Positions 1 to 64,000 of a stretch of 64,000 bases of DNA are shown here, in pieces. The notes under the pieces were generated by a model, which was not told the origin of the DNA, did no database searches, and saw only the letters and a program-made list of their open reading frames with translations. The translations under genes and the position numbers were made by a program. Numbering within the stretch: the first letter of the stretch is position 1; each line of letters starts with the position of its first letter. Origin of the DNA: Marinifilum sp. D714 (GTDB taxonomy: Bacteria > Bacteroidota > Bacteroidia > Bacteroidales > Marinifilaceae); NCBI RefSeq assembly GCF_030851345.1, contig NZ_JALPNU010000005.1, positions 62,001-126,000 on the forward strand, in the 5' to 3' direction.

Positions 1-2329
1 TACCCATGTATGAATAAGTAGCATTACCAAAGAAAGCCGTATTACGGTATCTTGTATTTTCTACTCCGTAATACAAATTATTGTTCTCAACACCTTTCTT
101 GAATAATTCATAAGAATAGAATGGAATTTCACCCATTGAATATTGTAATCCCCAACCTGTATTGTGAGTTTTCTTACGATCTGATGAGTTAACCTCCATA
201 CCTCCATAAAGGTTCAGGATATGAGTATCGTTAAATGAATCCTTATAAGAAGCTGTTGCTCTAAAGTCATACCCCAACATACTATAATCAGTACGCTCAT
301 AAATACCGCCCTGTGGCAATACACTTACAGGAATTGCATATGGATCATCCGGATCTTTATAAAGGAATGGATTATTGTCGCGAACTGTTACATTAGGCAT
401 TGCTCTGTAGGCCTCAGCTTGATTCGAAAACTCAGTAATATTGTGCTCCTGTGAAGTAGCCGAATATTTAATTGCTCCCAAAGCACTCAATTCAACTTTT
501 TGAATTGGTTTCCACTTCAACTCTGTCTGGAACTTCACATCCACAACATTTAAGTCAATATAATTTTCCCCTAATTCTCTCTTAATATTAAAAGGAGCAT
601 AGTTACGTGTGTAATCTGCACTAGGGTCCAAAGTTCTTGAAGAATTCAATGCAAAAGAATAAGGGTTTATATCAAAATCACGCTTTACCTTACCTGTTAC
701 AACGTCAACATCTTGTGCCAATGTTCCCGGAGCTTTTTGCTTACGGTAAGAAGCACTACTGATTGTATTGAATGATAGATTATCGCGAATTTTAAAGTTT
801 GATTTGAAGTTCGCTGTATAACGATTTACCTTACTTGATTGAGTCCAACCCGGATCAACCAAGGCACTAACAGATCCGTAGTAAGTTGCCTTTTCAGTAC
901 CCGATGACATACTCACAGAGTGACTTTGCATGATATTGGTATTGAAAAGTTCATCGAACCAGTCAGTATTTCTATATTCGGCTTTTCTTAAAAATGCAGC
1001 TTTGGCTTCAGGAGTATTCGCCAACAAAAAATTTCCTGAAGCATCCAATTGGTTCAATTGCTGATACATTCTACCATAAACGCCACTTTCACGTGCATTT
1101 GACATATCTGCATAATTTAACCAACCACCTTCACGCATATCTTCATAAACAGCCATTTGCTCCTGCGAGTTCATGATGTTAAAATCTGAGTATGAAGGTG
1201 TCAAACGATAAGTATATTCCCCTGTATAGTTGATACGGCTAACACCAGCTTTACCTTTTTTGGTTGTAATAACGATAACCCCGGCCATTGCTCTTGCTCC
1301 ATAGATAGAAGTTGCAGAACCATCCTTCAATACTTCGAAACTTTCAATATCATCGGCATTTAAGCCTGCAATTGCAGAACTAATCAATGTAGTTACATCC
1401 CCTGAAGAAAGAGCATCTGAACTTAATTCAACAACATCTTCAAGAATAACTCCATCAACTACCCAAAGTGGCTTTGAACTACCATAAATTGAGGTAGCAC
1501 CACGAACACGGATTTTTGGAGCTGCACCGAAAGTACCCGAAACGTTTTGCACAGATACACCAGCAGCACGACCTTCTAAACCACGACTTACATCAGGGAT
1601 ACCGGAAAGTTTTACATCTTCTGCTTTTAATTTTTGACTGGCTCCAGTAAACAAGCGTTTATCAGTCACAACCATACCAGTAACAACAACTTCCTCTAAT
1701 TTTTCTGATGATTCTTTCAGCGTAATATTTAAGGATGTTTGATTGGTAATCTCAATTTCTTGATCTTCCAAACCTATAAAAGAAAAAATCAAAACTTGAC
1801 CTGGTTTATCATCCAAAGAGATTTCATACTCACCATCAATATTGGTAGTGGTACCAATATTTGATCCTTTAATAATTACTGAAACTCCAGGTAAAGAAAC
1901 ATTGTTTTCATCAACCACTTTACCTTTCAATTTTCTTTTCTCTTGAGCAGCAGTATTTGTATTTCGTTCCTGCACTCTAATCAAAACGGTTTTGTGTTCC
2001 ACCTCATAAGATAAACCAGTATTTTCAAGTGCTTTATCAAGTACTCGTTCTACCAGTTCATTTTGTGCATTCACCGAAATTGGCTTAATGCCTTCAAACT
2101 GAGATGCATCATACAGAAACCCCAGTTCGGTTTGCTCTTCAATAGCTTTAATTAAGTCTTCAATGCCGGAATTCTCTAGGCTTACGCTAATCCGACTTTG
2201 CGAAAAAATGCCTGCATTCGCTTGAAATGCAAATGCGACAATTAACACCATCACATTTCTCATTGTACGTAACATTCTCATCCACCTTATAAAAAAGGTA
2301 AATGCGTTCTCACAAAGGTTTTTTTTCAT
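1..2329 (-). CDS. SusC/RagA TonB-dependent outer membrane transporter, locus 1 (3' part outside window)
   Basis: The protein starts at the ATG complementary to 2327-2329 and runs off the left edge (about 776 codons seen). It begins with a basic stretch and a signal peptide, then an STN domain (about residues 45-120), a CarboxypepD_reg-like beta domain (GKVVDENNVSLPGVSVIIKG) and a TonB plug ending in the SusC hallmark SIYGARAMAGVIVITTKKG. The STN domain is typical of SusC proteins that signal to a FecR anti-sigma factor, which lies immediately upstream with its sigma factor. The role is active import of a SusD-bound ligand across the outer membrane plus signalling. The barrel C-terminus and the partner SusD lie outside the window. 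The family call is secure; the substrate is unknown. Confidence 0.95.
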   Translation of the reverse strand, partial: MKKNLCENAFTFFIRWMRMLRTMRNVMVLIVAFAFQANAGIFSQSRISVSLENSGIEDLIKAIEEQTELGFLYDASQFEGIKPISVNAQNELVERVLDKALENTGLSYEVEHKTVLIRVQERNTNTAAQEKRKLKGKVVDENNVSLPGVSVIIKGSNIGTTTNIDGEYEISLDDKPGQVLIFSFIGLEDQEIEITNQTSLNITLKESSEKLEEVVVTGMVVTDKRLFTGASQKLKAEDVKLSGIPDVSRGLEGRAAGVSVQNVSGTFGAAPKIRVRGATSIYGSSKPLWVVDGVILEDVVELSSDALSSGDVTTLISSAIAGLNADDIESFEVLKDGSATSIYGARAMAGVIVITTKKGKAGVSRINYTGEYTYRLTPSYSDFNIMNSQEQMAVYEDMREGGWLNYADMSNARESGVYGRMYQQLNQLDASGNFLLANTPEAKAAFLRKAEYRNTDWFDELFNTNIMQSHSVSMSSGTEKATYYGSVSALVDPGWTQSSKVNRYTANFKSNFKIRDNLSFNTISSASYRKQKAPGTLAQDVDVVTGKVKRDFDINPYSFALNSSRTLDPSADYTRNYAPFNIKRELGENYIDLNVVDVKFQTELKWKPIQKVELSALGAIKYSATSQEHNITEFSNQAEAYRAMPNVTVRDNNPFLYKDPDDPYAIPVSVLPQGGIYERTDYSMLGYDFRATASYKDSFNDTHILNLYGGMEVNSSDRKKTHNTGWGLQYSMGEIPFYSYELFKKGVENNNLYYGVENTRYRNTAFFGNATYSYMG

Positions 2330-2336
2330 ACATTTG
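2329..2336 (+). promoter_or_regulatory. Antisense -7 box (TACATTTG) over the susC start, locus 1
   Basis: This is an exact match to the Bacteroidota -7 consensus TAnnTTTG on the strand opposite susC. Its first T is the last base of the complemented susC start codon, a position shared by all four loci. No clear -33 TTTG is visible. An alternative reading is that the complementary sequence CAAANNTATG is simply a conserved translation-initiation context of susC. Confidence 0.5.
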
Positions 2337-2341
2337 TCAAT

Positions 2342-2426
2342 AGGTAATTAAACATGGAATACCCTGCACGGTATTCATTATCTGTGTATAAAATCGGAAA
2401 ATGTTGGCGCAGTTTCCGATTTTTTT
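2342..2426 (+). ncRNA. Candidate cis-antisense RNA to the susC leader, locus 1
   Basis: A predicted transcript of about 85 nt starts some 6 nt after the antisense -7 box and ends in the T-run at 2420-2426. Hairpin 1 (2357-2376) pairs GAATACC with GGTATTC around the loop CTGCAC. A 14-nt spacer containing ATTAT follows. Hairpin 2 (2391-2422) pairs AAATCGGAAA with TTTCCGATTT; an inner two-pair stem leaves the hexaloop TTGGCG. The same architecture with different stems occurs in the other three loci, which argues for a structured RNA. Position and size resemble the Bacteroides DonS antisense RNAs that repress susC homologues (recalled from the literature; homology not tested). Confidence 0.65.
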
Positions 2427-2430
2427 CTTT
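2391..2430 (+). terminator. Plus-strand intrinsic terminator between fecR and susC, locus 1
   Basis: A perfect 10-bp stem (2391-2400 with 2413-2422) is followed by seven Ts and then CTTT. The T-run is on the plus strand, so termination is antisense to the operon and falls exactly at the fecR stop codon. Confidence 0.75.
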
Positions 2431-3602
2431 TATTCCCTCATACTTACAACAACAGCTTTTTTATTCATTTCTATTTCTATATTGGAAATCTTTTCAATCA
2501 TGTTAGAAATCACTTCTAATCCTTCCATCTTATTCAATCTTCCACTTAATCTCTTGTTTTTTAGATCAGGATTTTGATAAAAGACTTTTATATCATACCA
2601 TCTGGCTATAGTTCTCAGAATATCTTCCAATCGTTGGTTCTCAAATCTAAAATATCCATTAATCCAACTGGTATATAAATTGGTATCAACCTCTGTACTT
2701 TCCAAAGTTCCTTCTTTATGATTCCACTTAGCCTGATTTCCTGGCTCAAGCATTAGACTTTTATCAACACCATTAGAGTTAATTGAAACTTTTACTTTAC
2801 CACTAACTAATGTGGTTTGTATTGAATTTTCATTCTCATATGCCATTACATTAAATTGAGTTCCTAACACCTCAACTTCCATATCATCCACTTCAACAAT
2901 AAATCTCTTACCAGTTTTACTCACATCAAAAAATGCCTCTCCTCGCAATTCTACTCTTCTATCCTGCTCTCCAAAACTTACAGGATATTTTAATTCAGAG
3001 TCACAATTCAAATAAACTATCGTTCCATCCGAAAGTTCAATCTGATAATCATCTCCTTTTGAAGTATGAAGAGTATTGTACGCAACTGATTTAGTTTTTA
3101 TCGTATCTTGCTTTTCGTACTTCAAGCCAGCTCTCAGGTATTTTCTTATTTTAACTCCCTGATCTTCCACTACAGCTTGCTCTACTCCCGATTCTAATTC
3201 ATATGTATTCCCGTTAGAGGTAATTAAAACTGTTTGATTTAAATCCTCATTTTTAATATTATTTTGATCAGCAAAAGATTGATTCATTTGATTGCTGGAG
3301 TATTTCCAAAGTCCAACACCAATCGTTAACGGCAACAGAACAACTGCAGCATACTTAAGCATTTTATTAATAAATACTTTACGCGACTTTTTATTCAATC
3401 TTTTCATGAACAAATCCGTTGTATTCGGAACTGATTCCAATCTTAGTTCTTCCATTGATTTTTCATGATAGTTTTTCATGCGACAGAAAAACGCGCTGTT
3501 CTCTCCCGATGCCATCAACCATTCTTGAAATTCTTCCTCTTCAAAGGAAGTTAATTTGCCATCCAGCTTTTTTCGGAGAATGTCTAAATCTAAATTCTTC
3601 AT
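2430..3602 (-). CDS. FecR-family anti-sigma factor, locus 1
   Basis: This is a single-pass inner-membrane anti-sigma regulator of 390 residues. It has a cytoplasmic N-terminus (1-80) that should bind the sigma factor encoded upstream, one membrane segment (about 81-99), a periplasmic FecR domain (about 175-275, with DGTIVYLNCDSELKYPVSF and RRVELRGEAFFDV) and a C-terminal DUF4974 domain (about 320-390, RLEDILRTIARWYDIKVFY). In such systems the periplasmic part receives a signal from the STN domain of the cognate SusC, encoded 101 bp downstream. It lies 147 bp after the sigma gene, presumably in one operon. No defects are visible. Confidence 0.93.
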   Translation of the reverse strand: MKNLDLDILRKKLDGKLTSFEEEEFQEWLMASGENSAFFCRMKNYHEKSMEELRLESVPNTTDLFMKRLNKKSRKVFINKMLKYAAVVLLPLTIGVGLWKYSSNQMNQSFADQNNIKNEDLNQTVLITSNGNTYELESGVEQAVVEDQGVKIRKYLRAGLKYEKQDTIKTKSVAYNTLHTSKGDDYQIELSDGTIVYLNCDSELKYPVSFGEQDRRVELRGEAFFDVSKTGKRFIVEVDDMEVEVLGTQFNVMAYENENSIQTTLVSGKVKVSINSNGVDKSLMLEPGNQAKWNHKEGTLESTEVDTNLYTSWINGYFRFENQRLEDILRTIARWYDIKVFYQNPDLKNKRLSGRLNKMEGLEVISNMIEKISNIEIEMNKKAVVVSMRE

Positions 3603-3749
3603 TTTAAATTTTTACCGATTTAAAATCTATACAAATGGTTGGTAAGGTTAAGTCACTCTTAAGACGAGGAAAAACAAAAAGGGTTAACAAGTTTTTGAAT
3701 TTATATTTCAAAAAAATGTAACCCTTTGATATTGTGAAATATATTTTAA

Positions 3750-4328
3750 CTATATTTTGTTTTTTGTAATTATGTAGGAAAATAACACCAACAATTCTTT
3801 TAAACTATATAGCCTTTCTTTTAAAATTTTTTTAGCTCTGAACACCTGAACTTTTACAGTATTTACAGAAATATCCATTTCTTCTGCTATTTCGGCATGT
3901 TTTAATCCACTGTATACTGACATACGATAAACTTCCTTGCATTGAGTAGGTAATTCATCAATGGCCCTCTTGATTTTTAAACTCACTTCAGGATCAATAT
4001 TAACGCTTACCGATTCTGATATAATTTGAGCTTCTACTAATTTTAACTTTTTCTTGTCTTCAAGCTTTATGGAACGTAAATGATCAATGCACGAATTCTT
4101 AACCATAAAAAAAAGATAAGAACGAAGTGATCTGGAGATTCTAATATTAGGATTTTCCCATAGCTTTATAAATACTTCCTGAACAATATCCTCTGCTATA
4201 TCAGGAGAGCATACATAACATTCAGCAAAGCGAAACAATTGTGCATGGTATGTATCAAACAACATTCGAAAAGCATTCTTGTCACGTTCAGCAATTCTTT
4301 GGTATAGTAATCTCTCTTCTGCAATCAT
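3750..4328 (-). CDS. ECF sigma-70 factor, locus 1
   Basis: An RNA polymerase sigma factor of the extracytoplasmic-function class, 192 residues. Region 2 is near residues 20-90 (LFDTYHAQLFRFAECYV, DIAEDIVQEVFIKLW) and region 4 near 120-175 (LPTQCKEVYRMSVYSGLKHAEIAEEM then an HTH with SVNTVKVQVFRAKKIL). It is the first gene of the sigma/fecR/susC set and should activate the locus when FecR releases it. The tail after region 4 is short and hydrophobic (LLVLFSYIIT). Confidence 0.95.
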   Translation of the reverse strand: MIAEERLLYQRIAERDKNAFRMLFDTYHAQLFRFAECYVCSPDIAEDIVQEVFIKLWENPNIRISRSLRSYLFFMVKNSCIDHLRSIKLEDKKKLKLVEAQIISESVSVNIDPEVSLKIKRAIDELPTQCKEVYRMSVYSGLKHAEIAEEMDISVNTVKVQVFRAKKILKERLYSLKELLVLFSYIITKNKI

Positions 4329-4507
4329 TTGTCATGGGTTTCTTTTTCTCAACACTTTTAACAAGGTTGGCTCAAACTATTGTCAAAAACTTTAGCTAGG
4401 GGGGAGGGGAGTGCTAATATATAAATATTAACCCATATAAACAAAATCTTTCGATGCAAAGCCAGTATTATCTCCTGACCAACACCCACTTAAGTCAAAA
4501 GAAGTTA

Positions 4508-4515
4508 TATCTTTG
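4508..4515 (+). promoter_or_regulatory. -7 box TATCTTTG for the rhodanese lipoprotein gene
   Basis: An exact TAnnTTTG match 54 nt before the ATG at 4569. Transcription starting near 4521 would leave a leader of about 48 nt for that ATG, but almost none for an upstream in-frame start at 4530. This supports the 4569 start. Confidence 0.55.
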
Positions 4516-4568
4516 CCCCCAGAAAATTTTTGCAACTCAACCAAAAATCTAATCCAACCAAAAGTAAA

Positions 4569-5066
4569 ATGAGAATCATCCAAATTATAATTCTTAGCCT
4601 TATATTTTACTCTTGTAGCAACAATAAAAATCAAAATAACTCCAATTCTGAAGTTGCTGAAAGTAAACAATCAGTGGAAACTCCCGAAGCATTCGCACAG
4701 TACCGCGATATCACAGGTTTAGTAGATGCAGAAGAATTTTATCGATTGATACAAACTTGCGATAGTGCTAAAATTTACGACATCCGTTCAAGAGAAGTAT
4801 ACATTTCGGAACCCAGAATTAAGGGAGGCAAATTAATTTACGATTTTAGCTATTTCAAAGAAGCACTTCAAAGCTTGCACCGCGATCATCAAATCATGGT
4901 TTACTGCGGTAAAGAACTTCGAAGTCCTGCTGCTGTTAATGCTTTGGTAAAAATGGGCTTTAACAATGTATACGAATTGAAAGGTGGATTGGCAGCATGG
5001 AAAAACAAAAGACTTCCTTTGGTAGATACAGATGGAAATGAGTACAAATATTCATCAATGCAATAG
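4569..5066 (+). CDS. Rhodanese-domain lipoprotein
   Basis: A 165-residue secreted lipoprotein with one rhodanese (sulfurtransferase-fold) domain. I chose the ATG at 4569 because it gives a clean lipoprotein signal (MRIIQIIILSLIFYSC, lipid-modified Cys at about 16); an in-frame start at 4530 would add a hydrophilic extension. The active-site loop is VYCGKELRS, with the catalytic Cys in a CxxxxRS context. It is divergent from the two sigma/FecR loci around it and transcribed alone. Rhodaneses of this type move sulfane sulfur or act as redox sensors; the substrate cannot be read from sequence. Confidence 0.85.
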   Translation: MRIIQIIILSLIFYSCSNNKNQNNSNSEVAESKQSVETPEAFAQYRDITGLVDAEEFYRLIQTCDSAKIYDIRSREVYISEPRIKGGKLIYDFSYFKEALQSLHRDHQIMVYCGKELRSPAAVNALVKMGFNNVYELKGGLAAWKNKRLPLVDTDGNEYKYSSMQ

Positions 5067-5263
5067 TTTTCTTGTTCATGTGCAAACCACAACAAACAAC
5101 TATCAAATTGTTACTTAAATAAGGTAAACTACTTTCAAAATGTAAAATTAAAGGTTTTTTAACAAATAAATTCTTCTTTTCGTTCACCCATTTCTAACAG
5201 TCAACTGTTATTGTATTGTAATTAGTAAAAACAAATAAACAGCTTAATCGCTAAGGGGGAAAA

Positions 5264-5653
5264 ATGAAGAAGAGAGAGATTGCCGTACCTAAGAATACAA
5301 TGGGTTTTAAAGGCAACAATGAGAAAGCTAGTAAAAGCAGCAAAACAGGTATTAAAAGACTTGCTGTTGTATTTATTCTATTAGTCTTTTGCATGCCAGT
5401 AAGCAAAAATGTGCTGGCAAATAAGGAAGAAAAAATTAAACCTGGAAAGAAACAAGCTACACTGATTCTATCGGATGGCAGTAAGTTAATTCTGGGTGCA
5501 AGTACCGATACCATTGTAAGTTCAAAAACAACCGGTATTCGTATCATTGTAGATTCTACAGGAATCAATTACATCTCGATTGATAGTTTGAAGAAAATAC
5601 ATAAAACCCACAAAGTGGATTCAGTAAAAACACTAAAGCCGCAAAAGAAATAG
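5264..5653 (+). CDS. Membrane-anchored mini-protein resembling one segment of FecR
   Basis: A 129-residue protein with a strong ribosome site (AAGGGGG) upstream. It has a basic N-terminus, one hydrophobic segment (about 31-48, a membrane anchor or uncleaved signal) and an exported region. Residues 59-105 (KPGKKQATLILSDGSKL...GIRIIVDSTGINYIS) align by eye with the segment just before the FecR domain in the four anti-sigma factors of this window, for example QPGKKGARLILSTGRQVDI in locus 2. The FecR core and DUF4974 are absent, and the tail is Lys-rich. It may be a decoy or modulator of FecR signalling, or a decayed fecR. No family name is known to me. Confidence 0.7.
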   Translation: MKKREIAVPKNTMGFKGNNEKASKSSKTGIKRLAVVFILLVFCMPVSKNVLANKEEKIKPGKKQATLILSDGSKLILGASTDTIVSSKTTGIRIIVDSTGINYISIDSLKKIHKTHKVDSVKTLKPQKK

Positions 5654-5691
5654 GCAATTGAATTGACAATAAATCATTTTGTGTTTGAATT

Positions 5692-5732
5692 AAAAAGGAA
5701 AAATCTCCCACAGAGAGGTCTTTCCTTTTTTT
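5692..5732 (+). terminator. Intrinsic terminator after the mini-FecR gene
   Basis: AAAAAGGAAA pairs with TTTCCTTTTT, with an inner TCTC/GAGA pairing, followed by a T-run. It starts 39 nt after the stop codon at 5651-5653. Confidence 0.7.
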
Positions 5733-5808
5733 ATGTCTTCGTTTTTTTTAACTGTTCGCTGTGACAAACGCAAATAGCTTACGTGAAAAGGCGCAAATTT
5801 ATTGGTGT

Positions 5809-5840
5809 AAAAAAAGCAGCCACTCCCAAATGTGGCTGCT
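5809..5840 (-). terminator. Terminator of locus 2 (after thioredoxin)
   Basis: On the minus strand AGCAGCCAC and GTGGCTGCT form a perfect 9-bp stem with an 8-nt loop, followed by Ts. Confidence 0.85.
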
Positions 5841-5903
5841 CCATTTACTAATCAACATATCCATTTCATCTAGTTCCTCAGAATGATTTCGAGTAATTTT
5901 TTA
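5809..5903 (-). ncRNA. Conserved 3' element or candidate 3'-UTR RNA after thioredoxin, copy 1
   Basis: About 95 nt immediately downstream of the thioredoxin gene is nearly identical to 15994-16087 after the locus-3 thioredoxin: about nine in ten positions by eye, far more than the flanking coding DNA. It ends in the terminator hairpin. A -7-like box TACTTTTG lies on the same strand at 5910-5917, so it could be an independent short RNA. The other copy lacks an exact box. No coding capacity is conserved. Confidence 0.35.
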
Positions 5904-5946
5904 ATAATTCAAAAGTAACCGACAACACAGATAAAAGCTATTATTA

Positions 5947-7155
5947 TTACAACTTGTCAATTGCTTCTTTCAATCGCGTTACAGTTGGATGTGTATTGTT
6001 ACCTCCTGCTTTGCCATTTTCAGCGATGAAAATATCAAAAGCGTCCGTAGCTTTTTCTTTATCCTTCTTATGAAGATATAATTTTGCCAACATCAAATTC
6101 CCCATGATGATGCCATTTTCTCTATCGGCGGCAAAAGTTTGAGCAATTTTGATAAAATCATCTACAATTTCTTTTTTGGCTGCCAATTTTTCCGTTCGTA
6201 AAATCTCATCACATATGCTATGATAAGAAAAAACATTTCCTTTATTGCCTTTTGATGCTTCAGCCTCTTTGATTTTAAGATCGTACCATGTTTGCAATTG
6301 ATTATTTGCTATATAATAGGTATACCTTAAACTGTTCTTTGTATGCTCTAAATTATCATTTGGAAATTCCTTATGACATCTATCAATTTCGTCATTCAAT
6401 TCTTTTAAGTTCTTACACTCCTTAGCATACTGCTCCAAATGCGCATAATAAGCAGAACCAAATAATGTTGCATATTCATAAGGCTCAGCAATTTCTTTTA
6501 CTTTGTCCTTATTCGCCAATAAGTAGCTGAATTCTTTTGATCCATATGGAAATTTAGAGGCTGAAATCACATAGAACTGCTCTTTGTTCATGTATTGCTC
6601 TATGGAAGTTTTTTTGATGATTTCTTTGGCAACAATGGACATAGTTTCCCTGTCATATATAGCTTTTACTGCATTTAGATAAGTCATCAAAAATTTCAAA
6701 TCTCTGTTACCGCTCTCGTACTTGGTTCTTAGAACTCCAATACGCATCTCCGGATTCAGTGCTGCCTTTGCGCCTTTGATTAAATCTTCGGCTGGCATCC
6801 CTCCTACCAACTTGTGGACTACCTTACCATTGGCATCGATAAAAAGAAGAGTTGGAAAAGAACTAACGCCATATTTCTTGCATAAAGCAATCCCTTCTCC
6901 TTTTTCCATATCCATTTTTACATTCACAAAATTTTGGTTAAAATAATCACCAACCTCCTTTTGTGGAAAAATGTTTTTGGCAAGGTACTTACACGGACCG
7001 CACCAACTGGTGTAGCAGTCCATAAAGATCAACTTATTCTCTTTCTTGGCTTTTGCCAAAGCTTCATTAAAAGTTCCACGTTCAAACTCAATGCCTTGAG
7101 CAAACAAGCCACTACAAATGAATGTAGCTACTAATAGTACTAAAACCTTTTTCAT
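5947..7155 (-). CDS. Periplasmic thioredoxin-family protein with helical C-terminal domain, locus 2
   Basis: A 402-residue exported protein. The start at 7155 gives a proper signal peptide (MKKVLVLLVATFICSGLFAQ); an in-frame upstream start would bury it behind 24 hydrophilic residues and overlap the upstream mini-gene. The thioredoxin fold follows at once, with WCGPC at 51-55 (DCYTSWCGPCKYLAKNIF) and a cis-Pro-like FPTLLFID. Residues about 140-402 are helical and may be TPR-like. The upstream PLDc_N gene ends 2 nt before this start, so translation is probably coupled. It is likely a disulfide reductase serving the locus-2 uptake system. Its closest relative here is the locus-3 protein. Confidence 0.88.
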   Translation of the reverse strand: MKKVLVLLVATFICSGLFAQGIEFERGTFNEALAKAKKENKLIFMDCYTSWCGPCKYLAKNIFPQKEVGDYFNQNFVNVKMDMEKGEGIALCKKYGVSSFPTLLFIDANGKVVHKLVGGMPAEDLIKGAKAALNPEMRIGVLRTKYESGNRDLKFLMTYLNAVKAIYDRETMSIVAKEIIKKTSIEQYMNKEQFYVISASKFPYGSKEFSYLLANKDKVKEIAEPYEYATLFGSAYYAHLEQYAKECKNLKELNDEIDRCHKEFPNDNLEHTKNSLRYTYYIANNQLQTWYDLKIKEAEASKGNKGNVFSYHSICDEILRTEKLAAKKEIVDDFIKIAQTFAADRENGIIMGNLMLAKLYLHKKDKEKATDAFDIFIAENGKAGGNNTHPTVTRLKEAIDKL

Positions 7156-7157
7156 TT

Positions 7158-7334
7158 TTATCTTTTTTTGAACTGAAAATAAATAATTGGTCCAATCATA
7201 GGGAGAAGAAAAATAGCTAATAGCCAAATCAGTCCTGTTTTATTTTTATGTCGTGATGAGAGGATATCATACAAAGACCATATCCAAAGTACAGCAGACA
7301 GAACAATTAAGATAACTACTAGATAATCCATCAT
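7158..7334 (-). CDS. PLDc_N-type small membrane protein
   Basis: A 58-residue ORF. It has two hydrophobic segments (about 4-21 and 35-52) separated by a basic loop (SSRHKNKTG), then LPMIGPIIYFQFKKR. The pattern WLLAIFLLPMIGPIIYF is typical of the PLDc_N domain, a short two-helix module found alone or before phospholipase D and cardiolipin synthases. The stop codon lies 2 nt before the thioredoxin ATG, consistent with an operon. The locus-3 thioredoxin has no such neighbour. Function unknown; the family call rests on motif memory. Confidence 0.75.
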   Translation of the reverse strand: MMDYLVVILIVLSAVLWIWSLYDILSSRHKNKTGLIWLLAIFLLPMIGPIIYFQFKKR

Positions 7335-7360
7335 ATTAAAAATTGTTTAATAAGCACATA

Positions 7361-7395
7361 AAAAACTGAGTAATACCATCATTTGATATTACTCA
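7361..7395 (-). terminator. Terminator between metalloprotease-like gene and PLDc_N/thioredoxin pair
   Basis: TGAGTAATA pairs perfectly with TATTACTCA across an 11-nt loop on the minus strand, followed by six Ts. It would reduce readthrough from the susCD operon into the thioredoxin pair. Confidence 0.8.
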
Positions 7396-7407
7396 ATTAT
7401 AGGAAAT

Positions 7408-8637
7408 TTAATTATCATATTGCCTTAGAGGACAATACTTAAGCACATTTCTAACTCTTTGTCCTTGATGATAGGATACTACAGAACCAATGCTGTAATC
7501 ATCCATTATATTGACAGATTTCATCACTTTGTTATCATCTTTGGTAGTTTTCCAAATGCCGCTAGCTCCCCTATTCCAAGTATACGTATCAGCACAATAA
7601 TCAACATCTCCATCGACCACAGTTGGTGCTCCCCATCCCGTATAAAAAACAGTAGGTAAAAGCCCAAAATACTTACCTATACTAGCTACAATAGTACTAT
7701 TATCCTGAAAGTGGCTAGGTGCGAAAATGAGACCTATATCTTTTGGATCAGTAATTTCTATAGCATCACCTTCCTCTACCTGAGTCAAATCCAAACCTGG
7801 TAAAATAGATGGATCAGTCGTAATATGAGCTGGTGCCGAAATATCAGGATCATAATATTGAGCCCATGGGCTCGTTTTGCACACCCAAATATTCAAATAC
7901 AAATTGTGATCCCACATCAAGTTATCTTTTAAGTAAGACAAAGCCTCAGCTTCATCAACATCACCTAAATGCACGCGATTAATACCTGTTTCACCCAACT
8001 TATTTCCATCTGGATCTACTGTAACCAATTCGAAACGTACTTTCTGATCAATTGAATGTGGTGCGTTAGCTTTAGCCGTATTAGCAAAAGCTTTATTCAA
8101 ACTTTCAATAACAGCATTTATCTTTTCTTCTTTAAAACTACTGATAGCCTTTTCATGACTATCCGTTTCCACCATATGAAAAACAACAGGAATAACATAT
8201 TCTTTTAATTCTTCAATTGGCTCTGCTTCAAGTATGACACTAACGCGTTCACTTTCCACATCTCCCGCTTTAGCATAAAATATAAGTTCTGAATCACTCG
8301 ATTCAGTAGAGTACTTAAAATTCTCAAGCTTATCTCCACTTTCAGTATAAATATCTAATCCTTCAGGTAAGTTTCTCATACGATACTTTACCGTATCCCT
8401 ATAGCTTGTATCTTTAATCATACCATCACCATAAAACTTTTCAGTAATATCAATCCCGTAATAAGCACTTAATACAAATTCTACTTCCGCTACTCCATTT
8501 GCAAATAAATGTGTTGAACTAGCCGACAATTCTAATTTAACAACCTCATTATGTTCGTTTTCAAAACGATCATAAGGCTCCTTTTCACAAGCAAATAATG
8601 CTAGTATTAATGTGATATATAAATATATTCTTTTCAT
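7408..8637 (-). CDS. M43-type metalloprotease-like lipoprotein with lost zinc site (pseudoenzyme), locus 2
   Basis: A 409-residue lipoprotein (lipobox LFAC, Cys 17). After a beta-rich N-terminus (about 30-145), residues 147-400 follow the pappalysin-like layout of the Bacteroidota zinc metalloproteinase lipoproteins: YVIPVVFHMV, then EEKINAVIESLNKAFAN, then LNIWVCK, the active-site helix and a Met-turn (NIMDDYS, 376-382). Where HExxHxxGxxH is expected the protein reads ASIGKYFGLLP (318-328): A for H, S for E, K for H, P for the last H, with only the Gly kept. The frame is intact and the Met-turn and C-terminus are preserved, so it looks like a folded but catalytically dead binding protein. 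It follows susD by 12 bp and probably works with SusCD at the cell surface. Confidence 0.8.
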   Translation of the reverse strand: MKRIYLYITLILALFACEKEPYDRFENEHNEVVKLELSASSTHLFANGVAEVEFVLSAYYGIDITEKFYGDGMIKDTSYRDTVKYRMRNLPEGLDIYTESGDKLENFKYSTESSDSELIFYAKAGDVESERVSVILEAEPIEELKEYVIPVVFHMVETDSHEKAISSFKEEKINAVIESLNKAFANTAKANAPHSIDQKVRFELVTVDPDGNKLGETGINRVHLGDVDEAEALSYLKDNLMWDHNLYLNIWVCKTSPWAQYYDPDISAPAHITTDPSILPGLDLTQVEEGDAIEITDPKDIGLIFAPSHFQDNSTIVASIGKYFGLLPTVFYTGWGAPTVVDGDVDYCADTYTWNRGASGIWKTTKDDNKVMKSVNIMDDYSIGSVVSYHQGQRVRNVLKYCPLRQYDN

Positions 8638-8649
8638 CTTTCCAAAATT

Positions 8650-10086
8650 TTAATGAAGGTTCCAACCAGGATTTTGTTCAATATTATTATTCTCCAATTC
8701 AGAATTAAAAGGAATTGGTTGTGTTAAACGATAATCTCCATCTTCAAGTGTATACGATTCAACATCTTCATTATCAATTGCAGAACGAGTAAACCCTTTA
8801 CGTGTTCTTACCATATCTAACCATAGCATATCAAACTCAAAACAAAATTCTCTTTTTCGCTCATCCAAAATTTCTTGTAGCACATCGCTACCTGTAAACT
8901 CCGTATAGTCTGTAATTCTGTTCGATTGAAACTCTTCAAGATAAGTTTTAGCTTCTGCCATATCACCTTTTCTAGCATATGATTCAGCAATAATCAAATG
9001 TAAATCTGCAATTCTAAAAAAGAAATATGGATTAATTCCATAACTGTAAAAGTGCTTGAATTTAGAAATACTTTTATCCACATTATTAACCCATGCATTT
9101 CTTATATCATTATCAGACATCAGATTACTAATTCGTTCACTTGCATAATTAGGCATATTATAAAGTGCTATACCACAAACAGCATCTCGATATTCATTTG
9201 TATATCCAAATGGTGTACAAACAAGTAATGCAGTAGGATTTTCCTTTTCAATACCAGATTCCTGAATATCAAACATATCATCAAACTCATCTATACTAGC
9301 AAGTTTTTTTCCTTCCATAGCCTTGGTTGCATACTCAATAGCCATGTCGTAATCACCTTCAACACCAGCGCCAGATGCTCCTTTAAAATGATAAACCTTG
9401 GCTAAGAGTGCATTTACCAATCGTGCATCGTAAAATAAGCTAAACTCAGTAGGCTCTGTCTTATATGACAAGATATCTTCTAACTCCTTAATGATTATGG
9501 CATATACTTCTGTTTGAGTTTTCCTTTCTGAGTCATAGGATAAAACATCATCTGCATTCAAATTCACCGGTATACCAAGGTCATCCCTATCATAAGGGGA
9601 AAAATATTGTATTAGTTTCAATAAATTCCAGGCACGCAAGAATTTGGCTTCGGCCTGAATAATATTTGCTTCATCTTCAGTGATGCCACCAAGAGCATCA
9701 AGTTCTCCTAGAACTGTGTTGTAATAGCCAATAGAAGAATACAGATTATTCCATAAATTAGAATGGAAGTTTTTATTATACCATTGCAACGATTCATAAA
9801 AAATCCCCCTATTGTTTCTTCCCCACCAATTATCCAAGTACACCTCATCATCTAATTGTCCTGAATAATAAATAAAAGTTTTAAAGAAACGTTCATCAGA
9901 ATAAAAGGGAGATACATTACTAACTGAACTACCCTGTGTATATTCAGATAAACATGCGCCCATCAAAGTTTTTACATCATCATAGGTTTTAACGACAGTA
10001 AGATTCTTAGGTTCCACTTCCAGATAGCCCTCACAAGAGCTAAACCCCCAAACAAGAACCAATAATATATATGTTATTTTTTTCAT
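8650..10086 (-). CDS. SusD/RagB substrate-binding lipoprotein, locus 2
   Basis: A 478-residue outer-membrane lipoprotein (signal ending WGFSSC, Cys 18), start ATG at 10086. The N-terminal SusD_RagB helical half (ANIIQAEAKFLRAWNLLKLIQYFSPY) and C-terminal half (FFFRIADLHLIIAESYARKGD ... ERKREFCFEFDMLWLDMVRTRKG) are complete, ending in the usual PIPFNSELENN..EQNPGW tail. It forms the lid over the SusC barrel encoded 145 bp upstream. The ligand is unknown. Confidence 0.95.
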   Translation of the reverse strand: MKKITYILLVLVWGFSSCEGYLEVEPKNLTVVKTYDDVKTLMGACLSEYTQGSSVSNVSPFYSDERFFKTFIYYSGQLDDEVYLDNWWGRNNRGIFYESLQWYNKNFHSNLWNNLYSSIGYYNTVLGELDALGGITEDEANIIQAEAKFLRAWNLLKLIQYFSPYDRDDLGIPVNLNADDVLSYDSERKTQTEVYAIIIKELEDILSYKTEPTEFSLFYDARLVNALLAKVYHFKGASGAGVEGDYDMAIEYATKAMEGKKLASIDEFDDMFDIQESGIEKENPTALLVCTPFGYTNEYRDAVCGIALYNMPNYASERISNLMSDNDIRNAWVNNVDKSISKFKHFYSYGINPYFFFRIADLHLIIAESYARKGDMAEAKTYLEEFQSNRITDYTEFTGSDVLQEILDERKREFCFEFDMLWLDMVRTRKGFTRSAIDNEDVESYTLEDGDYRLTQPIPFNSELENNNIEQNPGWNLH

Positions 10087-10231
10087 CTGTTTATAATTTT
10101 ATTTTTAGATCAGATGGAACTTACCATGAATTAAATAATCATTACCTCCGATTAGCTCGCAAGCTCGGTTCTCGTATGTGAGTTAATAATTACTTAATCA
10201 TAGACGTTTCATTTTAATTATTTTAACTCGA

Positions 10232-13200
10232 TTAGAATCCTATATTTAAAGACATCACATACTTACGTGTATTAGGGTAATCGAGTGCTCCCAATAGTGA
10301 TGGATCAATGCCTTTATATTTAGAGAAAGTTGCCACATTACGAACATTAAAGTTCAGACGTGCACTTTTCAATCCAATTCTATTAACTAACTCAGACTTG
10401 AACATATATCCCAAACTGATCATATTAATTCTAAAATAATCACCATCCTCTAGTTCAGTATCAATCATATATGTATCAAAAGCTGAATAAAAATAATCAA
10501 CACGAGGATATTTTGTTACATCACCCGGCTGAGTCCAGGAATCCAAAATATGAGCTTGCTTATTTCTAGAAGTTGTTAATTGATCGTTGGCTCCAAAAGA
10601 CATAATTTTATGACCTCCTTTATAATCCCCAGAAATACGCAATGACAATTGCTTATACTTTAAAGTTGTGGATATACCGCCATAGTAGCTTGGGGTATAA
10701 TCTCCAAGATATGAAGCTTTTGGCAATTGAATATTTGAAGTCACATTTTGAGTCAGCTTCATATCAAAAGGCTTACCATCATCTCCAATAACATATACAT
10801 GACCATCAGATGGATTAATACTATGAAATTTATATCCATACCAGCCTTTTACAGGGTAACCAGTAACATACTCCTGCCCTTTAGCTGCAACATCATCTAA
10901 ATTAGGGTAAAATGACTGTACAATTTCATCATTTAACAAATTCAAATTAGCCTGCAAAATCCATGTAAAATCATTACGATCGTATACAGTAGTAGTCATA
11001 TCAAACTCCCAACCTTTATTGGAAATAGAAGCAACATTTGCTTTGATACCTGATCTTCCTGAGGAAACAGCAAGTTTCTTAAGGTTTAGCACATCTTCAG
11101 TAATATTATCGAAATAGTTAACTCCAATCTGCAATTTGTTATTCCAAAGTCCTACTTCCACTCCAACATTACGATCTTTCTTGGTTTGCCACTTTAAGTT
11201 CTTGCTGGGATAATCAATTCTGTTTGGTAAAACTTGACCATCGTACTTGTAATTAGCATTATTAAAATGTAATAAAGTATATGGTGAAGCATTACGATCA
11301 ATACTTCCCGTGTAACCATATCCCCCTTTTAAGGCCAATAGTGAAACTATACTGCCATCTAAAAAAGCTTCGTTATGAAGATTCCATCTTCCTGACACAT
11401 TCCAAAGAGGTGTAAATTGGTTAGCATTCCCAACAAAAGTAGAACCATCATAACGCAAGCTTCCACTTAAGATATATCTATCCTTGTAAGAGTATAGCAT
11501 ATTCGTAAAGAATGATGATAATTTATCTTCATATTCTGAAGTTCCACCAAGAGCATACAAATTAAGACGATCAGCCTCAAATCCATCTAAATCAGGATAT
11601 CCGCCGATTCCATGTACTGCATCGTAAGTAGGAGAAAAGTTGAAAAAAGTATTCGACTTGGTTTGTCTAATTTCCTGACCTCCAAACAAAGTTACATAAT
11701 GACCACCTTCAAATTCTTTCATAAACTGCAAAGTATTACGCAGAGTATACTCACTTCCTCTACTAGTACTTTCTCTTAATGATCCCTGAAGCATGTCGTA
11801 GGAAAATGAAGATCTACTTTCAGGATGCCAATTAGTGCTATAAATACCATTAGTGCTATAATCGGAATAAGTACCAGCTATAATCTTTTTCGAACTATGA
11901 TTCGAATTGATATTATAAGCTCCTTGTAAGGTATAAGTTAATCCTGGCAGAAATTCGTACTCAAATTTCAGATTCATATTTGAACTAATATAACGCGAAT
12001 CATCAGTATTTTTTTTCAAATCTTCAAGGGCATTAAACTGACGAAAATAACCTTTTCCGTCAACCGTTTCAATAGAAGCAGGATAGGTTAAATCATATGC
12101 ATAAGTTCCATCCTCATTGTAAGGTTTTTCATATGGGTTAGCGTAAATAGCATATTTTAAAGGATTAATACCACTAGCCGTTTTTGTTGTATTACGAAGA
12201 TTAGTCGATAAACCAAAAGTGATCCGTATTTTTTCTGATGGATTATGAGTAATCTTCATGTTTAGTCCAAGTTTGTCAAACTCATTATTAGGCTCGATAC
12301 CTTCTTCTGATAAATAGTTCCCCGATACGTAATATTGAGTTTTTTCATTTCCGCCACTCATACTTAAAGAGTGTTGCTGACTTATAGCAGTTTTAAATAT
12401 CTCCTTAAACCAATTGGTATTTGTATTACGCAATTGATCTAAAGCCATATTTGCATCAGCTAAGGTCATGGTTTCATTTTCAATGGCTCTATAAATATCA
12501 GCAGCCCTACCAAGAAACGGTCTCTCGCTCCAATCCTCATAATAGCCTTTCTCAAATTCAACCTTCTCAGCTGAGTTCATCATAAACAACTCAGGATTTG
12601 GCCTTTCGGTAATTGTCATATTTGAGGTAATATTGAAAAATGTTTTACCAGAATGACCCGATTTTGTAGTAATTACAATTACACCATTAGCTGCCTGCGC
12701 TCCATAAATAGCAGATGCTGCAGCATCCTTCAATACCGTAATGGATTCGATATCTTCCGGAGCTACATTACCAATACCTGAAGTTAAAGCTTGAGCTCTT
12801 AAAGCATTCCCATCACTTACTTCTGGTACTGATCCCATCATAGGCATTCCATCAACAATCCATAAAGGATTTGTATTACCTGTAAAAGAGTTTACTCCAC
12901 GAATTTGAATATCTGCATCTTCACCAGGTCTTCCACTTGAAACCACATTCAATCCAGATACGCTTCCTTCTAAGGCATCCTCAACAGATGTAAAACCAAC
13001 GTTCTTAATAGCCTGATTGGTAATGGCCTTTGCACTACCTGTCATTCTTTCACGATTGATGGTTTGATAACCTGTCACTACCACCTCAGCCATTTGTTCT
13101 GAGTCTGCTGTAAGCTTTACATTTTGCACTGTCTGTCCTTTGTAAGTAACCTCTTGTGGCAACATCCCTACAAAAGAGAAAACCAATACCACATTGTCAT

Positions 13201-13723
13201 TTTCAACTTCGATAGCATACTTTCCATCAATATCCGTTGCAACCCCAACCGAAGTTCCTTTAATTACAACCGATACTCCTGGAAGAGGCACTCCTTGGTC
13301 GTCGGTTACCGTTCCTTTGATTTCTTTCTTTTCCTGTTGTCCTTTGGTAGCTGGCTCAGACGGCTTATCGACTACCATAATCACATTATCCTGAAAGCGA
13401 CATTCTAAACTACTTTTGCCAAATATTTCATTTAGAACCTCTTCTACAGTTTTACCAGCGGCATCGACACTTACACGATTTAATTCCTGAATTTTTTCTT
13501 CACTGTAAATAAAACTCAAACCTGTTTGAGACTTGATTTCATTTAGAACTTCCAATATCGTAGCATCTTCAAATTCGAAACTAACTCGCTGGTTTTGAGA
13601 AAAAACTCCTGCCGTTGCACTTAGAGATAGTGCCAATGTTAAAAAGAGTACTAGTTTCATTTCCAATAGGATTTTTAGCCATTTCCGTTTCGGGAAATGA
13701 ACCAACAAATGATTTTTTTTCAT
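10232..13723 (-). CDS. SusC/RagA TonB-dependent transporter with STN domain, locus 2
   Basis: A complete SusC of 1163 residues starting at the ATG complementary to 13721-13723. Order: basic leader and signal peptide (to about 42), STN domain (about 48-120, RVSFEFEDATILEVLNEIKS), carboxypeptidase-regulatory-like domain (about 135-215, GTVTDDQGVPLPGVSVVIKG), plug with AAASAIYGAQAANGVIVITTKSG, 22-strand barrel, and a C-terminal beta signal ending LNIGF. The STN marks it as a transducer to the FecR upstream. The leader between fecR and susC carries the antisense RNA candidate. Confidence 0.96.
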   Translation of the reverse strand: MKKNHLLVHFPKRKWLKILLEMKLVLFLTLALSLSATAGVFSQNQRVSFEFEDATILEVLNEIKSQTGLSFIYSEEKIQELNRVSVDAAGKTVEEVLNEIFGKSSLECRFQDNVIMVVDKPSEPATKGQQEKKEIKGTVTDDQGVPLPGVSVVIKGTSVGVATDIDGKYAIEVENDNVVLVFSFVGMLPQEVTYKGQTVQNVKLTADSEQMAEVVVTGYQTINRERMTGSAKAITNQAIKNVGFTSVEDALEGSVSGLNVVSSGRPGEDADIQIRGVNSFTGNTNPLWIVDGMPMMGSVPEVSDGNALRAQALTSGIGNVAPEDIESITVLKDAAASAIYGAQAANGVIVITTKSGHSGKTFFNITSNMTITERPNPELFMMNSAEKVEFEKGYYEDWSERPFLGRAADIYRAIENETMTLADANMALDQLRNTNTNWFKEIFKTAISQQHSLSMSGGNEKTQYYVSGNYLSEEGIEPNNEFDKLGLNMKITHNPSEKIRITFGLSTNLRNTTKTASGINPLKYAIYANPYEKPYNEDGTYAYDLTYPASIETVDGKGYFRQFNALEDLKKNTDDSRYISSNMNLKFEYEFLPGLTYTLQGAYNINSNHSSKKIIAGTYSDYSTNGIYSTNWHPESRSSFSYDMLQGSLRESTSRGSEYTLRNTLQFMKEFEGGHYVTLFGGQEIRQTKSNTFFNFSPTYDAVHGIGGYPDLDGFEADRLNLYALGGTSEYEDKLSSFFTNMLYSYKDRYILSGSLRYDGSTFVGNANQFTPLWNVSGRWNLHNEAFLDGSIVSLLALKGGYGYTGSIDRNASPYTLLHFNNANYKYDGQVLPNRIDYPSKNLKWQTKKDRNVGVEVGLWNNKLQIGVNYFDNITEDVLNLKKLAVSSGRSGIKANVASISNKGWEFDMTTTVYDRNDFTWILQANLNLLNDEIVQSFYPNLDDVAAKGQEYVTGYPVKGWYGYKFHSINPSDGHVYVIGDDGKPFDMKLTQNVTSNIQLPKASYLGDYTPSYYGGISTTLKYKQLSLRISGDYKGGHKIMSFGANDQLTTSRNKQAHILDSWTQPGDVTKYPRVDYFYSAFDTYMIDTELEDGDYFRINMISLGYMFKSELVNRIGLKSARLNFNVRNVATFSKYKGIDPSLLGALDYPNTRKYVMSLNIGF

Positions 13724-13730
13724 AATTTTG
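13723..13730 (+). promoter_or_regulatory. Antisense -7 box (TAATTTTG) over the susC start, locus 2
   Basis: An exact TAnnTTTG match opposite susC, overlapping the start codon complement by one base as in the other loci. No clear -33 element. Confidence 0.5.
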
Positions 13731-13735
13731 TATTG

Positions 13736-13825
13736 AAATGAGTTAACATTTGAATAGAAACCGCCAAGTATCTATTCGATTATTGATTTCGAAACGGGAG
13801 GATCTGCAAATCCTTCCGTTTTTAT
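13736..13825 (+). ncRNA. Candidate cis-antisense RNA to the susC leader, locus 2
   Basis: Predicted about 90 nt. Hairpin 1 (13752-13777) pairs GAATAGA with TCTATTC, then an A/A mismatch and two pairs close the hexaloop CGCCAA (13762-13767). A 14-nt spacer contains ATTAT. Hairpin 2 (13792-13821) is a 12-bp stem with one G-U pair and the loop CTGCAA, followed by a T-rich run. The layout matches loci 1, 3 and 4 but the stem sequences do not, so the fold rather than the sequence is conserved. Likely target: the leader of susC. Confidence 0.65.
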
Positions 13826-13827
13826 TT
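13792..13827 (+). terminator. Plus-strand terminator between fecR and susC, locus 2
   Basis: AAACGGGAGGAT pairs with ATCCTTCCGTTT (one G-U), then TTTATTT. The orientation is antisense to the operon. This one lies 112 bp from the fecR stop rather than next to it. Confidence 0.65.
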
Positions 13828-13938
13828 ATACCGATTTGTTCCTAAAATGCCGAATTACTTCGTTTCTCACGCATTGCGCCTTTAGAAATCTATCGGCATA
13901 ATACGTGCAGCATTATAAGATTAAAATCGTATTAGGTT

Positions 13939-15096
13939 CTATTTTGCCATCACTACTATGGTATTCTTGTTAATTTCAAATTTTGCATTCGAAGTTTCCT
14001 GTATAAAATACAACAAACTTCTCACGTCAACATATCTTTCCATATCACCTGAGAATCGATAATTTTTACATTCTTCATTCATGTAAAATATCTTCACATT
14101 GTACCATCGTTCCAATCGAAGCATGATATTTTCCAAGGATTCATTCTCGAAAACAAAGTCACCATCTTTCCAGGCAATGTATGGTCGAACATTTACTTTT
14201 TTGATATCTATTTTACCCAACTTCATGTTTGTCAATCCCAATTCTCCTGGTTTTAATCTTGATTCTTCTCCTCTTGGATTCGCTCTTACACCAACCGATC
14301 CTTCAACCAAAACTGTTTTTATCTCATCCTGATTATAGGCATTGATACAAAACTCCGTACCATACACTTTAACTTGCTGATTGTAAGAATTCACAACAAA
14401 TGCCTTCTTTTCATCATGAGCTACATCAAAATACGCTTCTCCCTTTAGAAACACTTTTCGAATATTACCAGTAAATTGAACTGGATATCTTAATTCCGAA
14501 TCAGCATTCAGCCACACTCTGGTTCCATCTGCCAACTGCATATTAAACTCGTTTCCGCGCTCAGTTTTTAATGTATTATAGATTAGTTTATCTGTTTTTG
14601 TATCACTCTCGGTGTATTCAAGTCCTGTTTCAGAATCCAATTGAATTAAGGAACCATCTTTTTCTTTGATCTTTTTGTTTTGATCTTCAATATCAACTTG
14701 CCTTCCTGTTGACAAAATTAATCGAGCGCCTTTCTTTCCAGGTTGAATTTCTTGGTTTGCTGCAATCATTTCCTGATTTTCCTGGTACTGATTCCATAAA
14801 TAAGGGATGGAAAGGCTCAATATCAGAATCACACTGGCTGCAGCTGCAATCCAGGTAATGTAACGAACTCTAGAGTTAATACGATTCTCAAATTTCTTCC
14901 ATTCTTTGTTGGTATCAATTTGTTTGGATTTAAAACTCCAACGCACAAACAAAGATTTTTTCAGAATCTTCTCATAGATCTTTTGGTTCTCATCAGAAGA
15001 ATGAATCCATGTTTCTATGGATTTTTCCTCTTCCCCTTTGAGTTCACCTGAAATGTAATCTACAATTTCCTGGTATTTTTGATCGCTAATATTCAT
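13939..15096 (-). CDS. FecR-family anti-sigma factor, locus 2
   Basis: 385 residues: cytoplasmic N-terminus, membrane helix (about 80-101, YITWIAAAASVILILSLS), FecR domain (about 180-275, RGNEFNMQLADGTRVWLNA, KVFLKGEAYFDVAHDE) and DUF4974 (about 315-385, LENIMLRLERWYNVKIFY). It lies 71 bp downstream of its sigma gene. It should hold that sigma factor inactive until SusC signals. No defects seen. Confidence 0.94.
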   Translation of the reverse strand: MNISDQKYQEIVDYISGELKGEEEKSIETWIHSSDENQKIYEKILKKSLFVRWSFKSKQIDTNKEWKKFENRINSRVRYITWIAAAASVILILSLSIPYLWNQYQENQEMIAANQEIQPGKKGARLILSTGRQVDIEDQNKKIKEKDGSLIQLDSETGLEYTESDTKTDKLIYNTLKTERGNEFNMQLADGTRVWLNADSELRYPVQFTGNIRKVFLKGEAYFDVAHDEKKAFVVNSYNQQVKVYGTEFCINAYNQDEIKTVLVEGSVGVRANPRGEESRLKPGELGLTNMKLGKIDIKKVNVRPYIAWKDGDFVFENESLENIMLRLERWYNVKIFYMNEECKNYRFSGDMERYVDVRSLLYFIQETSNAKFEINKNTIVVMAK

Positions 15097-15167
15097 TTGT
15101 TTTCCCGTAAATTAAGTGCACTGTCATTATAAGTACAGGAAAAATGAAAAACGGTTGACAAAAAAAT

Positions 15168-15782
15168 CTATTTTTTTGAAAAAAAGTATAAAAGAAAGAA
15201 ATCTCCCAACTTATCGGAACTGGCTCTAAGTGTTTTGAGTGAACGCACCACGTGTGTTTTTACTGTTTGAATTGAAATATTCAACTCATCAGCAGTTTCC
15301 TGATATTTCATCCCTTTCAGATAAATGCACTTTATCACTTCTCTCCCACGTTCTGGTAATTTTTCAACTTCTTCAAGAATTTTGGCTACTATTTCCTCTT
15401 TATTGGATTCAAACTCATTATAGATTTTATCAAAACTCTCAATATCAGCAGCATTCTTAAGCACATCTACCTTTTTCAGTTTATTAAAACAGGCATTTTT
15501 AACCGCTACATGCAGGTAGGAAGCTAATTTGTCAGGATTCCAATTGTGGTAAGTTTTTTTTCTCCATATGCCAACAAAAAGATCCTGTACCAAGTCTTGA
15601 GATTGATCCAAATCGTTTAAAAAAGTATCAGCCCAAATCACTAAGGATTCAAAATACTTTTTAAAGAGTAGATTCATTCCCTGCTTATTATCAGCAGATA
15701 ACAATTCGCATATGTACTTATCGGTGGTTCTCATGGTTGAATTAGGAGCTTCAAAGCTTGCAATTTTTTTTGTTTTGTGCAA
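15168..15782 (-). CDS. ECF sigma-70 factor, locus 2
   Basis: 204 residues. Region 2 reads LFKKYFESLVIWADTFL and DLVQDLFVGIWRKKTYHNW; region 4 reads LPERGREVIKCIYLKGMKYQETADEL with the HTH SIQTVKTHVVRSLKTL. An internal Met (15734, MRTTDKYICELL) is an equally plausible start, since the first 16 residues are unlike the family. First gene of the locus-2 operon. Confidence 0.93.
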   Translation of the reverse strand: MHKTKKIASFEAPNSTMRTTDKYICELLSADNKQGMNLLFKKYFESLVIWADTFLNDLDQSQDLVQDLFVGIWRKKTYHNWNPDKLASYLHVAVKNACFNKLKKVDVLKNAADIESFDKIYNEFESNKEEIVAKILEEVEKLPERGREVIKCIYLKGMKYQETADELNISIQTVKTHVVRSLKTLRASSDKLGDFFLLYFFSKK

Positions 15783-15993
15783 GCTGTAATTTTCAACTCC
15801 TAGAAACCATCCCTTAACTTCTTTTGAACACTTCTGAAACTTTTTACGGAAGGAATGTTTTAGACACTGGCACAGTATACAGTGTTTTAGCGGTAAGCTG
15901 CAAACAATCTTTCAAAGGCTACAAAAAGAATAAATACCCAATACCTTTATAAAATTTGTGCATTGCGGCAGTTGATGAATATTAGTCCAAAAT

Positions 15994-16024
15994 AAAAAAG
16001 CAGCCACTCCCAATTGTGGCTGCT
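15994..16024 (-). terminator. Terminator of locus 3 (after thioredoxin)
   Basis: The same 9-bp stem AGCAGCCAC/GTGGCTGCT as at 5815-5840, followed by Ts on the minus strand. Confidence 0.85.
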
Positions 16025-16087
16025 CCATCTACTAATCAACATATCTATTTCATCTATTCCTCAGAATGATTTCGAGTTAGTTTTTAA
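15994..16087 (-). ncRNA. Conserved 3' element or candidate 3'-UTR RNA after thioredoxin, copy 2
   Basis: Near-identical to 5809-5903, including the terminator hairpin and the upstream CTCGAAATCATTCTGAGGAA segment. Unlike copy 1, the possible -7 box here is imperfect (TACTTGTA). The two thioredoxin genes themselves have diverged much more, so this element is either under RNA-level selection or was homogenised by gene conversion. Confidence 0.35.
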
Positions 16088-16163
16088 AAATTTACAAGTA
16101 ATAGACAATATAGATAAAGCTTTTATTACAATTTATAAATCGCATTGGGCTACGAAATAAAGT

Positions 16164-17336
16164 CTATTTTAGCTCTCCGTTCAAATAGCTTACAGACCAT
16201 AAGGTTTTCCTATCTTCTTCGGTAGCAAGTTCTATTGATTTTGCTGCAGCTTGCTTTGCCTCTTCACTTCGACCTGCTTTATGGAGTAACTGAGCATAAA
16301 CATCGGTGTTAAAAAATTTGGTTTCTAACTCCACCGAACGTCTGATGATGGTGATCGCTTTGTTTAATAAATCTTCGCTTACCTTTTGTTGCGACATTAC
16401 AACACCCACAGCATGCATGTACAAAATCATCCAACTGTTCATTTCATATTCTAATGCATAATCAACTGAAGCAACCATATATTTTTGCCGATCACCCAAT
16501 TCTCTTAGTTTTCTCAGATCCATTCTTGCAAGAATTTTTCCACCCACGTAAGAGTCCAATTCTACTATTTCCTTTTCCTTTAAAGCCAGTTCTTCAGGTG
16601 TTCCTTTTCTTGACACTACAGTTAACTCATTCATCAGAACTGTTTCGATATACTGGTCTACAATTACTTGATCTACTACAGCATAAAATTCTTTTTTGTT
16701 TTTCAAAATAAAATGAAAAACAGGGCTAGAACTGGTCTCAGTCACTGATGTAATCAAATTATAATCATCTGCATTAATCAATTCCTCAGGTTTACATTGA
16801 TTAAAGATGTGTTCGGTAGCCTCTTTTGCATTAGCTCCTGCTTTTGATGCCTGTGCAAGATACTTTCGAAGGAAAGTTAAACTGCGTTCACCATCTTTAT
16901 AGCGTTGGGAAATTGCTCTCCAATTATTTGTTGAGTCCATAGCCAAAACTGCGGCATCCATTATTTTTTTTGCCTTTCCTCCTCCTACTACCCGATGTTG
17001 CATCCTACCCTTGGAATCCAACCACAAAAGAGTTGGATAAGCTTTTACCTGGTATTTTTCCTTTAAAATTTTCCCCTCGTCCGATTCCATATCCATTTTC
17101 AGGTTTATAAAGTGATCATTGTAAAAACGTCCAACCTCTTCTAAGGTGAAAATATCCTTGGCTAATCTTTTACAAGGGCCGCACCAAGTTGTGTAACAAT
17201 CCATGAAAACCATTTTGTTTTCCTGTTTTGCTTTTGTCAAAGCTTCGTCAAATGTTGTTTTTTCAAACTTGATTCCCTGGGAAAAAACACTACTCCCATA
17301 AAATAGAATTAGGACTGATATGAGTATCTGTTTCAT
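16164..17336 (-). CDS. Periplasmic thioredoxin-family protein, locus 3
   Basis: 390 residues with a signal peptide (MKQILISVLILFYGSSVFSQ) and a thioredoxin fold whose WCGPC sits at 51-55, exactly as in the locus-2 paralogue; YPTLLWLD is the cis-Pro region. The C-terminal two thirds are helical and may be TPR-like. N-terminal halves of the two paralogues match at roughly half of positions by eye; C-terminal halves are much less similar. A terminator hairpin separates it from the PKD-like gene upstream, so it may be partly independent. Likely role: reducing disulfides of imported substrate or of the uptake machinery. Confidence 0.88.
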   Translation of the reverse strand: MKQILISVLILFYGSSVFSQGIKFEKTTFDEALTKAKQENKMVFMDCYTTWCGPCKRLAKDIFTLEEVGRFYNDHFINLKMDMESDEGKILKEKYQVKAYPTLLWLDSKGRMQHRVVGGGKAKKIMDAAVLAMDSTNNWRAISQRYKDGERSLTFLRKYLAQASKAGANAKEATEHIFNQCKPEELINADDYNLITSVTETSSSPVFHFILKNKKEFYAVVDQVIVDQYIETVLMNELTVVSRKGTPEELALKEKEIVELDSYVGGKILARMDLRKLRELGDRQKYMVASVDYALEYEMNSWMILYMHAVGVVMSQQKVSEDLLNKAITIIRRSVELETKFFNTDVYAQLLHKAGRSEEAKQAAAKSIELATEEDRKTLWSVSYLNGELK

Positions 17337-17438
17337 ATGTTATTTCTTTAGTATTACGCAAGAGGCATAAAAACAAGGCAAACCTATTTTTAAAATACAT
17401 TTGCCCTGCCTATAAATTATTTAGTATCGTAACTGTGT

Positions 17439-17471
17439 AAAAAAGGCATAACATATAAATTATGCCTTTGG
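17439..17471 (-). terminator. Terminator after the PKD-like lipoprotein gene
   Basis: AAAGGCATAA pairs with TTATGCCTTT across an 8-nt loop on the minus strand, followed by Ts. A second weaker hairpin (GGCAAA/TTTGCC) lies 40-70 nt further downstream, before the thioredoxin gene. Confidence 0.75.
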
Positions 17472-17474
17472 TGT

Positions 17475-18950
17475 TTAAATAGAATTCTTATACACGATAT
17501 CAACTATTTTTCCACAAATGTTTTCATATGATTTAGTAACCTTACCTGTTCGATCTAAATAATATAAAGAAGCATTTTTATCGGAATTAGAGCTATCATA
17601 AATTCCAACTTCAAGCCTTTCCCCTTCAGAATCAAATCCATGCTTAAAGTATGATATATGTGATCCTGCCGGATATTCGTAAAACTTAACAGGCTTAGAT
17701 GTTACGTCATCGTAATTGTATCTGTAAATAACATTATCTTTTGTGAAAAACAGATATTTCTCTGTTTCAGAAGCTGAAAACAAGGTATTTTCATCAATCA
17801 ATTCCGGAGCTACAAATTCATTTTCAGAATCAAGATCATATACAAACATATATTTAGAAAGATCAAAGCCACAATTGCAAGCATATTCAGTCACGGATGC
17901 TCCTTTGCGAACATAAAATCTAGATTTAGCATTTGACCACATGCTTCCTCCCGGTTCCAACATCATGCATAACATTTTTCCCGGCATTTTTAATTCATGT
18001 CCTCCAGAGAAAAAACTTACACCGAATCCATAAGCACCAGAAGAGTACAATTGTCCTGTTTCTGCTCCATGCACAATATTTAAACCTGCCTTTCCAGTAA
18101 AAACCACATCTTCCTCAAAATCGGGTAAACTATAGTCAAAATAAGGTCTGTATTTATCACCCAACAGTAAATTCAGATAAAAATACTTGTTGTTAACCAG
18201 GGAATGGAAGCCTGAGCCATACGATTCCATGTATTGAAAATCGGCATTTTTCGGAATCTCACCAAAAAAACACACCGATGCCGGAAACAAATATTCAAAC
18301 GTACTGAAATCAAATATTGCTCCGTAATCGGGATATTGATCGGTGTAAATGTTTAAAAGCTCATCCCGATTGGCATAAAAATGGCACATTTGTTTTGGCT
18401 TTCCTGACAAATTTTTGCCTCCTGTTACAATTCCAAAAACATCTTCTACAATTTCCTCATTTTCTTTTATCAAACAAAGTTCAGAGTTATTTCCTTTTTG
18501 ATGTAAAATAAAAGTACCATAGCTATAGCTGTTTTTCACAGTCAAGAATGTTGATTCCTTAAAGACAATTCCGGTTCCTTTTGATGTAACCTCAAATACA
18601 CACATCATCTTTTTAATAGGTATATTGGTATCTGCTGTGAATTTTAAATCCTTATCCGTAGAGATATAAATCGTGTCATGCTTAATAACACTTACGTTTT
18701 TATCCAGATAGTAATCGACCAAATACCACTTGTAATCGTAGTCGTCTTTATTGAAATCGGAATTCCCTATAGTTATCTCAGGGGTAACCACAAGCTCCTC
18801 TTCAAATTGATAAATGCTATAGGCTTCCTCAATCCCTTTTATTTCCTGTACATAAGCTAAATTTTCATACTCATAATTTCCTTCATCCTTTAAGCAAGAA
18901 ACCATAAAGAACGAAGCAATAATTATAACGATATATATTTTATTCTTCAT
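17475..18950 (-). CDS. PKD-like family lipoprotein, locus 3
   Basis: 491 residues from the ATG at 18950, chosen because it gives MKNKIYIVIIIASFFMVSC (lipid Cys 19); an upstream in-frame Met adds seven residues. CLKDEGNYEYENL after the Cys is the usual opening of the Bacteroidota PKD-like family found beside SusCD and DUF4843 genes. N-terminal PKD-like beta domain (about 20-150), then a beta-rich region with repeated YMFVYD / YLFFTKDNVIYRYNYDD segments that may form a propeller. Probably a surface lipoprotein helping substrate capture. Confidence 0.82.
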   Translation of the reverse strand: MKNKIYIVIIIASFFMVSCLKDEGNYEYENLAYVQEIKGIEEAYSIYQFEEELVVTPEITIGNSDFNKDDYDYKWYLVDYYLDKNVSVIKHDTIYISTDKDLKFTADTNIPIKKMMCVFEVTSKGTGIVFKESTFLTVKNSYSYGTFILHQKGNNSELCLIKENEEIVEDVFGIVTGGKNLSGKPKQMCHFYANRDELLNIYTDQYPDYGAIFDFSTFEYLFPASVCFFGEIPKNADFQYMESYGSGFHSLVNNKYFYLNLLLGDKYRPYFDYSLPDFEEDVVFTGKAGLNIVHGAETGQLYSSGAYGFGVSFFSGGHELKMPGKMLCMMLEPGGSMWSNAKSRFYVRKGASVTEYACNCGFDLSKYMFVYDLDSENEFVAPELIDENTLFSASETEKYLFFTKDNVIYRYNYDDVTSKPVKFYEYPAGSHISYFKHGFDSEGERLEVGIYDSSNSDKNASLYYLDRTGKVTKSYENICGKIVDIVYKNSI

Positions 18951-19048
18951 TTGTTTATTTTTTAGTATCAAGTAATTCTTTACTCCTACAATAGTTTTAT
19001 ACTCACTATTGAAAGTTCCAACTCCAAAATATTGCAGATATTCCGAAA

Positions 19049-19747
19049 CTAGTTTGCTTCAAACAATATCCTGTTTCCATTCTCGTCATAGGTAGGATTT
19101 TCTTCAAACCAAATCCTGGTTCTTTTAGCATAAATCTGAAGTTCTGCACTACTTTCCGGAGCCCATTCTTCATTAGTTAATCCTGAGATTTCGATAAATT
19201 TCTTGCATTTTAACGGATGATAAACACCAGCATAAAGAGTCAAATTTTGCTTCGTCCAGAAATAAGGAGGTTCATTAAGATTATTCAAAATTTTAATCTT
19301 AAACTCCTGAACACCTTCTAACCCTTCTTTAAAATCTTCAGACTCTTTAAGTTTAAGCGCTAATTCTGCAACCCTATCTTTAAGAGCATCTGTTTTTAGG
19401 ACATTTACAACTAAATACGATGTAAATGTATTTTTATCAAACACATATTCCGGTTGCAATTTCTCAAAATCCACACCTTCTATAGCAGTGGTATTTGCTG
19501 TATCTATCTCTACTTGATAATGCCTATCGTAATCAGCACTTTGTCCTGTTAGAGTTAATCTAATCTCAACAGGATGGACCAATACATCATCCTTAAAAAA
19601 CATAAAGTTTACTGTAGTACTATCCCAGCTAGGCATATTTAATGCACTATATTCTGTATCGTATAATAATTTATCGTTCTTTTCACATCCAATAAGCTGA
19701 AGTAAAACAATTAAAAAGAACAAGTATTGTAATCTATATTTATTCAT
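19049..19747 (-). CDS. DUF4843-type lipoprotein, locus 3
   Basis: 232 residues, lipoprotein signal ending LQLIGC (Cys 21). A beta-sandwich pattern with NFMFFKDDVLVHPVEIRLTLTG and YQVEIDTANTTAIEGVDFE recalls DUF4843, which recurs between susD and PKD-like genes in Bacteroidota. The start lies 18 bp after the susD remnant. Function unknown; probably surface-exposed accessory protein. Confidence 0.78.
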   Translation of the reverse strand: MNKYRLQYLFFLIVLLQLIGCEKNDKLLYDTEYSALNMPSWDSTTVNFMFFKDDVLVHPVEIRLTLTGQSADYDRHYQVEIDTANTTAIEGVDFEKLQPEYVFDKNTFTSYLVVNVLKTDALKDRVAELALKLKESEDFKEGLEGVQEFKIKILNNLNEPPYFWTKQNLTLYAGVYHPLKCKKFIEISGLTNEEWAPESSAELQIYAKRTRIWFEENPTYDENGNRILFEAN

Positions 19748-19765
19748 GTCATGCGTGTTTAATTA

Positions 19766-21189
19766 TTACTTTCTTCCTCCAAATTGAATTTCATCTTTGG
19801 GAAGTGGAAAAATGTATTTTGCTTCATCCATTTCTTCTGTTAGCCCTGAAAAATTGGTCATCCTATCTAGGGCTAAACGTTTGTACATGAAAAATGTCTG
19901 TCCTTCACTCAAAAATTCACGATGGTACTCTGTTCTTATCATTTCTAATAATTCAGCACTATTCGCTACATTTTCCACAACCGGAGAAACGCGTTCAGAT
20001 TTTAATTTATTCAGGTATGTTAACGCTTCAGCGGTATTTGTTTCGGACAAACACTCTGCTGCAATTAGGTACATTTCTGATATTTTAATAAGGGGAACAT
20101 TAGGCTCTGAGTATTTTTCAGCTTCTTCAACTTTTTCAGGACGCTCAAACTTTCTTACAAAGTATCGATCAATCTCATAAACATCTTTCTTTTGGATTAA
20201 CCAGTATTTGAACCTAATATCATCTGTCGCAAACATTTTTTCTACAGGTGAACTAATAAATAGTTGGTCAGTTCCTTTAGGAGCAAGATAATAATCCGAA
20301 TTGTCTTTCAACTTATAAGTGTACAATGAAAAAATATGCTCGTTGTTAAAAGCGTAATCTTTGTTGTTAATAATGTTTCCAGGATTGATAAAAGAATAGT
20401 GTTCTAATCAATTACCTCCTTTGCATAGCTTAATGCCTTTTCTTTATCACCTACATACAATGCAACCCTTGCCATCAATGCTTTTATGGCATACAAATTC
20501 ATTCGGTTATGTCTGTCGATTAAAAATGGATTTGAAGAATTATTTTCTTCATCATCCAATAAAATTGGATCAATTCCCTCCAATAAAGCCATCGCCTTTG
20601 ATAAATCCTCATTGATGTGTGCAATTGTTTCCTTTGAAGTCAGCTGTCTGGACACCTCTTTAGAAAATGTAGTCACATAAGGAATCCCTACATAATCGGG
20701 ATTTGAAACATATGGCGCATTAAACATTCGAAGTAGGTCGAAATGAAGATAGGCTCTTAAACCCAATGATTCAGCATAAATCAAATTGTAATTATCATCT
20801 GTAAATGATTCTTTCGACATTTGTTCAATATGCCCGATTAAACTATTACAATTTGCGATCACGTTATACATACTTCCCCAGATTTGGTTAATACGTCCCT
20901 CTGGCAATTCTTTTGTATAATCAAATTTAGCGAGATTGGTAAGTGAAGGATTAAACCTCACATTATAGTTTTGAGCCAAAACATCAAGAGTTCCCATAGT
21001 TAAATTACCCCCATAAACTCCTCTTGCCGACATCAGACTATACACTCCTACAAGTGCATCTTTATAGCCAGCTTCTGATTCAAACATATCCTCTTCAATA
21101 ACCTCTGATTCAGGCTTAACATCTAACCAGTCGGAACAAGAAGTAAAAAGAAATAAAAAGCAGATTACTATATAAAATTTACTCATCAT
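19766..21189 (-). pseudogene. SusD/RagB lipoprotein gene interrupted by a one-base frameshift, locus 3
   Basis: Two ORFs in different frames together make one complete SusD of about 474 residues. The N-terminal part (21189-20404, 261 codons; lipobox FLFTSC) runs to ALSYAKEVID and then TAG. Shifting by one base after Asp gives LEHYSFINPGN...IFSLYTYKLKD, which continues into the C-terminal part (to 19766: LIKISEMYLIAAECLSE, FPLPKDEIQFGG). Restoring one T in the GATTAGAAC context at 20404-20406 (plus strand ctaatc to ctaaatc) repairs it. No other damage is seen, so it is a recent mutation, a phase-variable state or a sequence error. The susC next to it is intact. Confidence 0.85.
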
Positions 21190-21197
21190 GCTATAAA

Positions 21198-24100
21198 TTA
21201 AAAGTTAACTTTAAGTGAGAAACTGTATTTTCTTGCGAAAGGATAATAGATCCCTCGTTCTGTTTCAACAGATGACCATCGAAACACATCAGTAAGGTGT
21301 ACGCCCAATTTTACTCTGGACAGAGACAAGCTATTTGCAAAATGATCAGGCAACTGGTAGGATAAATTCACGTTGGTAAGGGTAAGCGAATTATCATCCT
21401 CAACAAATCGAGAACTTGCTCTAGTCACCTTCTTATTTGTAATGTTTTTATAAGGTGTATGATCTCCTGATCGAGCCCATCTTTGTTCAAGGGCACGTTT
21501 ATCGGCATTCTCATAAAATTTTGCATTTTCAACCCGATCGATAACTGTTTGGTTTAAAATTTGGCCTCCCAATCGGTAGTTAAAATTATAGTTCAAGCTA
21601 AATCCTTTGTAGTCGAAAGCTCCACCAAAAAAACCTTCAAATTTAGGTGCAGCTTCTCCAACCACCACCAAATCTTCCGGACTCCATACATTTGTTAAGC
21701 TCCCGTCTTTTTTTATGAAAATTTCTTCTCCTGTAGTAGGATCAATCCCCATTGACTTTACAGCATATATAGCATTCAACGACTGTCCTTCTTTAAACTG
21801 TAAAATGCTTTCTGTGGTTGTTCTATCATCAAGCGCTACATCATTGGTTCTATCATTATCATTATCCAATTCAATCTCTTTTCGCATATTCTCAATTACT
21901 TTATCGTTATATGCCTTTAGTGAGTTAGAGATTTTTTTAATGGTATTTTTGTTATGACGAAGATTTGCAAAAAAGCTCAACATCATTCCATTCTCTTTGT
22001 TTCGAATAGGGAATGCTTGCACGCGCAGCTCATATCCTTCATTATCCACATCGCCCATGTTTGCATTAAAACTTCTAAATCCTAATGATGGGGCAATGGA
22101 AATATTTGTTAACAAATCATGAGTGGTATTCAAATAATAATTTCCAACAACTTTAATCCGTTCATCCAATAATCCAAGCTCAACGCCCAGATTTCGACTT
22201 AATGTACTTTGCCATTTCAAATCCTCATTTCCTAAAGATTTTAATACAGCCCCTGTTAACAAACCATACCTTACTTCACTTAAATACTTGTATGTTGTAA
22301 TAGCCTGATAAGCATTAAAATTCTGATTTCCTGAGGTTCCCAAATTGGCTGTTAACTTCAACGACGATAAGAAGAACTTATCTTTCAAGAATTCCTCATT
22401 GTGTAAATTCCAACCAGTACCAAGCGACCAAAAAGGAGCTGTTTGCTGTAATTTTCCAAACTTTGAAGAGCCGTCAATACGACTTGAAGCATCAAACAAA
22501 TATCTGTTGTCGTAACTGTAGTTAAACGAAAGGAAAGAACCAGCCAATCTACTTTCCGACTCATAACCTGTAGGTTTAGAATTGGGACGAAATTGATTTG
22601 CAAAATTGATATGATTCAATTTATCATTCAAAAATCCAACGGCTGTATATCCCTCGTTAAAATCGTGATTACTTTGAATTTCACCACCAAGAACAGCATT
22701 GACTACATGATTGTTAAAATTCTTAAAATAGGAAAGAACCACATTTGCATCCAGATTCGTTGTTTTAGTATCTGAAATGGTATAGGAACCTCTTTGGAAA
22801 AAATCCTTTTCCTCAAAACCAATAAACTGAACAGATCCTGGCGAAACAAAAGATTCTGCATTCGCAAACTTTTTTGATATGGAAGCATTCCCTTTCAAAC
22901 GCAACTCCGAAGTAATTTTCCAATCTACAGATAAATTGTTTCTTACATCGATGTATTCGTTGCGATCAAAATTATCAAATTTTTCTGCTTCGTAAAGAGG
23001 GTTATATTGCTGAATGTGACTTCCTATTTCACCTTCACCAAGCTTAAATACCATGTTTCCCTCATCATCAGTTGGTCTATAATATGGATTTAAACGAACG
23101 TATTGATTAAAACTGCCATACGGACTATTTTTAGCCTTTACATAAGTAATATCAAGCTTGTTTTTGAATACAATGTTCTTTGTGTTGTATTGCAAATAAA
23201 TTCCGGTATTGTAACGATCTCTACCAGAACCCTTCATTACTCCAACGTTTTTGTTGTAACTCATTTCGAGTCCATATCGCATAAACTCATCCCCTCCTTC
23301 AAGGAAAAGTGAATGCATTTGTCCTACTGATGTTTGCAAGGGTTTTGCTAACCAATATGTATCTACACCCGATTTTACAGCCAACAATCTCTTGTTGTAA
23401 AGAGCATCCAACTCCATTTGGTTCGCCATTCCATTAAAATCACCATTCCATGTATCGTATACGCCTGCCAATTTTTCTGCTTCAAGCTTCTCCTTTGCAT
23501 TTAAAAGGTTGTAATCCGATAAGTCGGGCAAAGAAATGTCTATGCTTGAATTGTAAGTAACCTGCATTTTCCCGGCTAAAGGTTTCTTTGTTTCGATCAC
23601 AACAACTCCATTTGCCGCTCTCGATCCGTATATCGCTGTTGCCGAAGCATCTTTCAAGATTGTAATGCTCGCGATACGATTTTTGTCGATATCAAAAACT
23701 TTTTGGGCGCTTACCTCGAATCCATCTAAAATAAACGTAGGCATATTGGTATTTCCTTTTAGCTCTGTTTCTGATATTCCCGGAAAATTTGCCTGTCCCC
23801 TGATTTGAATGTTTGGCATGGAGTTAGGGTCGGACCCCATTAAATCATTCTCTACAATTTTAAAAGAGGCATCAAAACTTTGAATTGCAGTAAATACATC
23901 AACATTTCCAAGTTTTTCCAATTCTTCAGAACTTACAGCAACTGTTGTTCCCGTGAAACTTTCTTTGGCTTTATTAAAATAACCGGTAACAACCACTTCA
24001 GACATTACCTCCGTATCTGGCTCTAATTTTACTTTAAAATCAAGCTTGTCACCAACTTTAATCTCCTTTGTCTTGTAGCCAATAGAGGAGATAAGAATGA

Positions 24101-24629
24101 TCACTTTACCATTGTTTGGAATTTTGAGTTTAAATTCCCCGTCCAGGTTCGTACTCACGCCTATTGTTGTCTCTTTAACAACAACTGAAGCTCCTGGCAA
24201 AGGTTCCCCCTTTTCATCAGTTACCTTTCCTCTTAATTCTTTTTTCTCTTCTTGCTTTTGTTCTATTACTCGAGGTCTTTTGGTAATCAGAACGTAATCG
24301 TCAATAATCTCATATTTTAAAGAAGTCTGTTTGCACATTTCATCTAGTGCTTCTTTTAAACTTACTTGTGAAAAGTTAGCATTCACAGTTAATGACTCAT
24401 CTACCTCCTTTTCACTAAACATGAAATAGGTGCCTGTTTGTGCTTTTAATTCTTTAAAAACTTCTCTCACAGACATCTCTCCCGATTGAAGATTTACTTG
24501 CTGTCCAAGCATAACACTTGCTGAGAGTTGTAATGTACAGACCAGAACTAAGAATACACTTATTTTCATCACACGTACAATTTTTCGAATGGAAGGTGGT
24601 AAAACCCTCCAATTTCCAATGATTTTCAT
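21198..24629 (-). CDS. SusC/RagA TonB-dependent transporter with STN domain, locus 3
   Basis: A complete 1143-residue SusC, start at 24629. Signal region (to about 43), STN (about 46-115, QSGEMSVREVFKELKAQTG), regulatory-like beta domain (about 130-205, GKVTDEKGEPLPGASVVVKE), plug with SATAIYGSRAANGVVVIETKKP, barrel, and C-terminal FSLKVNF. The frameshifted susD starts 8 bp downstream. It probably forms the import and signalling receptor for the sigma/FecR pair upstream. Confidence 0.96.
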   Translation of the reverse strand: MKIIGNWRVLPPSIRKIVRVMKISVFLVLVCTLQLSASVMLGQQVNLQSGEMSVREVFKELKAQTGTYFMFSEKEVDESLTVNANFSQVSLKEALDEMCKQTSLKYEIIDDYVLITKRPRVIEQKQEEKKELRGKVTDEKGEPLPGASVVVKETTIGVSTNLDGEFKLKIPNNGKVIILISSIGYKTKEIKVGDKLDFKVKLEPDTEVMSEVVVTGYFNKAKESFTGTTVAVSSEELEKLGNVDVFTAIQSFDASFKIVENDLMGSDPNSMPNIQIRGQANFPGISETELKGNTNMPTFILDGFEVSAQKVFDIDKNRIASITILKDASATAIYGSRAANGVVVIETKKPLAGKMQVTYNSSIDISLPDLSDYNLLNAKEKLEAEKLAGVYDTWNGDFNGMANQMELDALYNKRLLAVKSGVDTYWLAKPLQTSVGQMHSLFLEGGDEFMRYGLEMSYNKNVGVMKGSGRDRYNTGIYLQYNTKNIVFKNKLDITYVKAKNSPYGSFNQYVRLNPYYRPTDDEGNMVFKLGEGEIGSHIQQYNPLYEAEKFDNFDRNEYIDVRNNLSVDWKITSELRLKGNASISKKFANAESFVSPGSVQFIGFEEKDFFQRGSYTISDTKTTNLDANVVLSYFKNFNNHVVNAVLGGEIQSNHDFNEGYTAVGFLNDKLNHINFANQFRPNSKPTGYESESRLAGSFLSFNYSYDNRYLFDASSRIDGSSKFGKLQQTAPFWSLGTGWNLHNEEFLKDKFFLSSLKLTANLGTSGNQNFNAYQAITTYKYLSEVRYGLLTGAVLKSLGNEDLKWQSTLSRNLGVELGLLDERIKVVGNYYLNTTHDLLTNISIAPSLGFRSFNANMGDVDNEGYELRVQAFPIRNKENGMMLSFFANLRHNKNTIKKISNSLKAYNDKVIENMRKEIELDNDNDRTNDVALDDRTTTESILQFKEGQSLNAIYAVKSMGIDPTTGEEIFIKKDGSLTNVWSPEDLVVVGEAAPKFEGFFGGAFDYKGFSLNYNFNYRLGGQILNQTVIDRVENAKFYENADKRALEQRWARSGDHTPYKNITNKKVTRASSRFVEDDNSLTLTNVNLSYQLPDHFANSLSLSRVKLGVHLTDVFRWSSVETERGIYYPFARKYSFSLKVNF

Positions 24630-24636
24630 AAATTTG
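24629..24636 (+). promoter_or_regulatory. Antisense -7 box (TAAATTTG) over the susC start, locus 3
   Basis: An exact TAnnTTTG match, overlapping the complemented start codon by one base as in the other three loci. Confidence 0.5.
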
Positions 24637-24641
24637 TATTG

Positions 24642-24721
24642 AGGTTATTAAATTTCCATTGCGCCAACAATGGAGTTAATTATCACTGAACGGGGAATAC
24701 GCCAATATTTCCCGTTTTTTC
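24642..24721 (+). ncRNA. Candidate cis-antisense RNA to the susC leader, locus 3
   Basis: Predicted about 80 nt. Hairpin 1 (24655-24674) pairs TCCATTG with CAATGGA around the loop CGCCAA. A 14-nt spacer contains ATTAT. Hairpin 2 (24689-24716) is an 11-bp stem, AACGGGGAATA with TATTTCCCGTT, around an identical CGCCAA loop, then a run of six Ts. On the complementary susC leader both loops would read UUGGCG, the hexaloop known from IncI/IncB-type plasmid antisense control. This is one of the two clearest members of the set. Confidence 0.7.
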
Positions 24722-24722
24722 T
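24689..24722 (+). terminator. Plus-strand terminator between fecR and susC, locus 3
   Basis: An 11-bp stem with one G-U pair and a 6-nt loop, followed by six Ts and CTTT. It ends about 30 bp from the fecR stop, in antisense orientation. Confidence 0.75.
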
Positions 24723-24750
24723 TTATCCGCCAAAGCGATATATCTTATAT

Positions 24751-25929
24751 TTATTCTCTTCCTACAACAACAAGCTTCCCTTTGATTGCAAAATCCACAT
24801 CGGCCACACGCTCAATTAAATTCAAAGCATATTCAAAAGAATTTTCCTTCTCAAATGCGCCTGTAAATCTGATGTGCTTAAACTTTTCCTCTGTGAAGAA
24901 AAATTTCACATCGTACCATCTACCCAATTGAGTCATAATGTACTCCAATTCCATATTTTCAAACTCATACACTCCATTCACCCATGAGGTATACAAGTGG
25001 GTATCCACTCCTTGAATCTCAATTTCATCTCTACCTCTATAGATTGTAGACTGGTAACCTGGTTGTAATAACTTCTTATTTCCTAGATTATTAACCTGAA
25101 CAGATCCTTCCACCAAAGTCGTAGCAATAAACTCCTGGTCATCATAGGCCGAAACATTAAAACTGGTTCCTAACACCTTCACCTTGGCATCGTGAGAGTT
25201 AACTACAAAAGGCGCTTGCTTGTTATGAGCCACTTCAAAATAAGCTTCTCCAGTGAGATAAACCTCTCTCCTACTACTTGAAAATTTTACTGGATATCGA
25301 AATTTTGTATCAGCATTTAACCACACCTTTGTTCCGTCTGAAAGCGTTAAAGAAAACTCGCCCCCTCTTGGCACATCAATTGCATTAAAAAGTAGCTTTT
25401 CACTCGAAGTTGTATTAGGGGTATAACTAATATTATTCAATGAATCTTTGGCAATCTGCGTTCCATCTTTTTCAGAAATCAACTGCTTCTCATTTTCTAC
25501 AAGCTTTATTCGAGAACCATCAGCCAAAGTTATTGTTGCACTTATATCACCTTGTTGAGCTAACTGTTCGAAATTATAATCTTTACTAAAGTCAATTTTA
25601 CTGCTATGCTGTTTGATTAAAATGGTGCTCACAATCGCAATAATGGCAACAGCAGCAGCATACGGAAGCCATATGTGCAGTTTTCTTGTTTTTATTTTGG
25701 ATTTGCTTAAGCTGGATTGAATCTGTTTCCATGCTTTTTCTTCATTCAATTGATTCAAAAAACCAATTGAACGACCATTTGCATACAAACGACGATAGTG
25801 ATTAAAAAGTGCTTTATTTTCTCTGCTTTCATTCAGGAAACTTTCTAACGCTTTCTTAGAATTCTCACACAACTCTCCTCGGGAATAATCACGAACCCAA
25901 TTGATAATATTTTCTTCCTTACTTTCCAT
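24751..25929 (-). CDS. FecR-family anti-sigma factor, locus 3
   Basis: 392 residues from the Met at 25929 (MESKEENIINWVRDYS), preferred over an in-frame Met 30 nt upstream because family members begin here. Cytoplasmic domain, membrane helix (about 87-105, WLPYAAAVAIIAIVSTILI), FecR domain (about 190-285, GGEFSLTLSDGTKVWLNADTK, EVYLTGEAYFEVAHNKQ), DUF4974 (about 325-392, LEYIMTQLGRWYDVKFFF). Intact. Confidence 0.94.
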   Translation of the reverse strand: MESKEENIINWVRDYSRGELCENSKKALESFLNESRENKALFNHYRRLYANGRSIGFLNQLNEEKAWKQIQSSLSKSKIKTRKLHIWLPYAAAVAIIAIVSTILIKQHSSKIDFSKDYNFEQLAQQGDISATITLADGSRIKLVENEKQLISEKDGTQIAKDSLNNISYTPNTTSSEKLLFNAIDVPRGGEFSLTLSDGTKVWLNADTKFRYPVKFSSSRREVYLTGEAYFEVAHNKQAPFVVNSHDAKVKVLGTSFNVSAYDDQEFIATTLVEGSVQVNNLGNKKLLQPGYQSTIYRGRDEIEIQGVDTHLYTSWVNGVYEFENMELEYIMTQLGRWYDVKFFFTEEKFKHIRFTGAFEKENSFEYALNLIERVADVDFAIKGKLVVVGRE

Positions 25930-26162
25930 TTCTTTTTGAACCGATCGATTTAATAACAAAATTGGTGTGCACTTTCATTAATGAGATTCAGGATTTCTAA
26001 AATGGGTGACAAATTTTTTCTTTTTTTTTACTCCCTTGTATATTATATCGGCAAGCATTTGTAAAACCAATAGAAGTAGACATAGAAAGACCATCCGTTA
26101 AAAGTTAACAGTGATACAAAGCAATGATCTCATGATCATCGCAAACAAAAAAATTGCCTGAA

Positions 26163-26711
26163 TTAAGATAACATGATGAGAATAATGATATCGAGGGAAG
26201 ACCTCAACTGCTTTAAGGCTCTGGAAAAATGTGTTTTGATCGTGTTTAGGGAAACATCCAATTCTTCTGCCACTTCCTTGTATTTCATATTATCGAACAC
26301 AATGGCTTCAAAAACTTTACGACTCTGTTCCGACAATTGATCCAATTCCATGAAGAGCTTGGCTTTTTTCTCTTCCAAAACATCAGTATCTAGCTCTTCC
26401 ATTAAAATATCGAATTCGTCGTCTAATTCTTCAATTCGATACCTATTGTTCTTACGAATGTAATTCAATGCATTATTCTTTACTGCTGTAAAGAGATAAG
26501 ATTTAAGAGAGGAATTTAAAGAATGAATTCGCTTGTTTTCCCAAAAATTTATGAAGACCTCCTGAACTAAATCTTCTGCCACATCGAAAGCATCTAGATA
26601 TCTCATTGCCAAAATGCATAGTGGAGAATAATAGATATCAAACATATGGCGCAATCCAGATTCGTCGCCATTCTTCATTTTTTCAATAATGATTTGTTCC
26701 TGATGTTTCAT
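26163..26711 (-). CDS. ECF sigma-70 factor, locus 3
   Basis: 182 residues starting at 26711 (MKHQEQIIIEKMKNGDESG). A longer in-frame reading up to 26822 adds an unlikely tail and would read through the promoter. Region 2: MFDIYYSPLCILAMRYL, DVAEDLVQEVFINFWENK; region 4: LSEQSRKVFEAIVFDNMKYKEVAEEL with HTH SLNTIKTHFSRALKQL. First gene of the locus-3 operon. Confidence 0.94.
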   Translation of the reverse strand: MKHQEQIIIEKMKNGDESGLRHMFDIYYSPLCILAMRYLDAFDVAEDLVQEVFINFWENKRIHSLNSSLKSYLFTAVKNNALNYIRKNNRYRIEELDDEFDILMEELDTDVLEEKKAKLFMELDQLSEQSRKVFEAIVFDNMKYKEVAEELDVSLNTIKTHFSRALKQLRSSLDIIILIMLS

Positions 26712-26721
26712 AATGGGCTCC

Positions 26722-26729
26722 CAAAAATA
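26722..26729 (-). promoter_or_regulatory. -7 box TATTTTTG upstream of the locus-3 sigma gene
   Basis: An exact TAnnTTTG match on the coding strand, 10 nt before the ATG at 26711. If used, the leader would be only about 5 nt. A TTG lies 23 nt further upstream, a loose spacing. Confidence 0.4.
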
Positions 26730-26996
26730 GAAAATATATTTTATTGAAATAGCAATGCATCCATTAAAAAAGTCCCTACTCTTTTTAAGATTAGTTCTAG
26801 CTACCCAAAACGAATCCGACAATTTGGCGAGTCATGTACAATAATGTATATAAAAGAATAAATATTTTAAGAGTACCTAGTACTTAAATTTGTTAAAATT
26901 CCAACTATAGTACTTATCCTATTTATGATAATTATTTTCATTTAATCTAAATACAGTTTACAATCATTATACCCTCTTATTAAATAATTTAAATAC

Positions 26997-27032
26997 AATA
27001 AAAATGCAAGCCAGACGGCTTGCATTTTTATT
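26997..27032 (-). terminator. Strong symmetric terminator at the end of locus 4
   Basis: A perfect 16-bp stem (AATAAAAATGCAAGCC with GGCTTGCATTTTTATT) and a 4-nt loop. A/T tracts on both sides make it functional in either direction; here it closes the minus-strand locus-4 genes, 183 nt after the last stop. Confidence 0.85.
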
Positions 27033-27214
27033 AATTATATTCTTGATTTATTCCACATAATTCATTCAAACTTTTATTTCTCATAAAATCCTTATTGCAG
27101 ATCTCTTGAATCTATTTTTTTATGGGTTTATGGTTATATATAATAATCACCAATCCATTGCTTTATACAAATTTTCTTCTATATTTTCGAAACATTTGTG
27201 TCTCTGATTGATTA

Positions 27215-28561
27215 TTAGTCATTCAAACATCTATCTATGATTTCACTCAGTCTATTATCTGAGGGACGTGGTGCAAAAACATCTACAATTAATCCATCTT
27301 TATCAATTACCATAAAGCGAGGTATCCCATGAATTCTATATGCACTAAATTCTGTACGATTGGTAATGTACTGCTTCGTTTTTTTAGGGTGTTTTTCCAA
27401 ATATTTTTCCCATCCAACTTTATTGGAATCTATACTTATGGCGATAAATTCTATATTCTGATTTTTGTATTTATCCGCCAACTTCTCGAAGTAAGGAGAT
27501 TCTTGTACACAAGGTCCACACCATGTTGCCCAAATATCTATAACAAGGTTTTTTCCTTTAAAATCTGATAATTTAAATTCTTTTCCATCTTTGTTTCTAA
27601 ACCCAAGTTGAGGTGCTGGTTGCCCTGCGAGCAATGGTTTATATTTTTCAAAAGCTTTATGCACTATTTCTTTATATGCCTCACTTTTTAACTCACCAAG
27701 TAATTTGCTTTTTCTTTCTTTCACCTCCTCTACAGGACCTTTACTTGCCAGATAATAAATCAGTCCATTTGTTTTAATGTATTCGAGTACTTCTTCATCA
27801 ACATTCTCTGTTCCTATGAATTCAATAGCCGAGGAACAAATGTCCCTGTAAACATCCAGATTTAAATAGCAGGCATCACCACCACCTGTTAAATATTCGT
27901 GGATATCCTTTTGAAAGTAAATTTTAGCCTCCTTATCCAGTTTAACTGCCTCTTCTTCCGTCAGTTTTTTTATCCATGAGGCATAACCAGCATAAGAAAA
28001 CAAAGTATTTACAGCTCCAAACTTAATTCTCCCTTTTTCAAGCTTCTTAAAATTTTTACTAAGATTAGGTGTTTCTTCCAATTCATTGAGGCGCTTCTCT
28101 ATTTTATCTTTTAAGCGTTTTTGTACTGTTTGCAAATCTGGATCATCTTTAATCATTTCACCTGCATTAAGAAACGAGCCCCCTTTCGGAAATGGTTTAG
28201 CACAAAGATAAAAGCATGCATCAGCGCCTTTACCAGCAAATTTTGCAGCCTTTGGATCATTATAATCACACTCCAAATGTATATCATCACCAGGTGATAA
28301 ATAAAGAGTATTTCTACCTAATCGAAAATAACTTGGTTTATCTAATTCAAAAGTGATTTCAAAAAGATTATTGGCTTCCGGCCTTATGGTAATGCCATCC
28401 TTCAAGAGAACCCCTTCAGGTGTACCTTTAGACATAAATATTTCTGTACCAAAATTTCTAAGTTCTCCTCGTAATCGAACCGTTTTTTGCTCTAAATTAC
28501 AAGACCATATCGTTATGGTTAAGAACAATGCGATTATTATTTTTGACATTCTAAAATACAT
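27215..28561 (-). CDS. TlpA-family thioredoxin lipoprotein, locus 4 distal copy
   Basis: 448 residues, or 444 if the Met at 28549 is used, which gives the compact lipoprotein signal MSKIIIALFLTITIWSC. N-terminal beta domain (about 25-110, similar to the DUF4369-like domains before TlpA modules), helical middle (about 120-300) and a C-terminal TlpA/ResA domain (about 310-448) with WATWCGPCVQES and IPRFMVID (cis-Pro). The protein should be a membrane-tethered thiol-disulfide reductase. It follows the trypsin-like protease gene by 15 bp, which suggests that the two act together. Confidence 0.9.
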   Translation of the reverse strand: MYFRMSKIIIALFLTITIWSCNLEQKTVRLRGELRNFGTEIFMSKGTPEGVLLKDGITIRPEANNLFEITFELDKPSYFRLGRNTLYLSPGDDIHLECDYNDPKAAKFAGKGADACFYLCAKPFPKGGSFLNAGEMIKDDPDLQTVQKRLKDKIEKRLNELEETPNLSKNFKKLEKGRIKFGAVNTLFSYAGYASWIKKLTEEEAVKLDKEAKIYFQKDIHEYLTGGGDACYLNLDVYRDICSSAIEFIGTENVDEEVLEYIKTNGLIYYLASKGPVEEVKERKSKLLGELKSEAYKEIVHKAFEKYKPLLAGQPAPQLGFRNKDGKEFKLSDFKGKNLVIDIWATWCGPCVQESPYFEKLADKYKNQNIEFIAISIDSNKVGWEKYLEKHPKKTKQYITNRTEFSAYRIHGIPRFMVIDKDGLIVDVFAPRPSDNRLSEIIDRCLND

Positions 28562-28576
28562 ACAACTTGTTAAAAT

Positions 28577-29464
28577 TTACAGATTAGTTCTTTCTTCTAC
28601 TTGATCAATTAGATTAAATACAGCCTGAATTGGAATAATATCTTTCATCACCATTTGAATGTGTTTATCGCTTGAATATATTGATATGGTGGATTCTACC
28701 ACACCAATTACATTCCCATTTTGATCAAATACCGGTCCTCCACTTGAACCTTGTGCATAATCTGCTGAAATACTGTAACGTGGAGAGTTGATACCTGCAG
28801 CAAGATGTTTTCTTGTTAGAATACCCTCGGAGTAGGCATAAAATTTTCGTTTTGGGTGAGATATAACCTTTACTTTGTCGCCTACAGAAACCTTTCGATT
28901 CAATGGTAAAGGAATTAATTTATCACCTTGTGTATCAATTTTAAAAATGAGCACGTCATCTTTTTTATTGGCTGCTAAAATTTCCTGGATTTTATATACT
29001 TTTCCTTCGAAATTACTTACACCCAAGCCCATTACCATTGCTTTTTGCTCAGATAAAACATCGAAAACATGATAATTTGAAACACATAAACCATCTTCGG
29101 AGATAACAAAAGCTGAAGCCGATGAGATATGTCCAGCCGGACAGTTTTTGCATTTGTACAATTCTCCAATGGCAAGCACACTATGCTTTAAATCATTATA
29201 ACTAAATGAACTAGTAGATTTTTCAGTTTCAAGCTGAATCTTGCATTTCGCTCTTTTTAATTGACTTACAATGGTTTCTACAGACACAGTACTACTATCA
29301 GAAGCAAATTCTGCAATCTTTAGCTTTAAACTGTTAATGTAAAAATTGTCATTAATGAATTCTTTTTCAATTGCATTTCTTTTGGTAGTGTGCTCATGCA
29401 AATTGTCAGCTATGCAGATGCCATTACATACTATTAATAGTATTATTACGGTTATATGTTTCAT
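28577..29464 (-). CDS. Exported trypsin-like (DegP-type fold) serine protease, locus 4
   Basis: 295 residues with a signal peptide (MKHITVIILLIVCNGICIA). The trypsin-like domain (about 95-285) has a full triad: His in VSNYHVFDV, Asp in KKDDVLIFKID, Ser in AQGSSGGPVF. No PDZ domain follows, unlike DegP. The region 20-90 is helical. A CxxC pair (YKCKNCPAGH) lies just before the catalytic His region, plus further Cys at CKIQLE and GLCVSN; with TlpA-type reductases encoded on both sides this may be a redox-sensitive protease (inference). Own terminator upstream suggests a separate transcript start. Confidence 0.88.
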   Translation of the reverse strand: MKHITVIILLIVCNGICIADNLHEHTTKRNAIEKEFINDNFYINSLKLKIAEFASDSSTVSVETIVSQLKRAKCKIQLETEKSTSSFSYNDLKHSVLAIGELYKCKNCPAGHISSASAFVISEDGLCVSNYHVFDVLSEQKAMVMGLGVSNFEGKVYKIQEILAANKKDDVLIFKIDTQGDKLIPLPLNRKVSVGDKVKVISHPKRKFYAYSEGILTRKHLAAGINSPRYSISADYAQGSSGGPVFDQNGNVIGVVESTISIYSSDKHIQMVMKDIIPIQAVFNLIDQVEERTNL

Positions 29465-29474
29465 ATGATATTAT

Positions 29475-29503
29475 AAAAAAGCAGTAGCCTAATGACTACT
29501 GCT
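29475..29503 (-). terminator. Terminator upstream of the serine protease gene
   Basis: On the minus strand AGCAGTAG pairs with CTACTGCT (8 bp, 8-nt loop), then six Ts. It closes the TlpA plus small-peptide transcription unit. Confidence 0.75.
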
Positions 29504-29584
29504 ATAAAAATTAGTCACTTTAAAATTTGTGTTCTTGACTTGCACCAACCCTTATTTTCTCACCAATACACAAGTTCGAATGTA

Positions 29585-29716
29585 TTAGTGGTCGTCAACT
29601 TTATTATTTTGGTCTTTAATGGAATTTAATCCTTCTATAATTTTGTCCAACTTCCTGCCAATTGCATGTGTATTATGAATAAGGGCAAGCAATATTACGA
29701 TAACGATTATTATCAT
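29585..29716 (-). CDS. Small membrane peptide, 43 residues
   Basis: An ORF starting MIIIVIVILLALIHNTHAIG, one hydrophobic segment of about 13 residues followed by an amphipathic helix (RKLDKIIEGLNSIKDQNNK) with heptad-like spacing. It sits between the TlpA gene and a terminator. No clear ribosome site. It resembles short membrane-anchored coiled-coil peptides found near Bacteroidota thioredoxin genes, but I cannot name a family. Confidence 0.45.
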   Translation of the reverse strand: MIIIVIVILLALIHNTHAIGRKLDKIIEGLNSIKDQNNKVDDH

Positions 29717-29783
29717 ATTTGTATACTATTTATGAAGCCTATTTATAGAAGTAGTAAATAAAATTAATATCTCTTTTAATTTG

Positions 29784-30878
29784 CTACTCCAAGCACTCTA
29801 CAATTTTATCTTCCAATTCTTTCCCATGCATGTTTTTGGCTACAATAATTCCATCTTTATTAATCAAAATTGTCGTTGGTACGCCATTCACTGCATAATC
29901 GGTTTTTGCTTGTGTATCCCAACCTTTTAAATCAGAAACATGAATCCACGATAGCTCGTGTTTGTTTATGGCTTTCAACCAATTTTCTTTTTTGCTATCA
30001 ATGGAAACGGCATAAATTTCAAAACCTTGGTCCTTATATTTTGCATATACTTCTTTCATTTCAGGCAGGGATGCAATACATGGACTGCACCATGATGCCC
30101 AAAAATCGATTAGTACACATTTGTTTTTTGCCACTACTTCTTTCAGTGATACCACCTTTCCCTCTGGAGAATTTTGTGCAATATTAATATATGGCTGTCC
30201 TTCGGCAGATTTTCTATGAGCCTCGATTTCAACAATCAATTGCTTGGTAATTTTGTTGCTTTTTGCTTCCACCGACATTGTTTGTACAATGGAATCCAGT
30301 TGCTCATGAGAAAAATAATTCTTTAAATAATTGGCTAATATTGCTGACGCATATGGCTTTTCTTTATTGCTCTCGAATGTTTGTTTGGCTAATTCGATTT
30401 GTCCTTTCCCATAATTTTGAAGAATTGTCAACAAGGAATCACGACGCCCCTGCTCTTTTTCGGCATAATACTTCTTCCTTTCTTCCGACTGCTTTTTTAC
30501 CAATTCGTTCATCTTATTTGTAAACCCCTGGTATTCTATATTCAATGGCGACTTTGTGATCTTGCTAAAGTATGGATGCTCATCAGAAATATTTATTGCT
30601 ATTTTCTCATTTGATAGAAAAAATCCAAAAGCACCCTTTTTCTTCTCAAAAGTTAAAAAGTACTGTTCACAATTTTCAGCACTACCTGTAAAAACAAATT
30701 CTCCCATTTCTATATTAACAGAATCAATGGGAATTAGTTGGTAGCCTTTGGTTTCGTTCAAGTAAACTTTACCCAAATAATTTGTTTTTCCACTTATCTT
30801 AAACCCATCTGTTTTAACTTGGGAGCAAGAAAGTAATAAAATGCAGCATACTGCTGTAAAGATTTTAATAAGACTCAT
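29784..30878 (-). CDS. TlpA-family thioredoxin lipoprotein with DUF4369-like domain, locus 4 proximal copy
   Basis: 364 residues from the Met at 30878 (MSLIKIFTAVCCILLLSC, lipid Cys 18); ten more in-frame residues upstream do not improve the signal. N-terminal DUF4369-like beta domain (about 22-115: FKISGKTNYLGKVYLNE, GEFVFTGSAENCEQYFLTF), helical linker, TlpA domain (about 225-364) with DFWASWCSPCIASLPEMK and VPTTILINKDG. CSPC replaces the more usual CGPC. Likely periplasmic disulfide reductase of locus 4. Confidence 0.9.
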   Translation of the reverse strand: MSLIKIFTAVCCILLLSCSQVKTDGFKISGKTNYLGKVYLNETKGYQLIPIDSVNIEMGEFVFTGSAENCEQYFLTFEKKKGAFGFFLSNEKIAINISDEHPYFSKITKSPLNIEYQGFTNKMNELVKKQSEERKKYYAEKEQGRRDSLLTILQNYGKGQIELAKQTFESNKEKPYASAILANYLKNYFSHEQLDSIVQTMSVEAKSNKITKQLIVEIEAHRKSAEGQPYINIAQNSPEGKVVSLKEVVAKNKCVLIDFWASWCSPCIASLPEMKEVYAKYKDQGFEIYAVSIDSKKENWLKAINKHELSWIHVSDLKGWDTQAKTDYAVNGVPTTILINKDGIIVAKNMHGKELEDKIVECLE

Positions 30879-30913
30879 AGTTTTATATGTTTCTGATATT
30901 TTTAGCAAAAAAG

Positions 30914-30960
30914 AAAAAAGTCTGCCTCCTAGAACATTAACGCGTTTAAAAGGCAGACTT
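30914..30960 (-). terminator. Terminator after the metallohydrolase-like lipoprotein gene
   Basis: AAGTCTGCCT pairs with AGGCAGACTT (10 bp) across a 22-nt loop on the minus strand, then Ts. It separates the susCD operon from the TlpA gene. Confidence 0.75.
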
Positions 30961-30982
30961 AATGGTTTTTATTTAAAATTTA

Positions 30983-31909
30983 CTAATTATTACGATACAA
31001 TTTATTCAACTCTTCATACTTGTTACCAGTAGCCTGAATATCCCAGCCCAAATCATTAAAGTACTTTATAACCGCTTTATACTTTTTAGCTTTTGCTTCA
31101 GACTTATCCAAATGCCGACTCTTAATGGTTTCATATGAATTGAGAGCAATTAATTTCATCCATCCACCTATATCACTCTTAAAAGACAAACTTCCTGACC
31201 AATAAGTAAAGCCCCCCTCATTTTCAATTTTTGCACGTAAAGGTGCTCTTTCTCTCCAAGGCAATGCCAGTAATTCTTCTCTATATATTTTAGAATAAGA
31301 CCAGCCAGCATCCTCAACCTCCTTAGAATATTCAAGAAGCTGACCACTAATATCTACAAGTTTACTCCAAACATCGGAAGCAAGTCCCTTATCTTTATAA
31401 TAATGGTTATCATAGTCGTTCAAATCGATCTCCTCTCTTTCTATCCACCACACACTAGGATGCGAATTGGGCCACATGGTTAAAAATCGACTTCTTCCAA
31501 TGTTTGTATTAAGTTCAGGTCCATATCCTCCTGAAGCCTCTTTCACGATAAATATTTCTGAGGGTAAGTATAATTTACAAAAAGATGGGGGGAAATTCTC
31601 CAGTAAAGTCGAATAATACTTGTAAGCACTCTCTAGGTATTCATCATCTACCTTTAAAATAGTTCTAATTGAAATATTCTTATAAAGTGGAGAGTTAGTA
31701 ACGTCTGTTTCCTTTTCAAAACTAGTCCGCACCCACACATTGAACTTATTGTATAATGAGTCTTCCATATAATGTGCATCAGCAGAAGGTTTAAAAAGTT
31801 GTTCTATAGCTATATCTTCAGTTGGAACGATTTCGTCTTCTTTTTCACAAGAAATGAAACATAAGCTAAAAAGTGCTAATATCAATAAATAACTAAAATT
31901 TTGTTTCAT
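30983..31909 (-). CDS. Lipoprotein related to SusCD-associated zinc metallohydrolases but lacking HExxH, locus 4
   Basis: 308 residues, lipobox CFISC (Cys 21). Layout and gene position (directly after susD) recall the substrate import-associated zinc metallohydrolase lipoproteins: YNKFNVWVRTSFEKE, LPSEIFIVKEASG, and a C-terminal block DIGGWMKLIALNSYETI...KAVIKYFNDLGWDI matching the family's DFAEM...KNYMKxxWNID block. No HExxH exists anywhere; the expected helix reads KLVDISGQLLEYS (about 183-195), and the later acidic ligand block DFAEM reads IGGWM. If the relationship is right, this is a second inactive metallopeptidase-like lipoprotein in the window. The assignment is from pattern memory. 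Confidence 0.6.
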   Translation of the reverse strand: MKQNFSYLLILALFSLCFISCEKEDEIVPTEDIAIEQLFKPSADAHYMEDSLYNKFNVWVRTSFEKETDVTNSPLYKNISIRTILKVDDEYLESAYKYYSTLLENFPPSFCKLYLPSEIFIVKEASGGYGPELNTNIGRSRFLTMWPNSHPSVWWIEREEIDLNDYDNHYYKDKGLASDVWSKLVDISGQLLEYSKEVEDAGWSYSKIYREELLALPWRERAPLRAKIENEGGFTYWSGSLSFKSDIGGWMKLIALNSYETIKSRHLDKSEAKAKKYKAVIKYFNDLGWDIQATGNKYEELNKLYRNN

Positions 31910-31947
31910 AATATTTTTTTTTCTAAAACAAGTAATTTTTAAATTTA

Positions 31948-33456
31948 TTATCTCGGATTCAATTCCATATTTGGACTAAACTTTTGCTCTGAACGTGGAA
32001 TTTGCAAAACGTAACGTGGATCGTCGACTTTTAATATATATTCATTCTGTTCTTTGTCGGTATGAATTATTTCAGTTCTTCTATCAACTAATCTTCTAAT
32101 ATCCATCCATCTTAAACCTCCATCAAAAGCTGTTTCTTTTCTTCTTTCCAGCAGTACTCTACCTAATACATCTTCCTCTGCATCAATAAAAGCCTCATAA
32201 ATTGGGTAATCAGCACTTAGAATTCGTTTTTTCATTAACAATTTCACATCATCAAGAGCTTCAGTGTTTAAATTTTTTCGTGCATAAGCTTCAGCTCTAT
32301 TCAAAATTACCTCACCTAATTTTAAACCAATATAAGCTGTAACATTATCGCCCTGGCTTGGATACATTTTATACGATTTTGTTCCATATTCTTTCCACTT
32401 AGGATCTGATTTATCCACATTTCGAAGAAAAATATATTTCCTATAATCCAGAATCGTATCACTTACGGGATTAGATACATCTTTCAACATATAGTATGAA
32501 TCGATTAATTCATCAGAAGGTTTTTCAATACCTTGTGAATAATAAAATATATTTCTTCTTGCACCGGTAGCACCTCCATTAGAACACCAATAAAATAGAA
32601 TTTCTTTATTGTAATCAGTGTTAATGAATCCATACTCATAATTAATCATAGATTCTATCGATTCTTCTTGCTGTTGGGCAAGCTCAGGCATTTCATTCAT
32701 ATCCCAAAGCTTATACTTATTTATTACGACATCTGCGGAACTAATGGCTTTATCGTAATCTCCCATAAACAAATGCACTCTAGATTTCAAAGCTTCCACT
32801 GAATAGTAATTGAAACGGAATTTTGAATCAAATGATTTCCCTTTCAACAATTTAGAGGCTAATTCCAAATCGGAAACAATGAGCTTCCATATTACACCAA
32901 TGCTTTCACGTGTATTATTCTGTATCCTGTCGGTAAGACCATTAGCTGTTGTAATTAATGGCACACAAACCATGTTTTCTTTCTCCTTAGAATAGGGTTC
33001 AGCATAAAAATTTGCCAAATAAAAGTAGGCTAGTGCACGAACTGCATGAGCTTCTCCTTTTACAATATCAAATAATTCCTTTTCCTCAGGTAAAATTTCC
33101 AATAAATCAAGCTCATCTATTACCGAATTTGCATTATATATAGATCGGTATAGTTCTCCCCAAATTGGGTCTTGTATTACACCTTCAGCCTGATGAGATT
33201 CAGCCCATGTAAACCATAAAGAATTGACATCACTTAATTCCAAGGTTGATGCAAAATTCAACTCAACATTATCAGTAGACAGTTCAGTTGTCATAAAGAA
33301 TTCACGGTCAGGGTATCCACTCAGAAGTACCTGCTCAAAATCGCTGACAGTTGTGGGTACCATACTGTTTACTGGGTCTATTTCCAACAAATGTTCGCAT
33401 GAAGTAAGTGATAAATACAGTACACATACCAATAATATATTTCTTATATATTTCAT
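31948..33456 (-). CDS. SusD/RagB substrate-binding lipoprotein, locus 4
   Basis: 502 residues, lipobox LSLTSC (Cys 20). Complete SusD: DIVKGEAHAVRALAYFYLANFYAEPY in the N-terminal helical part, GLKLGEVILNRAEAYARKN and LLERRKETAFDGGLRWMDIRRL in the C-terminal part, ending QIPRSEQKFSPNMELNPR. The start lies 23 bp after the susC stop. Confidence 0.95.
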   Translation of the reverse strand: MKYIRNILLVCVLYLSLTSCEHLLEIDPVNSMVPTTVSDFEQVLLSGYPDREFFMTTELSTDNVELNFASTLELSDVNSLWFTWAESHQAEGVIQDPIWGELYRSIYNANSVIDELDLLEILPEEKELFDIVKGEAHAVRALAYFYLANFYAEPYSKEKENMVCVPLITTANGLTDRIQNNTRESIGVIWKLIVSDLELASKLLKGKSFDSKFRFNYYSVEALKSRVHLFMGDYDKAISSADVVINKYKLWDMNEMPELAQQQEESIESMINYEYGFINTDYNKEILFYWCSNGGATGARRNIFYYSQGIEKPSDELIDSYYMLKDVSNPVSDTILDYRKYIFLRNVDKSDPKWKEYGTKSYKMYPSQGDNVTAYIGLKLGEVILNRAEAYARKNLNTEALDDVKLLMKKRILSADYPIYEAFIDAEEDVLGRVLLERRKETAFDGGLRWMDIRRLVDRRTEIIHTDKEQNEYILKVDDPRYVLQIPRSEQKFSPNMELNPR

Positions 33457-33479
33457 ATCAAATGATTTATGTATTCAAA

Positions 33480-36400
33480 TTAAAAACTAACATTAACCGA
33501 GAAAGAATAAGTTCTTGGAACAGGTAAGTAGGTATTTCCAAAAGTGATTTTCCCTCTTTCAGGTCTGCCATAATTCGACAGCCCCATGTTAGCTTCTGGG
33601 TCCTGCCCTTTCAATTTTGAATTCTTCCATACATGAAGATTATTCCCAATCAAACTAAACTGTATATTTTGAATGCCCATTTCTCTTAACCTATCGGTAA
33701 ATAAATTATATGAAAGAGATAAACTTTGTAAACGAACAAAATCACCTTTTACAGTTCTTAAATCAGAATTATTATACATGTATGTGTTAGAGGGGTGGCC
33801 ATTCAAATGCTCGTTAGTTCTTAAATGTTGAAATTTTGGGATGTTAGTAAAATTCTCATCACCAGGTTTTCTCCAACGATTCACCCATTCTCTAGGTAAG
33901 TTTCTTTCAGGATTAGGGAACGTAAACCCATTGAGGCTACTTCCTTGAAGCTCTCTCATTCTTACAACATTACCGAAGCTACCAATTAACAAACAAGATA
34001 GGCTAAGGTTCTTATAAGAAACTGTTGTATTAAATCCACCTTGAATTGTGGGAGCCATTGGTCCTTCATATTTTAATGCATCAGTATCAACAATACTTTT
34101 TAAAGCAGTTAATTCATTTCCTTCATCATCAAATTTTCCGGTGTAAAAGGTAGGGTTACCTTCTTCATTTAAACCAGCAAAACGAAACGAATAAAGACCA
34201 GAGATAGGTTTCCCAATAACTGCCGAATTACCATATGAACCTCTTGATGCATTTGTGATATTTGCATAATCTGGGTTTGAATAAACATCTAGAACTTTAT
34301 TCTTATTCCAGCCTGCATTAACATTTATCGACCAGTCAAAATCTTTTTTATCTATTAATTTCACATACAAACTTCCTTCCAAACCTCTATTTTCCATTGA
34401 AGCCCAATTCACTGTCATGTTTGAAAAGCCAATAATTTGAGAAACTTGCTTATTTCCTAATAGATCTTCACCTCTCTTATAATAATACTCGAAAGTCCCC
34501 CTTATTCTTCTATCGAACAAACCAAATTCCAGAGCCAAATTACTGGAATAATTCTGCTCCCACTTTAAGTTCTGATTCTTAGGTGCATTAATTCGCAATT
34601 GAGTTTGTTCTTTTAGTCTATTATATGGAGATATACTTGTAATTATTTTAGAGTATGCACTTGATGAAACATTACCCTGAACTCCGTACGACCCTCTTAA
34701 TGTTAGATAGGATAACCAATCTACATCTTCAAGAAAATATTCCTTTTTCATTTGATAGTTAAAACCAGCTGACCATAAGGGTTTAAATATATCATTGCTT
34801 TTAACTCCAAACTTATTAGACCCGTCTCTCCTTGCATTAAAGTTTAAGGTGTACTTTTCTTTATAAGTATAGCCAAAAACTCCATAATAAGAAATGCTGG
34901 CTGATTTGCTAGAAGATTTATACCAATAAGGCCTTCCCATATCCTTAATAAAATCCCACTGTGGTGTCATTTGTTGCCCACGTTCATGAGTATAACCATG
35001 TATGCTATTTGTATTACCTAGATAATCATTGGTATTTATTTCAGTACCCAACATAACATTTATCTCGTGATCATCATCAATTACAGGATTGTAAGAAATT
35101 TGATTTCTTACGGTTTTAGAATGTCTGTTTGTATTCTTTCCCTGAAAAAAGCCTCCATCAATCCACAAGGGTTCAAATTCAGGATTAAGGAAATTTTTCT
35201 TTGAAGTTCTAACATAAATACTGTTTTCTTTAGCAACATCTTCTTCTGTTGTGCTTTCCTTAGAAAAACTAAATGTAGATGTCCAACGGAAATCTTTAAA
35301 CATCTCCCATTCTGTACTTACCTGACCTTTAAGCATAAACGAGTTTGAGTTTCTCCAAGAAGCAGCTCTATTCTCTAAGTAGTTAAACTTAAGATCATTA
35401 ATATACATGTAATTATAATCCCCATTTTCATCATAAAGTCTCTGCGTTCTAGTCGTATTAACAGCGGCTTCATATGGATTCTCTCTAGAGTTTGCTGAAA
35501 AGAAACTGGTATTATCTCTTGAAGTAATATCCAACTGGGCATTTAATCTAATATTCTTTCTTACTCTCGTTCTTACCTTAATTTTTCCGGTATACGATTT
35601 TAAGCCAACTCCTTTTGCAGTAGCTTGCTGATCTCTATAACTACCTGAAACATAAAAAGTTGTTCTTTTGTTACCTCCCGAAATACTTAGACTATGGCTC
35701 TGAGTGATCGAGTTTCTAAATAAATGTTTAAACCAATCCGTGTTAGCAGTTTCCAACGTTTTCATCTTTAAAGCGAACTCCTCATTGGTAATCGTTTTAT
35801 CCTGAAGATCAATTACATACTTTTCAAAATCGGATGCATCCCCATATTCACCTTTATCATTTGAGTTAATGTAGGAATATCCAGCATCTGTCATTTCTTG
35901 ATTAACTTCCATACGTTGTTGAGAGTTCATCATATAGGCATCTTCAATTCTTGGCCGCATCGATAATGTTGTACTCCCAGAATATTTAATTTGTGTTTTT
36001 CCAGCTTTACCACTTTTCGATGTAATAACAATAACACCATTAGCAGCACGAGTACCATACAAAGCTGTTGCAGATGCATCTTTCAAAACATTAATAGAAG
36101 CAATATCAGAAACATTGATACCACCAATACCCGATGCAATCAAATTCCTATTCCCAAGAATGTCACTAACATCAACATTAATCGGGTCATCTAAAATTAT
36201 CCCATCCACAACCCATAGAGGCTGAGTGTTACCCGAAATTGTAGATGTACCACGTATTTTAACTTGGGGGACTGCACCAGGAGCTCCAGAAGAATTCATA
36301 ATAGTCATACCAGCCACTTGACCTTGTAAAAGTTGATCAACAGATGGTTCAACGCGTTTTCTTATTTCACTCATATCAACACTAGCAATCGAAGCGGTTT

Positions 36401-37082
36401 TCTTTCTTCCATCTAAGTTTTGATAACCGGTAATAACAACCTCGCCCAATTGTCCCTGATCAGCACTTAATTTCACATCCAGAACATTACTTTTCTTCAG
36501 TTTATATTCTTGTGTTTCCATACCTACGAAAGAGAAAACCAAGGTTACATTTCTATTGTCCACCTTGATATTATACTCCCCATCGATATTGGTTGCAACT
36601 CCAACATGGGTTCCTTTCACAACAACGGAAACACCTGGTAATCCCACTCCCTCTTCATCGGTCACCTTACCTTTTATAGAAATCTTTTTCTGTTGCACTA
36701 CAGGCCTGAGAGTCGGTTCTTTATAGGAAACAATTACCAAATCATCCTCTGTTTTATACTGGAAAGGATGACCACATAGTACTTCGTCAAGGCACTTTTC
36801 CAAGGAAATATCCTCAAGGTCAACTGTTACCTCATATCCCTTTACATCATTGTAATTGAATACAAAATCGTATTGACTTAACTTTTCAACTTCTTCTAGA
36901 GCTTCTGATAAATCAGCACTATTAAGCTTTAAGCTCGAAATCATCATTTGTGAGTTCACTCTACCATAGGCAGTGGCTAAACTCATCAGTAACACTAATT
37001 TTAATACAGCTAAACGCATAAATAACTGCCGATTTTTTCTTTTCTTCCACCCAGAAGAAAAGCAGGTTAGATTTTTTTTCAT
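33480..37082 (-). CDS. SusC/RagA TonB-dependent transporter with STN domain, locus 4
   Basis: A 1200-residue protein using the Met at 37082 (MKKNLTCFSSGWKKRK), which matches the starts of the other three SusC proteins; 23 more in-frame upstream residues would run through the leader hairpins. Signal peptide (to about 45), STN (about 50-120, LNSADLSEALEEVEKLSQ), regulatory-like domain (about 135-215), plug with SATALYGTRAANGVIVITSKSG, barrel, C-terminal FSVNVSF. Intact. Confidence 0.96.
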   Translation of the reverse strand: MKKNLTCFSSGWKKRKNRQLFMRLAVLKLVLLMSLATAYGRVNSQMMISSLKLNSADLSEALEEVEKLSQYDFVFNYNDVKGYEVTVDLEDISLEKCLDEVLCGHPFQYKTEDDLVIVSYKEPTLRPVVQQKKISIKGKVTDEEGVGLPGVSVVVKGTHVGVATNIDGEYNIKVDNRNVTLVFSFVGMETQEYKLKKSNVLDVKLSADQGQLGEVVITGYQNLDGRKKTASIASVDMSEIRKRVEPSVDQLLQGQVAGMTIMNSSGAPGAVPQVKIRGTSTISGNTQPLWVVDGIILDDPINVDVSDILGNRNLIASGIGGINVSDIASINVLKDASATALYGTRAANGVIVITSKSGKAGKTQIKYSGSTTLSMRPRIEDAYMMNSQQRMEVNQEMTDAGYSYINSNDKGEYGDASDFEKYVIDLQDKTITNEEFALKMKTLETANTDWFKHLFRNSITQSHSLSISGGNKRTTFYVSGSYRDQQATAKGVGLKSYTGKIKVRTRVRKNIRLNAQLDITSRDNTSFFSANSRENPYEAAVNTTRTQRLYDENGDYNYMYINDLKFNYLENRAASWRNSNSFMLKGQVSTEWEMFKDFRWTSTFSFSKESTTEEDVAKENSIYVRTSKKNFLNPEFEPLWIDGGFFQGKNTNRHSKTVRNQISYNPVIDDDHEINVMLGTEINTNDYLGNTNSIHGYTHERGQQMTPQWDFIKDMGRPYWYKSSSKSASISYYGVFGYTYKEKYTLNFNARRDGSNKFGVKSNDIFKPLWSAGFNYQMKKEYFLEDVDWLSYLTLRGSYGVQGNVSSSAYSKIITSISPYNRLKEQTQLRINAPKNQNLKWEQNYSSNLALEFGLFDRRIRGTFEYYYKRGEDLLGNKQVSQIIGFSNMTVNWASMENRGLEGSLYVKLIDKKDFDWSINVNAGWNKNKVLDVYSNPDYANITNASRGSYGNSAVIGKPISGLYSFRFAGLNEEGNPTFYTGKFDDEGNELTALKSIVDTDALKYEGPMAPTIQGGFNTTVSYKNLSLSCLLIGSFGNVVRMRELQGSSLNGFTFPNPERNLPREWVNRWRKPGDENFTNIPKFQHLRTNEHLNGHPSNTYMYNNSDLRTVKGDFVRLQSLSLSYNLFTDRLREMGIQNIQFSLIGNNLHVWKNSKLKGQDPEANMGLSNYGRPERGKITFGNTYLPVPRTYSFSVNVSF

Positions 37083-37089
37083 AAATTTG
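37082..37089 (+). promoter_or_regulatory. Antisense -7 box (TAAATTTG) over the susC start, locus 4
   Basis: An exact TAnnTTTG match at the same offset from the susC start as in loci 1-3. Confidence 0.5.
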
Positions 37090-37094
37090 TAAAT

Positions 37095-37165
37095 GAAATT
37101 AAACAATGGTTCATCGCTCCAACGATGAACATTATTGAGGGATAGCTCCAACTATCCCTTTTTTT
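37095..37165 (+). ncRNA. Candidate cis-antisense RNA to the susC leader, locus 4
   Basis: Predicted about 71 nt. Hairpin 1 (37109-37130) is a perfect 8-bp stem GTTCATCG/CGATGAAC with loop CTCCAA. The spacer is ATTATTG (7 nt). Hairpin 2 (37138-37159) is a perfect 8-bp stem AGGGATAG/CTATCCCT with the same loop CTCCAA, followed by seven Ts. On the susC leader strand both loops read UUGGAG. The conserved fold with unrelated stems, compared with locus 3, is the best evidence that this is a functional RNA. Confidence 0.7.
37138..37165 (+). terminator. Plus-strand terminator between fecR and susC, locus 4
   Basis: A perfect 8-bp stem with 6-nt loop and seven Ts, ending 20 bp before the fecR stop codon. 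The U-run exists only in the antisense direction. Confidence 0.8.
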
Positions 37166-37184
37166 ATACTTATTTATATATATC

Positions 37185-38360
37185 TTAGCGATTTACATCA
37201 GAAACGATAACTGCATTACCACTTATCTGTATTGAGATACGACCCGTTTTCTCCAACCTTTTTGCAATATCTTGAAATTCTGCATCACGATCGGCTCTCA
37301 TTCTAAACTCATAGTCTTTCACGCCAGGATTTTGGTAGAAAACTTTAAAATCATACCACCTTTCTAGTTTTATGAAAATATCTTCCAATCGCTCTTTCTC
37401 GAAATAGAAATAACCATCACGCCAAGCTGTGAATTTTCGAACATCAACGCTTGAAACTTGCATTTTGCTCCCCCCCGTTTGTAGTAGAGCATTCTCTCCT
37501 GGCTGCAGTACAATCTTGTTTAATTTTTTCTTCGAATATAACTCTACCTTTCCTTCTACAAGTGTGACATCCATATCTTCAGCTGGATAGGCATTTACAT
37601 TAAACTTTGTACCTAACACACGCGTGTCAACTCTATTGGTTCTTACAACGAAAGGTATTTCAGCATTTGATGTAACATCGAAATACGCTTCACCAATAAG
37701 CTCTACAATACGCTCTTCACCACTAAATTTCACAGGATATTTTAGCTCTGATTCTGAATTTAAATGCACTTTAGAACCATCCGAAAGTACCAGCTCATAT
37801 TCGCCTAAACGGGGTACTTTTAAAGTATTATAAATGGGCTCCTCACTTTCCAGTTCTTTAGTTTTCTGATCTTCGCAATATTGAATTAAATTATCCGAGT
37901 CAGTAATAATCTGTATTCCTTGCTTTTCACTGATAACTAAATCTTTAAGTTTTTCCAACTCATACTCATTCCCATTGGAAGTAATCAATACTGCTTTACT
38001 CCCTCCTTTTACGATACGATTCGAACGCACGATATATTCTTCTTGTTCCCAACTTGTTTTTTCGAAAAACAATGCAAATGCACAGGCAATCAGCACTGCA
38101 ATACTTGCTGCAATTGTCAGGTTGATTCTATACTTTTTTTTGTTTTGAAGTTTATTTTTCAGCTTTTGCCATTCTAAACCTACGTTCGGTTCATCTGTCT
38201 GCTCCAATAGAAATCCAGCTTCTTTATATTTTCTTAATTCTTCGTACAATTCAATCATTTGTGGATTATCCTTATACTTCATTAAAAAATCCACCTGCAT
38301 TTCTTTGGGATTTCTTAGAATCTGAAAAACTTCTTCTATTCTTTTATGATCGTGTTTCAT
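37185..38360 (-). CDS. FecR-family anti-sigma factor, locus 4
   Basis: 391 residues: cytoplasmic N-terminus, membrane helix (about 80-98, NLTIAASIAVLIACAFALFF), FecR domain (about 185-280, GEYELVLSDGSKVHLNSES, RIVELIGEAYFDVTSNA) and DUF4974 (about 320-391, LEDIFIKLERWYDFKVFY). It follows its sigma gene by 84 bp. Confidence 0.94.
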   Translation of the reverse strand: MKHDHKRIEEVFQILRNPKEMQVDFLMKYKDNPQMIELYEELRKYKEAGFLLEQTDEPNVGLEWQKLKNKLQNKKKYRINLTIAASIAVLIACAFALFFEKTSWEQEEYIVRSNRIVKGGSKAVLITSNGNEYELEKLKDLVISEKQGIQIITDSDNLIQYCEDQKTKELESEEPIYNTLKVPRLGEYELVLSDGSKVHLNSESELKYPVKFSGEERIVELIGEAYFDVTSNAEIPFVVRTNRVDTRVLGTKFNVNAYPAEDMDVTLVEGKVELYSKKKLNKIVLQPGENALLQTGGSKMQVSSVDVRKFTAWRDGYFYFEKERLEDIFIKLERWYDFKVFYQNPGVKDYEFRMRADRDAEFQDIAKRLEKTGRISIQISGNAVIVSDVNR

Positions 38361-38444
38361 CCTTGTTATCTACAATCTTATCACTCTTTCTATGACTTGT
38401 TTTATACACTATCACAATAAAAATTAAAATAGGGTGAGTTATTT

Positions 38445-38978
38445 TCATTTTTTTTGAAAAAAGAAGAATAACATTAACATTTCTCTATTTAATTCTCTTC
38501 TTAAACGCTTTAATGAATTTGTAACGTGTGTTTTTATGGTATTAACAGAAACATTTAATTCATCGGCAGCTTCTTTGTAAGTTAAATTTTCGATAAAACA
38601 CTTTTTAAACACATTTCTACTTTGCCTTGGGAGTTGTTCAACGGCTTTCATGATTTCCAATAAAGCAGAGTCATAATCTTTATACTCCTCTTCCTCATCT
38701 ATGTCGTGTTTTTTTCTGTTGATGTATTTTTTTTCTACTTCCTGTTTTCTTAGATAATTAATACATTTATTTCTAACTGTATTGTAGAGAAAAGACTTTA
38801 GCGAATAAGATATATCTAATTTATTTCTCCGTATCCAGATCTCTTCAAAGGCATCATTCACCAAGTCTCTTGATTGCTCGGTGTCGTTTAATATGCTGTA
38901 TGCATGATAGTATAAACTTCGATAATGCTCTTTGAACAATTCTTCAAAAATTGGTTGAGTTATAAGTGATCGTGCCAA
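38445..38978 (-). CDS. ECF sigma-70 factor, locus 4
   Basis: 177 residues. Region 2: LFKEHYRSLYYHAYSIL, QSRDLVNDAFEEIWIRRN; region 4: LPRQSRNVFKKCFIENLTYKEAADEL with HTH SVNTIKTHVTNSLKRL. Ends with the hydrophobic tail MLMLFFFFQKK, as several sigma factors in this window do. First gene of locus 4. Confidence 0.95.
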   Translation of the reverse strand: MARSLITQPIFEELFKEHYRSLYYHAYSILNDTEQSRDLVNDAFEEIWIRRNKLDISYSLKSFLYNTVRNKCINYLRKQEVEKKYINRKKHDIDEEEEYKDYDSALLEIMKAVEQLPRQSRNVFKKCFIENLTYKEAADELNVSVNTIKTHVTNSLKRLRRELNREMLMLFFFFQKK

Positions 38979-39028
38979 GTCGGTTTAGGTTTAGGTTGTA
39001 TTTATAATCATTTGAGGACTAACACAAG

Positions 39029-39036
39029 CAAAATTA
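39029..39036 (-). promoter_or_regulatory. -7 box TAATTTTG for the locus-4 sigma operon
   Basis: An exact TAnnTTTG match on the coding strand, 50 nt before the sigma start codon. No clear -33 element was found. Confidence 0.4.
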
Positions 39037-39237
39037 GAAATGGGTGAAAAAAAAAAGAGTAAATTTTCTTGAAAGTAGGCAGCAAATTCAAGCATTATCC
39101 AAATAAAACGATTAGGATGTCAGCTGATTGCTTTAATTGAAATTTTACTCTAGTACATTTCTGAAATTACCCATAGTAAATTTTTAGAATGTATTCTTAA
39201 ATCAGCTCTCAGTAGAAATCAATACTGATTTTATAGC

Positions 39238-39268
39238 ACAAAAAAAGCCCGGACATTTTGTCCGGGCT
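39238..39268 (-). terminator. Terminator of the threonine dehydrogenase gene
   Basis: On the minus strand AGCCCGGACA is followed by a short loop and GTCCGGGCT, a GC-rich stem, then at least six Ts. It lies 26 nt after the stop codon. Confidence 0.9.
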
Positions 39269-39293
39269 CCTTTATTTCATATAACGATTTTTC

Positions 39294-40325
39294 TTATTCC
39301 CAATCCAGGATTACTTTTCCGCAATCTCCTTTTTCCATGATTTCGAAACCTTTCTGGAATTCATCAGCTTTAAAACGGTGTGTGATCATAGGTGATAGAT
39401 CCAAACCACTCATAAGCATTTGTTCCATTTGATACCATGTTTCGTACATTTCACGACCATAGATCCCTTTCAACTGAAGACTCTTAAAAATAATATCAGT
39501 CCAGTTTACAGTGGTTTGTGATGGTAAAATTCCTAATAATGAAATCTTACCTGAGTTGTACATGTGTCCAACCATATCGTTGAAAGCAGCTGGAGCACCA
39601 GAACATTCCAAACCTATATCGAAACCAATCATACCTAGTTCCTTGATAACATCATCCAAACTTTCTTCCATTGGATTGATAACGCGATCGGCACCCATTT
39701 TCTTAGCCAACTCAATTCTGAAAGGATTAGTTTCTGTAGCAACAACATATCTTGCACCTGCAAATTTTGCTACAGCAACACACATGCTACCAATTAATCC
39801 AGCACCAGTTACCAATACATCTTCTCCAATCAAAGGGAATGAAAGAGCTGTGTGAGTAGCATTTCCGAATGGATCCATAATGGCCAACATCTCATCAGGA
39901 ATCTTATCGCTCATTTTCATCAAATTCGATGCTGGAATAGAAGCATACTCTGCAAAAATACCATCGATGTTCACACCAATACCTACTGTATTTTCACAAA
40001 CATGCTTACGACCTCTTCTACAGTTACGACAGTGTCCACAAGCAATGTGACCTTCACCTGTTACACGATCGCCAATTTCGAAACCAGTAACACCAGCTCC
40101 AACTTGCGCAACTTCACCAACATATTCGTGACCAATAATCATTCCTGGTTTAATGGTATTTTGCGACCATTCATCCCACTTATAAATATGTAAATCGGTA
40201 CCACAAATTGCAGTTTTTTTAATTTTTACAAGAACGTCGTTTACTCCTACTTCAGGAATATCAACTTCTTCCATCCAAAGACCTTTTTCCGGCTTGGATT
40301 TTACAAGAGCTTTCATTTTAGCCAT
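39294..40325 (-). CDS. tdh: L-threonine 3-dehydrogenase
   Basis: A zinc- and NAD-dependent medium-chain dehydrogenase of 343 residues that oxidises L-threonine to 2-amino-3-ketobutyrate in the cytoplasm. Catalytic zinc ligands lie in AICGTDLH and GHEYVGEV; the structural zinc site is [15 protein letters not shown]; the Rossmann motif is [19 protein letters not shown]. Length and the [10 protein letters not shown] block near residue 50 fit Tdh. No kbl (ketobutyrate CoA ligase) gene is adjacent, and the gene has its own terminator. Confidence 0.92.
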
Positions 40326-40544
40326 GATGATGTATGTGTTTGTTGTTTTTGTTAATAATCTAAATTGTTCTTTTCTACAGATTTAATTAATCGATATCTG
40401 TAAAAAAGCCTCACACAAAGTAAAAAAACTTGACCTTAAATTCAAGCCTTGCATTATCTATTAAGTAAATAAAACTGAATGTTCTGAATTGCAGCTTAAG
40501 ATTTAGTTGAAATCGCGGAGAAAGTTTAAATATTACAGTAATAT

Positions 40545-41990
40545 TTACTTTGAATATTCAATTTTAAAATAATTTACACCAGAATTATTCACAGACTGCA
40601 ATTTTCCTGCTCTTCCAATTCTGTCGATTGCAATATCACTAATCGAAGAAAATCCCAATTTGTAGCCTGCAGAATTCACCGCAAGCTTTTCATGCTTTTG
40701 AATACAGATGAACTTTCGATTTGAATCCTGAGCCTGGTTGATTTTATAAACAGCATGAGCCGTGGTTGCCGAACCCGCAAAAATATCCAATACAGTATCT
40801 TCCTTACCCGATAACTGATCGAAAAGTAATTTTAATAAGTCAGTAGGTTTTGGATGTTTAAATGGAATGCCTTCTGGATACAATTCTTTCAACTCCTTTG
40901 TTCCCTTTAAACCTGGAATATCTGTAATGATTGATGAGAGTGGCTTTTGCTCACTTTTTAATTCACTTCGATATTTCTTGAGTAAAAATCGCTTCCCTCT
41001 TTCCTTTGGGAATACCATTTTCCCTATTTTGATCCACTCTTCAACTCTTGCCTTTGAAAAAGCCCAATACCTGCCATTGGGTGGCAAATATTCTTCCTTT
41101 GTAATGGGATTCACAATCGGAAATCTTGAATTTTCATTGCCACTTGCAGCGCTTGGGTTATCAGGAATCCATTCTCCATTTGCATCACAATCGGGATTGG
41201 AGTAATTCGAAAAATCCTTTTCTTCTCCCTTAAACTTTAGCTTTGATTTATCCTTGGCATAAACAAGAATGTACTCATGAATTGTTGAGAACAAATTGGC
41301 CGAATCATTGCTAATACTTCGGTTTTCCCAAATAAAGCAACCCACAAAATTCTCTTCCCCATATACCTCATTACAAATCAACTGTAAATTGTTTTTCTCC
41401 GACTCATCAATCGAGATTACCACAGCTCCATCCTCAGTCAAAAGATCTTTGGTAAGTATCAAACGAGGAAAAATCATATTCAACCATTGGGTGTGAATTT
41501 CACCACTTTCAATTCTGTGTCGGGTAAGTTTATCAACCCTACCAATATTAAATTGATTTAAATATTCAAGATAATCATCTGCTGCCAAGTGGTAATTATC
41601 GCTAAAAGCAAAGTTTTTACCGGTATTGTAAGGAGGATCAATATAAATCAATTTTATTTTTTCTTGATAATCCTCTTTAAGGAGTTTGAGAGCATCCAGG
41701 TTATCCCCTTCAATAAATAGGTTTTTGGATTTATTCGGTAAAATCGACTTTTCTTCTATGAAAACAAGCTTTGCATTGCAATTTGCTTTGGCAGAGTCCA
41801 GTGCTAATTTCTTATCGTACCATGAAAGTTCATAGTTTGCGTGATCAATAAAACCATCTTCACCAACAAAAGCTTTCAACTTTTGAATATCCAATACACC
41901 TCCTTCAAAAACCTCTGGCAAAATTCCTTTCAATTCCCTCAGTTGTTTTTGCTTTTTATATGAACTTAAAAGTGATGTTTTATTGGTCAT
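40545..41990 (-). CDS. Type III-like (Mod) adenine-specific DNA methyltransferase, solitary
   Basis: 481 residues. Motif IV DPPYNTG comes before motif I (LDIFAGSATTAHAVYKIN), the beta-class order used by type III Mod subunits; the target-recognition region lies between (about 190-370). It should methylate the N6 of adenine. No res helicase-nuclease gene is adjacent: the nearest helicase (42480) is an RNA helicase on the other strand. At 481 residues it is shorter than typical Mod proteins. It may be an orphan methylase for gene regulation or phage protection, or the remnant of a restriction system. Confidence 0.88.
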   Translation of the reverse strand: MTNKTSLLSSYKKQKQLRELKGILPEVFEGGVLDIQKLKAFVGEDGFIDHANYELSWYDKKLALDSAKANCNAKLVFIEEKSILPNKSKNLFIEGDNLDALKLLKEDYQEKIKLIYIDPPYNTGKNFAFSDNYHLAADDYLEYLNQFNIGRVDKLTRHRIESGEIHTQWLNMIFPRLILTKDLLTEDGAVVISIDESEKNNLQLICNEVYGEENFVGCFIWENRSISNDSANLFSTIHEYILVYAKDKSKLKFKGEEKDFSNYSNPDCDANGEWIPDNPSAASGNENSRFPIVNPITKEEYLPPNGRYWAFSKARVEEWIKIGKMVFPKERGKRFLLKKYRSELKSEQKPLSSIITDIPGLKGTKELKELYPEGIPFKHPKPTDLLKLLFDQLSGKEDTVLDIFAGSATTAHAVYKINQAQDSNRKFICIQKHEKLAVNSAGYKLGFSSISDIAIDRIGRAGKLQSVNNSGVNYFKIEYSK

Positions 41991-42068
41991 GGTTTTTAGG
42001 TAAGCGATAATCTGTAACGCAAACCTAATACATTTCCCATTGGTAAAAAAATTTGATTATATCGTATT

Positions 42069-42269
42069 TTAACAGTCCTCGGCTACCGTTAGCTTCTCAT
42101 ACAAATAATCATCATTACCAGTAATTCTTATCGTATAAGCATCTTCCGGTAAATTTCCCGGCAAAGATTCTTCACAAAATCGATTCAAAGAGTCAAGACT
42201 CAAGTAAACAACATCACCTTCAAGATTAATTACCTCAATTCTGTACATTCCTTCTTTATACACTTCCAT
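42069..42269 (-). CDS. Small hypothetical protein
   Basis: 66 residues from the Met at 42269 (MEVYKEGMYRIEVINLEG); an in-frame reading to 42368 has an atypical Arg/Lys-rich N-terminus. It is acidic, with predicted beta strands and no signal peptide or membrane segment. It is placed head to head with the helicase gene. I do not recognise the family. Confidence 0.5.
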   Translation of the reverse strand: MEVYKEGMYRIEVINLEGDVVYLSLDSLNRFCEESLPGNLPEDAYTIRITGNDDYLYEKLTVAEDC

Positions 42270-42425
42270 GATTTTACATTGTATTTTCGTTAATACTAAT
42301 CTACGAAAGGCATTCCTAGGAGATGTTTCACAGAGGTTAATTAATATTGATTTAATTGTTACATACAAAGTCGAACAGTCAAAGAGTCTTGAAGAGTGAG
42401 AAGGTCTAATGTTTTTTGTAATTCA

Positions 42426-42466
42426 TTGTTTACTGATAACTGTTAATTGATAACTGCCAATTGTTA
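42426..42466. repeat. TGATAACTG-type simple intergenic repeat, copy C
   Basis: Two near copies of TGATAACTG (42434-42442 and 42449-42457) in TTTACTGATAACTGTTAATTGATAACTG-like sequence; related runs occur at 48211-48240 and 49897-49929. It overlaps the helicase promoter. Confidence 0.5.
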
Positions 42467-42475
42467 TTACCTTTG
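42447..42475 (+). promoter_or_regulatory. Promoter of the DEAD-box helicase gene, possible leaderless start
   Basis: TTG at 42447-42449, an 18-nt spacer and an exact -7 box TACCTTTG at 42468-42475. The ATG at 42480 lies 4 nt after the box, about where transcription should begin, so the mRNA may have little or no leader. Confidence 0.55.
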
Positions 42476-42479
42476 CGCC

Positions 42480-43793
42480 ATGCAAATAAAAACTGAAGAT
42501 ATTTTAAAGAGACTGGGCATTCAGAAATTGAATGAGATGCAAAATGTTTGTGCCAAATCGTGGGTAAAATCAAATGATTTAATCCTATTATCCCCTACGG
42601 GTTCAGGGAAAACATTGGCATTTCTTTTGCCGATGTTGAAAGATTTAGATGCCGATCAAGAAGGGGTTCAAGCACTTATTCTTTCTCCTGCCCGGGAATT
42701 GTCTTTGCAGATTGAATCAGTTTTCAAGGATATGGGAACTTCCTACAAGGTGAATTGCTGCTATGGTGGTCACTCCATGCGAATTGAAAAAAACAATTTG
42801 CAAAATCCACCCTCTGTATTAATTGGAACTCCTGGTAGAGTTGCCGATCACATTCGCAGAGAGAACTTTGATACCTCAGGAATTAAATTTCTGATTCTTG
42901 ATGAATTCGATAAGGCTCTCGAATTGGGATTCCAAAAAGAAATGACTGAGGTAATTAAATCATTGCCTCGAAATGTGAAGAAGGTTCTTACATCGGCTAC
43001 ACAGGGAATTGAAATTCCTGAATTTGCACGAATGAACTCTCCTAAGGAAATTAATTTTCTGCCAAAGCAAAAAGCCATTGCCTTAACACAACGTAAGGTC
43101 ATGGCTGATGACAAAGACAAATTGGATGCTTTGTACAGATTAATCTGTACTATTGGAGATCAACCTGGCTTGGTTTTCTGCAATCATAGAGATGCGGTTG
43201 AACGGATTGCTGATTTGTTAAAGGAACAAAATATCAGTTGCGATATTTTTCATGGAGGGCTTGAGCAAGCTGACAGGGAGCGTGCTTTAATCAAATTCAG
43301 AAATGGTAGCAACCACTTGTTAATTACCACCGATTTGGCATCAAGAGGTTTGGACATCCCTGAAATTCAAAATGTAATTCATTACCAACTGCCAAAAGTA
43401 GAGGAAGCATTTATTCACAGAAATGGTAGAACTGCCCGAATGCATGCAAAAGGAAATTCTTTTATAGTATTGGCCGAAGAAGAAAAAGTTCCTGAATTTA
43501 TTTCTGATGATATTCCGGTTTTTTCTATTAAAAGTGAAGTTCAAATCCCCAACGCTCCCATTTGGGAAACCCTTTATATTGGCTTAGGAAAGAAAGAGAA
43601 AATCAATAAAGTAGATTTGGTTGGCTTTTTCTTTAAAAAAGGAAACTTACAAAAAAACGAACTTGGAAAAATTGATGTACTGGATCATACTTCTTTCGTC
43701 GCTGTAAAGAGAGGCCTAGGAAAAAAGCTAGTGAACAAATTGAAGAATGAAAGAGTAAAGAAAAAGAAGATTAAAATTCAAGTTTCAAGATAA
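42480..43793 (+). CDS. DbpA-like DEAD-box RNA helicase
   Basis: 437 residues from the ATG at 42480. Motifs: Walker A SPTGSGKT, GTPGRV, motif II DEFD (Phe in place of Ala of DEAD), SAT in LTSATQG, TTDLASRGLDIP, and HRNGRTAR. The C-terminal 75 residues (LYIGLGKKEKINKVDLVGFFFKK ... DHTSFVAVKRG) look like the DbpA RNA-binding domain that targets 23S rRNA, followed by a basic tail. Probable role: ribosome assembly or RNA remodelling. Confidence 0.92.
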   Translation: MQIKTEDILKRLGIQKLNEMQNVCAKSWVKSNDLILLSPTGSGKTLAFLLPMLKDLDADQEGVQALILSPARELSLQIESVFKDMGTSYKVNCCYGGHSMRIEKNNLQNPPSVLIGTPGRVADHIRRENFDTSGIKFLILDEFDKALELGFQKEMTEVIKSLPRNVKKVLTSATQGIEIPEFARMNSPKEINFLPKQKAIALTQRKVMADDKDKLDALYRLICTIGDQPGLVFCNHRDAVERIADLLKEQNISCDIFHGGLEQADRERALIKFRNGSNHLLITTDLASRGLDIPEIQNVIHYQLPKVEEAFIHRNGRTARMHAKGNSFIVLAEEEKVPEFISDDIPVFSIKSEVQIPNAPIWETLYIGLGKKEKINKVDLVGFFFKKGNLQKNELGKIDVLDHTSFVAVKRGLGKKLVNKLKNERVKKKKIKIQVSR

Positions 43794-43911
43794 ATTATAG
43801 CCTTCAGCAGACAGCTTACAGCCATCAGCAAAAACATTTGTCATTTGAAAACTATCGAGATAAGTCGGGGATCTACGATTTCACTTTTTTACCTTTTGAC
43901 TATTTGACCTT

Positions 43912-44322
43912 TTATTCTCCAAATAAATTATCAAGAAATCGGGTAAACGAACTACCTGATTTTTTCTCTGGTGGGTATTCCTCCTCTTTTGTTGAAATCA
44001 TCTTATAGATATTTCCCCAATCAGGAATGCCCCCAATATTTCTATCGTCAATATACAAATCGGCATAAATTTTACGACTTACACTTTCATCAAATTCCTC
44101 TTCAGGATAGTTCTTATTAACAGCATAAAATTCTAAGCCTTTGCTTTCGCAATAATCCACAGCTTCATACAGTAAAGCTCCTGTTCGGTAAGTCCAAAGA
44201 ATTAGCTGATGTCCTTCTTTTTGCAATTCAAGTAAACTTTCTATTGCAAAAGGAATTTCAGCTCCAATTTGAGGGTATTTATGTTGCACTATGGTTCCAT
44301 CAAAATCAACAGCAATAATCAT
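43912..44322 (-). CDS. Small HAD-superfamily hydrolase (BT0820-like)
   Basis: 136 residues. Motif I is DFDGTIV at the very N-terminus, a Thr-containing LWTYRTG serves as motif II, and YIDDRNIGG as the acidic motif. No cap domain. Bacteroidota proteins of this size and pattern are grouped as BT0820-like HAD phosphatases with unknown substrate. It is convergent with the helicase gene. Confidence 0.85.
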   Translation of the reverse strand: MIIAVDFDGTIVQHKYPQIGAEIPFAIESLLELQKEGHQLILWTYRTGALLYEAVDYCESKGLEFYAVNKNYPEEEFDESVSRKIYADLYIDDRNIGGIPDWGNIYKMISTKEEEYPPEKKSGSSFTRFLDNLFGE

Positions 44323-44571
44323 AAATTTCTTAATTAGGGAATAATACTCCTCTAAATTTATAGAATTAATCTTAGCTTTCTAAGAGTAATTACAAGAAAA
44401 AATTTTTACAGGAGTTTTAAGTAATGAAGATTCTACGATACACTTACAAAGTTTTGGGTATAAAATATAATTGCAGTTAATTTCGATCGGGAGCCGTCAA
44501 TCGGACGCGATTCGAAAAATAAAGCTCATTTAGAAAGGCGAGCAACACCCTATTAACTTGATTCTTTTGTC

Positions 44572-44598
44572 TACTTTTCTCTTCTAATGAGAAAAGTA
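44572..44598. repeat. 10-bp inverted repeat
   Basis: TACTTTTCTC and GAGAAAAGTA, perfect arms with a 7-nt loop, preceded by ATTCTTTTGTC and followed by AAAA. It may be a degenerate intergenic palindrome or a terminator-like hairpin. Confidence 0.55.
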
Positions 44599-44678
44599 AA
44601 AAACCTTCCAGCTAGAGGACTAAACAAGATAATCAAACTATAGGATTGAATACACAGTTACTCTCAATTCTTATAACT

Positions 44679-44707
44679 AAAAAAAGGTCCGATGAATATC
44701 GAACCTT
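44679..44707 (-). terminator. Terminator of the exopolysaccharide operon (after wzc-like gene)
   Basis: On the minus strand AAGGTTCGAT pairs with ATCGGACCTT (one T-G wobble) around a 4-nt loop, followed by Ts. It lies about 10 nt after the stop codon. Confidence 0.8.
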
Positions 44708-44716
44708 AGTTTATTT

Positions 44717-47095
44717 TTAATTATTACTTACCTTTTCCCAAAGCTTGCGAACAATTCCTGGCGACGGTTCCTCATAATAATATCCTTCTCCATTGATATA
44801 GTTCCCATAAGCTCCATTTGATGTTACATCATTTAGAATCAAAGATACATTATCCAAAGTTCCTCTTTCTGCAATTTGATTCACAAAATTGATTTGCTCT
44901 TTATGACTGAATCCTTGTCGTAATACAAACAGGTTGGCATCTGCCAACTTTCCTGTAATGAACCCATCAGTAACCATTGATATTGGCGCATTGTCAATAA
45001 ACACATAATCAAACTTACCTTTTACCGCATTCAAAAACATCTCCAAACGTCCATTTTCAAGCAATTCTGCAGGATTTGGAGGAACAGGACCCGAAGTCAC
45101 GCAATACAAATTCTTAATGTGTGTATTTTGCACCACTTCTTGCCACTTATTGTATCGAATCAAATAAGTACTTAAGCCAACTTTATTCTCTAAATCAAAC
45201 ATTTTCTCCACCTTAGGCTTTCTCATATCTGCTCCTATCAAAAGAACTTTCTTGTTGTTCATAGCAACAATACTGGCAAGATTAACCGTAGCAAATGATT
45301 TACCCTCCGAAGGAATGGTTGAATGAACTCCAATTATTTTTGTTGGCTGATCGGGAAGAACATAGTTTAAATTGGTTCGAAGTGACCTGAAGGACTCCGA
45401 AATTGCCGATCGTGGTTGGTGGAAAACAGGCAAATTGTTAGGATAACGATTATGAGCAATAGTTCCCAAAACAGGCAAATGTGTTTTCTTGACCAACTCT
45501 TCCTTACTTTGGATATTATCGTTAAAAAACTCTTGTAGGATAATAATCAGAAAAGGAAATCCTAAACCCAAAATCATCCCGATTAACAGGTTTATGGCAA
45601 GTTTTGGTTTAATCTTGATAATTGTGGCCAATCGCGCAGGATCAATAATTTGAGCATCAGAAACATTTGAAGCTTTTGCAATAGCAGCTTCAGCTCTCTT
45701 CTTGAGCAAGAATGTATACAACTCATTGTTCAAATCGAAGTTGCGCTTCATATTGATAAACTTTTGCTCATTTTTAGGCATACGCGCCAACTGATCTCTC
45801 ACCTTCGACATTCGTTCGCTAAGGCTGGTAACCTCAATTTGAGAATTGGCTACCAAAGATTTTAGGTTTTCATCCAAACTTTGACGAATCACATCTATCT
45901 CCTTGTTTAGAATAACCAAACTTGGATTTTTTGCCTGAACACTATAGGAAAGCACTTCACGCTTTCCATAAAGATCCGTCAATTTAGTAACCAAAGCATC
46001 CAATGTTGGATCGGTTATTCCTGCAACCGAAGGAGCTACAACTTGCTTCATCTGGTTGGCATCGCCCAAGTTTCGAAGTAAATTTTTATAATACTCCAAT
46101 GAGATCTGTGCTTGAGAAAGTTGGGTTTCCAACTCTTCCATCTTAGCCACTACCACTCCTGCTTCTTGTCCCAGGTCTACAATCCTGTTTCTGGAACGGA
46201 AATTGGTAAAACTCTGACCTGCCAATTGCAATGAATCCACAATCCCTTCTAATCGTGAATCGATAAATCGAACTGTATTTTCTGATTTTTTGTTTTTCTC
46301 AATTAGCCTAAACTGCAGGTAAACCCAATTCAGTTCGTTCAGGAAATCCACACCACGGGCTGGTTCTGAATCATCTATTCTCAGGTGAATCAATTCGGCT
46401 TTCTTCTCGGCAACTGTAATTACCATGCTCTCCATGTATTTCAACGTAAGCTTATCCAAATCATTAAACACAAAGTAATGATTTGCTTCCTGGTCTACTT
46501 TCCTTTTCTTAGGCTTGATCGTGAAATGAAAGAACTTGTTCTTAAAAGCTTGATTAAAAAACCCTTCCTTTTCAAACTTCACCTTTACCACATCACCATT
46601 GTATTCAGCTTCGCCATCAACTCTTATTTTATAGGTATGTCCATCAACCTGTTCAATAAATATAGGAATATCAGTAAGGTTTGTACCTTCGTGTTGAATA
46701 ACCTCAAAAGGCTCATCTCGATACAATCCTTTGTTCATAAACCATGTTTTTTTGTACCAGGATTGTGTCCACCCCAGGTTCTCCATTGCTTTTCGGTTTA
46801 TGGTAAAGGACTTTAGAATTTCCACATGATTTTGAATATTTGCTTTATCTCGCAGTTGATACCCTTCGAACATTTGCTTTGCACTCGTTTCATCAGGATC
46901 TACATGCACCAATAAGCTACTTCGCATCATATAAACAGGGGTTGAATATTTGCTTACCAAATAGGCAATACAAATTCCCATTACTCCACAGATTAAAAAT
47001 ATCTTCCACTTAGATAAAATTCTGTAGAGGAAATCTTTTACGTCAGGACCGTCCTTCTTGTCGAAATAGTCCATTACTTCATCTACGTATTTCAT
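44717..47095 (-). CDS. Wzc-like polysaccharide chain-length regulator and tyrosine autokinase
   Basis: 792 residues, inner membrane. N-terminal Wzz domain with first membrane helix (about 30-50, IFLICGVMGICIAYLVSKY), long periplasmic coiled-coil (about 260-470, containing the GNVR-like ARMPKNEQKFINMKRN block), second helix (about 500-520), then the BY-kinase domain: Walker A GVHSTIPSEGKSFAT, Walker A' VLLIGADMRKP, Walker B FDYVFIDNAP. The C-terminus has a Tyr cluster (YGNYINGEGYYYEE) for autophosphorylation. It works with the Wza-like exporter encoded 117 bp upstream. Confidence 0.94.
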   Translation of the reverse strand: MKYVDEVMDYFDKKDGPDVKDFLYRILSKWKIFLICGVMGICIAYLVSKYSTPVYMMRSSLLVHVDPDETSAKQMFEGYQLRDKANIQNHVEILKSFTINRKAMENLGWTQSWYKKTWFMNKGLYRDEPFEVIQHEGTNLTDIPIFIEQVDGHTYKIRVDGEAEYNGDVVKVKFEKEGFFNQAFKNKFFHFTIKPKKRKVDQEANHYFVFNDLDKLTLKYMESMVITVAEKKAELIHLRIDDSEPARGVDFLNELNWVYLQFRLIEKNKKSENTVRFIDSRLEGIVDSLQLAGQSFTNFRSRNRIVDLGQEAGVVVAKMEELETQLSQAQISLEYYKNLLRNLGDANQMKQVVAPSVAGITDPTLDALVTKLTDLYGKREVLSYSVQAKNPSLVILNKEIDVIRQSLDENLKSLVANSQIEVTSLSERMSKVRDQLARMPKNEQKFINMKRNFDLNNELYTFLLKKRAEAAIAKASNVSDAQIIDPARLATIIKIKPKLAINLLIGMILGLGFPFLIIILQEFFNDNIQSKEELVKKTHLPVLGTIAHNRYPNNLPVFHQPRSAISESFRSLRTNLNYVLPDQPTKIIGVHSTIPSEGKSFATVNLASIVAMNNKKVLLIGADMRKPKVEKMFDLENKVGLSTYLIRYNKWQEVVQNTHIKNLYCVTSGPVPPNPAELLENGRLEMFLNAVKGKFDYVFIDNAPISMVTDGFITGKLADANLFVLRQGFSHKEQINFVNQIAERGTLDNVSLILNDVTSNGAYGNYINGEGYYYEEPSPGIVRKLWEKVSNN

Positions 47096-47123
47096 ATGTC
47101 TTGAATTTACATTTCAATTGCCA

Positions 47124-47141
47124 TCCCGATAACTATCGGGA
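47124..47141. repeat. Palindrome TCCCGATA-ac-TATCGGGA upstream of the wzc-like gene
   Basis: A perfect 8-bp palindrome with a 2-nt centre, 29 nt before the wzc-like start. The identical palindrome occurs 30 nt before the wza-like start (48034-48051). Either an operator or a short interspersed palindrome. Confidence 0.65.
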
Positions 47142-47212
47142 GGAACTCGCCAATTTTGTCATTCCTCTGTGCGAGAAATATTTCTTATGGCTCGTTTCAT
47201 AACAATTTTATC

Positions 47213-48004
47213 TTAATTGGAAATTATTAAACTGGTAATCAGTACAGCGGTTGATACTGTTGAAAGCAACAAGCTGTATACATTAGAGTTCATGTTAGTA
47301 TTTTTAATCTTATGAGGCTCAACGTAAATCACATCGTTGGGCTGAATAAAGAAAGCTTCCGATTTTAGAAAATTCTTACTCGATAAATCCAATCGGTAAG
47401 TTTTACTTTCCTCATTATTGCTTCTAATTACCAATACCCTGTTTATTCTGGCGTGATCAGTAATTCCATTGGCCATACTTAGTGCTTCCAGAATACTTAA
47501 GCTGCTGTTATAATTGTAATAAACTCCGGGAGTGGTTACTTCTCCCATAACAGTCACTCTAAAATTCAGAAGCTTCACCTTTACACTTGCATCTTTCAAA
47601 TACTCATCGGCATGTTCTTGCACTTTTGCCTGAGCTTCTTTTTGTGTTAATCCTGCAACACCAATGCTTCCAATTATGGGCAATGATATATTCCCATTGG
47701 AATCTACCTGATATCCATTCAAATACTGATCGGGCAATTGGCTATAAAGATTTTGAGTTCCTTGTTGACTTCCTATGGCCTGCGCAGGATTGTAAAGCTG
47801 ACTAATCTCTGGATTCATCGACTTTATACTAACAAACAAATTGTCGTTGGTTTTAATTTTGTATTCAGGCACCTTCATTACAAATTCAGGAGCCAAAACT
47901 TCAGCATCAACATCTTGCAAATACACAAGATCTTTATTCGATCGACAGGAAATGAGACTCATTACTATAACAAGGCTCATAAGGGTTATTAATTTTCTAT
48001 TCAT
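47213..48004 (-). CDS. Wza-like polysaccharide export lipoprotein
   Basis: 263 residues, lipobox SLISC (Cys 20). Poly_export domain (about 50-130, VPEYKIKTNDNLFVSIKSMNPE ... NGNISLPIIGSIGVAG), an SLBB-like domain (about 150-230, FRVTVMGEVTTPGVYYN) and a C-terminal hydrophobic segment (about 243-261) that probably spans the outer membrane. Forms the export channel with the Wzc-like protein. Confidence 0.92.
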   Translation of the reverse strand: MNRKLITLMSLVIVMSLISCRSNKDLVYLQDVDAEVLAPEFVMKVPEYKIKTNDNLFVSIKSMNPEISQLYNPAQAIGSQQGTQNLYSQLPDQYLNGYQVDSNGNISLPIIGSIGVAGLTQKEAQAKVQEHADEYLKDASVKVKLLNFRVTVMGEVTTPGVYYNYNSSLSILEALSMANGITDHARINRVLVIRSNNEESKTYRLDLSSKNFLKSEAFFIQPNDVIYVEPHKIKNTNMNSNVYSLLLSTVSTAVLITSLIISN

Positions 48005-48033
48005 GGTCTTGGTTTTTTATTTATTCATTTCGG

Positions 48034-48051
48034 TCCCGATAACTATCGGGA
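48034..48051. repeat. Palindrome TCCCGATA-ac-TATCGGGA upstream of the wza-like gene
   Basis: Identical to 47124-47141 in sequence and in distance from the following start codon (30 nt against 29). Confidence 0.65.
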
Positions 48052-48210
48052 ATAAATTATGAATCAGGAAATACCTGCTCATACTTGTAAGAAAGAATGC
48101 CTTACAAAAAGATTGGAGAGAGTAAATTACAGGAGATCTTATTTAATTCTCTCTGCGTGCTGAAAGACTACCCTAAAAAGAAAACTTGGGTAGCTTACTA
48201 TTAATAAAGT

Positions 48211-48240
48211 AACTAATAACTGTTCGCTATTTACTGCCCA
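48211..48240. repeat. ACTGTT-type intergenic repeat, copy A
   Basis: AACTAATAACTGTTCGCTATTTACTG resembles copy B at 49897-49929. The TTTACTG part supplies the stop codon of the sugar transferase gene. Confidence 0.5.
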
Positions 48241-49634
48241 TCCCCTGTTAGAACCACTTTAATGGTGCTAAGGAAAAGCATTAAGTCAAGCTTTAACGAC
48301 CAAGTATCTATGTACATCATGTCTAATCGCATCCATTCGTCGAATGGAATGTTGTTTCTTCCTGAAACTTGCCAGATACATGTAATTCCTGGCTTCATGC
48401 TCAATCGGCGTCTTTGCCAGCGTTGATACTGCTTTACCTCAGAAGGAATTGGTGGACGAGGCCCTACAATTGACATCTCACCCTTTAACACATTAAAGAA
48501 TTGTGGGAGTTCATCCAATGAAGTTTTACGCAGAAACCTTCCGACACGGGTAACCCTAGGGTCGTTTTTAATCTTAAAAACAGGTCCCGATTGTTCATTC
48601 ATATTTTCCAGTTTCACTCGAAGAGCTTCTGCATTCTCGACCATTGTTCTAAACTTTAAACACTTGAACAATCGTCCGTTTAAGCCAACTCTTTCCTGTT
48701 TGAAAAAGATGGAACCGCCATCCTCAATTTTAATTGCAATGGCTATGCCCATTAAAACAGGAGAAATTAAAACAACAATGAAGAATGAGAATACAAAATC
48801 GAGAATCTCCTTCACTTTTAAAGCAAAGTAGTTTTTGGTATTGTTAGCAAATGTCAAAAACGGAAGTTCTTTAAAGTAAGTCAAATGAGAACGCATACTA
48901 ACCACACTTAAAAGCTCGGAATATACCCTAAAGGTTACTCCAACTTCCGAACAGGCATAGATTAATGCTCGCACTTCGTCGTTATTAAACTTTCCCTTAC
49001 AGTAAATTACCTCATCCACTACATTGGCATCAATAATCTCATTCAATTGAAAATGTTCATGCAATACTCTTACGTGAGAATCGTATTTGTTTTTAATGTG
49101 CTTCCCATCCGACATGATTGCCCATACACGATATCCCCAATCGCGAATAAAAAGCATTCTATCAATAAAGTGCAGGTATGATTCATCATCAGCTACAATT
49201 AATACATTGCGTGTATTGTATCCTTTTCCTCTAATTTTCTTGAAAATGGTATAACTCATCATCCTGAAGCTGAACAAGACTACCATATTCAAACAGGCAA
49301 ACAATGCAAGAATTAATACAGGAACGGTATCGGTTAGAAACAAACTTCCCAAATACAACAAGCCTGAACTGATGAACACCATGGCAAAATACTCGGCAAA
49401 CAATTCGGAGTAGGTTTTTACCCTAAGCATTTTTCCCAAATTGAATTCCTTAATAAGAGTGTACCATATTGCAATAATCATTAAATAAACAATATTGGTA
49501 TCGTGAGTAGCAATTTCAACTGGCCGCAAATAATTGTTTGTTGCCCAAGCAACAAACCAATAGCAGCCTAAGGATAAAGCAACCTGAACTATGGTGCTTA
49601 TCCTTGCCAGTGTTTTTTCTCTTCCTTTAATCAT
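48231..49634 (-). CDS. Undecaprenyl-phosphate sugar phosphotransferase (WcaJ/polyprenyl glycosylphosphotransferase type)
   Basis: 467 residues. Four N-terminal membrane helices (about 10-130), a Rossmann-like CoA-binding-type domain (about 140-255), a fifth helix (about 273-297) and the catalytic sugar-transferase domain (300-467) with KCLKFRTM, KTSLDELPQFFNVLKGEM, SIVGPRPP and MKPGITCIWQVSGRN. It starts the repeat unit by moving a sugar-1-phosphate to undecaprenyl phosphate. Probably the committed step for this cluster. Confidence 0.94.
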   Translation of the reverse strand: MIKGREKTLARISTIVQVALSLGCYWFVAWATNNYLRPVEIATHDTNIVYLMIIAIWYTLIKEFNLGKMLRVKTYSELFAEYFAMVFISSGLLYLGSLFLTDTVPVLILALFACLNMVVLFSFRMMSYTIFKKIRGKGYNTRNVLIVADDESYLHFIDRMLFIRDWGYRVWAIMSDGKHIKNKYDSHVRVLHEHFQLNEIIDANVVDEVIYCKGKFNNDEVRALIYACSEVGVTFRVYSELLSVVSMRSHLTYFKELPFLTFANNTKNYFALKVKEILDFVFSFFIVVLISPVLMGIAIAIKIEDGGSIFFKQERVGLNGRLFKCLKFRTMVENAEALRVKLENMNEQSGPVFKIKNDPRVTRVGRFLRKTSLDELPQFFNVLKGEMSIVGPRPPIPSEVKQYQRWQRRRLSMKPGITCIWQVSGRNNIPFDEWMRLDMMYIDTWSLKLDLMLFLSTIKVVLTGDGQ

Positions 49635-49753
49635 TCTTGGTTTATTTAAGGTTTTAAAGTGAATTTATTTATGGTTGTTTTATATTGTTTTACGCTTAAC
49701 AAAAGGATAGCTTGACTCCATTTCAATTTAAGCTTCTGCGTTTCTAGATGAGT

Positions 49754-49808
49754 GTTTCCCTTTTAGGGAAACTGTCGACAGACTAAAGGGTGTAACGATA
49801 AGTTATCG
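49754..49808. repeat. Cluster of small palindromes between the two transferase genes
   Basis: GTTTCCC-ttTTa-GGGAAAC (49754-49772) and CGATAA-g-TTATCG (49796-49808) lie in a 282-bp gap without a gene, followed by a CCCCTagaAGGGG palindrome near 49845. The make-up resembles a degenerate interspersed repeat. Not a transposase-bearing element. Confidence 0.45.
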
Positions 49809-49896
49809 CATAAAAACACATCCCTCTGGCTATCGCCATCTCCCCTAGAAGGGGTGAATTTGAAAATTAATGGTTTGTATATCTATTTAATCGCAC

Positions 49897-49929
49897 AACT
49901 GATAACTGTTCACTGTTTACTGATCACTG
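49897..49929. repeat. ACTGTT-type intergenic repeat, copy B
   Basis: AACTGATAACTGTTCACTG continuing TTTACTGATCACTG. It overlaps the last codons and stop of the WecG/TagA gene. Confidence 0.5.
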
Positions 49930-50669
49930 AAAATTGTTCTCACCCTCTCCCTCAGCACATAGTAAATAAATAACGAATTGGTTACCAGATATCGTTTCCA
50001 CATTCTACCGGGTTCTTGCAAAAACCTGTAGAACCATTCCAAACCTGTTTTTTGCATCCAAACAGGTGCTCTTTTTACTTTACCTGCAACTACATCAAAC
50101 GATCCACCTACACCCATAATGAAAGGTACTTTCAATCTTTCTTTATAGGTGTTTAAAAAAATCTCTTTGGTTGGAGAGCTAATGGCTACAAACAAAATAT
50201 CAGCTTTCGATTCTGCAATTTGTGCTGCGATATTGGCTTCCTGATCTTTTTTAAAATATCCATTGCGATATCCTGCAATAATTTCCTTTCCAAATACCGT
50301 AGTATATTTCCTAACTACCTCGGAAACTACTTCTTCCCTTCCGCCAAAAAAGAAAATCTTATACTTTTTCTCGGAAGCAAGAATTACCAATTCTTGCATT
50401 AAATCAACTCCTGCCACACGCTCGGGCAATGGTTTACCCAACAAACTCGCAGCCCATACCACTGCCATTCCATCAGCATTAATAATATCACTATCAACTA
50501 CCGACTGATACAATTCCTTATCTTCTTGCATATTAACCAGCTTGGCTGCATTAACTACAATGTGTTGAATTGATTTTCTTTCACGAATGGAATCATCGAT
50601 AAGATCAATGGTTTCGCGCATTGTTAAAACATCAACCGGCGAATTCATTATTGTAACTCGTTTTCTCAT
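49917..50669 (-). CDS. WecG/TagA/CpsF-family glycosyltransferase
   Basis: 250 residues, GT26 family. Typical blocks: QHIVVNAAKLVNMQEDKELYQS, INADGMAVVWAASLLGKPLPERVAG, FFFGGREEVV and ILFVAISSPTKEIFL. It adds a sugar (often N-acetylmannosaminuronic acid or similar) to a lipid-linked intermediate on the cytoplasmic face. The start overlaps the end of the upstream gene by 38 nt, implying translational coupling. The C-terminus is encoded within a simple repeat. Confidence 0.9.
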   Translation of the reverse strand: MRKRVTIMNSPVDVLTMRETIDLIDDSIRERKSIQHIVVNAAKLVNMQEDKELYQSVVDSDIINADGMAVVWAASLLGKPLPERVAGVDLMQELVILASEKKYKIFFFGGREEVVSEVVRKYTTVFGKEIIAGYRNGYFKKDQEANIAAQIAESKADILFVAISSPTKEIFLNTYKERLKVPFIMGVGGSFDVVAGKVKRAPVWMQKTGLEWFYRFLQEPGRMWKRYLVTNSLFIYYVLRERVRTIFSDQ

Positions 50670-51834
50670 ATTCCGGTGTTTTTAAAGTTGATAACATATA
50701 AGTTGATAAAGCCAAAAACATCCAGGCTTGAGCCCAGCGGATGTATGGTATTTTGGTTTTAAAGTTTTTTCCTGCTCTGAAATAGAAATATCCTTCAGGA
50801 CTTTGCAGGTTTGATATGGTCCAATTCAATACCCGATCAATCAATTCCTTCTGTGATTGAAAAGCACCAATCTTGCTTAAGGTAATTGGCAACTGTGCCG
50901 GGCAATGTATATCTACAGGGTAAGTTGAATTGTTAAAGTATTTAGGAATCCCCTCTTCCGTAAAGAAATGATTCAGGTAATATTCCAATCCTTTTTCTAT
51001 ATTCTTATGGAATGATTCATCCTTGGTATACTTCTGATAATCGGCTAAGGCCTCCAGGTTAAATCCAGTATGGAAATTATCAACCCACTGATGATACGGT
51101 AAGGTTCCGTATGCCCACGATCCATCTGCATGTTGATAATTAATACTAAACTGAACCGACTTTTTAGCTTCTTCAGCCAACAACTCATCGTTTGTAATAG
51201 AATAAATTCGAGCTAAAGTTTTACTTCCCAGTAATGAAGCATTAAACACCTTTGTATCATCCAGAGGTGAATAGGAAAAACAGAAATCCCCATTCCCATC
51301 GTAAGTACGATGCAAATCGTTCAGAATAAAATCTTTTGCGCTAATGGCTGTTTCCAACAACTCTTTATCGCCCAATATTTCGTAGGCATCCAGCAAAGCG
51401 TTGGTAACATATGAAGTAACTACAACCGAAGGTGTTCCTTTGGGCTGAAAAAAAGCCCTGGCCTGCCAATCGAAGTTGTATCCCCAACACGCCCCCGACC
51501 ATCCTGTCGATTGCAATTCCAATACCTTCTTACTTAATAAAAGGATCCGGGATCTTACCTCCTGTGTGCGATCAAGCTGATAAAGCTTACAATAACCACT
51601 AAGAAATAAACCAAGACCTTTAGGATTATAAGCTTTCTTAATCCCTGCAAGATCCCGGAAATTCACTGGATTTCTTTTAAAGGCCTGGATCCATATCAAC
51701 CTCATTAGTCTACTCTTGTTCAAAAAAGGAATCGACTGAAAAAGTTTGGAGTTTAATCCATCGTAAGGATCCCAACCTTTGTATTCTTGGTCTTCTATAT
51801 ATGCTCGTAGTTTTTCGAGACTTTCTGCTATCAT
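50632..51834 (-). CDS. Conserved exopolysaccharide-locus protein with predicted alpha/alpha-toroid fold
   Basis: 400 residues, no signal peptide. Repeated helical pairs with aromatic motifs (GWSGACWGYNFDWQARAFF, DGSWAYGTLPYHQWVDNFHTGF, SPEGYFYFR) look like an (alpha/alpha)6 barrel such as six-hairpin glycosidases or terpenoid cyclase-like toroids. Homologues in capsule loci often carry uninformative or misleading names. It overlaps the deacetylase gene upstream by 4 nt and WecG downstream by 38 nt. It may trim or epimerise lipid-linked saccharide, but this is a guess. Confidence 0.7.
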   Translation of the reverse strand: MIAESLEKLRAYIEDQEYKGWDPYDGLNSKLFQSIPFLNKSRLMRLIWIQAFKRNPVNFRDLAGIKKAYNPKGLGLFLSGYCKLYQLDRTQEVRSRILLLSKKVLELQSTGWSGACWGYNFDWQARAFFQPKGTPSVVVTSYVTNALLDAYEILGDKELLETAISAKDFILNDLHRTYDGNGDFCFSYSPLDDTKVFNASLLGSKTLARIYSITNDELLAEEAKKSVQFSINYQHADGSWAYGTLPYHQWVDNFHTGFNLEALADYQKYTKDESFHKNIEKGLEYYLNHFFTEEGIPKYFNNSTYPVDIHCPAQLPITLSKIGAFQSQKELIDRVLNWTISNLQSPEGYFYFRAGKNFKTKIPYIRWAQAWMFLALSTYMLSTLKTPEYEKTSYNNEFAG

Positions 51835-52919
51835 TTCTGCGTGTGTGTTTCTTTGATTTGAGCAATGGCTTCACCAATGGTGAAAAACTTTAACTTACCC
51901 CCTGATGCTTTCTTTGCCAAAAAATCAATAGCATCGGAGTAGTAGAAATCTTTCGGATGTCCCACCAATACAAAAGGATGAAACACTGAACTGGAGCTTT
52001 TCTTGATCTTGAAGGCTGCATTAAGGAACTTCCGCATTTTCGATTTCGAAAACAGGCAAAAGTCCCATGTAACGGCTTCTTTATCCATTAAAAATTGTAT
52101 GGTTTCCCATTTCGTTTTTTTTGTGCTGTTGTTCTTAAACTTTTCAATAGAATTCGCCTTGTTCTTTAAAGCAGAACAAATCCTCACCAAATCATACTTT
52201 GAAATTCTTCTGATTTTTTTTGCAAAAACAGGCAACTCCATAAACTCCTTTTCATTCTTGCTGGCAGTTAGCAAAGAGCCATTGGTAAACCAATAAGGAA
52301 TTTCCTTCTTTACACGGGTATAGTCGTATTTCGACAGCTCACTCTCGGCTTTGCCACCATAATAAACCGAGCTATCGGCTATAAATTCATTCTCTTTTAA
52401 TGCTTTCAACAATCGTTCCGATGGATCGATATTGTAACCTCCTGCCCGCAACACATTGCACCTGTATGATGGATTAATGGGGTGCAGCATATTTTCCAAC
52501 TCCTCTTTGCCTTTTCGGATTAAGTCGTCCAATCCCATGCTAATCTCCTCATTAGCATGATCGGGAACCTCTGGCAAACGCCAAAACTTCATATTTAATT
52601 TCCACTCTCTGTTTTCGTATTTGGCATCAACCCATTGCGGATGAATGTGCAGTTGAATATCATGCCCTAACTGATATGCTTTCTTAATCTGATTGGCCAT
52701 GGCTTCGGCAGGATTTCTTTCGTATCCCATCGACTCACCGCTCTCATATACTTCCTTCAGTTTCCAATACTCTACCACCTCGAAGAATATGGTGAGTTTC
52801 ATTCCATACTTAGAACAAATGGCCAACAAGCGGTTGGTAGGCTCTATTATATGCGTAAACACATCACCTCTTCCCGATCCAAACAGTTCATAATCCAACG
52901 TAAGGCATAATGATATCAT
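51831..52919 (-). CDS. NodB-type polysaccharide deacetylase-like protein
   Basis: 362 residues, cytoplasmic by sequence (no signal). TLDYE at residues 7-11 supplies the motif-1 Asp and HIQLHIHPQW supplies the two His of a deacetylase metal site; NVLRAGGYNID is the motif-3 region. A large insert (about 200-290) is unusual. Likely removes N-acetyl groups from a saccharide intermediate. First gene after the 450-bp repeat-filled gap, so it may start its own transcription unit. Confidence 0.8.
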   Translation of the reverse strand: MISLCLTLDYELFGSGRGDVFTHIIEPTNRLLAICSKYGMKLTIFFEVVEYWKLKEVYESGESMGYERNPAEAMANQIKKAYQLGHDIQLHIHPQWVDAKYENREWKLNMKFWRLPEVPDHANEEISMGLDDLIRKGKEELENMLHPINPSYRCNVLRAGGYNIDPSERLLKALKENEFIADSSVYYGGKAESELSKYDYTRVKKEIPYWFTNGSLLTASKNEKEFMELPVFAKKIRRISKYDLVRICSALKNKANSIEKFKNNSTKKTKWETIQFLMDKEAVTWDFCLFSKSKMRKFLNAAFKIKKSSSSVFHPFVLVGHPKDFYYSDAIDFLAKKASGGKLKFFTIGEAIAQIKETHTQK

Positions 52920-52981
52920 TCTCTGAAGTTTTTTTCTGGTTTTACATGTTCTCTAAAGCATTTATTGTTCTGCTTTATGAA

Positions 52982-53320
52982 ACATTCTTGCGGTTTTACT
53001 CAATTACATTCATGTTTTGCTTAATGATATCCCTGTTTTATGAAACGACATGCTTGTTTTATACAAAGACATTGCTGTTTTGTAAAGTAACACGCTTGTT
53101 TTACGCAAAAACATTGTTGATTTGTACTAAGACATTCGTGATTTGCCTAATGACATTGCTGTTTTATTAAGAGACACTACTACTTTGTTATCGTGCATGC
53201 GCTACAAATATACTTCATCTGCCAACAAGTCCTGTTAATGCTACTACAGATACACTTACATTCACTCCAAATGCATTTACATGCATGTTTTGCCCATTTA
53301 CACAGTCATTTTTTACATTA
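52982..53320. repeat. Degenerate tandem array with 21-bp period
   Basis: About 16 units fill the gap between the ATP-grasp and deacetylase genes. Units begin ACAT or similar at 52982 (24 bp long), then every 21 bp: 53006, 53027, 53048, 53069, 53090, 53111, 53132, 53153, 53174. The phase continues through degenerate units (53195, 53216, 53237) to clear ones at 53258, 53279 and 53300. The typical unit is ACATTGCTGTTTTnnnnAAnG. Read as protein it gives heptads (TLLFYxK on plus, MSLYKTS on minus), but no frame stays open across the array. Confidence 0.85.
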
Positions 53321-53368
53321 AACTCCTACAACACAACAACTCTAAAGCCTTATCTTAGTGTACATTAA

Positions 53369-54469
53369 TCATCGTTTCATCTGATAAAAGAATGGCAATG
53401 GATCGTATATGTCCCAAACATCAAAGGTTCTCTTGTTAAAGTCGAACAGAACTTTTAGCATGTGAACTGCCTCACTCGGATTCTTAAATATCAATACCAA
53501 ATCACGAAGCACATTAATCCATTTTACGGGTTTCGGATTTTTATAAGCTACCAGCTTATTTCCCATCACATAAGGAATCAGCTCGGGATATTTCTTCTTC
53601 ATGATTTTAATGAAACCAAAAGGTCGAGGATTCACTTCGAGTAAATACAATTGTCCATCTCTAATTTTAAACTCGACATCTAAAAATCCTGTAAACTTTG
53701 TTTGGTTCAGAACCTCCTCAGCTTGTTTTTTTATTTCCTTGGCATAGCCTCCAACATATTCCTCAACCACCGATGAAACTCCCGATCGGAAATGACGAAC
53801 CTCGTTTACACAGATGTCCAGCTTCACCTTACCCTTGTCTACATAAGCGCCATAGGAAAAATTGTTTTTTAAATCCGCACCTAAAAAGTCCTGCGTAATA
53901 AGCGATGCCTTTTCCTGTTCTGTTAATATTTTAAGCAAATCAATCATTTCAGCTACATTCTCAATCAATTGAGTTTTAAACCTTGGCTTTGTATACAGAA
54001 AAATATCTTTGTTCCATTTCACAATCTGAGGATAATTTAGCTGATTCACCAATTTATGATTTTCTACATCCATCAATATTTGGGTATGGGGAAACAGCAC
54101 CTCAACATTTTTTGCCAGTTCGTAAGTTTTGCTCTTTGTCATTAATTGTTCTATTGATACTTTATGTCCTGGCATCACCTGATACAACTGAAAGAAGCGT
54201 GGAAAGTGATTCATTAGAAAAGCCAAATAAAATCCACTAGCGACATAAGCTTTTAACTTGGGGTAAGTATTTGCCAAAGAATTCAATTCCAACATCAAAT
54301 GTTCCTCGCTGTGAATCACTTTTTTCTCAGCATATTTTGAATGCATGGCAATTTCGTTTTTTCTGCCAACCAAAATTACATGGTAATTCAGGCGACTAAA
54401 CTCACGCACCAAAAATAAGGCCTGAGGTCCTGCACCTACAACTAGTATTTTCTCTAAATAATTTTTCAT
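53369..54469 (-). CDS. ATP-grasp enzyme of the exopolysaccharide cluster
   Basis: 366 residues. N-terminal Rossmann-like part (KILVVGAGPQALFLVREF), then an ATP-grasp fold ending FLDVEFKIRDGQLYLLEVNPRPFGF, where E and N bind magnesium-ATP. Such carbamoyl-phosphate-synthase-like ATP-grasp proteins ligate a carboxylate to an amine or thiol, here perhaps an amino-acid substituent of the polysaccharide. The array follows it on the 3' side. Confidence 0.82.
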   Translation of the reverse strand: MKNYLEKILVVGAGPQALFLVREFSRLNYHVILVGRKNEIAMHSKYAEKKVIHSEEHLMLELNSLANTYPKLKAYVASGFYLAFLMNHFPRFFQLYQVMPGHKVSIEQLMTKSKTYELAKNVEVLFPHTQILMDVENHKLVNQLNYPQIVKWNKDIFLYTKPRFKTQLIENVAEMIDLLKILTEQEKASLITQDFLGADLKNNFSYGAYVDKGKVKLDICVNEVRHFRSGVSSVVEEYVGGYAKEIKKQAEEVLNQTKFTGFLDVEFKIRDGQLYLLEVNPRPFGFIKIMKKKYPELIPYVMGNKLVAYKNPKPVKWINVLRDLVLIFKNPSEAVHMLKVLFDFNKRTFDVWDIYDPLPFFYQMKR

Positions 54470-54662
54470 TGGTATCGATGGCGGAATATAACGGTACGCT
54501 GTACCTATCTCTTCTAAAAAATCTGCTTCCTATAAATATTACGGTGCTCTGCACCTATAACAATTCAGTTGGCCTTTTATAATGCGTTAAGCAGCAGCGC
54601 TACGCAATATTTATAGCTTAATTTATATAGCATCTTAAAGGTGCAGAGCACCGTAACTAAAA
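54470..54662. repeat. REPIN-like pair of inverted 17-bp palindromic arms
   Basis: TACGGTGCTCTGCACCT (54540-54556) and its exact complement (54639-54655) flank an 82-bp centre. Inner inverted segments (TATAAATATT at 54531-54540, AATATTTATA at 54606-54615) and a degenerate arm (ACGGTACGCTGTACCT, 54491-54506) suggest a compound element. Each arm is itself a near-palindrome (GGTGCTCTGCACC). No ORF. It resembles non-autonomous REP doublets. Confidence 0.6.
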
Positions 54663-55928
54663 TTATATAAGTTGAGAAACCACAAGATTAAATTTCCCTT
54701 TCGCTGTTCTAATCAACTGATCTGTTTCTATCTTGTCAAAGCGAATCATGCATTCATCCCCAAGCAAATCACGCAAGTTCGATTCTATAACGTCCAAATC
54801 ACTTTTATCAAATCTCTTATCCGGAATCAGGTTTACCCGAATAACACCAGGTTCATCTTGCACAATTTGAGCAGCTAACAAATTCTTAGCTTTTTTAAAG
54901 GCCAAATCAAGCCTACCAATTCGTTGTCCATCCTTTAAAACAATGTAATCATCATCTCTGCCTTCAATCTTTTTGATAACACATATTCCATTGCTGCATT
55001 CAGCCAATTGTACCACATCATCAACACGATAACGAATCAAAGGAAAAGCTGAGTTGATAAAACTTGTGGTTATTAAATGATCATCTTTGAACTCGGTATA
55101 AGAATACAAGGGAAACTCACGATACAATTCATCTTCGAACTGCCCCAGTGCAACTGTTTGCTCTGCATTGCCATACCAATCGTATATTTTTGTATTCAGG
55201 GTTTTCTCAACAATTTCTTTCTGAAATCCATGCAACACCTCCGATGATGTAAATGCAATCGGAATATCTAAACTCAAATCTTTCTTGTGTAATTCTGTCG
55301 CCAGAATGTGCATGGAACTCGGATAGGCTTTAATTACCTTGGGATTAAAATCCTTTATCAGCTTGTAGTATTCATCAATTCTTTCCGACTTTAAATGATA
55401 GGATGACAAATACAATACATTATTGCTCTTATCGTAATAAGAAAATGTATTTCGGTTTAAAGTTCCCCTCAAGGATACAACCGGATCACCCAAATGATAG
55501 CCATGCATTTGCTGAAAAAAATGACCGTAGGCATACTCTTTTATTGTAGAGGAAAAATCTCTGTAAACCTGCAATGGTGTACCTGTTGTTCCACTCGAAT
55601 AAGCTTTAAACACGCACAATCCTGGTTTAGCCAACATTGCCTTGGCATGATTACGGACATCCGTTTTCGAAATAATTGGCAGTTTGTTCTTATCAGACAA
55701 ATCCTTTACCGAATGAAGGTGCAATCCATGCTTTTTGTAGAATTGTTTGTAAAACTCGGTATTGGTAAAAGCATTTTGATATTGCTTGACGAACTGCCGG
55801 CTTTTCAATTCTAAAATCTCAGCTTTAGACATTTGATCCAGCTCAATAATCCGTCGCAATTCACGCTCGAATGCTCTGCCATATTTTATTTTATAGGCAA
55901 TCAAATCCTTAATTAACTGTACTGGCAT
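54663..55928 (-). CDS. PaaK/CapK-like adenylate-forming enzyme, copy 1
   Basis: 421 residues. AMP-binding signature YSSGTTGTPLQVYRD, IAFTSSEVLHGFQKEIVE, DWYGNAEQTVALGQFE and the C-terminal hinge EGRDDDYIVLKDGQRIGRLD. It belongs to the CapK branch of phenylacetate-CoA ligase-like enzymes found in capsule clusters. It activates a carboxylic acid as acyl-AMP; acceptor unknown. Paralogue of the next gene upstream. Confidence 0.88.
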   Translation of the reverse strand: MPVQLIKDLIAYKIKYGRAFERELRRIIELDQMSKAEILELKSRQFVKQYQNAFTNTEFYKQFYKKHGLHLHSVKDLSDKNKLPIISKTDVRNHAKAMLAKPGLCVFKAYSSGTTGTPLQVYRDFSSTIKEYAYGHFFQQMHGYHLGDPVVSLRGTLNRNTFSYYDKSNNVLYLSSYHLKSERIDEYYKLIKDFNPKVIKAYPSSMHILATELHKKDLSLDIPIAFTSSEVLHGFQKEIVEKTLNTKIYDWYGNAEQTVALGQFEDELYREFPLYSYTEFKDDHLITTSFINSAFPLIRYRVDDVVQLAECSNGICVIKKIEGRDDDYIVLKDGQRIGRLDLAFKKAKNLLAAQIVQDEPGVIRVNLIPDKRFDKSDLDVIESNLRDLLGDECMIRFDKIETDQLIRTAKGKFNLVVSQLI

Positions 55929-55942
55929 ATCCTCTATAAACT

Positions 55943-56041
55943 AACCACGAATTTCACCAATTTTCACAAACAATAAATCATCAAACAATTCACATAAACC
56001 AAAATATGAATCCATTCGTGTAACCTGTGAAATTCGTGGTT
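55943..56041. repeat. Inverted repeat AACCACGAATTTCAC...GTGAAATTCGTGGTT
   Basis: Perfect 15-bp arms at 55943-55957 and 56027-56041 around 69 bp, filling the gap between the two PaaK/CapK-like genes. The inside contains further CATTCGTG-type and TTTTCACAAA-type fragments. The motif recurs widely between genes in Bacteroidota (from memory), so a non-autonomous interspersed repeat is likely; it could also pair as a transcript hairpin. Confidence 0.65.
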
Positions 56042-56051
56042 TATAAATCTT

Positions 56052-57380
56052 TTAAGCTGTATCGATCTCCTTCAAAATTTCCTTTGCCGTAGCATCCTTA
56101 TCCTTGGTATCCAAATAGGAAACCATCAAATTAAACTTTCCAGCCTTTGTTTTTATGATCTGATCTTCGGTTATCTCGTTGTAATGAATCTTACATTCTT
56201 CTGTTACCAACTGCGTAAGATTCTTTAGCAATTCTGCTTTATCTTGCTCTGTAAAATTGTAATCAGGTATGATGTTCAAATCGATTTCACCAGGTACTTT
56301 CTGTACAATTTGGGCAGCCAGAATATTTTTAATGTTATTGAAATTAAATGCATGATCCAACAAGCCAATCTGCTGTCCATTCTTTAATCTTACATATTGG
56401 TTGTCGCGACCTATGATTCTTTCAGTACAACAACGAATACAACTTGCATCACACTTTAACTTGATGATATCATCAACCTGGTAACGAATCAATGGGAATG
56501 ATTTGTTGATGAACCCCGTTGTGATGATGTGATTCTCTTTTACCTCAATATGTCCATACAATGGAACATCCTGATACAATTTTTCTTTTACCTGTCCCAA
56601 AGCAATGGTTTGCTCCGAATTTCCATACCAATCAATCACTTTAGAATGTAGTATCCTTTCAATGATTCGTCTTTGCCAATCGTGCAATACTTCTGATGAA
56701 GTAAAAGCAATCGGAATGTGCAAATCCAATCCTTTTTTGTACAATTCTGTCGATAAGATCTGCAACGAACTTGGATAAGCCTTAACCACTTTGGGTTCAA
56801 ACTCCTTAATCAATTCATAATACTTTAAAATATTCTTCTCGTTCAGATTATAACTTGATAAATGTAATGTATTCAAAGACTTGTCAAACCTTGAAATTTC
56901 ATCCTTATCCAAATCTCCCTTAATTGAAATCACCTTATCGCCAAGATTGTATCCATGAATATTCTGAAAATAGTATCCGTAAGAATATTCCTTGCAAACG
57001 GACTGATAATCGCGATACAATTTTAATGGAGAACCGGTAGTTCCACTTGTGAAGGCCTTGTAAACAAACAAACGGTTTGTCGTCAACAAATCATCAACAC
57101 GATGCCTAATATCATCTTTTGTAATGATTGGTATTTTCTCTGCATCATCAATCGATTTTACCGAATTAACTCCTAATCCGTGTTTTCGATACAACTCATT
57201 GTAAAACCTGGAGTTTAGGTAAGCGTTTCGATATTGCTTTACAAATTCTTTGTTTTTTAATTCTGACAGTTGGGATTCACTAATTGAGTACAGCTTATTT
57301 ATTCGTTTCAATTCCTTCTCAAACCCGATACCGAATTTAATTTTGCTCAAAAAGTAATCCCTTATTCCCCTGTAATTCAT
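56052..57380 (-). CDS. PaaK/CapK-like adenylate-forming enzyme, copy 2
   Basis: 442 residues. FTSGTTGSPLKLYRD, IAFTSSEVLHDWQRRIIE, DWYGNSEQTIALGQVK and IGRDNQYVRLKNGQQIGLLD match copy 1 in order and spacing. A Cys cluster (CDASCIRCC) before the hinge is absent from copy 1 and may bind a metal or simply be a variable loop. The start overlaps the upstream glycosyltransferase stop by 44 nt. The two copies probably arose by tandem duplication and may activate different acids. Confidence 0.88.
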   Translation of the reverse strand: MNYRGIRDYFLSKIKFGIGFEKELKRINKLYSISESQLSELKNKEFVKQYRNAYLNSRFYNELYRKHGLGVNSVKSIDDAEKIPIITKDDIRHRVDDLLTTNRLFVYKAFTSGTTGSPLKLYRDYQSVCKEYSYGYYFQNIHGYNLGDKVISIKGDLDKDEISRFDKSLNTLHLSSYNLNEKNILKYYELIKEFEPKVVKAYPSSLQILSTELYKKGLDLHIPIAFTSSEVLHDWQRRIIERILHSKVIDWYGNSEQTIALGQVKEKLYQDVPLYGHIEVKENHIITTGFINKSFPLIRYQVDDIIKLKCDASCIRCCTERIIGRDNQYVRLKNGQQIGLLDHAFNFNNIKNILAAQIVQKVPGEIDLNIIPDYNFTEQDKAELLKNLTQLVTEECKIHYNEITEDQIIKTKAGKFNLMVSYLDTKDKDATAKEILKEIDTA

Positions 57381-58419
57381 GGTAGATTGAGAATAATGTT
57401 TTTAATACACGATCTGGATAAAAATCAACAACTGCTCTTGTTGAATTTTGTGAGTAATTTTTGCAAAGACCTTGGTTTGTCATCAACTTGACGATTGCAT
57501 TTTTTATAGCTCTTTGATTTCCGGGAACTACAAGTATTCCATTTTTCCCTTTGTGAATTAGATCTGGAATGCCTCCAACTTTAGTGGAGATAATAGGCAA
57601 ACCATAACTCATGGCCTCCAGAATTGACAATGGCAAACCTTCTTTATAGGATGGTAGAATAAATGCATCCGATGACCGAAACAACTCTTCTTTCATTTCT
57701 TCGTTGGCCCAACCATTAAAATGAACGATTTTCTGCACCTTCCATTTCGAAATGGTATTGGTTAATCGATCCACTTCACCATTTCCGGCAATCACAAGCT
57801 CCAGTTTACCTTCAAATTGTCTCCTGCTTTTGGCGATTATTTTAATCAAGTCAAAAACGCCTTTGTTGTCGCCTATCAACCCCAGGAATAACAATCTAAA
57901 TTTATCATTGGATGGCTTTCTTTCCGTGTTAAGCGGCGGAAGAATCATATTATTTAAGATTCTGATCTGTTTCGGATTAAAGGCACTGGTATAAAAGTGC
58001 TTCCATTTTTCCGACAAGCATATTACCAAATCGGCAGAGTTGATCACATATCGAATTCTACGCTGAATAAACTTTGATGATCCCAGATAGAAGTCCCGAA
58101 ACCCTCCTCCATGTATGTGGTAAATGATTTTCTTATTGGACAAGGCTCTCGCAAATGCGTACAAAATATACTTTCTATAAAAACTGCCTTTCGAAGCTCC
58201 ATGAATGTGAAGAATTTTAATGTCCCGATCTTTAATCAGGATCCACAACAACTCCACAATACAAATTGGGAACCATAAAGTGTTCATGAATTTGGATGTA
58301 AACCGATGTGTAACCAAAACTTTGAAATCGGACATGTGCTTCGAATAATTGTTGACACACAGTCCAATGCCTCCTTTTGAATTCTGATTCCCAGGTGCTA
58401 TGTAAAGAACCTCTTTCAT
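57337..58419 (-). CDS. GT4-family glycosyltransferase
   Basis: 360 residues from the Met at 58419 (MKEVLYIAPGNQNSKGGIG), 14 nt after the upstream stop; a longer reading would overlap that gene. N-terminal acceptor domain with GGIGLCVNNYSKH, C-terminal domain with LLFLGLIGDNKGVFDLIKI and the nucleotide-sugar block FILPSYKEGLPLSILEAMSYGLPIISTKVGGIPDLI. Retaining GT-B transferase; sugar unknown. Confidence 0.92.
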   Translation of the reverse strand: MKEVLYIAPGNQNSKGGIGLCVNNYSKHMSDFKVLVTHRFTSKFMNTLWFPICIVELLWILIKDRDIKILHIHGASKGSFYRKYILYAFARALSNKKIIYHIHGGGFRDFYLGSSKFIQRRIRYVINSADLVICLSEKWKHFYTSAFNPKQIRILNNMILPPLNTERKPSNDKFRLLFLGLIGDNKGVFDLIKIIAKSRRQFEGKLELVIAGNGEVDRLTNTISKWKVQKIVHFNGWANEEMKEELFRSSDAFILPSYKEGLPLSILEAMSYGLPIISTKVGGIPDLIHKGKNGILVVPGNQRAIKNAIVKLMTNQGLCKNYSQNSTRAVVDFYPDRVLKTLFSIYHELQGNKGLLFEQN

Positions 58420-58433
58420 CCACTTAAATGATT

Positions 58434-59345
58434 TTAACTTCCTGATAATTTTGGATTGAATAGCATTGATTGCTTTTGCTGCAACGGCTGAACAAATTTG
58501 TGCCAAACCCGAAGCATACGTGCAATGTTCTCATATTTTCCTCCATTCGAATTGATGGATACTCTTGGTATCTGGAACTCAGAAATGAAGTTCGAATTCA
58601 ATTCAGGATTCACAGTAAAAGCCATCTTGTAATTGTACTTCTTTAGTAAAGCCAAATCTCTTTGGTTATAGTCGCCATTAGGAAAGGAAAACGAATTAAT
58701 TTCTACCGACAACCACTCTTCCAATGTTTTTTTAGATTCTCGATACTCGAAATCCAATTCCTCATCCGAACATTTTATGGTAATCGGATGATGATAGGTA
58801 TGAGACCCAATTGTAATTAATGGATTCTCGTTTAAGCGTTTTAATTCTGACAGTTCGATGCAAGATCGCTTTAAATCATATCTTACAGCCGCACCTCGGA
58901 TTAACTGCATCCTTCTAGCGTTTGGCAATTTCTTCAGTTCTTCAACAGATTTTAATTCCTTATTTTCCTCTACTACTTTAGCTACATACTCCCACCAAAA
59001 GTTTCCTGTCATTACAGGTCGAACGGGAATAAAGAAAGTGGCTGGTATCTGATATTTTTCAAGAATCGGTATCAATTTTAAATTGCCCTTCCAACCGTCA
59101 TCAAAAGAAACAAAGGCAGTTCTTCCTTCTACATCTTTCTCTCCATTTATGATCTGGAAATATTCTTCCTCCGAAATAAACCTAAAGCCTTTCGAAAGCA
59201 AAAAACCGATGATTCCTTTAAAAAGGAAAAGAGAAGGGTCGTGAAAATAGATAGATAACACTTGCTTATCGAACTGCTTTAAAGCTGACTTTCCAAATAT
59301 CAATAGCAATAGGTATCCGAGTATGTTGGCAATTAGTTTCTTCAT
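58434..59345 (-). CDS. NodB-family polysaccharide deacetylase
   Basis: 303 residues with an N-terminal hydrophobic segment (about 5-20). VSFDDGWKGN carries the catalytic Asp pair and IGSHTYHHPI the two metal His; FSFPNGDYNQRD is the later motif. Complete active site, unlike many degenerate members. It overlaps the upstream acyltransferase gene by 4 nt. Likely de-N-acetylates the polysaccharide or its intermediate. Confidence 0.9.
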   Translation of the reverse strand: MKKLIANILGYLLLLIFGKSALKQFDKQVLSIYFHDPSLFLFKGIIGFLLSKGFRFISEEEYFQIINGEKDVEGRTAFVSFDDGWKGNLKLIPILEKYQIPATFFIPVRPVMTGNFWWEYVAKVVEENKELKSVEELKKLPNARRMQLIRGAAVRYDLKRSCIELSELKRLNENPLITIGSHTYHHPITIKCSDEELDFEYRESKKTLEEWLSVEINSFSFPNGDYNQRDLALLKKYNYKMAFTVNPELNSNFISEFQIPRVSINSNGGKYENIARMLRVWHKFVQPLQQKQSMLFNPKLSGS

Positions 59346-60418
59346 ACGTATTCTTCTACTCCTTCAAATTCTTGCTTGGATTTTTGATCTGATTGCCTTG
59401 CTTTATACAAAACAAAAGGCTTAGCTAAAAATGACTTCAGTCGATTCTGTAGTCCGAAACACATGTAAAAAGGCATTGCAGTCTTTGTGAACTGAAATTT
59501 ATAAACATCCATGCCAACTCCGAAAGAGTATTTCTCCTTGTTCAGCGAAAATGACTTTCGAATGTTACAATCCATGCACTGAACGCCTACTCCATAAATT
59601 CTATAATCGCGATCGAAAGCACAATCAATGGCAATCCTGGCATTATCACAATCTATATTTGCCACATAGGCAACCGGATAATCATTAAACTTGGCAAACA
59701 TAACATGCGATGGAAACTTACTGTACAGACTTTTATGAAACTTTTCCTTGTTTACATCATCGTATACAAAGCTCTTCCCATCCAGCATTTTGGTTTTCGA
59801 AATTCTCTTAATGGTCTCAAAATTAGATGGGGTGATTTCCTCATAGGAAAGGCTCAAATGAAATCCATCCTTTTCCATTTTGCGTAAGGTTCTATCTAAC
59901 TTCTTCCTAAACTTCTTGGCATAAACCTTTTGGGCAAACTCATTGTAATCCTTATAATCCGATATACAAATCATGGGAGCTCCAGAGTATCTATACATTT
60001 TAAATACTTTTGTCAAGATTGAAGCTTTCGGAACATACTTGAAAAAGATGAAATGATAACGAATATTCTTTTTGATCCAGCCCAAAAGTTGCTCAATAAA
60101 ACTAGAATCTAACTCCTTTAGTACAATTAAATCATGTCCAATACAAGACCATTGCTGTCCAAGGAACTCAACAAATTCAAGCTTTATGCATTTACAAAAC
60201 TTACGAATTAGCTTAACAAGAGGAATGATGGCAACCAGTTGATTATTCTCATAAGCAGTAACAATATAGGCCTGTTTCTGGAAGCCTATTACATTGTTCT
60301 CCACTTTCTCAAAAACCTCATACCAGCTATAAATCCATTCAAATCGATTGCTAGGAAAATTTGCTTTGTATTCTAGGTTCTCAAGCTCTTCAATTGAAAT
60401 AGTTTTGAAACAATACAT
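59342..60418 (-). CDS. BioF2/FemAB-type GNAT acyltransferase, copy 1
   Basis: 358 residues. A double GNAT-like fold: VAIIPLVKLIRKF and EFVEFLGQQWSCIGHDLIVL in the first half, KKFRKKLDRTLRKMEKDG and MFAKFNDYPVAYVANIDCDNARIAIDCAFDRDYRIYGVGVQ in the second. Similar proteins accompany exopolysaccharide loci and transfer acyl or aminoacyl groups. Clear paralogue of the next gene. Confidence 0.85.
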   Translation of the reverse strand: MYCFKTISIEELENLEYKANFPSNRFEWIYSWYEVFEKVENNVIGFQKQAYIVTAYENNQLVAIIPLVKLIRKFCKCIKLEFVEFLGQQWSCIGHDLIVLKELDSSFIEQLLGWIKKNIRYHFIFFKYVPKASILTKVFKMYRYSGAPMICISDYKDYNEFAQKVYAKKFRKKLDRTLRKMEKDGFHLSLSYEEITPSNFETIKRISKTKMLDGKSFVYDDVNKEKFHKSLYSKFPSHVMFAKFNDYPVAYVANIDCDNARIAIDCAFDRDYRIYGVGVQCMDCNIRKSFSLNKEKYSFGVGMDVYKFQFTKTAMPFYMCFGLQNRLKSFLAKPFVLYKARQSDQKSKQEFEGVEEYV

Positions 60419-60457
60419 TAGATCTTAAGGGTTTAAACTTCTTTGTTTGATAAAAAC

Positions 60458-61600
60458 CTACATTTTAATACTTTGAACAAAATTTAGATTGTTATTAGAG
60501 GTTTTATTTTTCTCGTCCTCAATTTTTATTAGCTGCTTTTTATTCTGCATAACTGAAGAAACATCCTGATGCATTTTTTTTATTCGATAATGGAAATAAG
60601 GCAATACCAATAACGATTTCAGTCTGATTTTAAAGTCATAACACATGAAAAACTCTTCTACACAATTGGTAAACTGAAATTTATAAGTATCCATTCCCAA
60701 TCCGAATGATAATTTTTGAACATTGTTCTCAAAACCACTACGAATCACTTGGTCAACACAATGAATCCCTACCCTATATTTTCTGTATTGTCTATCAAAA
60801 GCAGCATCAACTCCAATCCTTTGTCCATTAACATCTATCAATGTGCCATATGCTACGGCTTTACCATTAAATTTTATAAAAACAACTTTGGATGGATTTT
60901 GCCTGTAGATCTTTAAATGAAAATCTTCTTTGAGTTTGTTCTCGTACATGTCGATTTTTCCATCGGTTGTTTTACTTGCCGATATATTCCTTATCGCGGC
61001 TAAACTGTATTCATCAATTTCATGTTGTTCTACCTCCATTTTAAGGCCATCCCTTTTAATTCTTCTGTTGGTTCTGCGAAGATCTTCTCTGAATTTTCTT
61101 GAGTACACATTCAATCGAAACGTTTCGTAATCAGAGAAAGAAGAAACATGAATAAACGGAGCTCCAGCATATCGATAAAAACGAAACTTTGATTTTAACC
61201 TACTGCTCGCTGGAAGATATTTAAGGAATAAAAAATGATAGGAAATATTTTCTTTGATCCATTTGTACAACTCATCAACAAAACTATCATCAAGCTTCCT
61301 GATTGCAATAATATCATGCCCCATTCCTGACCATTGCTGTCCAAGAAATTCAAGAAACTGCAATTTAAAATATTTTAAATAGGTTCGCGTTAACCTCATT
61401 AAGGGTACAATGGCAACCAACTTATTTCCCACATAAGCAGTAACGATGTAAGCTTTTTTATCAGCTCCAAAATGGTTATCGTTGTGCTTTTCGAATGTAT
61501 GATACCAATCTGCTATCCAAGATGTCTGAGTTCCAGGAAACTTACTGATGTACTCAATCTTCTGAAGGTCTTCTAATGTAATTAAACTAAAGCTATACAT
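60458..61600 (-). CDS. BioF2/FemAB-type GNAT acyltransferase, copy 2
   Basis: 380 residues. Shares with copy 1 the blocks KKAYIVTAY, LEFLGQQWSGMGHDII, YRYAGAPFIHVS, RKFREDLRRTNRRIKRDG and IGVDAAFDRQYRKYRVGIH. A 25-residue Lys/Asn-rich tail is unique to this copy. The two lie 39 bp apart, so a tandem duplication is likely. Confidence 0.85.
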   Translation of the reverse strand: MYSFSLITLEDLQKIEYISKFPGTQTSWIADWYHTFEKHNDNHFGADKKAYIVTAYVGNKLVAIVPLMRLTRTYLKYFKLQFLEFLGQQWSGMGHDIIAIRKLDDSFVDELYKWIKENISYHFLFLKYLPASSRLKSKFRFYRYAGAPFIHVSSFSDYETFRLNVYSRKFREDLRRTNRRIKRDGLKMEVEQHEIDEYSLAAIRNISASKTTDGKIDMYENKLKEDFHLKIYRQNPSKVVFIKFNGKAVAYGTLIDVNGQRIGVDAAFDRQYRKYRVGIHCVDQVIRSGFENNVQKLSFGLGMDTYKFQFTNCVEEFFMCYDFKIRLKSLLVLPYFHYRIKKMHQDVSSVMQNKKQLIKIEDEKNKTSNNNLNFVQSIKM

Positions 61601-61610
61601 TTATGTGATC

Positions 61611-62876
61611 TTATCTTTTATAAAAAGGATATGAGGGCTTCATGTTTTTGAAAATGTCAGATTTCCTTTTAAAATCGATATAACGATTTACTCTTGATTC
61701 AATCAAAACAATTCCAATGTAGATGGAAAGAAATACATCCACCAGAAAATAATTGGCTTGTTGAGTAGCCAAACAAGATAGAAACATAAAAAACATCGCC
61801 ATGGTTAATTGATTGTGACTACTTTCTGCCCCTGCAATGGCCCTGTAGAGTGTTATTAAAAATAACATATACAAAACGAAACCAATAATTCCATTATCAA
61901 CTAAGGTTTGAATAAATCCATTGTGAGCAAACAAAGGCATGCCATCCTTCTTTTCGTATCGCCGCTGCGACTCTTCCATTCCCATACCAAATAAATAGGT
62001 CACAAAATTACTCTGATACAGATTGGTAAGGTAAATCTCAGCAATTTGCAATCGCCCTGATCCAACTGTTTCATAGGCCGACTTGTCCTCCTGTCCTGCT
62101 CTATCGTCCATGATCCTTCTTCGGAATCCTTCATTGGTTTGAAACAATACCGACAAGCCGATTGCCATCAGCACTCCAAAAGCTGCAATTTTCCCTAAAT
62201 TTTTAAAAGATACTTTTCTGGCAAACAATACGATAACACCAACCAAAAACATCATCCAACCTGTTCTTGTATAGGTTTTAAAAAGAAAAAATACACCTAT
62301 AATCAGTATGGGAATCACAACAAGGTTCACTCTAAAATTCCCTCTTTTGTTAGCCACAAAGTCAAGAAGAACAACACTTGCAACTGCCAATACTGCAGAC
62401 GAATAATGTGGTGCTCCCAGCATTCCAATCAATCCGTCAATTTGTGTGTCTTCCATCCACAACATAGTGGTTACTGGCGCTGCAAACACACCAAAATAAT
62501 ATGGTATATTGCACACTATAAAAAAGGCTGCCATGTAAACTGGAACCAACCTTAACTTTTTTAAAGCAGTTGCGCTATTAATGTTTAGGTAAATCCAATG
62601 AATAAATACTGGAATGGTTAGGTACTTTATAAAATTGATAATTGAGTCTACTGGAAACTTAAAGAATGATACATTCACCAAATTCTTAGCTGCAAACAAA
62701 TAAGCCAAAATCAAGAATGCATATCCTGTTTTTTGACCCACTACTCTTGATATCAAGAACAATAGTAAAGGTAGTTTCCATAAATAAACCAACTCCTGTC
62801 CACCTACTGTATATCCTTTTAGGTAAAAAGCTACAAAAAAGATGAGAAACCAGAATGCGATTTCGATATACTTCAT
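61611..62876 (-). CDS. O-antigen polymerase/ligase-like (Wzy/WaaL) membrane protein
   Basis: 421 residues with about eleven hydrophobic segments. The large periplasmic loop (about 225-300) includes RLQIAEIYLTNLYQSNFVTYLFGMGM and is followed by MPLFAHNGFIQTLVDNGIIGFVLYML, the HNxxI/L pattern typical of the Wzy_C/ligase family. Probably polymerises the repeat unit. Starts within the stop of the upstream gene (4-nt overlap). Confidence 0.87.
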   Translation of the reverse strand: MKYIEIAFWFLIFFVAFYLKGYTVGGQELVYLWKLPLLLFLISRVVGQKTGYAFLILAYLFAAKNLVNVSFFKFPVDSIINFIKYLTIPVFIHWIYLNINSATALKKLRLVPVYMAAFFIVCNIPYYFGVFAAPVTTMLWMEDTQIDGLIGMLGAPHYSSAVLAVASVVLLDFVANKRGNFRVNLVVIPILIIGVFFLFKTYTRTGWMMFLVGVIVLFARKVSFKNLGKIAAFGVLMAIGLSVLFQTNEGFRRRIMDDRAGQEDKSAYETVGSGRLQIAEIYLTNLYQSNFVTYLFGMGMEESQRRYEKKDGMPLFAHNGFIQTLVDNGIIGFVLYMLFLITLYRAIAGAESSHNQLTMAMFFMFLSCLATQQANYFLVDVFLSIYIGIVLIESRVNRYIDFKRKSDIFKNMKPSYPFYKR

Positions 62877-63832
62877 TGTTTCAACAATTGTATGATCAGT
62901 TTACAAATCCTATCCATATCTAATAATCCATAGCGCTGATCAACAGGAAGTGGAATCAGATATTTGGCTAATTTGTATTCCAGCTTATCTGATTTTATAT
63001 TTTGGATTACACTTGGCCAACAACTTGCAGTATATATTTCCTGTAGCATCAACTCTTTTCGCAAATCATCATGTTCCAGATAAAAAGGATAAACCATTGG
63101 TCCATCAATATCCGTATCATTAATGCTTAATCCATTATAAGCTTTCAACTTTAAGTGTAGATATTGAAAATTACGATTCCTTCTACTTTTAACTGCAGCA
63201 TAGTCAATGCTGGAAAGAATTCTGTAGGTCAAATCCGACATCAACTTTATCTCTTGTCCACACAAATATTCTTCATTTCTCTTAAATGCCGGATATCCAT
63301 CATTAGGACCATTCTCCAGTCTTCGTAGCAAGTGCTCACTTCTTTTCCAGGATACTTCTTGCTTAAAATCCATGTATGGTGCACTATCGGTACTCAAATA
63401 AGCTCCATCACTTACACCAAAAAACTTTCTTGCCGAATAAAAGGTATCAAAACCTTGCACTGGGGCTTCAAAAAAAGCCTGAGAATTGTCCACTATTAAA
63501 TTGTGCATGCCCCTTGTCAAAAAGTTAACATATCTCCCTTTTAACCCAAAGTAATTGATTACCAAAAAGGCTTCATCCTTATCAGGATAAATGCGTTGAT
63601 CGGATTCTAACTGCATATTAATTGGATACTTCTCATATTCCAACCCCAATTTTAAAATGGGTTCCATAATTGCATCACAAGAATATTCCGGCAAATAGAT
63701 TTTTTTATAGGAACGAGCTCTTAAGATGTATTCCAAGCAGTTTCGTCCGGTATTCAAACGAATTAAATTCGGATAGTACTCCGATTCGAATCGGTTCTCC
63801 AACTCGAAATATCCACCAATCGCCCTAACCAT
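62873..63832 (-). CDS. DegT/DnrJ-like aminotransferase-family protein
   Basis: 319 residues, shorter than typical DegT enzymes (about 370). LNTGRNCLEYILRARSYKKIYLPEYSC resembles the cofactor-binding N-terminus; IVDNSQAFF holds the Asp expected to bind the pyridoxal ring; FYSARKFFGVSDGAYL places a Lys at the Schiff-base position. A sugar-amine synthesis or PLP-binding role is likely. The C-terminal domain is abbreviated, so activity is uncertain. Confidence 0.75.
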   Translation of the reverse strand: MVRAIGGYFELENRFESEYYPNLIRLNTGRNCLEYILRARSYKKIYLPEYSCDAIMEPILKLGLEYEKYPINMQLESDQRIYPDKDEAFLVINYFGLKGRYVNFLTRGMHNLIVDNSQAFFEAPVQGFDTFYSARKFFGVSDGAYLSTDSAPYMDFKQEVSWKRSEHLLRRLENGPNDGYPAFKRNEEYLCGQEIKLMSDLTYRILSSIDYAAVKSRRNRNFQYLHLKLKAYNGLSINDTDIDGPMVYPFYLEHDDLRKELMLQEIYTASCWPSVIQNIKSDKLEYKLAKYLIPLPVDQRYGLLDMDRICKLIIQLLKQ

Positions 63833-63835
63833 AAC

Positions 63836-64000
63836 TTATTCGAGTTCAACTGATATAAATTCTTCAATCTTATCCATCATCTTGTTGCGTATCTCAAGGT
63901 TCGGAAATTCGAGCAGACCAATTCCTACTGTACAGTTCGAACCCTTGAATTTGAAGACATCTTCTCCCTTTTTAACCATCAACCTGATGTCAAGAACATA
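63836..64000 (-). CDS. C-terminal fragment of an unrecognised protein (5' part outside window)
   Basis: 54 codons plus stop, open to the right edge: begins YVLDIRLMVKKGEDVFKFKG and ends MMDKIEEFISVELE. The stop lies 3 nt before the next start, so it is cotranscribed with the exopolysaccharide genes. Too short to assign. Confidence 0.6.
   Translation of the reverse strand, partial: YVLDIRLMVKKGEDVFKFKGSNCTVGIGLLEFPNLEIRNKMMDKIEEFISVELE

Follow-up and report, generated by a model that had tools for sequence, protein, structure and literature searches.

Introduction

The closest described systems are the DonS-type antisense RNAs; DonS itself is reportedly the subject of a 2016 study by Cao. Antisense RNAs with hairpins that engage in loop-loop contact are also found on plasmids, as in CopA/CopT and FinP/traJ.

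Transcript maps have associated antisense RNAs with 15 PULs of B. fragilis (PMC9723704), and with 32 in B. thetaiotaomicron, and the correlations between antisense RNAs and PULs are mixed; some antisense-PUL pairs of B. thetaiotaomicron are positively correlated (PMC10994844), which counts against repression. Ten antisense RNAs of DonS-like orientation have been mapped in B. thetaiotaomicron and five have been seen on Northern blots, and repression has been validated for one PUL antisense RNA, in B. fragilis (PMC7366714, PMC10994844). DonS-type RNAs are given a length of 78–128 nt, and the motif TAnnTTTG corresponds to the -7 consensus of sigma-ABfr (PMC7366714). FopS RNAs, of which 4 out of 14 are antisense, repress susC translation (PMC11697453), and YUNR/U-turn loops are reported to speed loop contacts in other systems (PMC6562991). 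The need for functional work on PUL antisense RNAs is stated in the literature.

Layout of the Junctions

The window, i.e., the whole stretch of DNA that was analysed, covers 64 kb (positions 62001-126000 of one contig) of a 4.77-Mb draft genome and contains four ECF sigma-FecR-SusC units, all on the minus strand. Locus 1 includes the 5' part of susC (1..2329), a sugar-importer gene that extends beyond the window, the gene of a FecR-type anti-sigma factor (2430..3602), and that of an ECF sigma factor (3750..4328); the corresponding genes are located at 10232..13723, 13939..15096, and 15168..15782 in locus 2, at 21198..24629, 24751..25959, and 26163..26822 in locus 3, and at 33480..37082, 37185..38360, and 38445..38978 in locus 4. 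The susC start of locus 4 is the complemented ATG at 37080-37082; the ORF list places a TTG start further upstream, at 37151.

The initial annotation had described one plus-strand layout opposite susC, with TAnnTTTG on the complemented start codon, and this arrangement was found at all four FecR-SusC junctions: the motif is followed by two hexaloop hairpins, H1 and the terminator hairpin H2, separated by an AT-rich spacer, and its first T is the T of the complemented susC ATG. In locus 1 the motif, TACATTTG (2329..2336, plus strand), is the candidate -7 box, of sigma-ABfr-type consensus, of a predicted antisense promoter and overlaps the susC start codon; the -7 box is TAATTTTG in locus 2 (13723..13730, plus strand) and TAAATTTG in both locus 3 (24629..24636) and locus 4 (37082..37089, both plus strand). 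The predicted antisense RNAs, with starts placed from the promoter and ends from the T-run, occupy the plus strand at 2342..2426 (85 nt), 13736..13825 (90 nt), 24642..24721 (80 nt), and 37095..37165 (71 nt), against the 78–128 nt reported for the DonS type, so that locus 4 is just under the range.

H1 of locus 1 lies at 2357..2376 with the loop CTGCAC and H2, the predicted terminator, at 2390..2423 with the loop TTGGCG and then a T-run. On the same strand, the hairpins are located at 13752-13777 (CGCCAA) and 13792-13821 (CTGCAA) in locus 2, at 24655-24674 and 24689-24716 in locus 3, where both loops are CGCCAA, and at 37109-37130 and 37138-37159 in locus 4, where both are CTCCAA. Two of these hexaloops require a mismatch, A-A in H1 of locus 2 and A-G in H2 of locus 1. 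The distance between TTTG and H1 is 20, 21, 18, and 19 nt in loci 1 to 4, in agreement with the annotated 18–21 nt. The spacer, which bears ATTAT, measures 13, 14, 14, and 7 nt; the annotated values of 14 nt for loci 1 to 3 and 7 nt for locus 4 are thus exact for loci 2 to 4, locus 1 reaching 14 nt with another stem boundary. Similarly, the T-run was annotated as present only in the antisense direction, which is correct for loci 2 to 4 and weaker for locus 1 because of a TTTT on the sense side of its H2. The stems are specific to each locus, and the 5' parts of the four RNAs differ beyond the promoter.

Conservation of the Fold

The four predicted antisense RNAs fold better than their shuffled versions, with z-scores of -3.1, -5.0, -4.8, and -6.4; the sense strand of the same sites folds as well (-4.4, -3.3, -2.5, and -6.7), and therefore fold energy alone does not decide the strand. 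Among other perfect hairpins of at least 7 pairs in the window, none carries any of these loops. A covariance model (R1) was built from only four orthologs of locus 1 and searched against 63 sources selected for holding junctions (338 kb), in which it recovered the other three window loci at E values of 1.7e-5, 5e-4, and 9e-4, the earliest match on the other strand appearing at 0.03. The remaining junctions were then aligned by R1. In the resulting alignment of 30 distinct junctions, which is fitted to the structure and so favours pairing counts, 97.5% of 524 helix cells pair and two-sided changes occur at 18 of 18 pairs, with 173 cells changed on both sides; shuffled means are 63% of cells paired and two-sided changes at 14.3 pairs and in 43.9 cells, and paired cells drop to 38–49% when the partners are slid in the alignment. 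H1 alone has two-sided changes at all of its 7 pairs. A hairpin finder independent of the model gives the same kind of hairpins at the junctions. The alignment has 30 rows from 32 sources, and a looser version has 33, the stricter E value having removed L057 and two wrong-strand rows; L037 has no row in either. MAFFT alignments of the divergent junctions misplaced H1 and were not used for pair counts. The stems that had been seen to differ between loci, and had been taken as covariation-type evidence, do covary.

The strand was addressed by counting G-U pairs and A-C mismatches, which the hairpin finder treats alike. Among unique stems, whose rows share ancestry, the antisense reading yields 43 G-U versus 5 A-C in H2 and 8 versus 1 in H1, 51 versus 6 in total, and the fitted alignment has 23 versus 2 on the antisense strand. 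Two bases that read as A-C on one strand read as G-U, and thus still pair, on the other; the excess of G-U in the antisense reading therefore means that the conserved fold is that of the antisense RNA, and the T-run and the -7 box are oriented accordingly.

For the wider tally, 99 distinct junction RNAs were considered, 3 of 102 (L014, L062, and L186) being left out for want of an acceptable H2 by the rule of the script. Ten junctions with no layout or a doubtful start had been dropped beforehand (L019, L022, L087, L088, L102, L117, L137, L138, L149, and L162), L059, L060, and L069 were taken back once their start had been corrected, and model matches supplied L064, L072, and L075, where no FecR was seen; in L049 and L082 the finder chose another hairpin than the eye would. 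The most conserved blocks are the -7 box, present in 80 of the 99 RNAs, and the T-run, with T in 87–97% at the first four positions after H2, both high frequencies deriving in part from selection by the model and by the T-run rule. No -33 element is conserved among the aligned junctions, and a search of the region upstream of the leader for a conserved ECF promoter in the sense direction found none. The complementary motif CAAAnnT lies ahead of one of the first ATGs in 40 of the 64 FecR-linked SusC genes, compared with 5 of the 82 for which no FecR was detected; the sequence retrieved for each of these five is only 501 bases long and lacks most of fecR.

Hairpin Loops

The annotated hexaloops hold for the four window loci and only in part beyond them: H2 has a hexaloop in 82 of the 99 junction RNAs (83%), while H1 is looser: it was not found in 8 of the 99 rows and has a hexaloop in 40 of the other 91. 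Only 23% of 96 other terminators from the same DNA, a few of which are junction hairpins missed by the filter, have a hexaloop; these controls speak against a lineage-wide habit of terminator loops as the source. The H2 loop is adjoined by TG..CA in 62 of 99 RNAs, and UNR begins it on either strand in 79%, versus 24% of the 96 other terminators. Its common forms are UUGCAG, UUGGCG, UUGCCG, UGGCCG, UUAGCG, and UGGGGG, with CUGCAA, CUCCAA, and CGCCAA as inverted forms. The loop UUGGCG resembles target loops of plasmid antisense RNAs. In 69 representatives, UNR starts the H2 loop on one strand in 50, and a classical YUNR lies inside it on one of the two strands in 36; a classical U-turn thus accounts for the loops in only about half of the cases, and a kissing step would rest on loop size and apex conservation.

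The swapped loop polarity annotated for locus 1 relative to loci 3 and 4 is real, and the same swap occurs between orthologs: the H2 loop of locus 1 is UUGGCG in three genomes of the genus and CGCCAA in a fourth, and another SusC group has one 8-bp stem that bears the loop GGUCCAG in L029, L054, and L071 and CUGGACC in L067. In chloroplast DNA a hairpin loop can be inverted in a single step (PMC6005162), so the mutation itself can be regarded as ordinary; the persistence of flipped loops suggests that function is probably indifferent to loop polarity, as fits a loop that meets its own complement, unlike one read by a protein. H1 and H2 share the same loop in 10 of 65 representatives versus 0.83 expected, and none of 20000 shuffles reached 10, with three of the ten cases (L016, L065, and L257) being relatives that have one H2 stem in common; reverse-complementary H1 and H2 loops occur in none of the 65. 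Redundancy of contact sites is our guess for this sharing.

Occurrence

Searches at genome scale were performed with a second model (R2), built from 30 junctions; of about 8,000 first-look candidates in each genome, the best 150 were scored. With this depth, the genome of the window gives 12 matches at E<=1, 11 of which have a susC start no more than 30 nt away; the remaining match falls on the opposite strand of one of these sites. Ten of the 11 sites belong to FecR-linked SusC genes, of which the genome has 13, and the eleventh to a SusC gene for which no FecR was detected (L002); the three other FecR-SusC junctions (L019, L022, and L029) have no match among the candidates scored. The four-copy family of the initial annotation is therefore correct for the window and too small for the genome.

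In the family, with the best 150 candidates scored in each genome, at least 48 of 56 genomes and at least 13 of 17 genera match at E<=0.01, with up to 29 matches per genome, and each of the 30 loci returned is flanked by FecR and SusC. At the same depth, at least 42 of 294 genomes of the order sample match at E<=0.001 and at least 15 of 296 of the phylum sample match. Outside the family, 18 of the 20 places fetched from the order (of 66 listed) lie between FecR and SusC, as do all 11 fetched from the same class outside the order (of 16 listed); the two fetched from other parts of the phylum do not. Among the carriers are Labilibaculum, Ancylomarina salipaludis, Sunxiuqinia indica, Odoribacter laneus, and several Bacteroides, and no match at E<=0.5 was obtained in Paludibacter sp. 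221, Hoylesella marshii, and Segatella baroniae. Matches L173, L175, and L176 (E>0.5) were taken as chance, and at the susC sites L169-L172 and L177 no FecR was detected.

In Bacteroides proper, FecR-SusC sites match the model, and many other matches lie away from them; only 1 of 7 places fetched from the genus search is at FecR-SusC, and one such element is found either there or beside acetokinase-like and PNPase-like genes. In one check of 30 loci that included Bacteroides, 24 had both genes, five had neither (L240, L241, L251, L252, and L254), and one could not be judged because of its short length (L236); L236, L240, L251, and L252 are from Bacteroides genomes. A further 20 loci from the class, the phylum, and the genus Bacteroides gave 12 with both genes and eight with neither (L267, L268, and L272-L277). 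Some relatives with FecR-SusC junctions of 25–40 nt (L088, L102, L117, L137, L138, and L149) lack the element there, which shows that it is not obligatory for the system. The predicted RNA thus accompanies FecR-SusC systems without being present in all of them; the fold is enriched at these junctions (11 of 12 genome matches at susC starts, 30 of 30 family loci), and the annotated finding is right and larger than stated.

Proposed Mechanism and Alternatives

A DonS-type cis-antisense RNA, driven by sigma-ABfr, terminated, and repressing susC, is predicted at these sites, and to this reading, including transcription and repression, we assign a probability of about 0.8. Each site would encode a short RNA (71–90 nt) from a housekeeping sigma-ABfr promoter whose -7 box lies over the susC start codon; the transcript would begin just upstream of susC, run away from it through the leader, and end at H2 before fecR, being fully complementary to the susC leader beside the start codon. 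When the glycan is absent, the antisense RNA would be in excess over rare susC transcripts; the first contact would be a loop-loop interaction between complementary hairpins, which presumes leader hairpins in the susC mRNA, and pairing would then spread to a duplex across the leader, so that translation is blocked or the transcript is degraded. When the glycan is present, the freed ECF sigma factor would drive strong susC transcription, which would titrate the antisense RNA and cross its promoter, thereby releasing the brake. The stems would confer locus specificity and the hexaloops may be tuned for fast contact. The loop UUGGCG of locus 1 is exactly complementary to CGCCAA of locus 3; that one RNA family, present in at least two orders with up to 29 copies per genome together with ECF sigma/FecR/SusC, and with stems particular to each locus but shared hexaloops that are symmetric between strands, uses complementary loops for contacts between the antisense RNAs of different PULs, as a network ranking PULs on top of cis repression, is conceivable, if unlikely.

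Among the alternatives, the one that survives best, itself improbable, regards the RNA as a short by-product of a promoter-terminator pair and attributes the effect to interference with RNA polymerase entering susC, or to the joint action of both. With the -7 box lying over the susC start codon, the two transcriptions must collide, and this box is, with the T-run, the most conserved block; however, interference needs neither a conserved H1 nor a special apex, yet both stems covary and the apex is unlike that of other terminators. Such interference could act together with the RNA, and the rival readings are not all exclusive.

It is very improbable that the hairpins function on the sense strand, giving the susC leader a structure with an attenuating or stabilizing role, the antisense reading being incidental. 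The sense strand does fold (z from -2.5 to -6.7) and H2 of locus 1 has a T-run on that side, but the G-U excess on the antisense strand (51 versus 6), the T-runs that follow H2 in the antisense direction in a set partly chosen for them, the direction of the -7 box, and the orientation favoured by the model, with its first other-strand match at E 0.03, all argue against it. A family of trans-acting, FopS-like small RNAs that sit by chance at susC genes is likewise hardly probable: FopS RNAs do repress susC translation and are antisense in 4 of 14 cases (PMC11697453), and the Bacteroides element also occurs beside the acetokinase-like and PNPase-like genes, but the four window RNAs have no long common 5' sequence beyond the promoter, their stems are locus-specific, and every match in this genome, among the best 150 of about 8,000 candidates, is at a susC start. 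The least probable view, in which H2 is a terminator that insulates fecR and the sigma gene from antisense reading, H1 is unrelated, and susC is not regulated by either, can appeal to relatives that keep H2 with a weak H1 or none (none found in 8 of 99 rows) and to one-step loop flips as in chloroplast DNA (PMC6005162), but it leaves aside the two-sided changes at 7 of 7 H1 pairs and the loops shared by H1 and H2 (10 of 65 versus 0.83 expected) and makes sense only with an antisense promoter.

With the covariance model, predicted cis-antisense RNAs of this kind can be listed with promoter and terminator in any Bacteroidota genome by sequence alone, and susC genes with a predicted brake can be told from those without. 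The apex loop, the stems, and the -7 box are defined parts for tests, and the loop inversions and repeated loops offer a direct handle on how the RNA would meet its target.

Comparison with Known Antisense RNAs

Rfam 15 gives no match at the gathering cut-off in the window or in eight related loci; at E<=5, three matches in five loci all fall below the cut-off, among them traJ_5 on L195 (25.4 bits against a cut-off of 50, E 2.2), which was not used at half of the required score. The plasmid systems CopA/CopT, FinP/traJ, and the I-complex RNAI (PMC10724649) are similar in combining a short hairpin antisense RNA with a complementary leader hairpin; in contrast, the window elements are chromosomal and located at susC, and the terminator hairpin itself bears the loop. 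FopS/GibS of B. thetaiotaomicron are likewise multicopy small RNAs with targets at the start region of susC mRNAs, but FopS RNAs are described as acting in trans through a shared 5' seed (PMC11697453), whereas each window copy lies opposite its own susC and the sequences differ, no such seed being seen when the window RNAs were compared with each other.

By kind, the predicted window RNAs are DonS-like cis-antisense RNAs, and the comparison drawn in the initial annotation is right by position, size, and orientation as far as the descriptions allow (PMC7366714). Both are short RNAs encoded divergently opposite the 5' end of susC (4 of 4 window loci, 11 of 12 genome matches), with a sigma-ABfr-type -7 box at the window loci and a predicted range of 71–90 nt that overlaps the reported one. 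In contrast to the DonS type, the RNAs predicted here occur in other families too, and a common fold, an apex motif, and loop inversions are absent from the available portions of the DonS-type descriptions; within a limited literature search the common fold was not found in print. PUL antisense RNAs of this orientation are, according to the same descriptions, already known in B. fragilis and B. thetaiotaomicron, while the common fold, its spread, the distinctive terminator apex, the loop inversions between orthologs, and the loops that often recur in both hairpins are, within that search, new.

Antisense-like Sites within Marinifilum and Its Relatives

A site resembling the predicted two-hairpin antisense RNA lies upstream of a SusC gene without a detected FecR in the genome of the window, at G000:C72:160454-160545 (one site, fetched as L177 and L002), and the same antisense-RNA-like site is present 5' of a SusC gene that likewise lacks a detected FecR in L169-L172; by model search it was recovered in five out of five genomes of the genus, with E values of 0.007-0.03. 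In two junction loci, L065 and L068, a third short hairpin was noticed by eye upstream of the junction terminator; it carries the same loop as the terminator hairpin, TTGGAG.

Inside the window an identical hairpin, AGCAGCCAC[8 nt]GTGGCTGCT, occurs twice (5815-5840 and 15999-16024); both copies are preceded by an A-run and are therefore terminator-like on the minus strand.

Elements in Other Gene Settings

The covariance model built from 30 junctions (R2) also matched an 84-nt element (approximately 1501-1584 in L226 and L274) that carries TAnnTTTG and a terminator and is not located at susC; these matches were rejected as false positives. Further matches of equal length in the same genomes suggest that this element, of which two copies were read, is multicopy.

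A 94-nt element (match approximately 1501-1595) is carried by all 16 Bacteroides genomes searched, in copies 91-100% identical. It is found opposite susC at FecR-SusC junctions in six loci (L233, L234, L237-L239, and L250) and adjoining an acetokinase-like ORF in six others (L222, L272, L273, and L275-L277), with a PNPase-like ORF on the far side in five of the latter; neighboring genes were assigned by Pfam for L277 only and named by likeness for the remainder. The 94-nt element may be an antisense RNA that has acquired, or was derived from, a trans-acting role.
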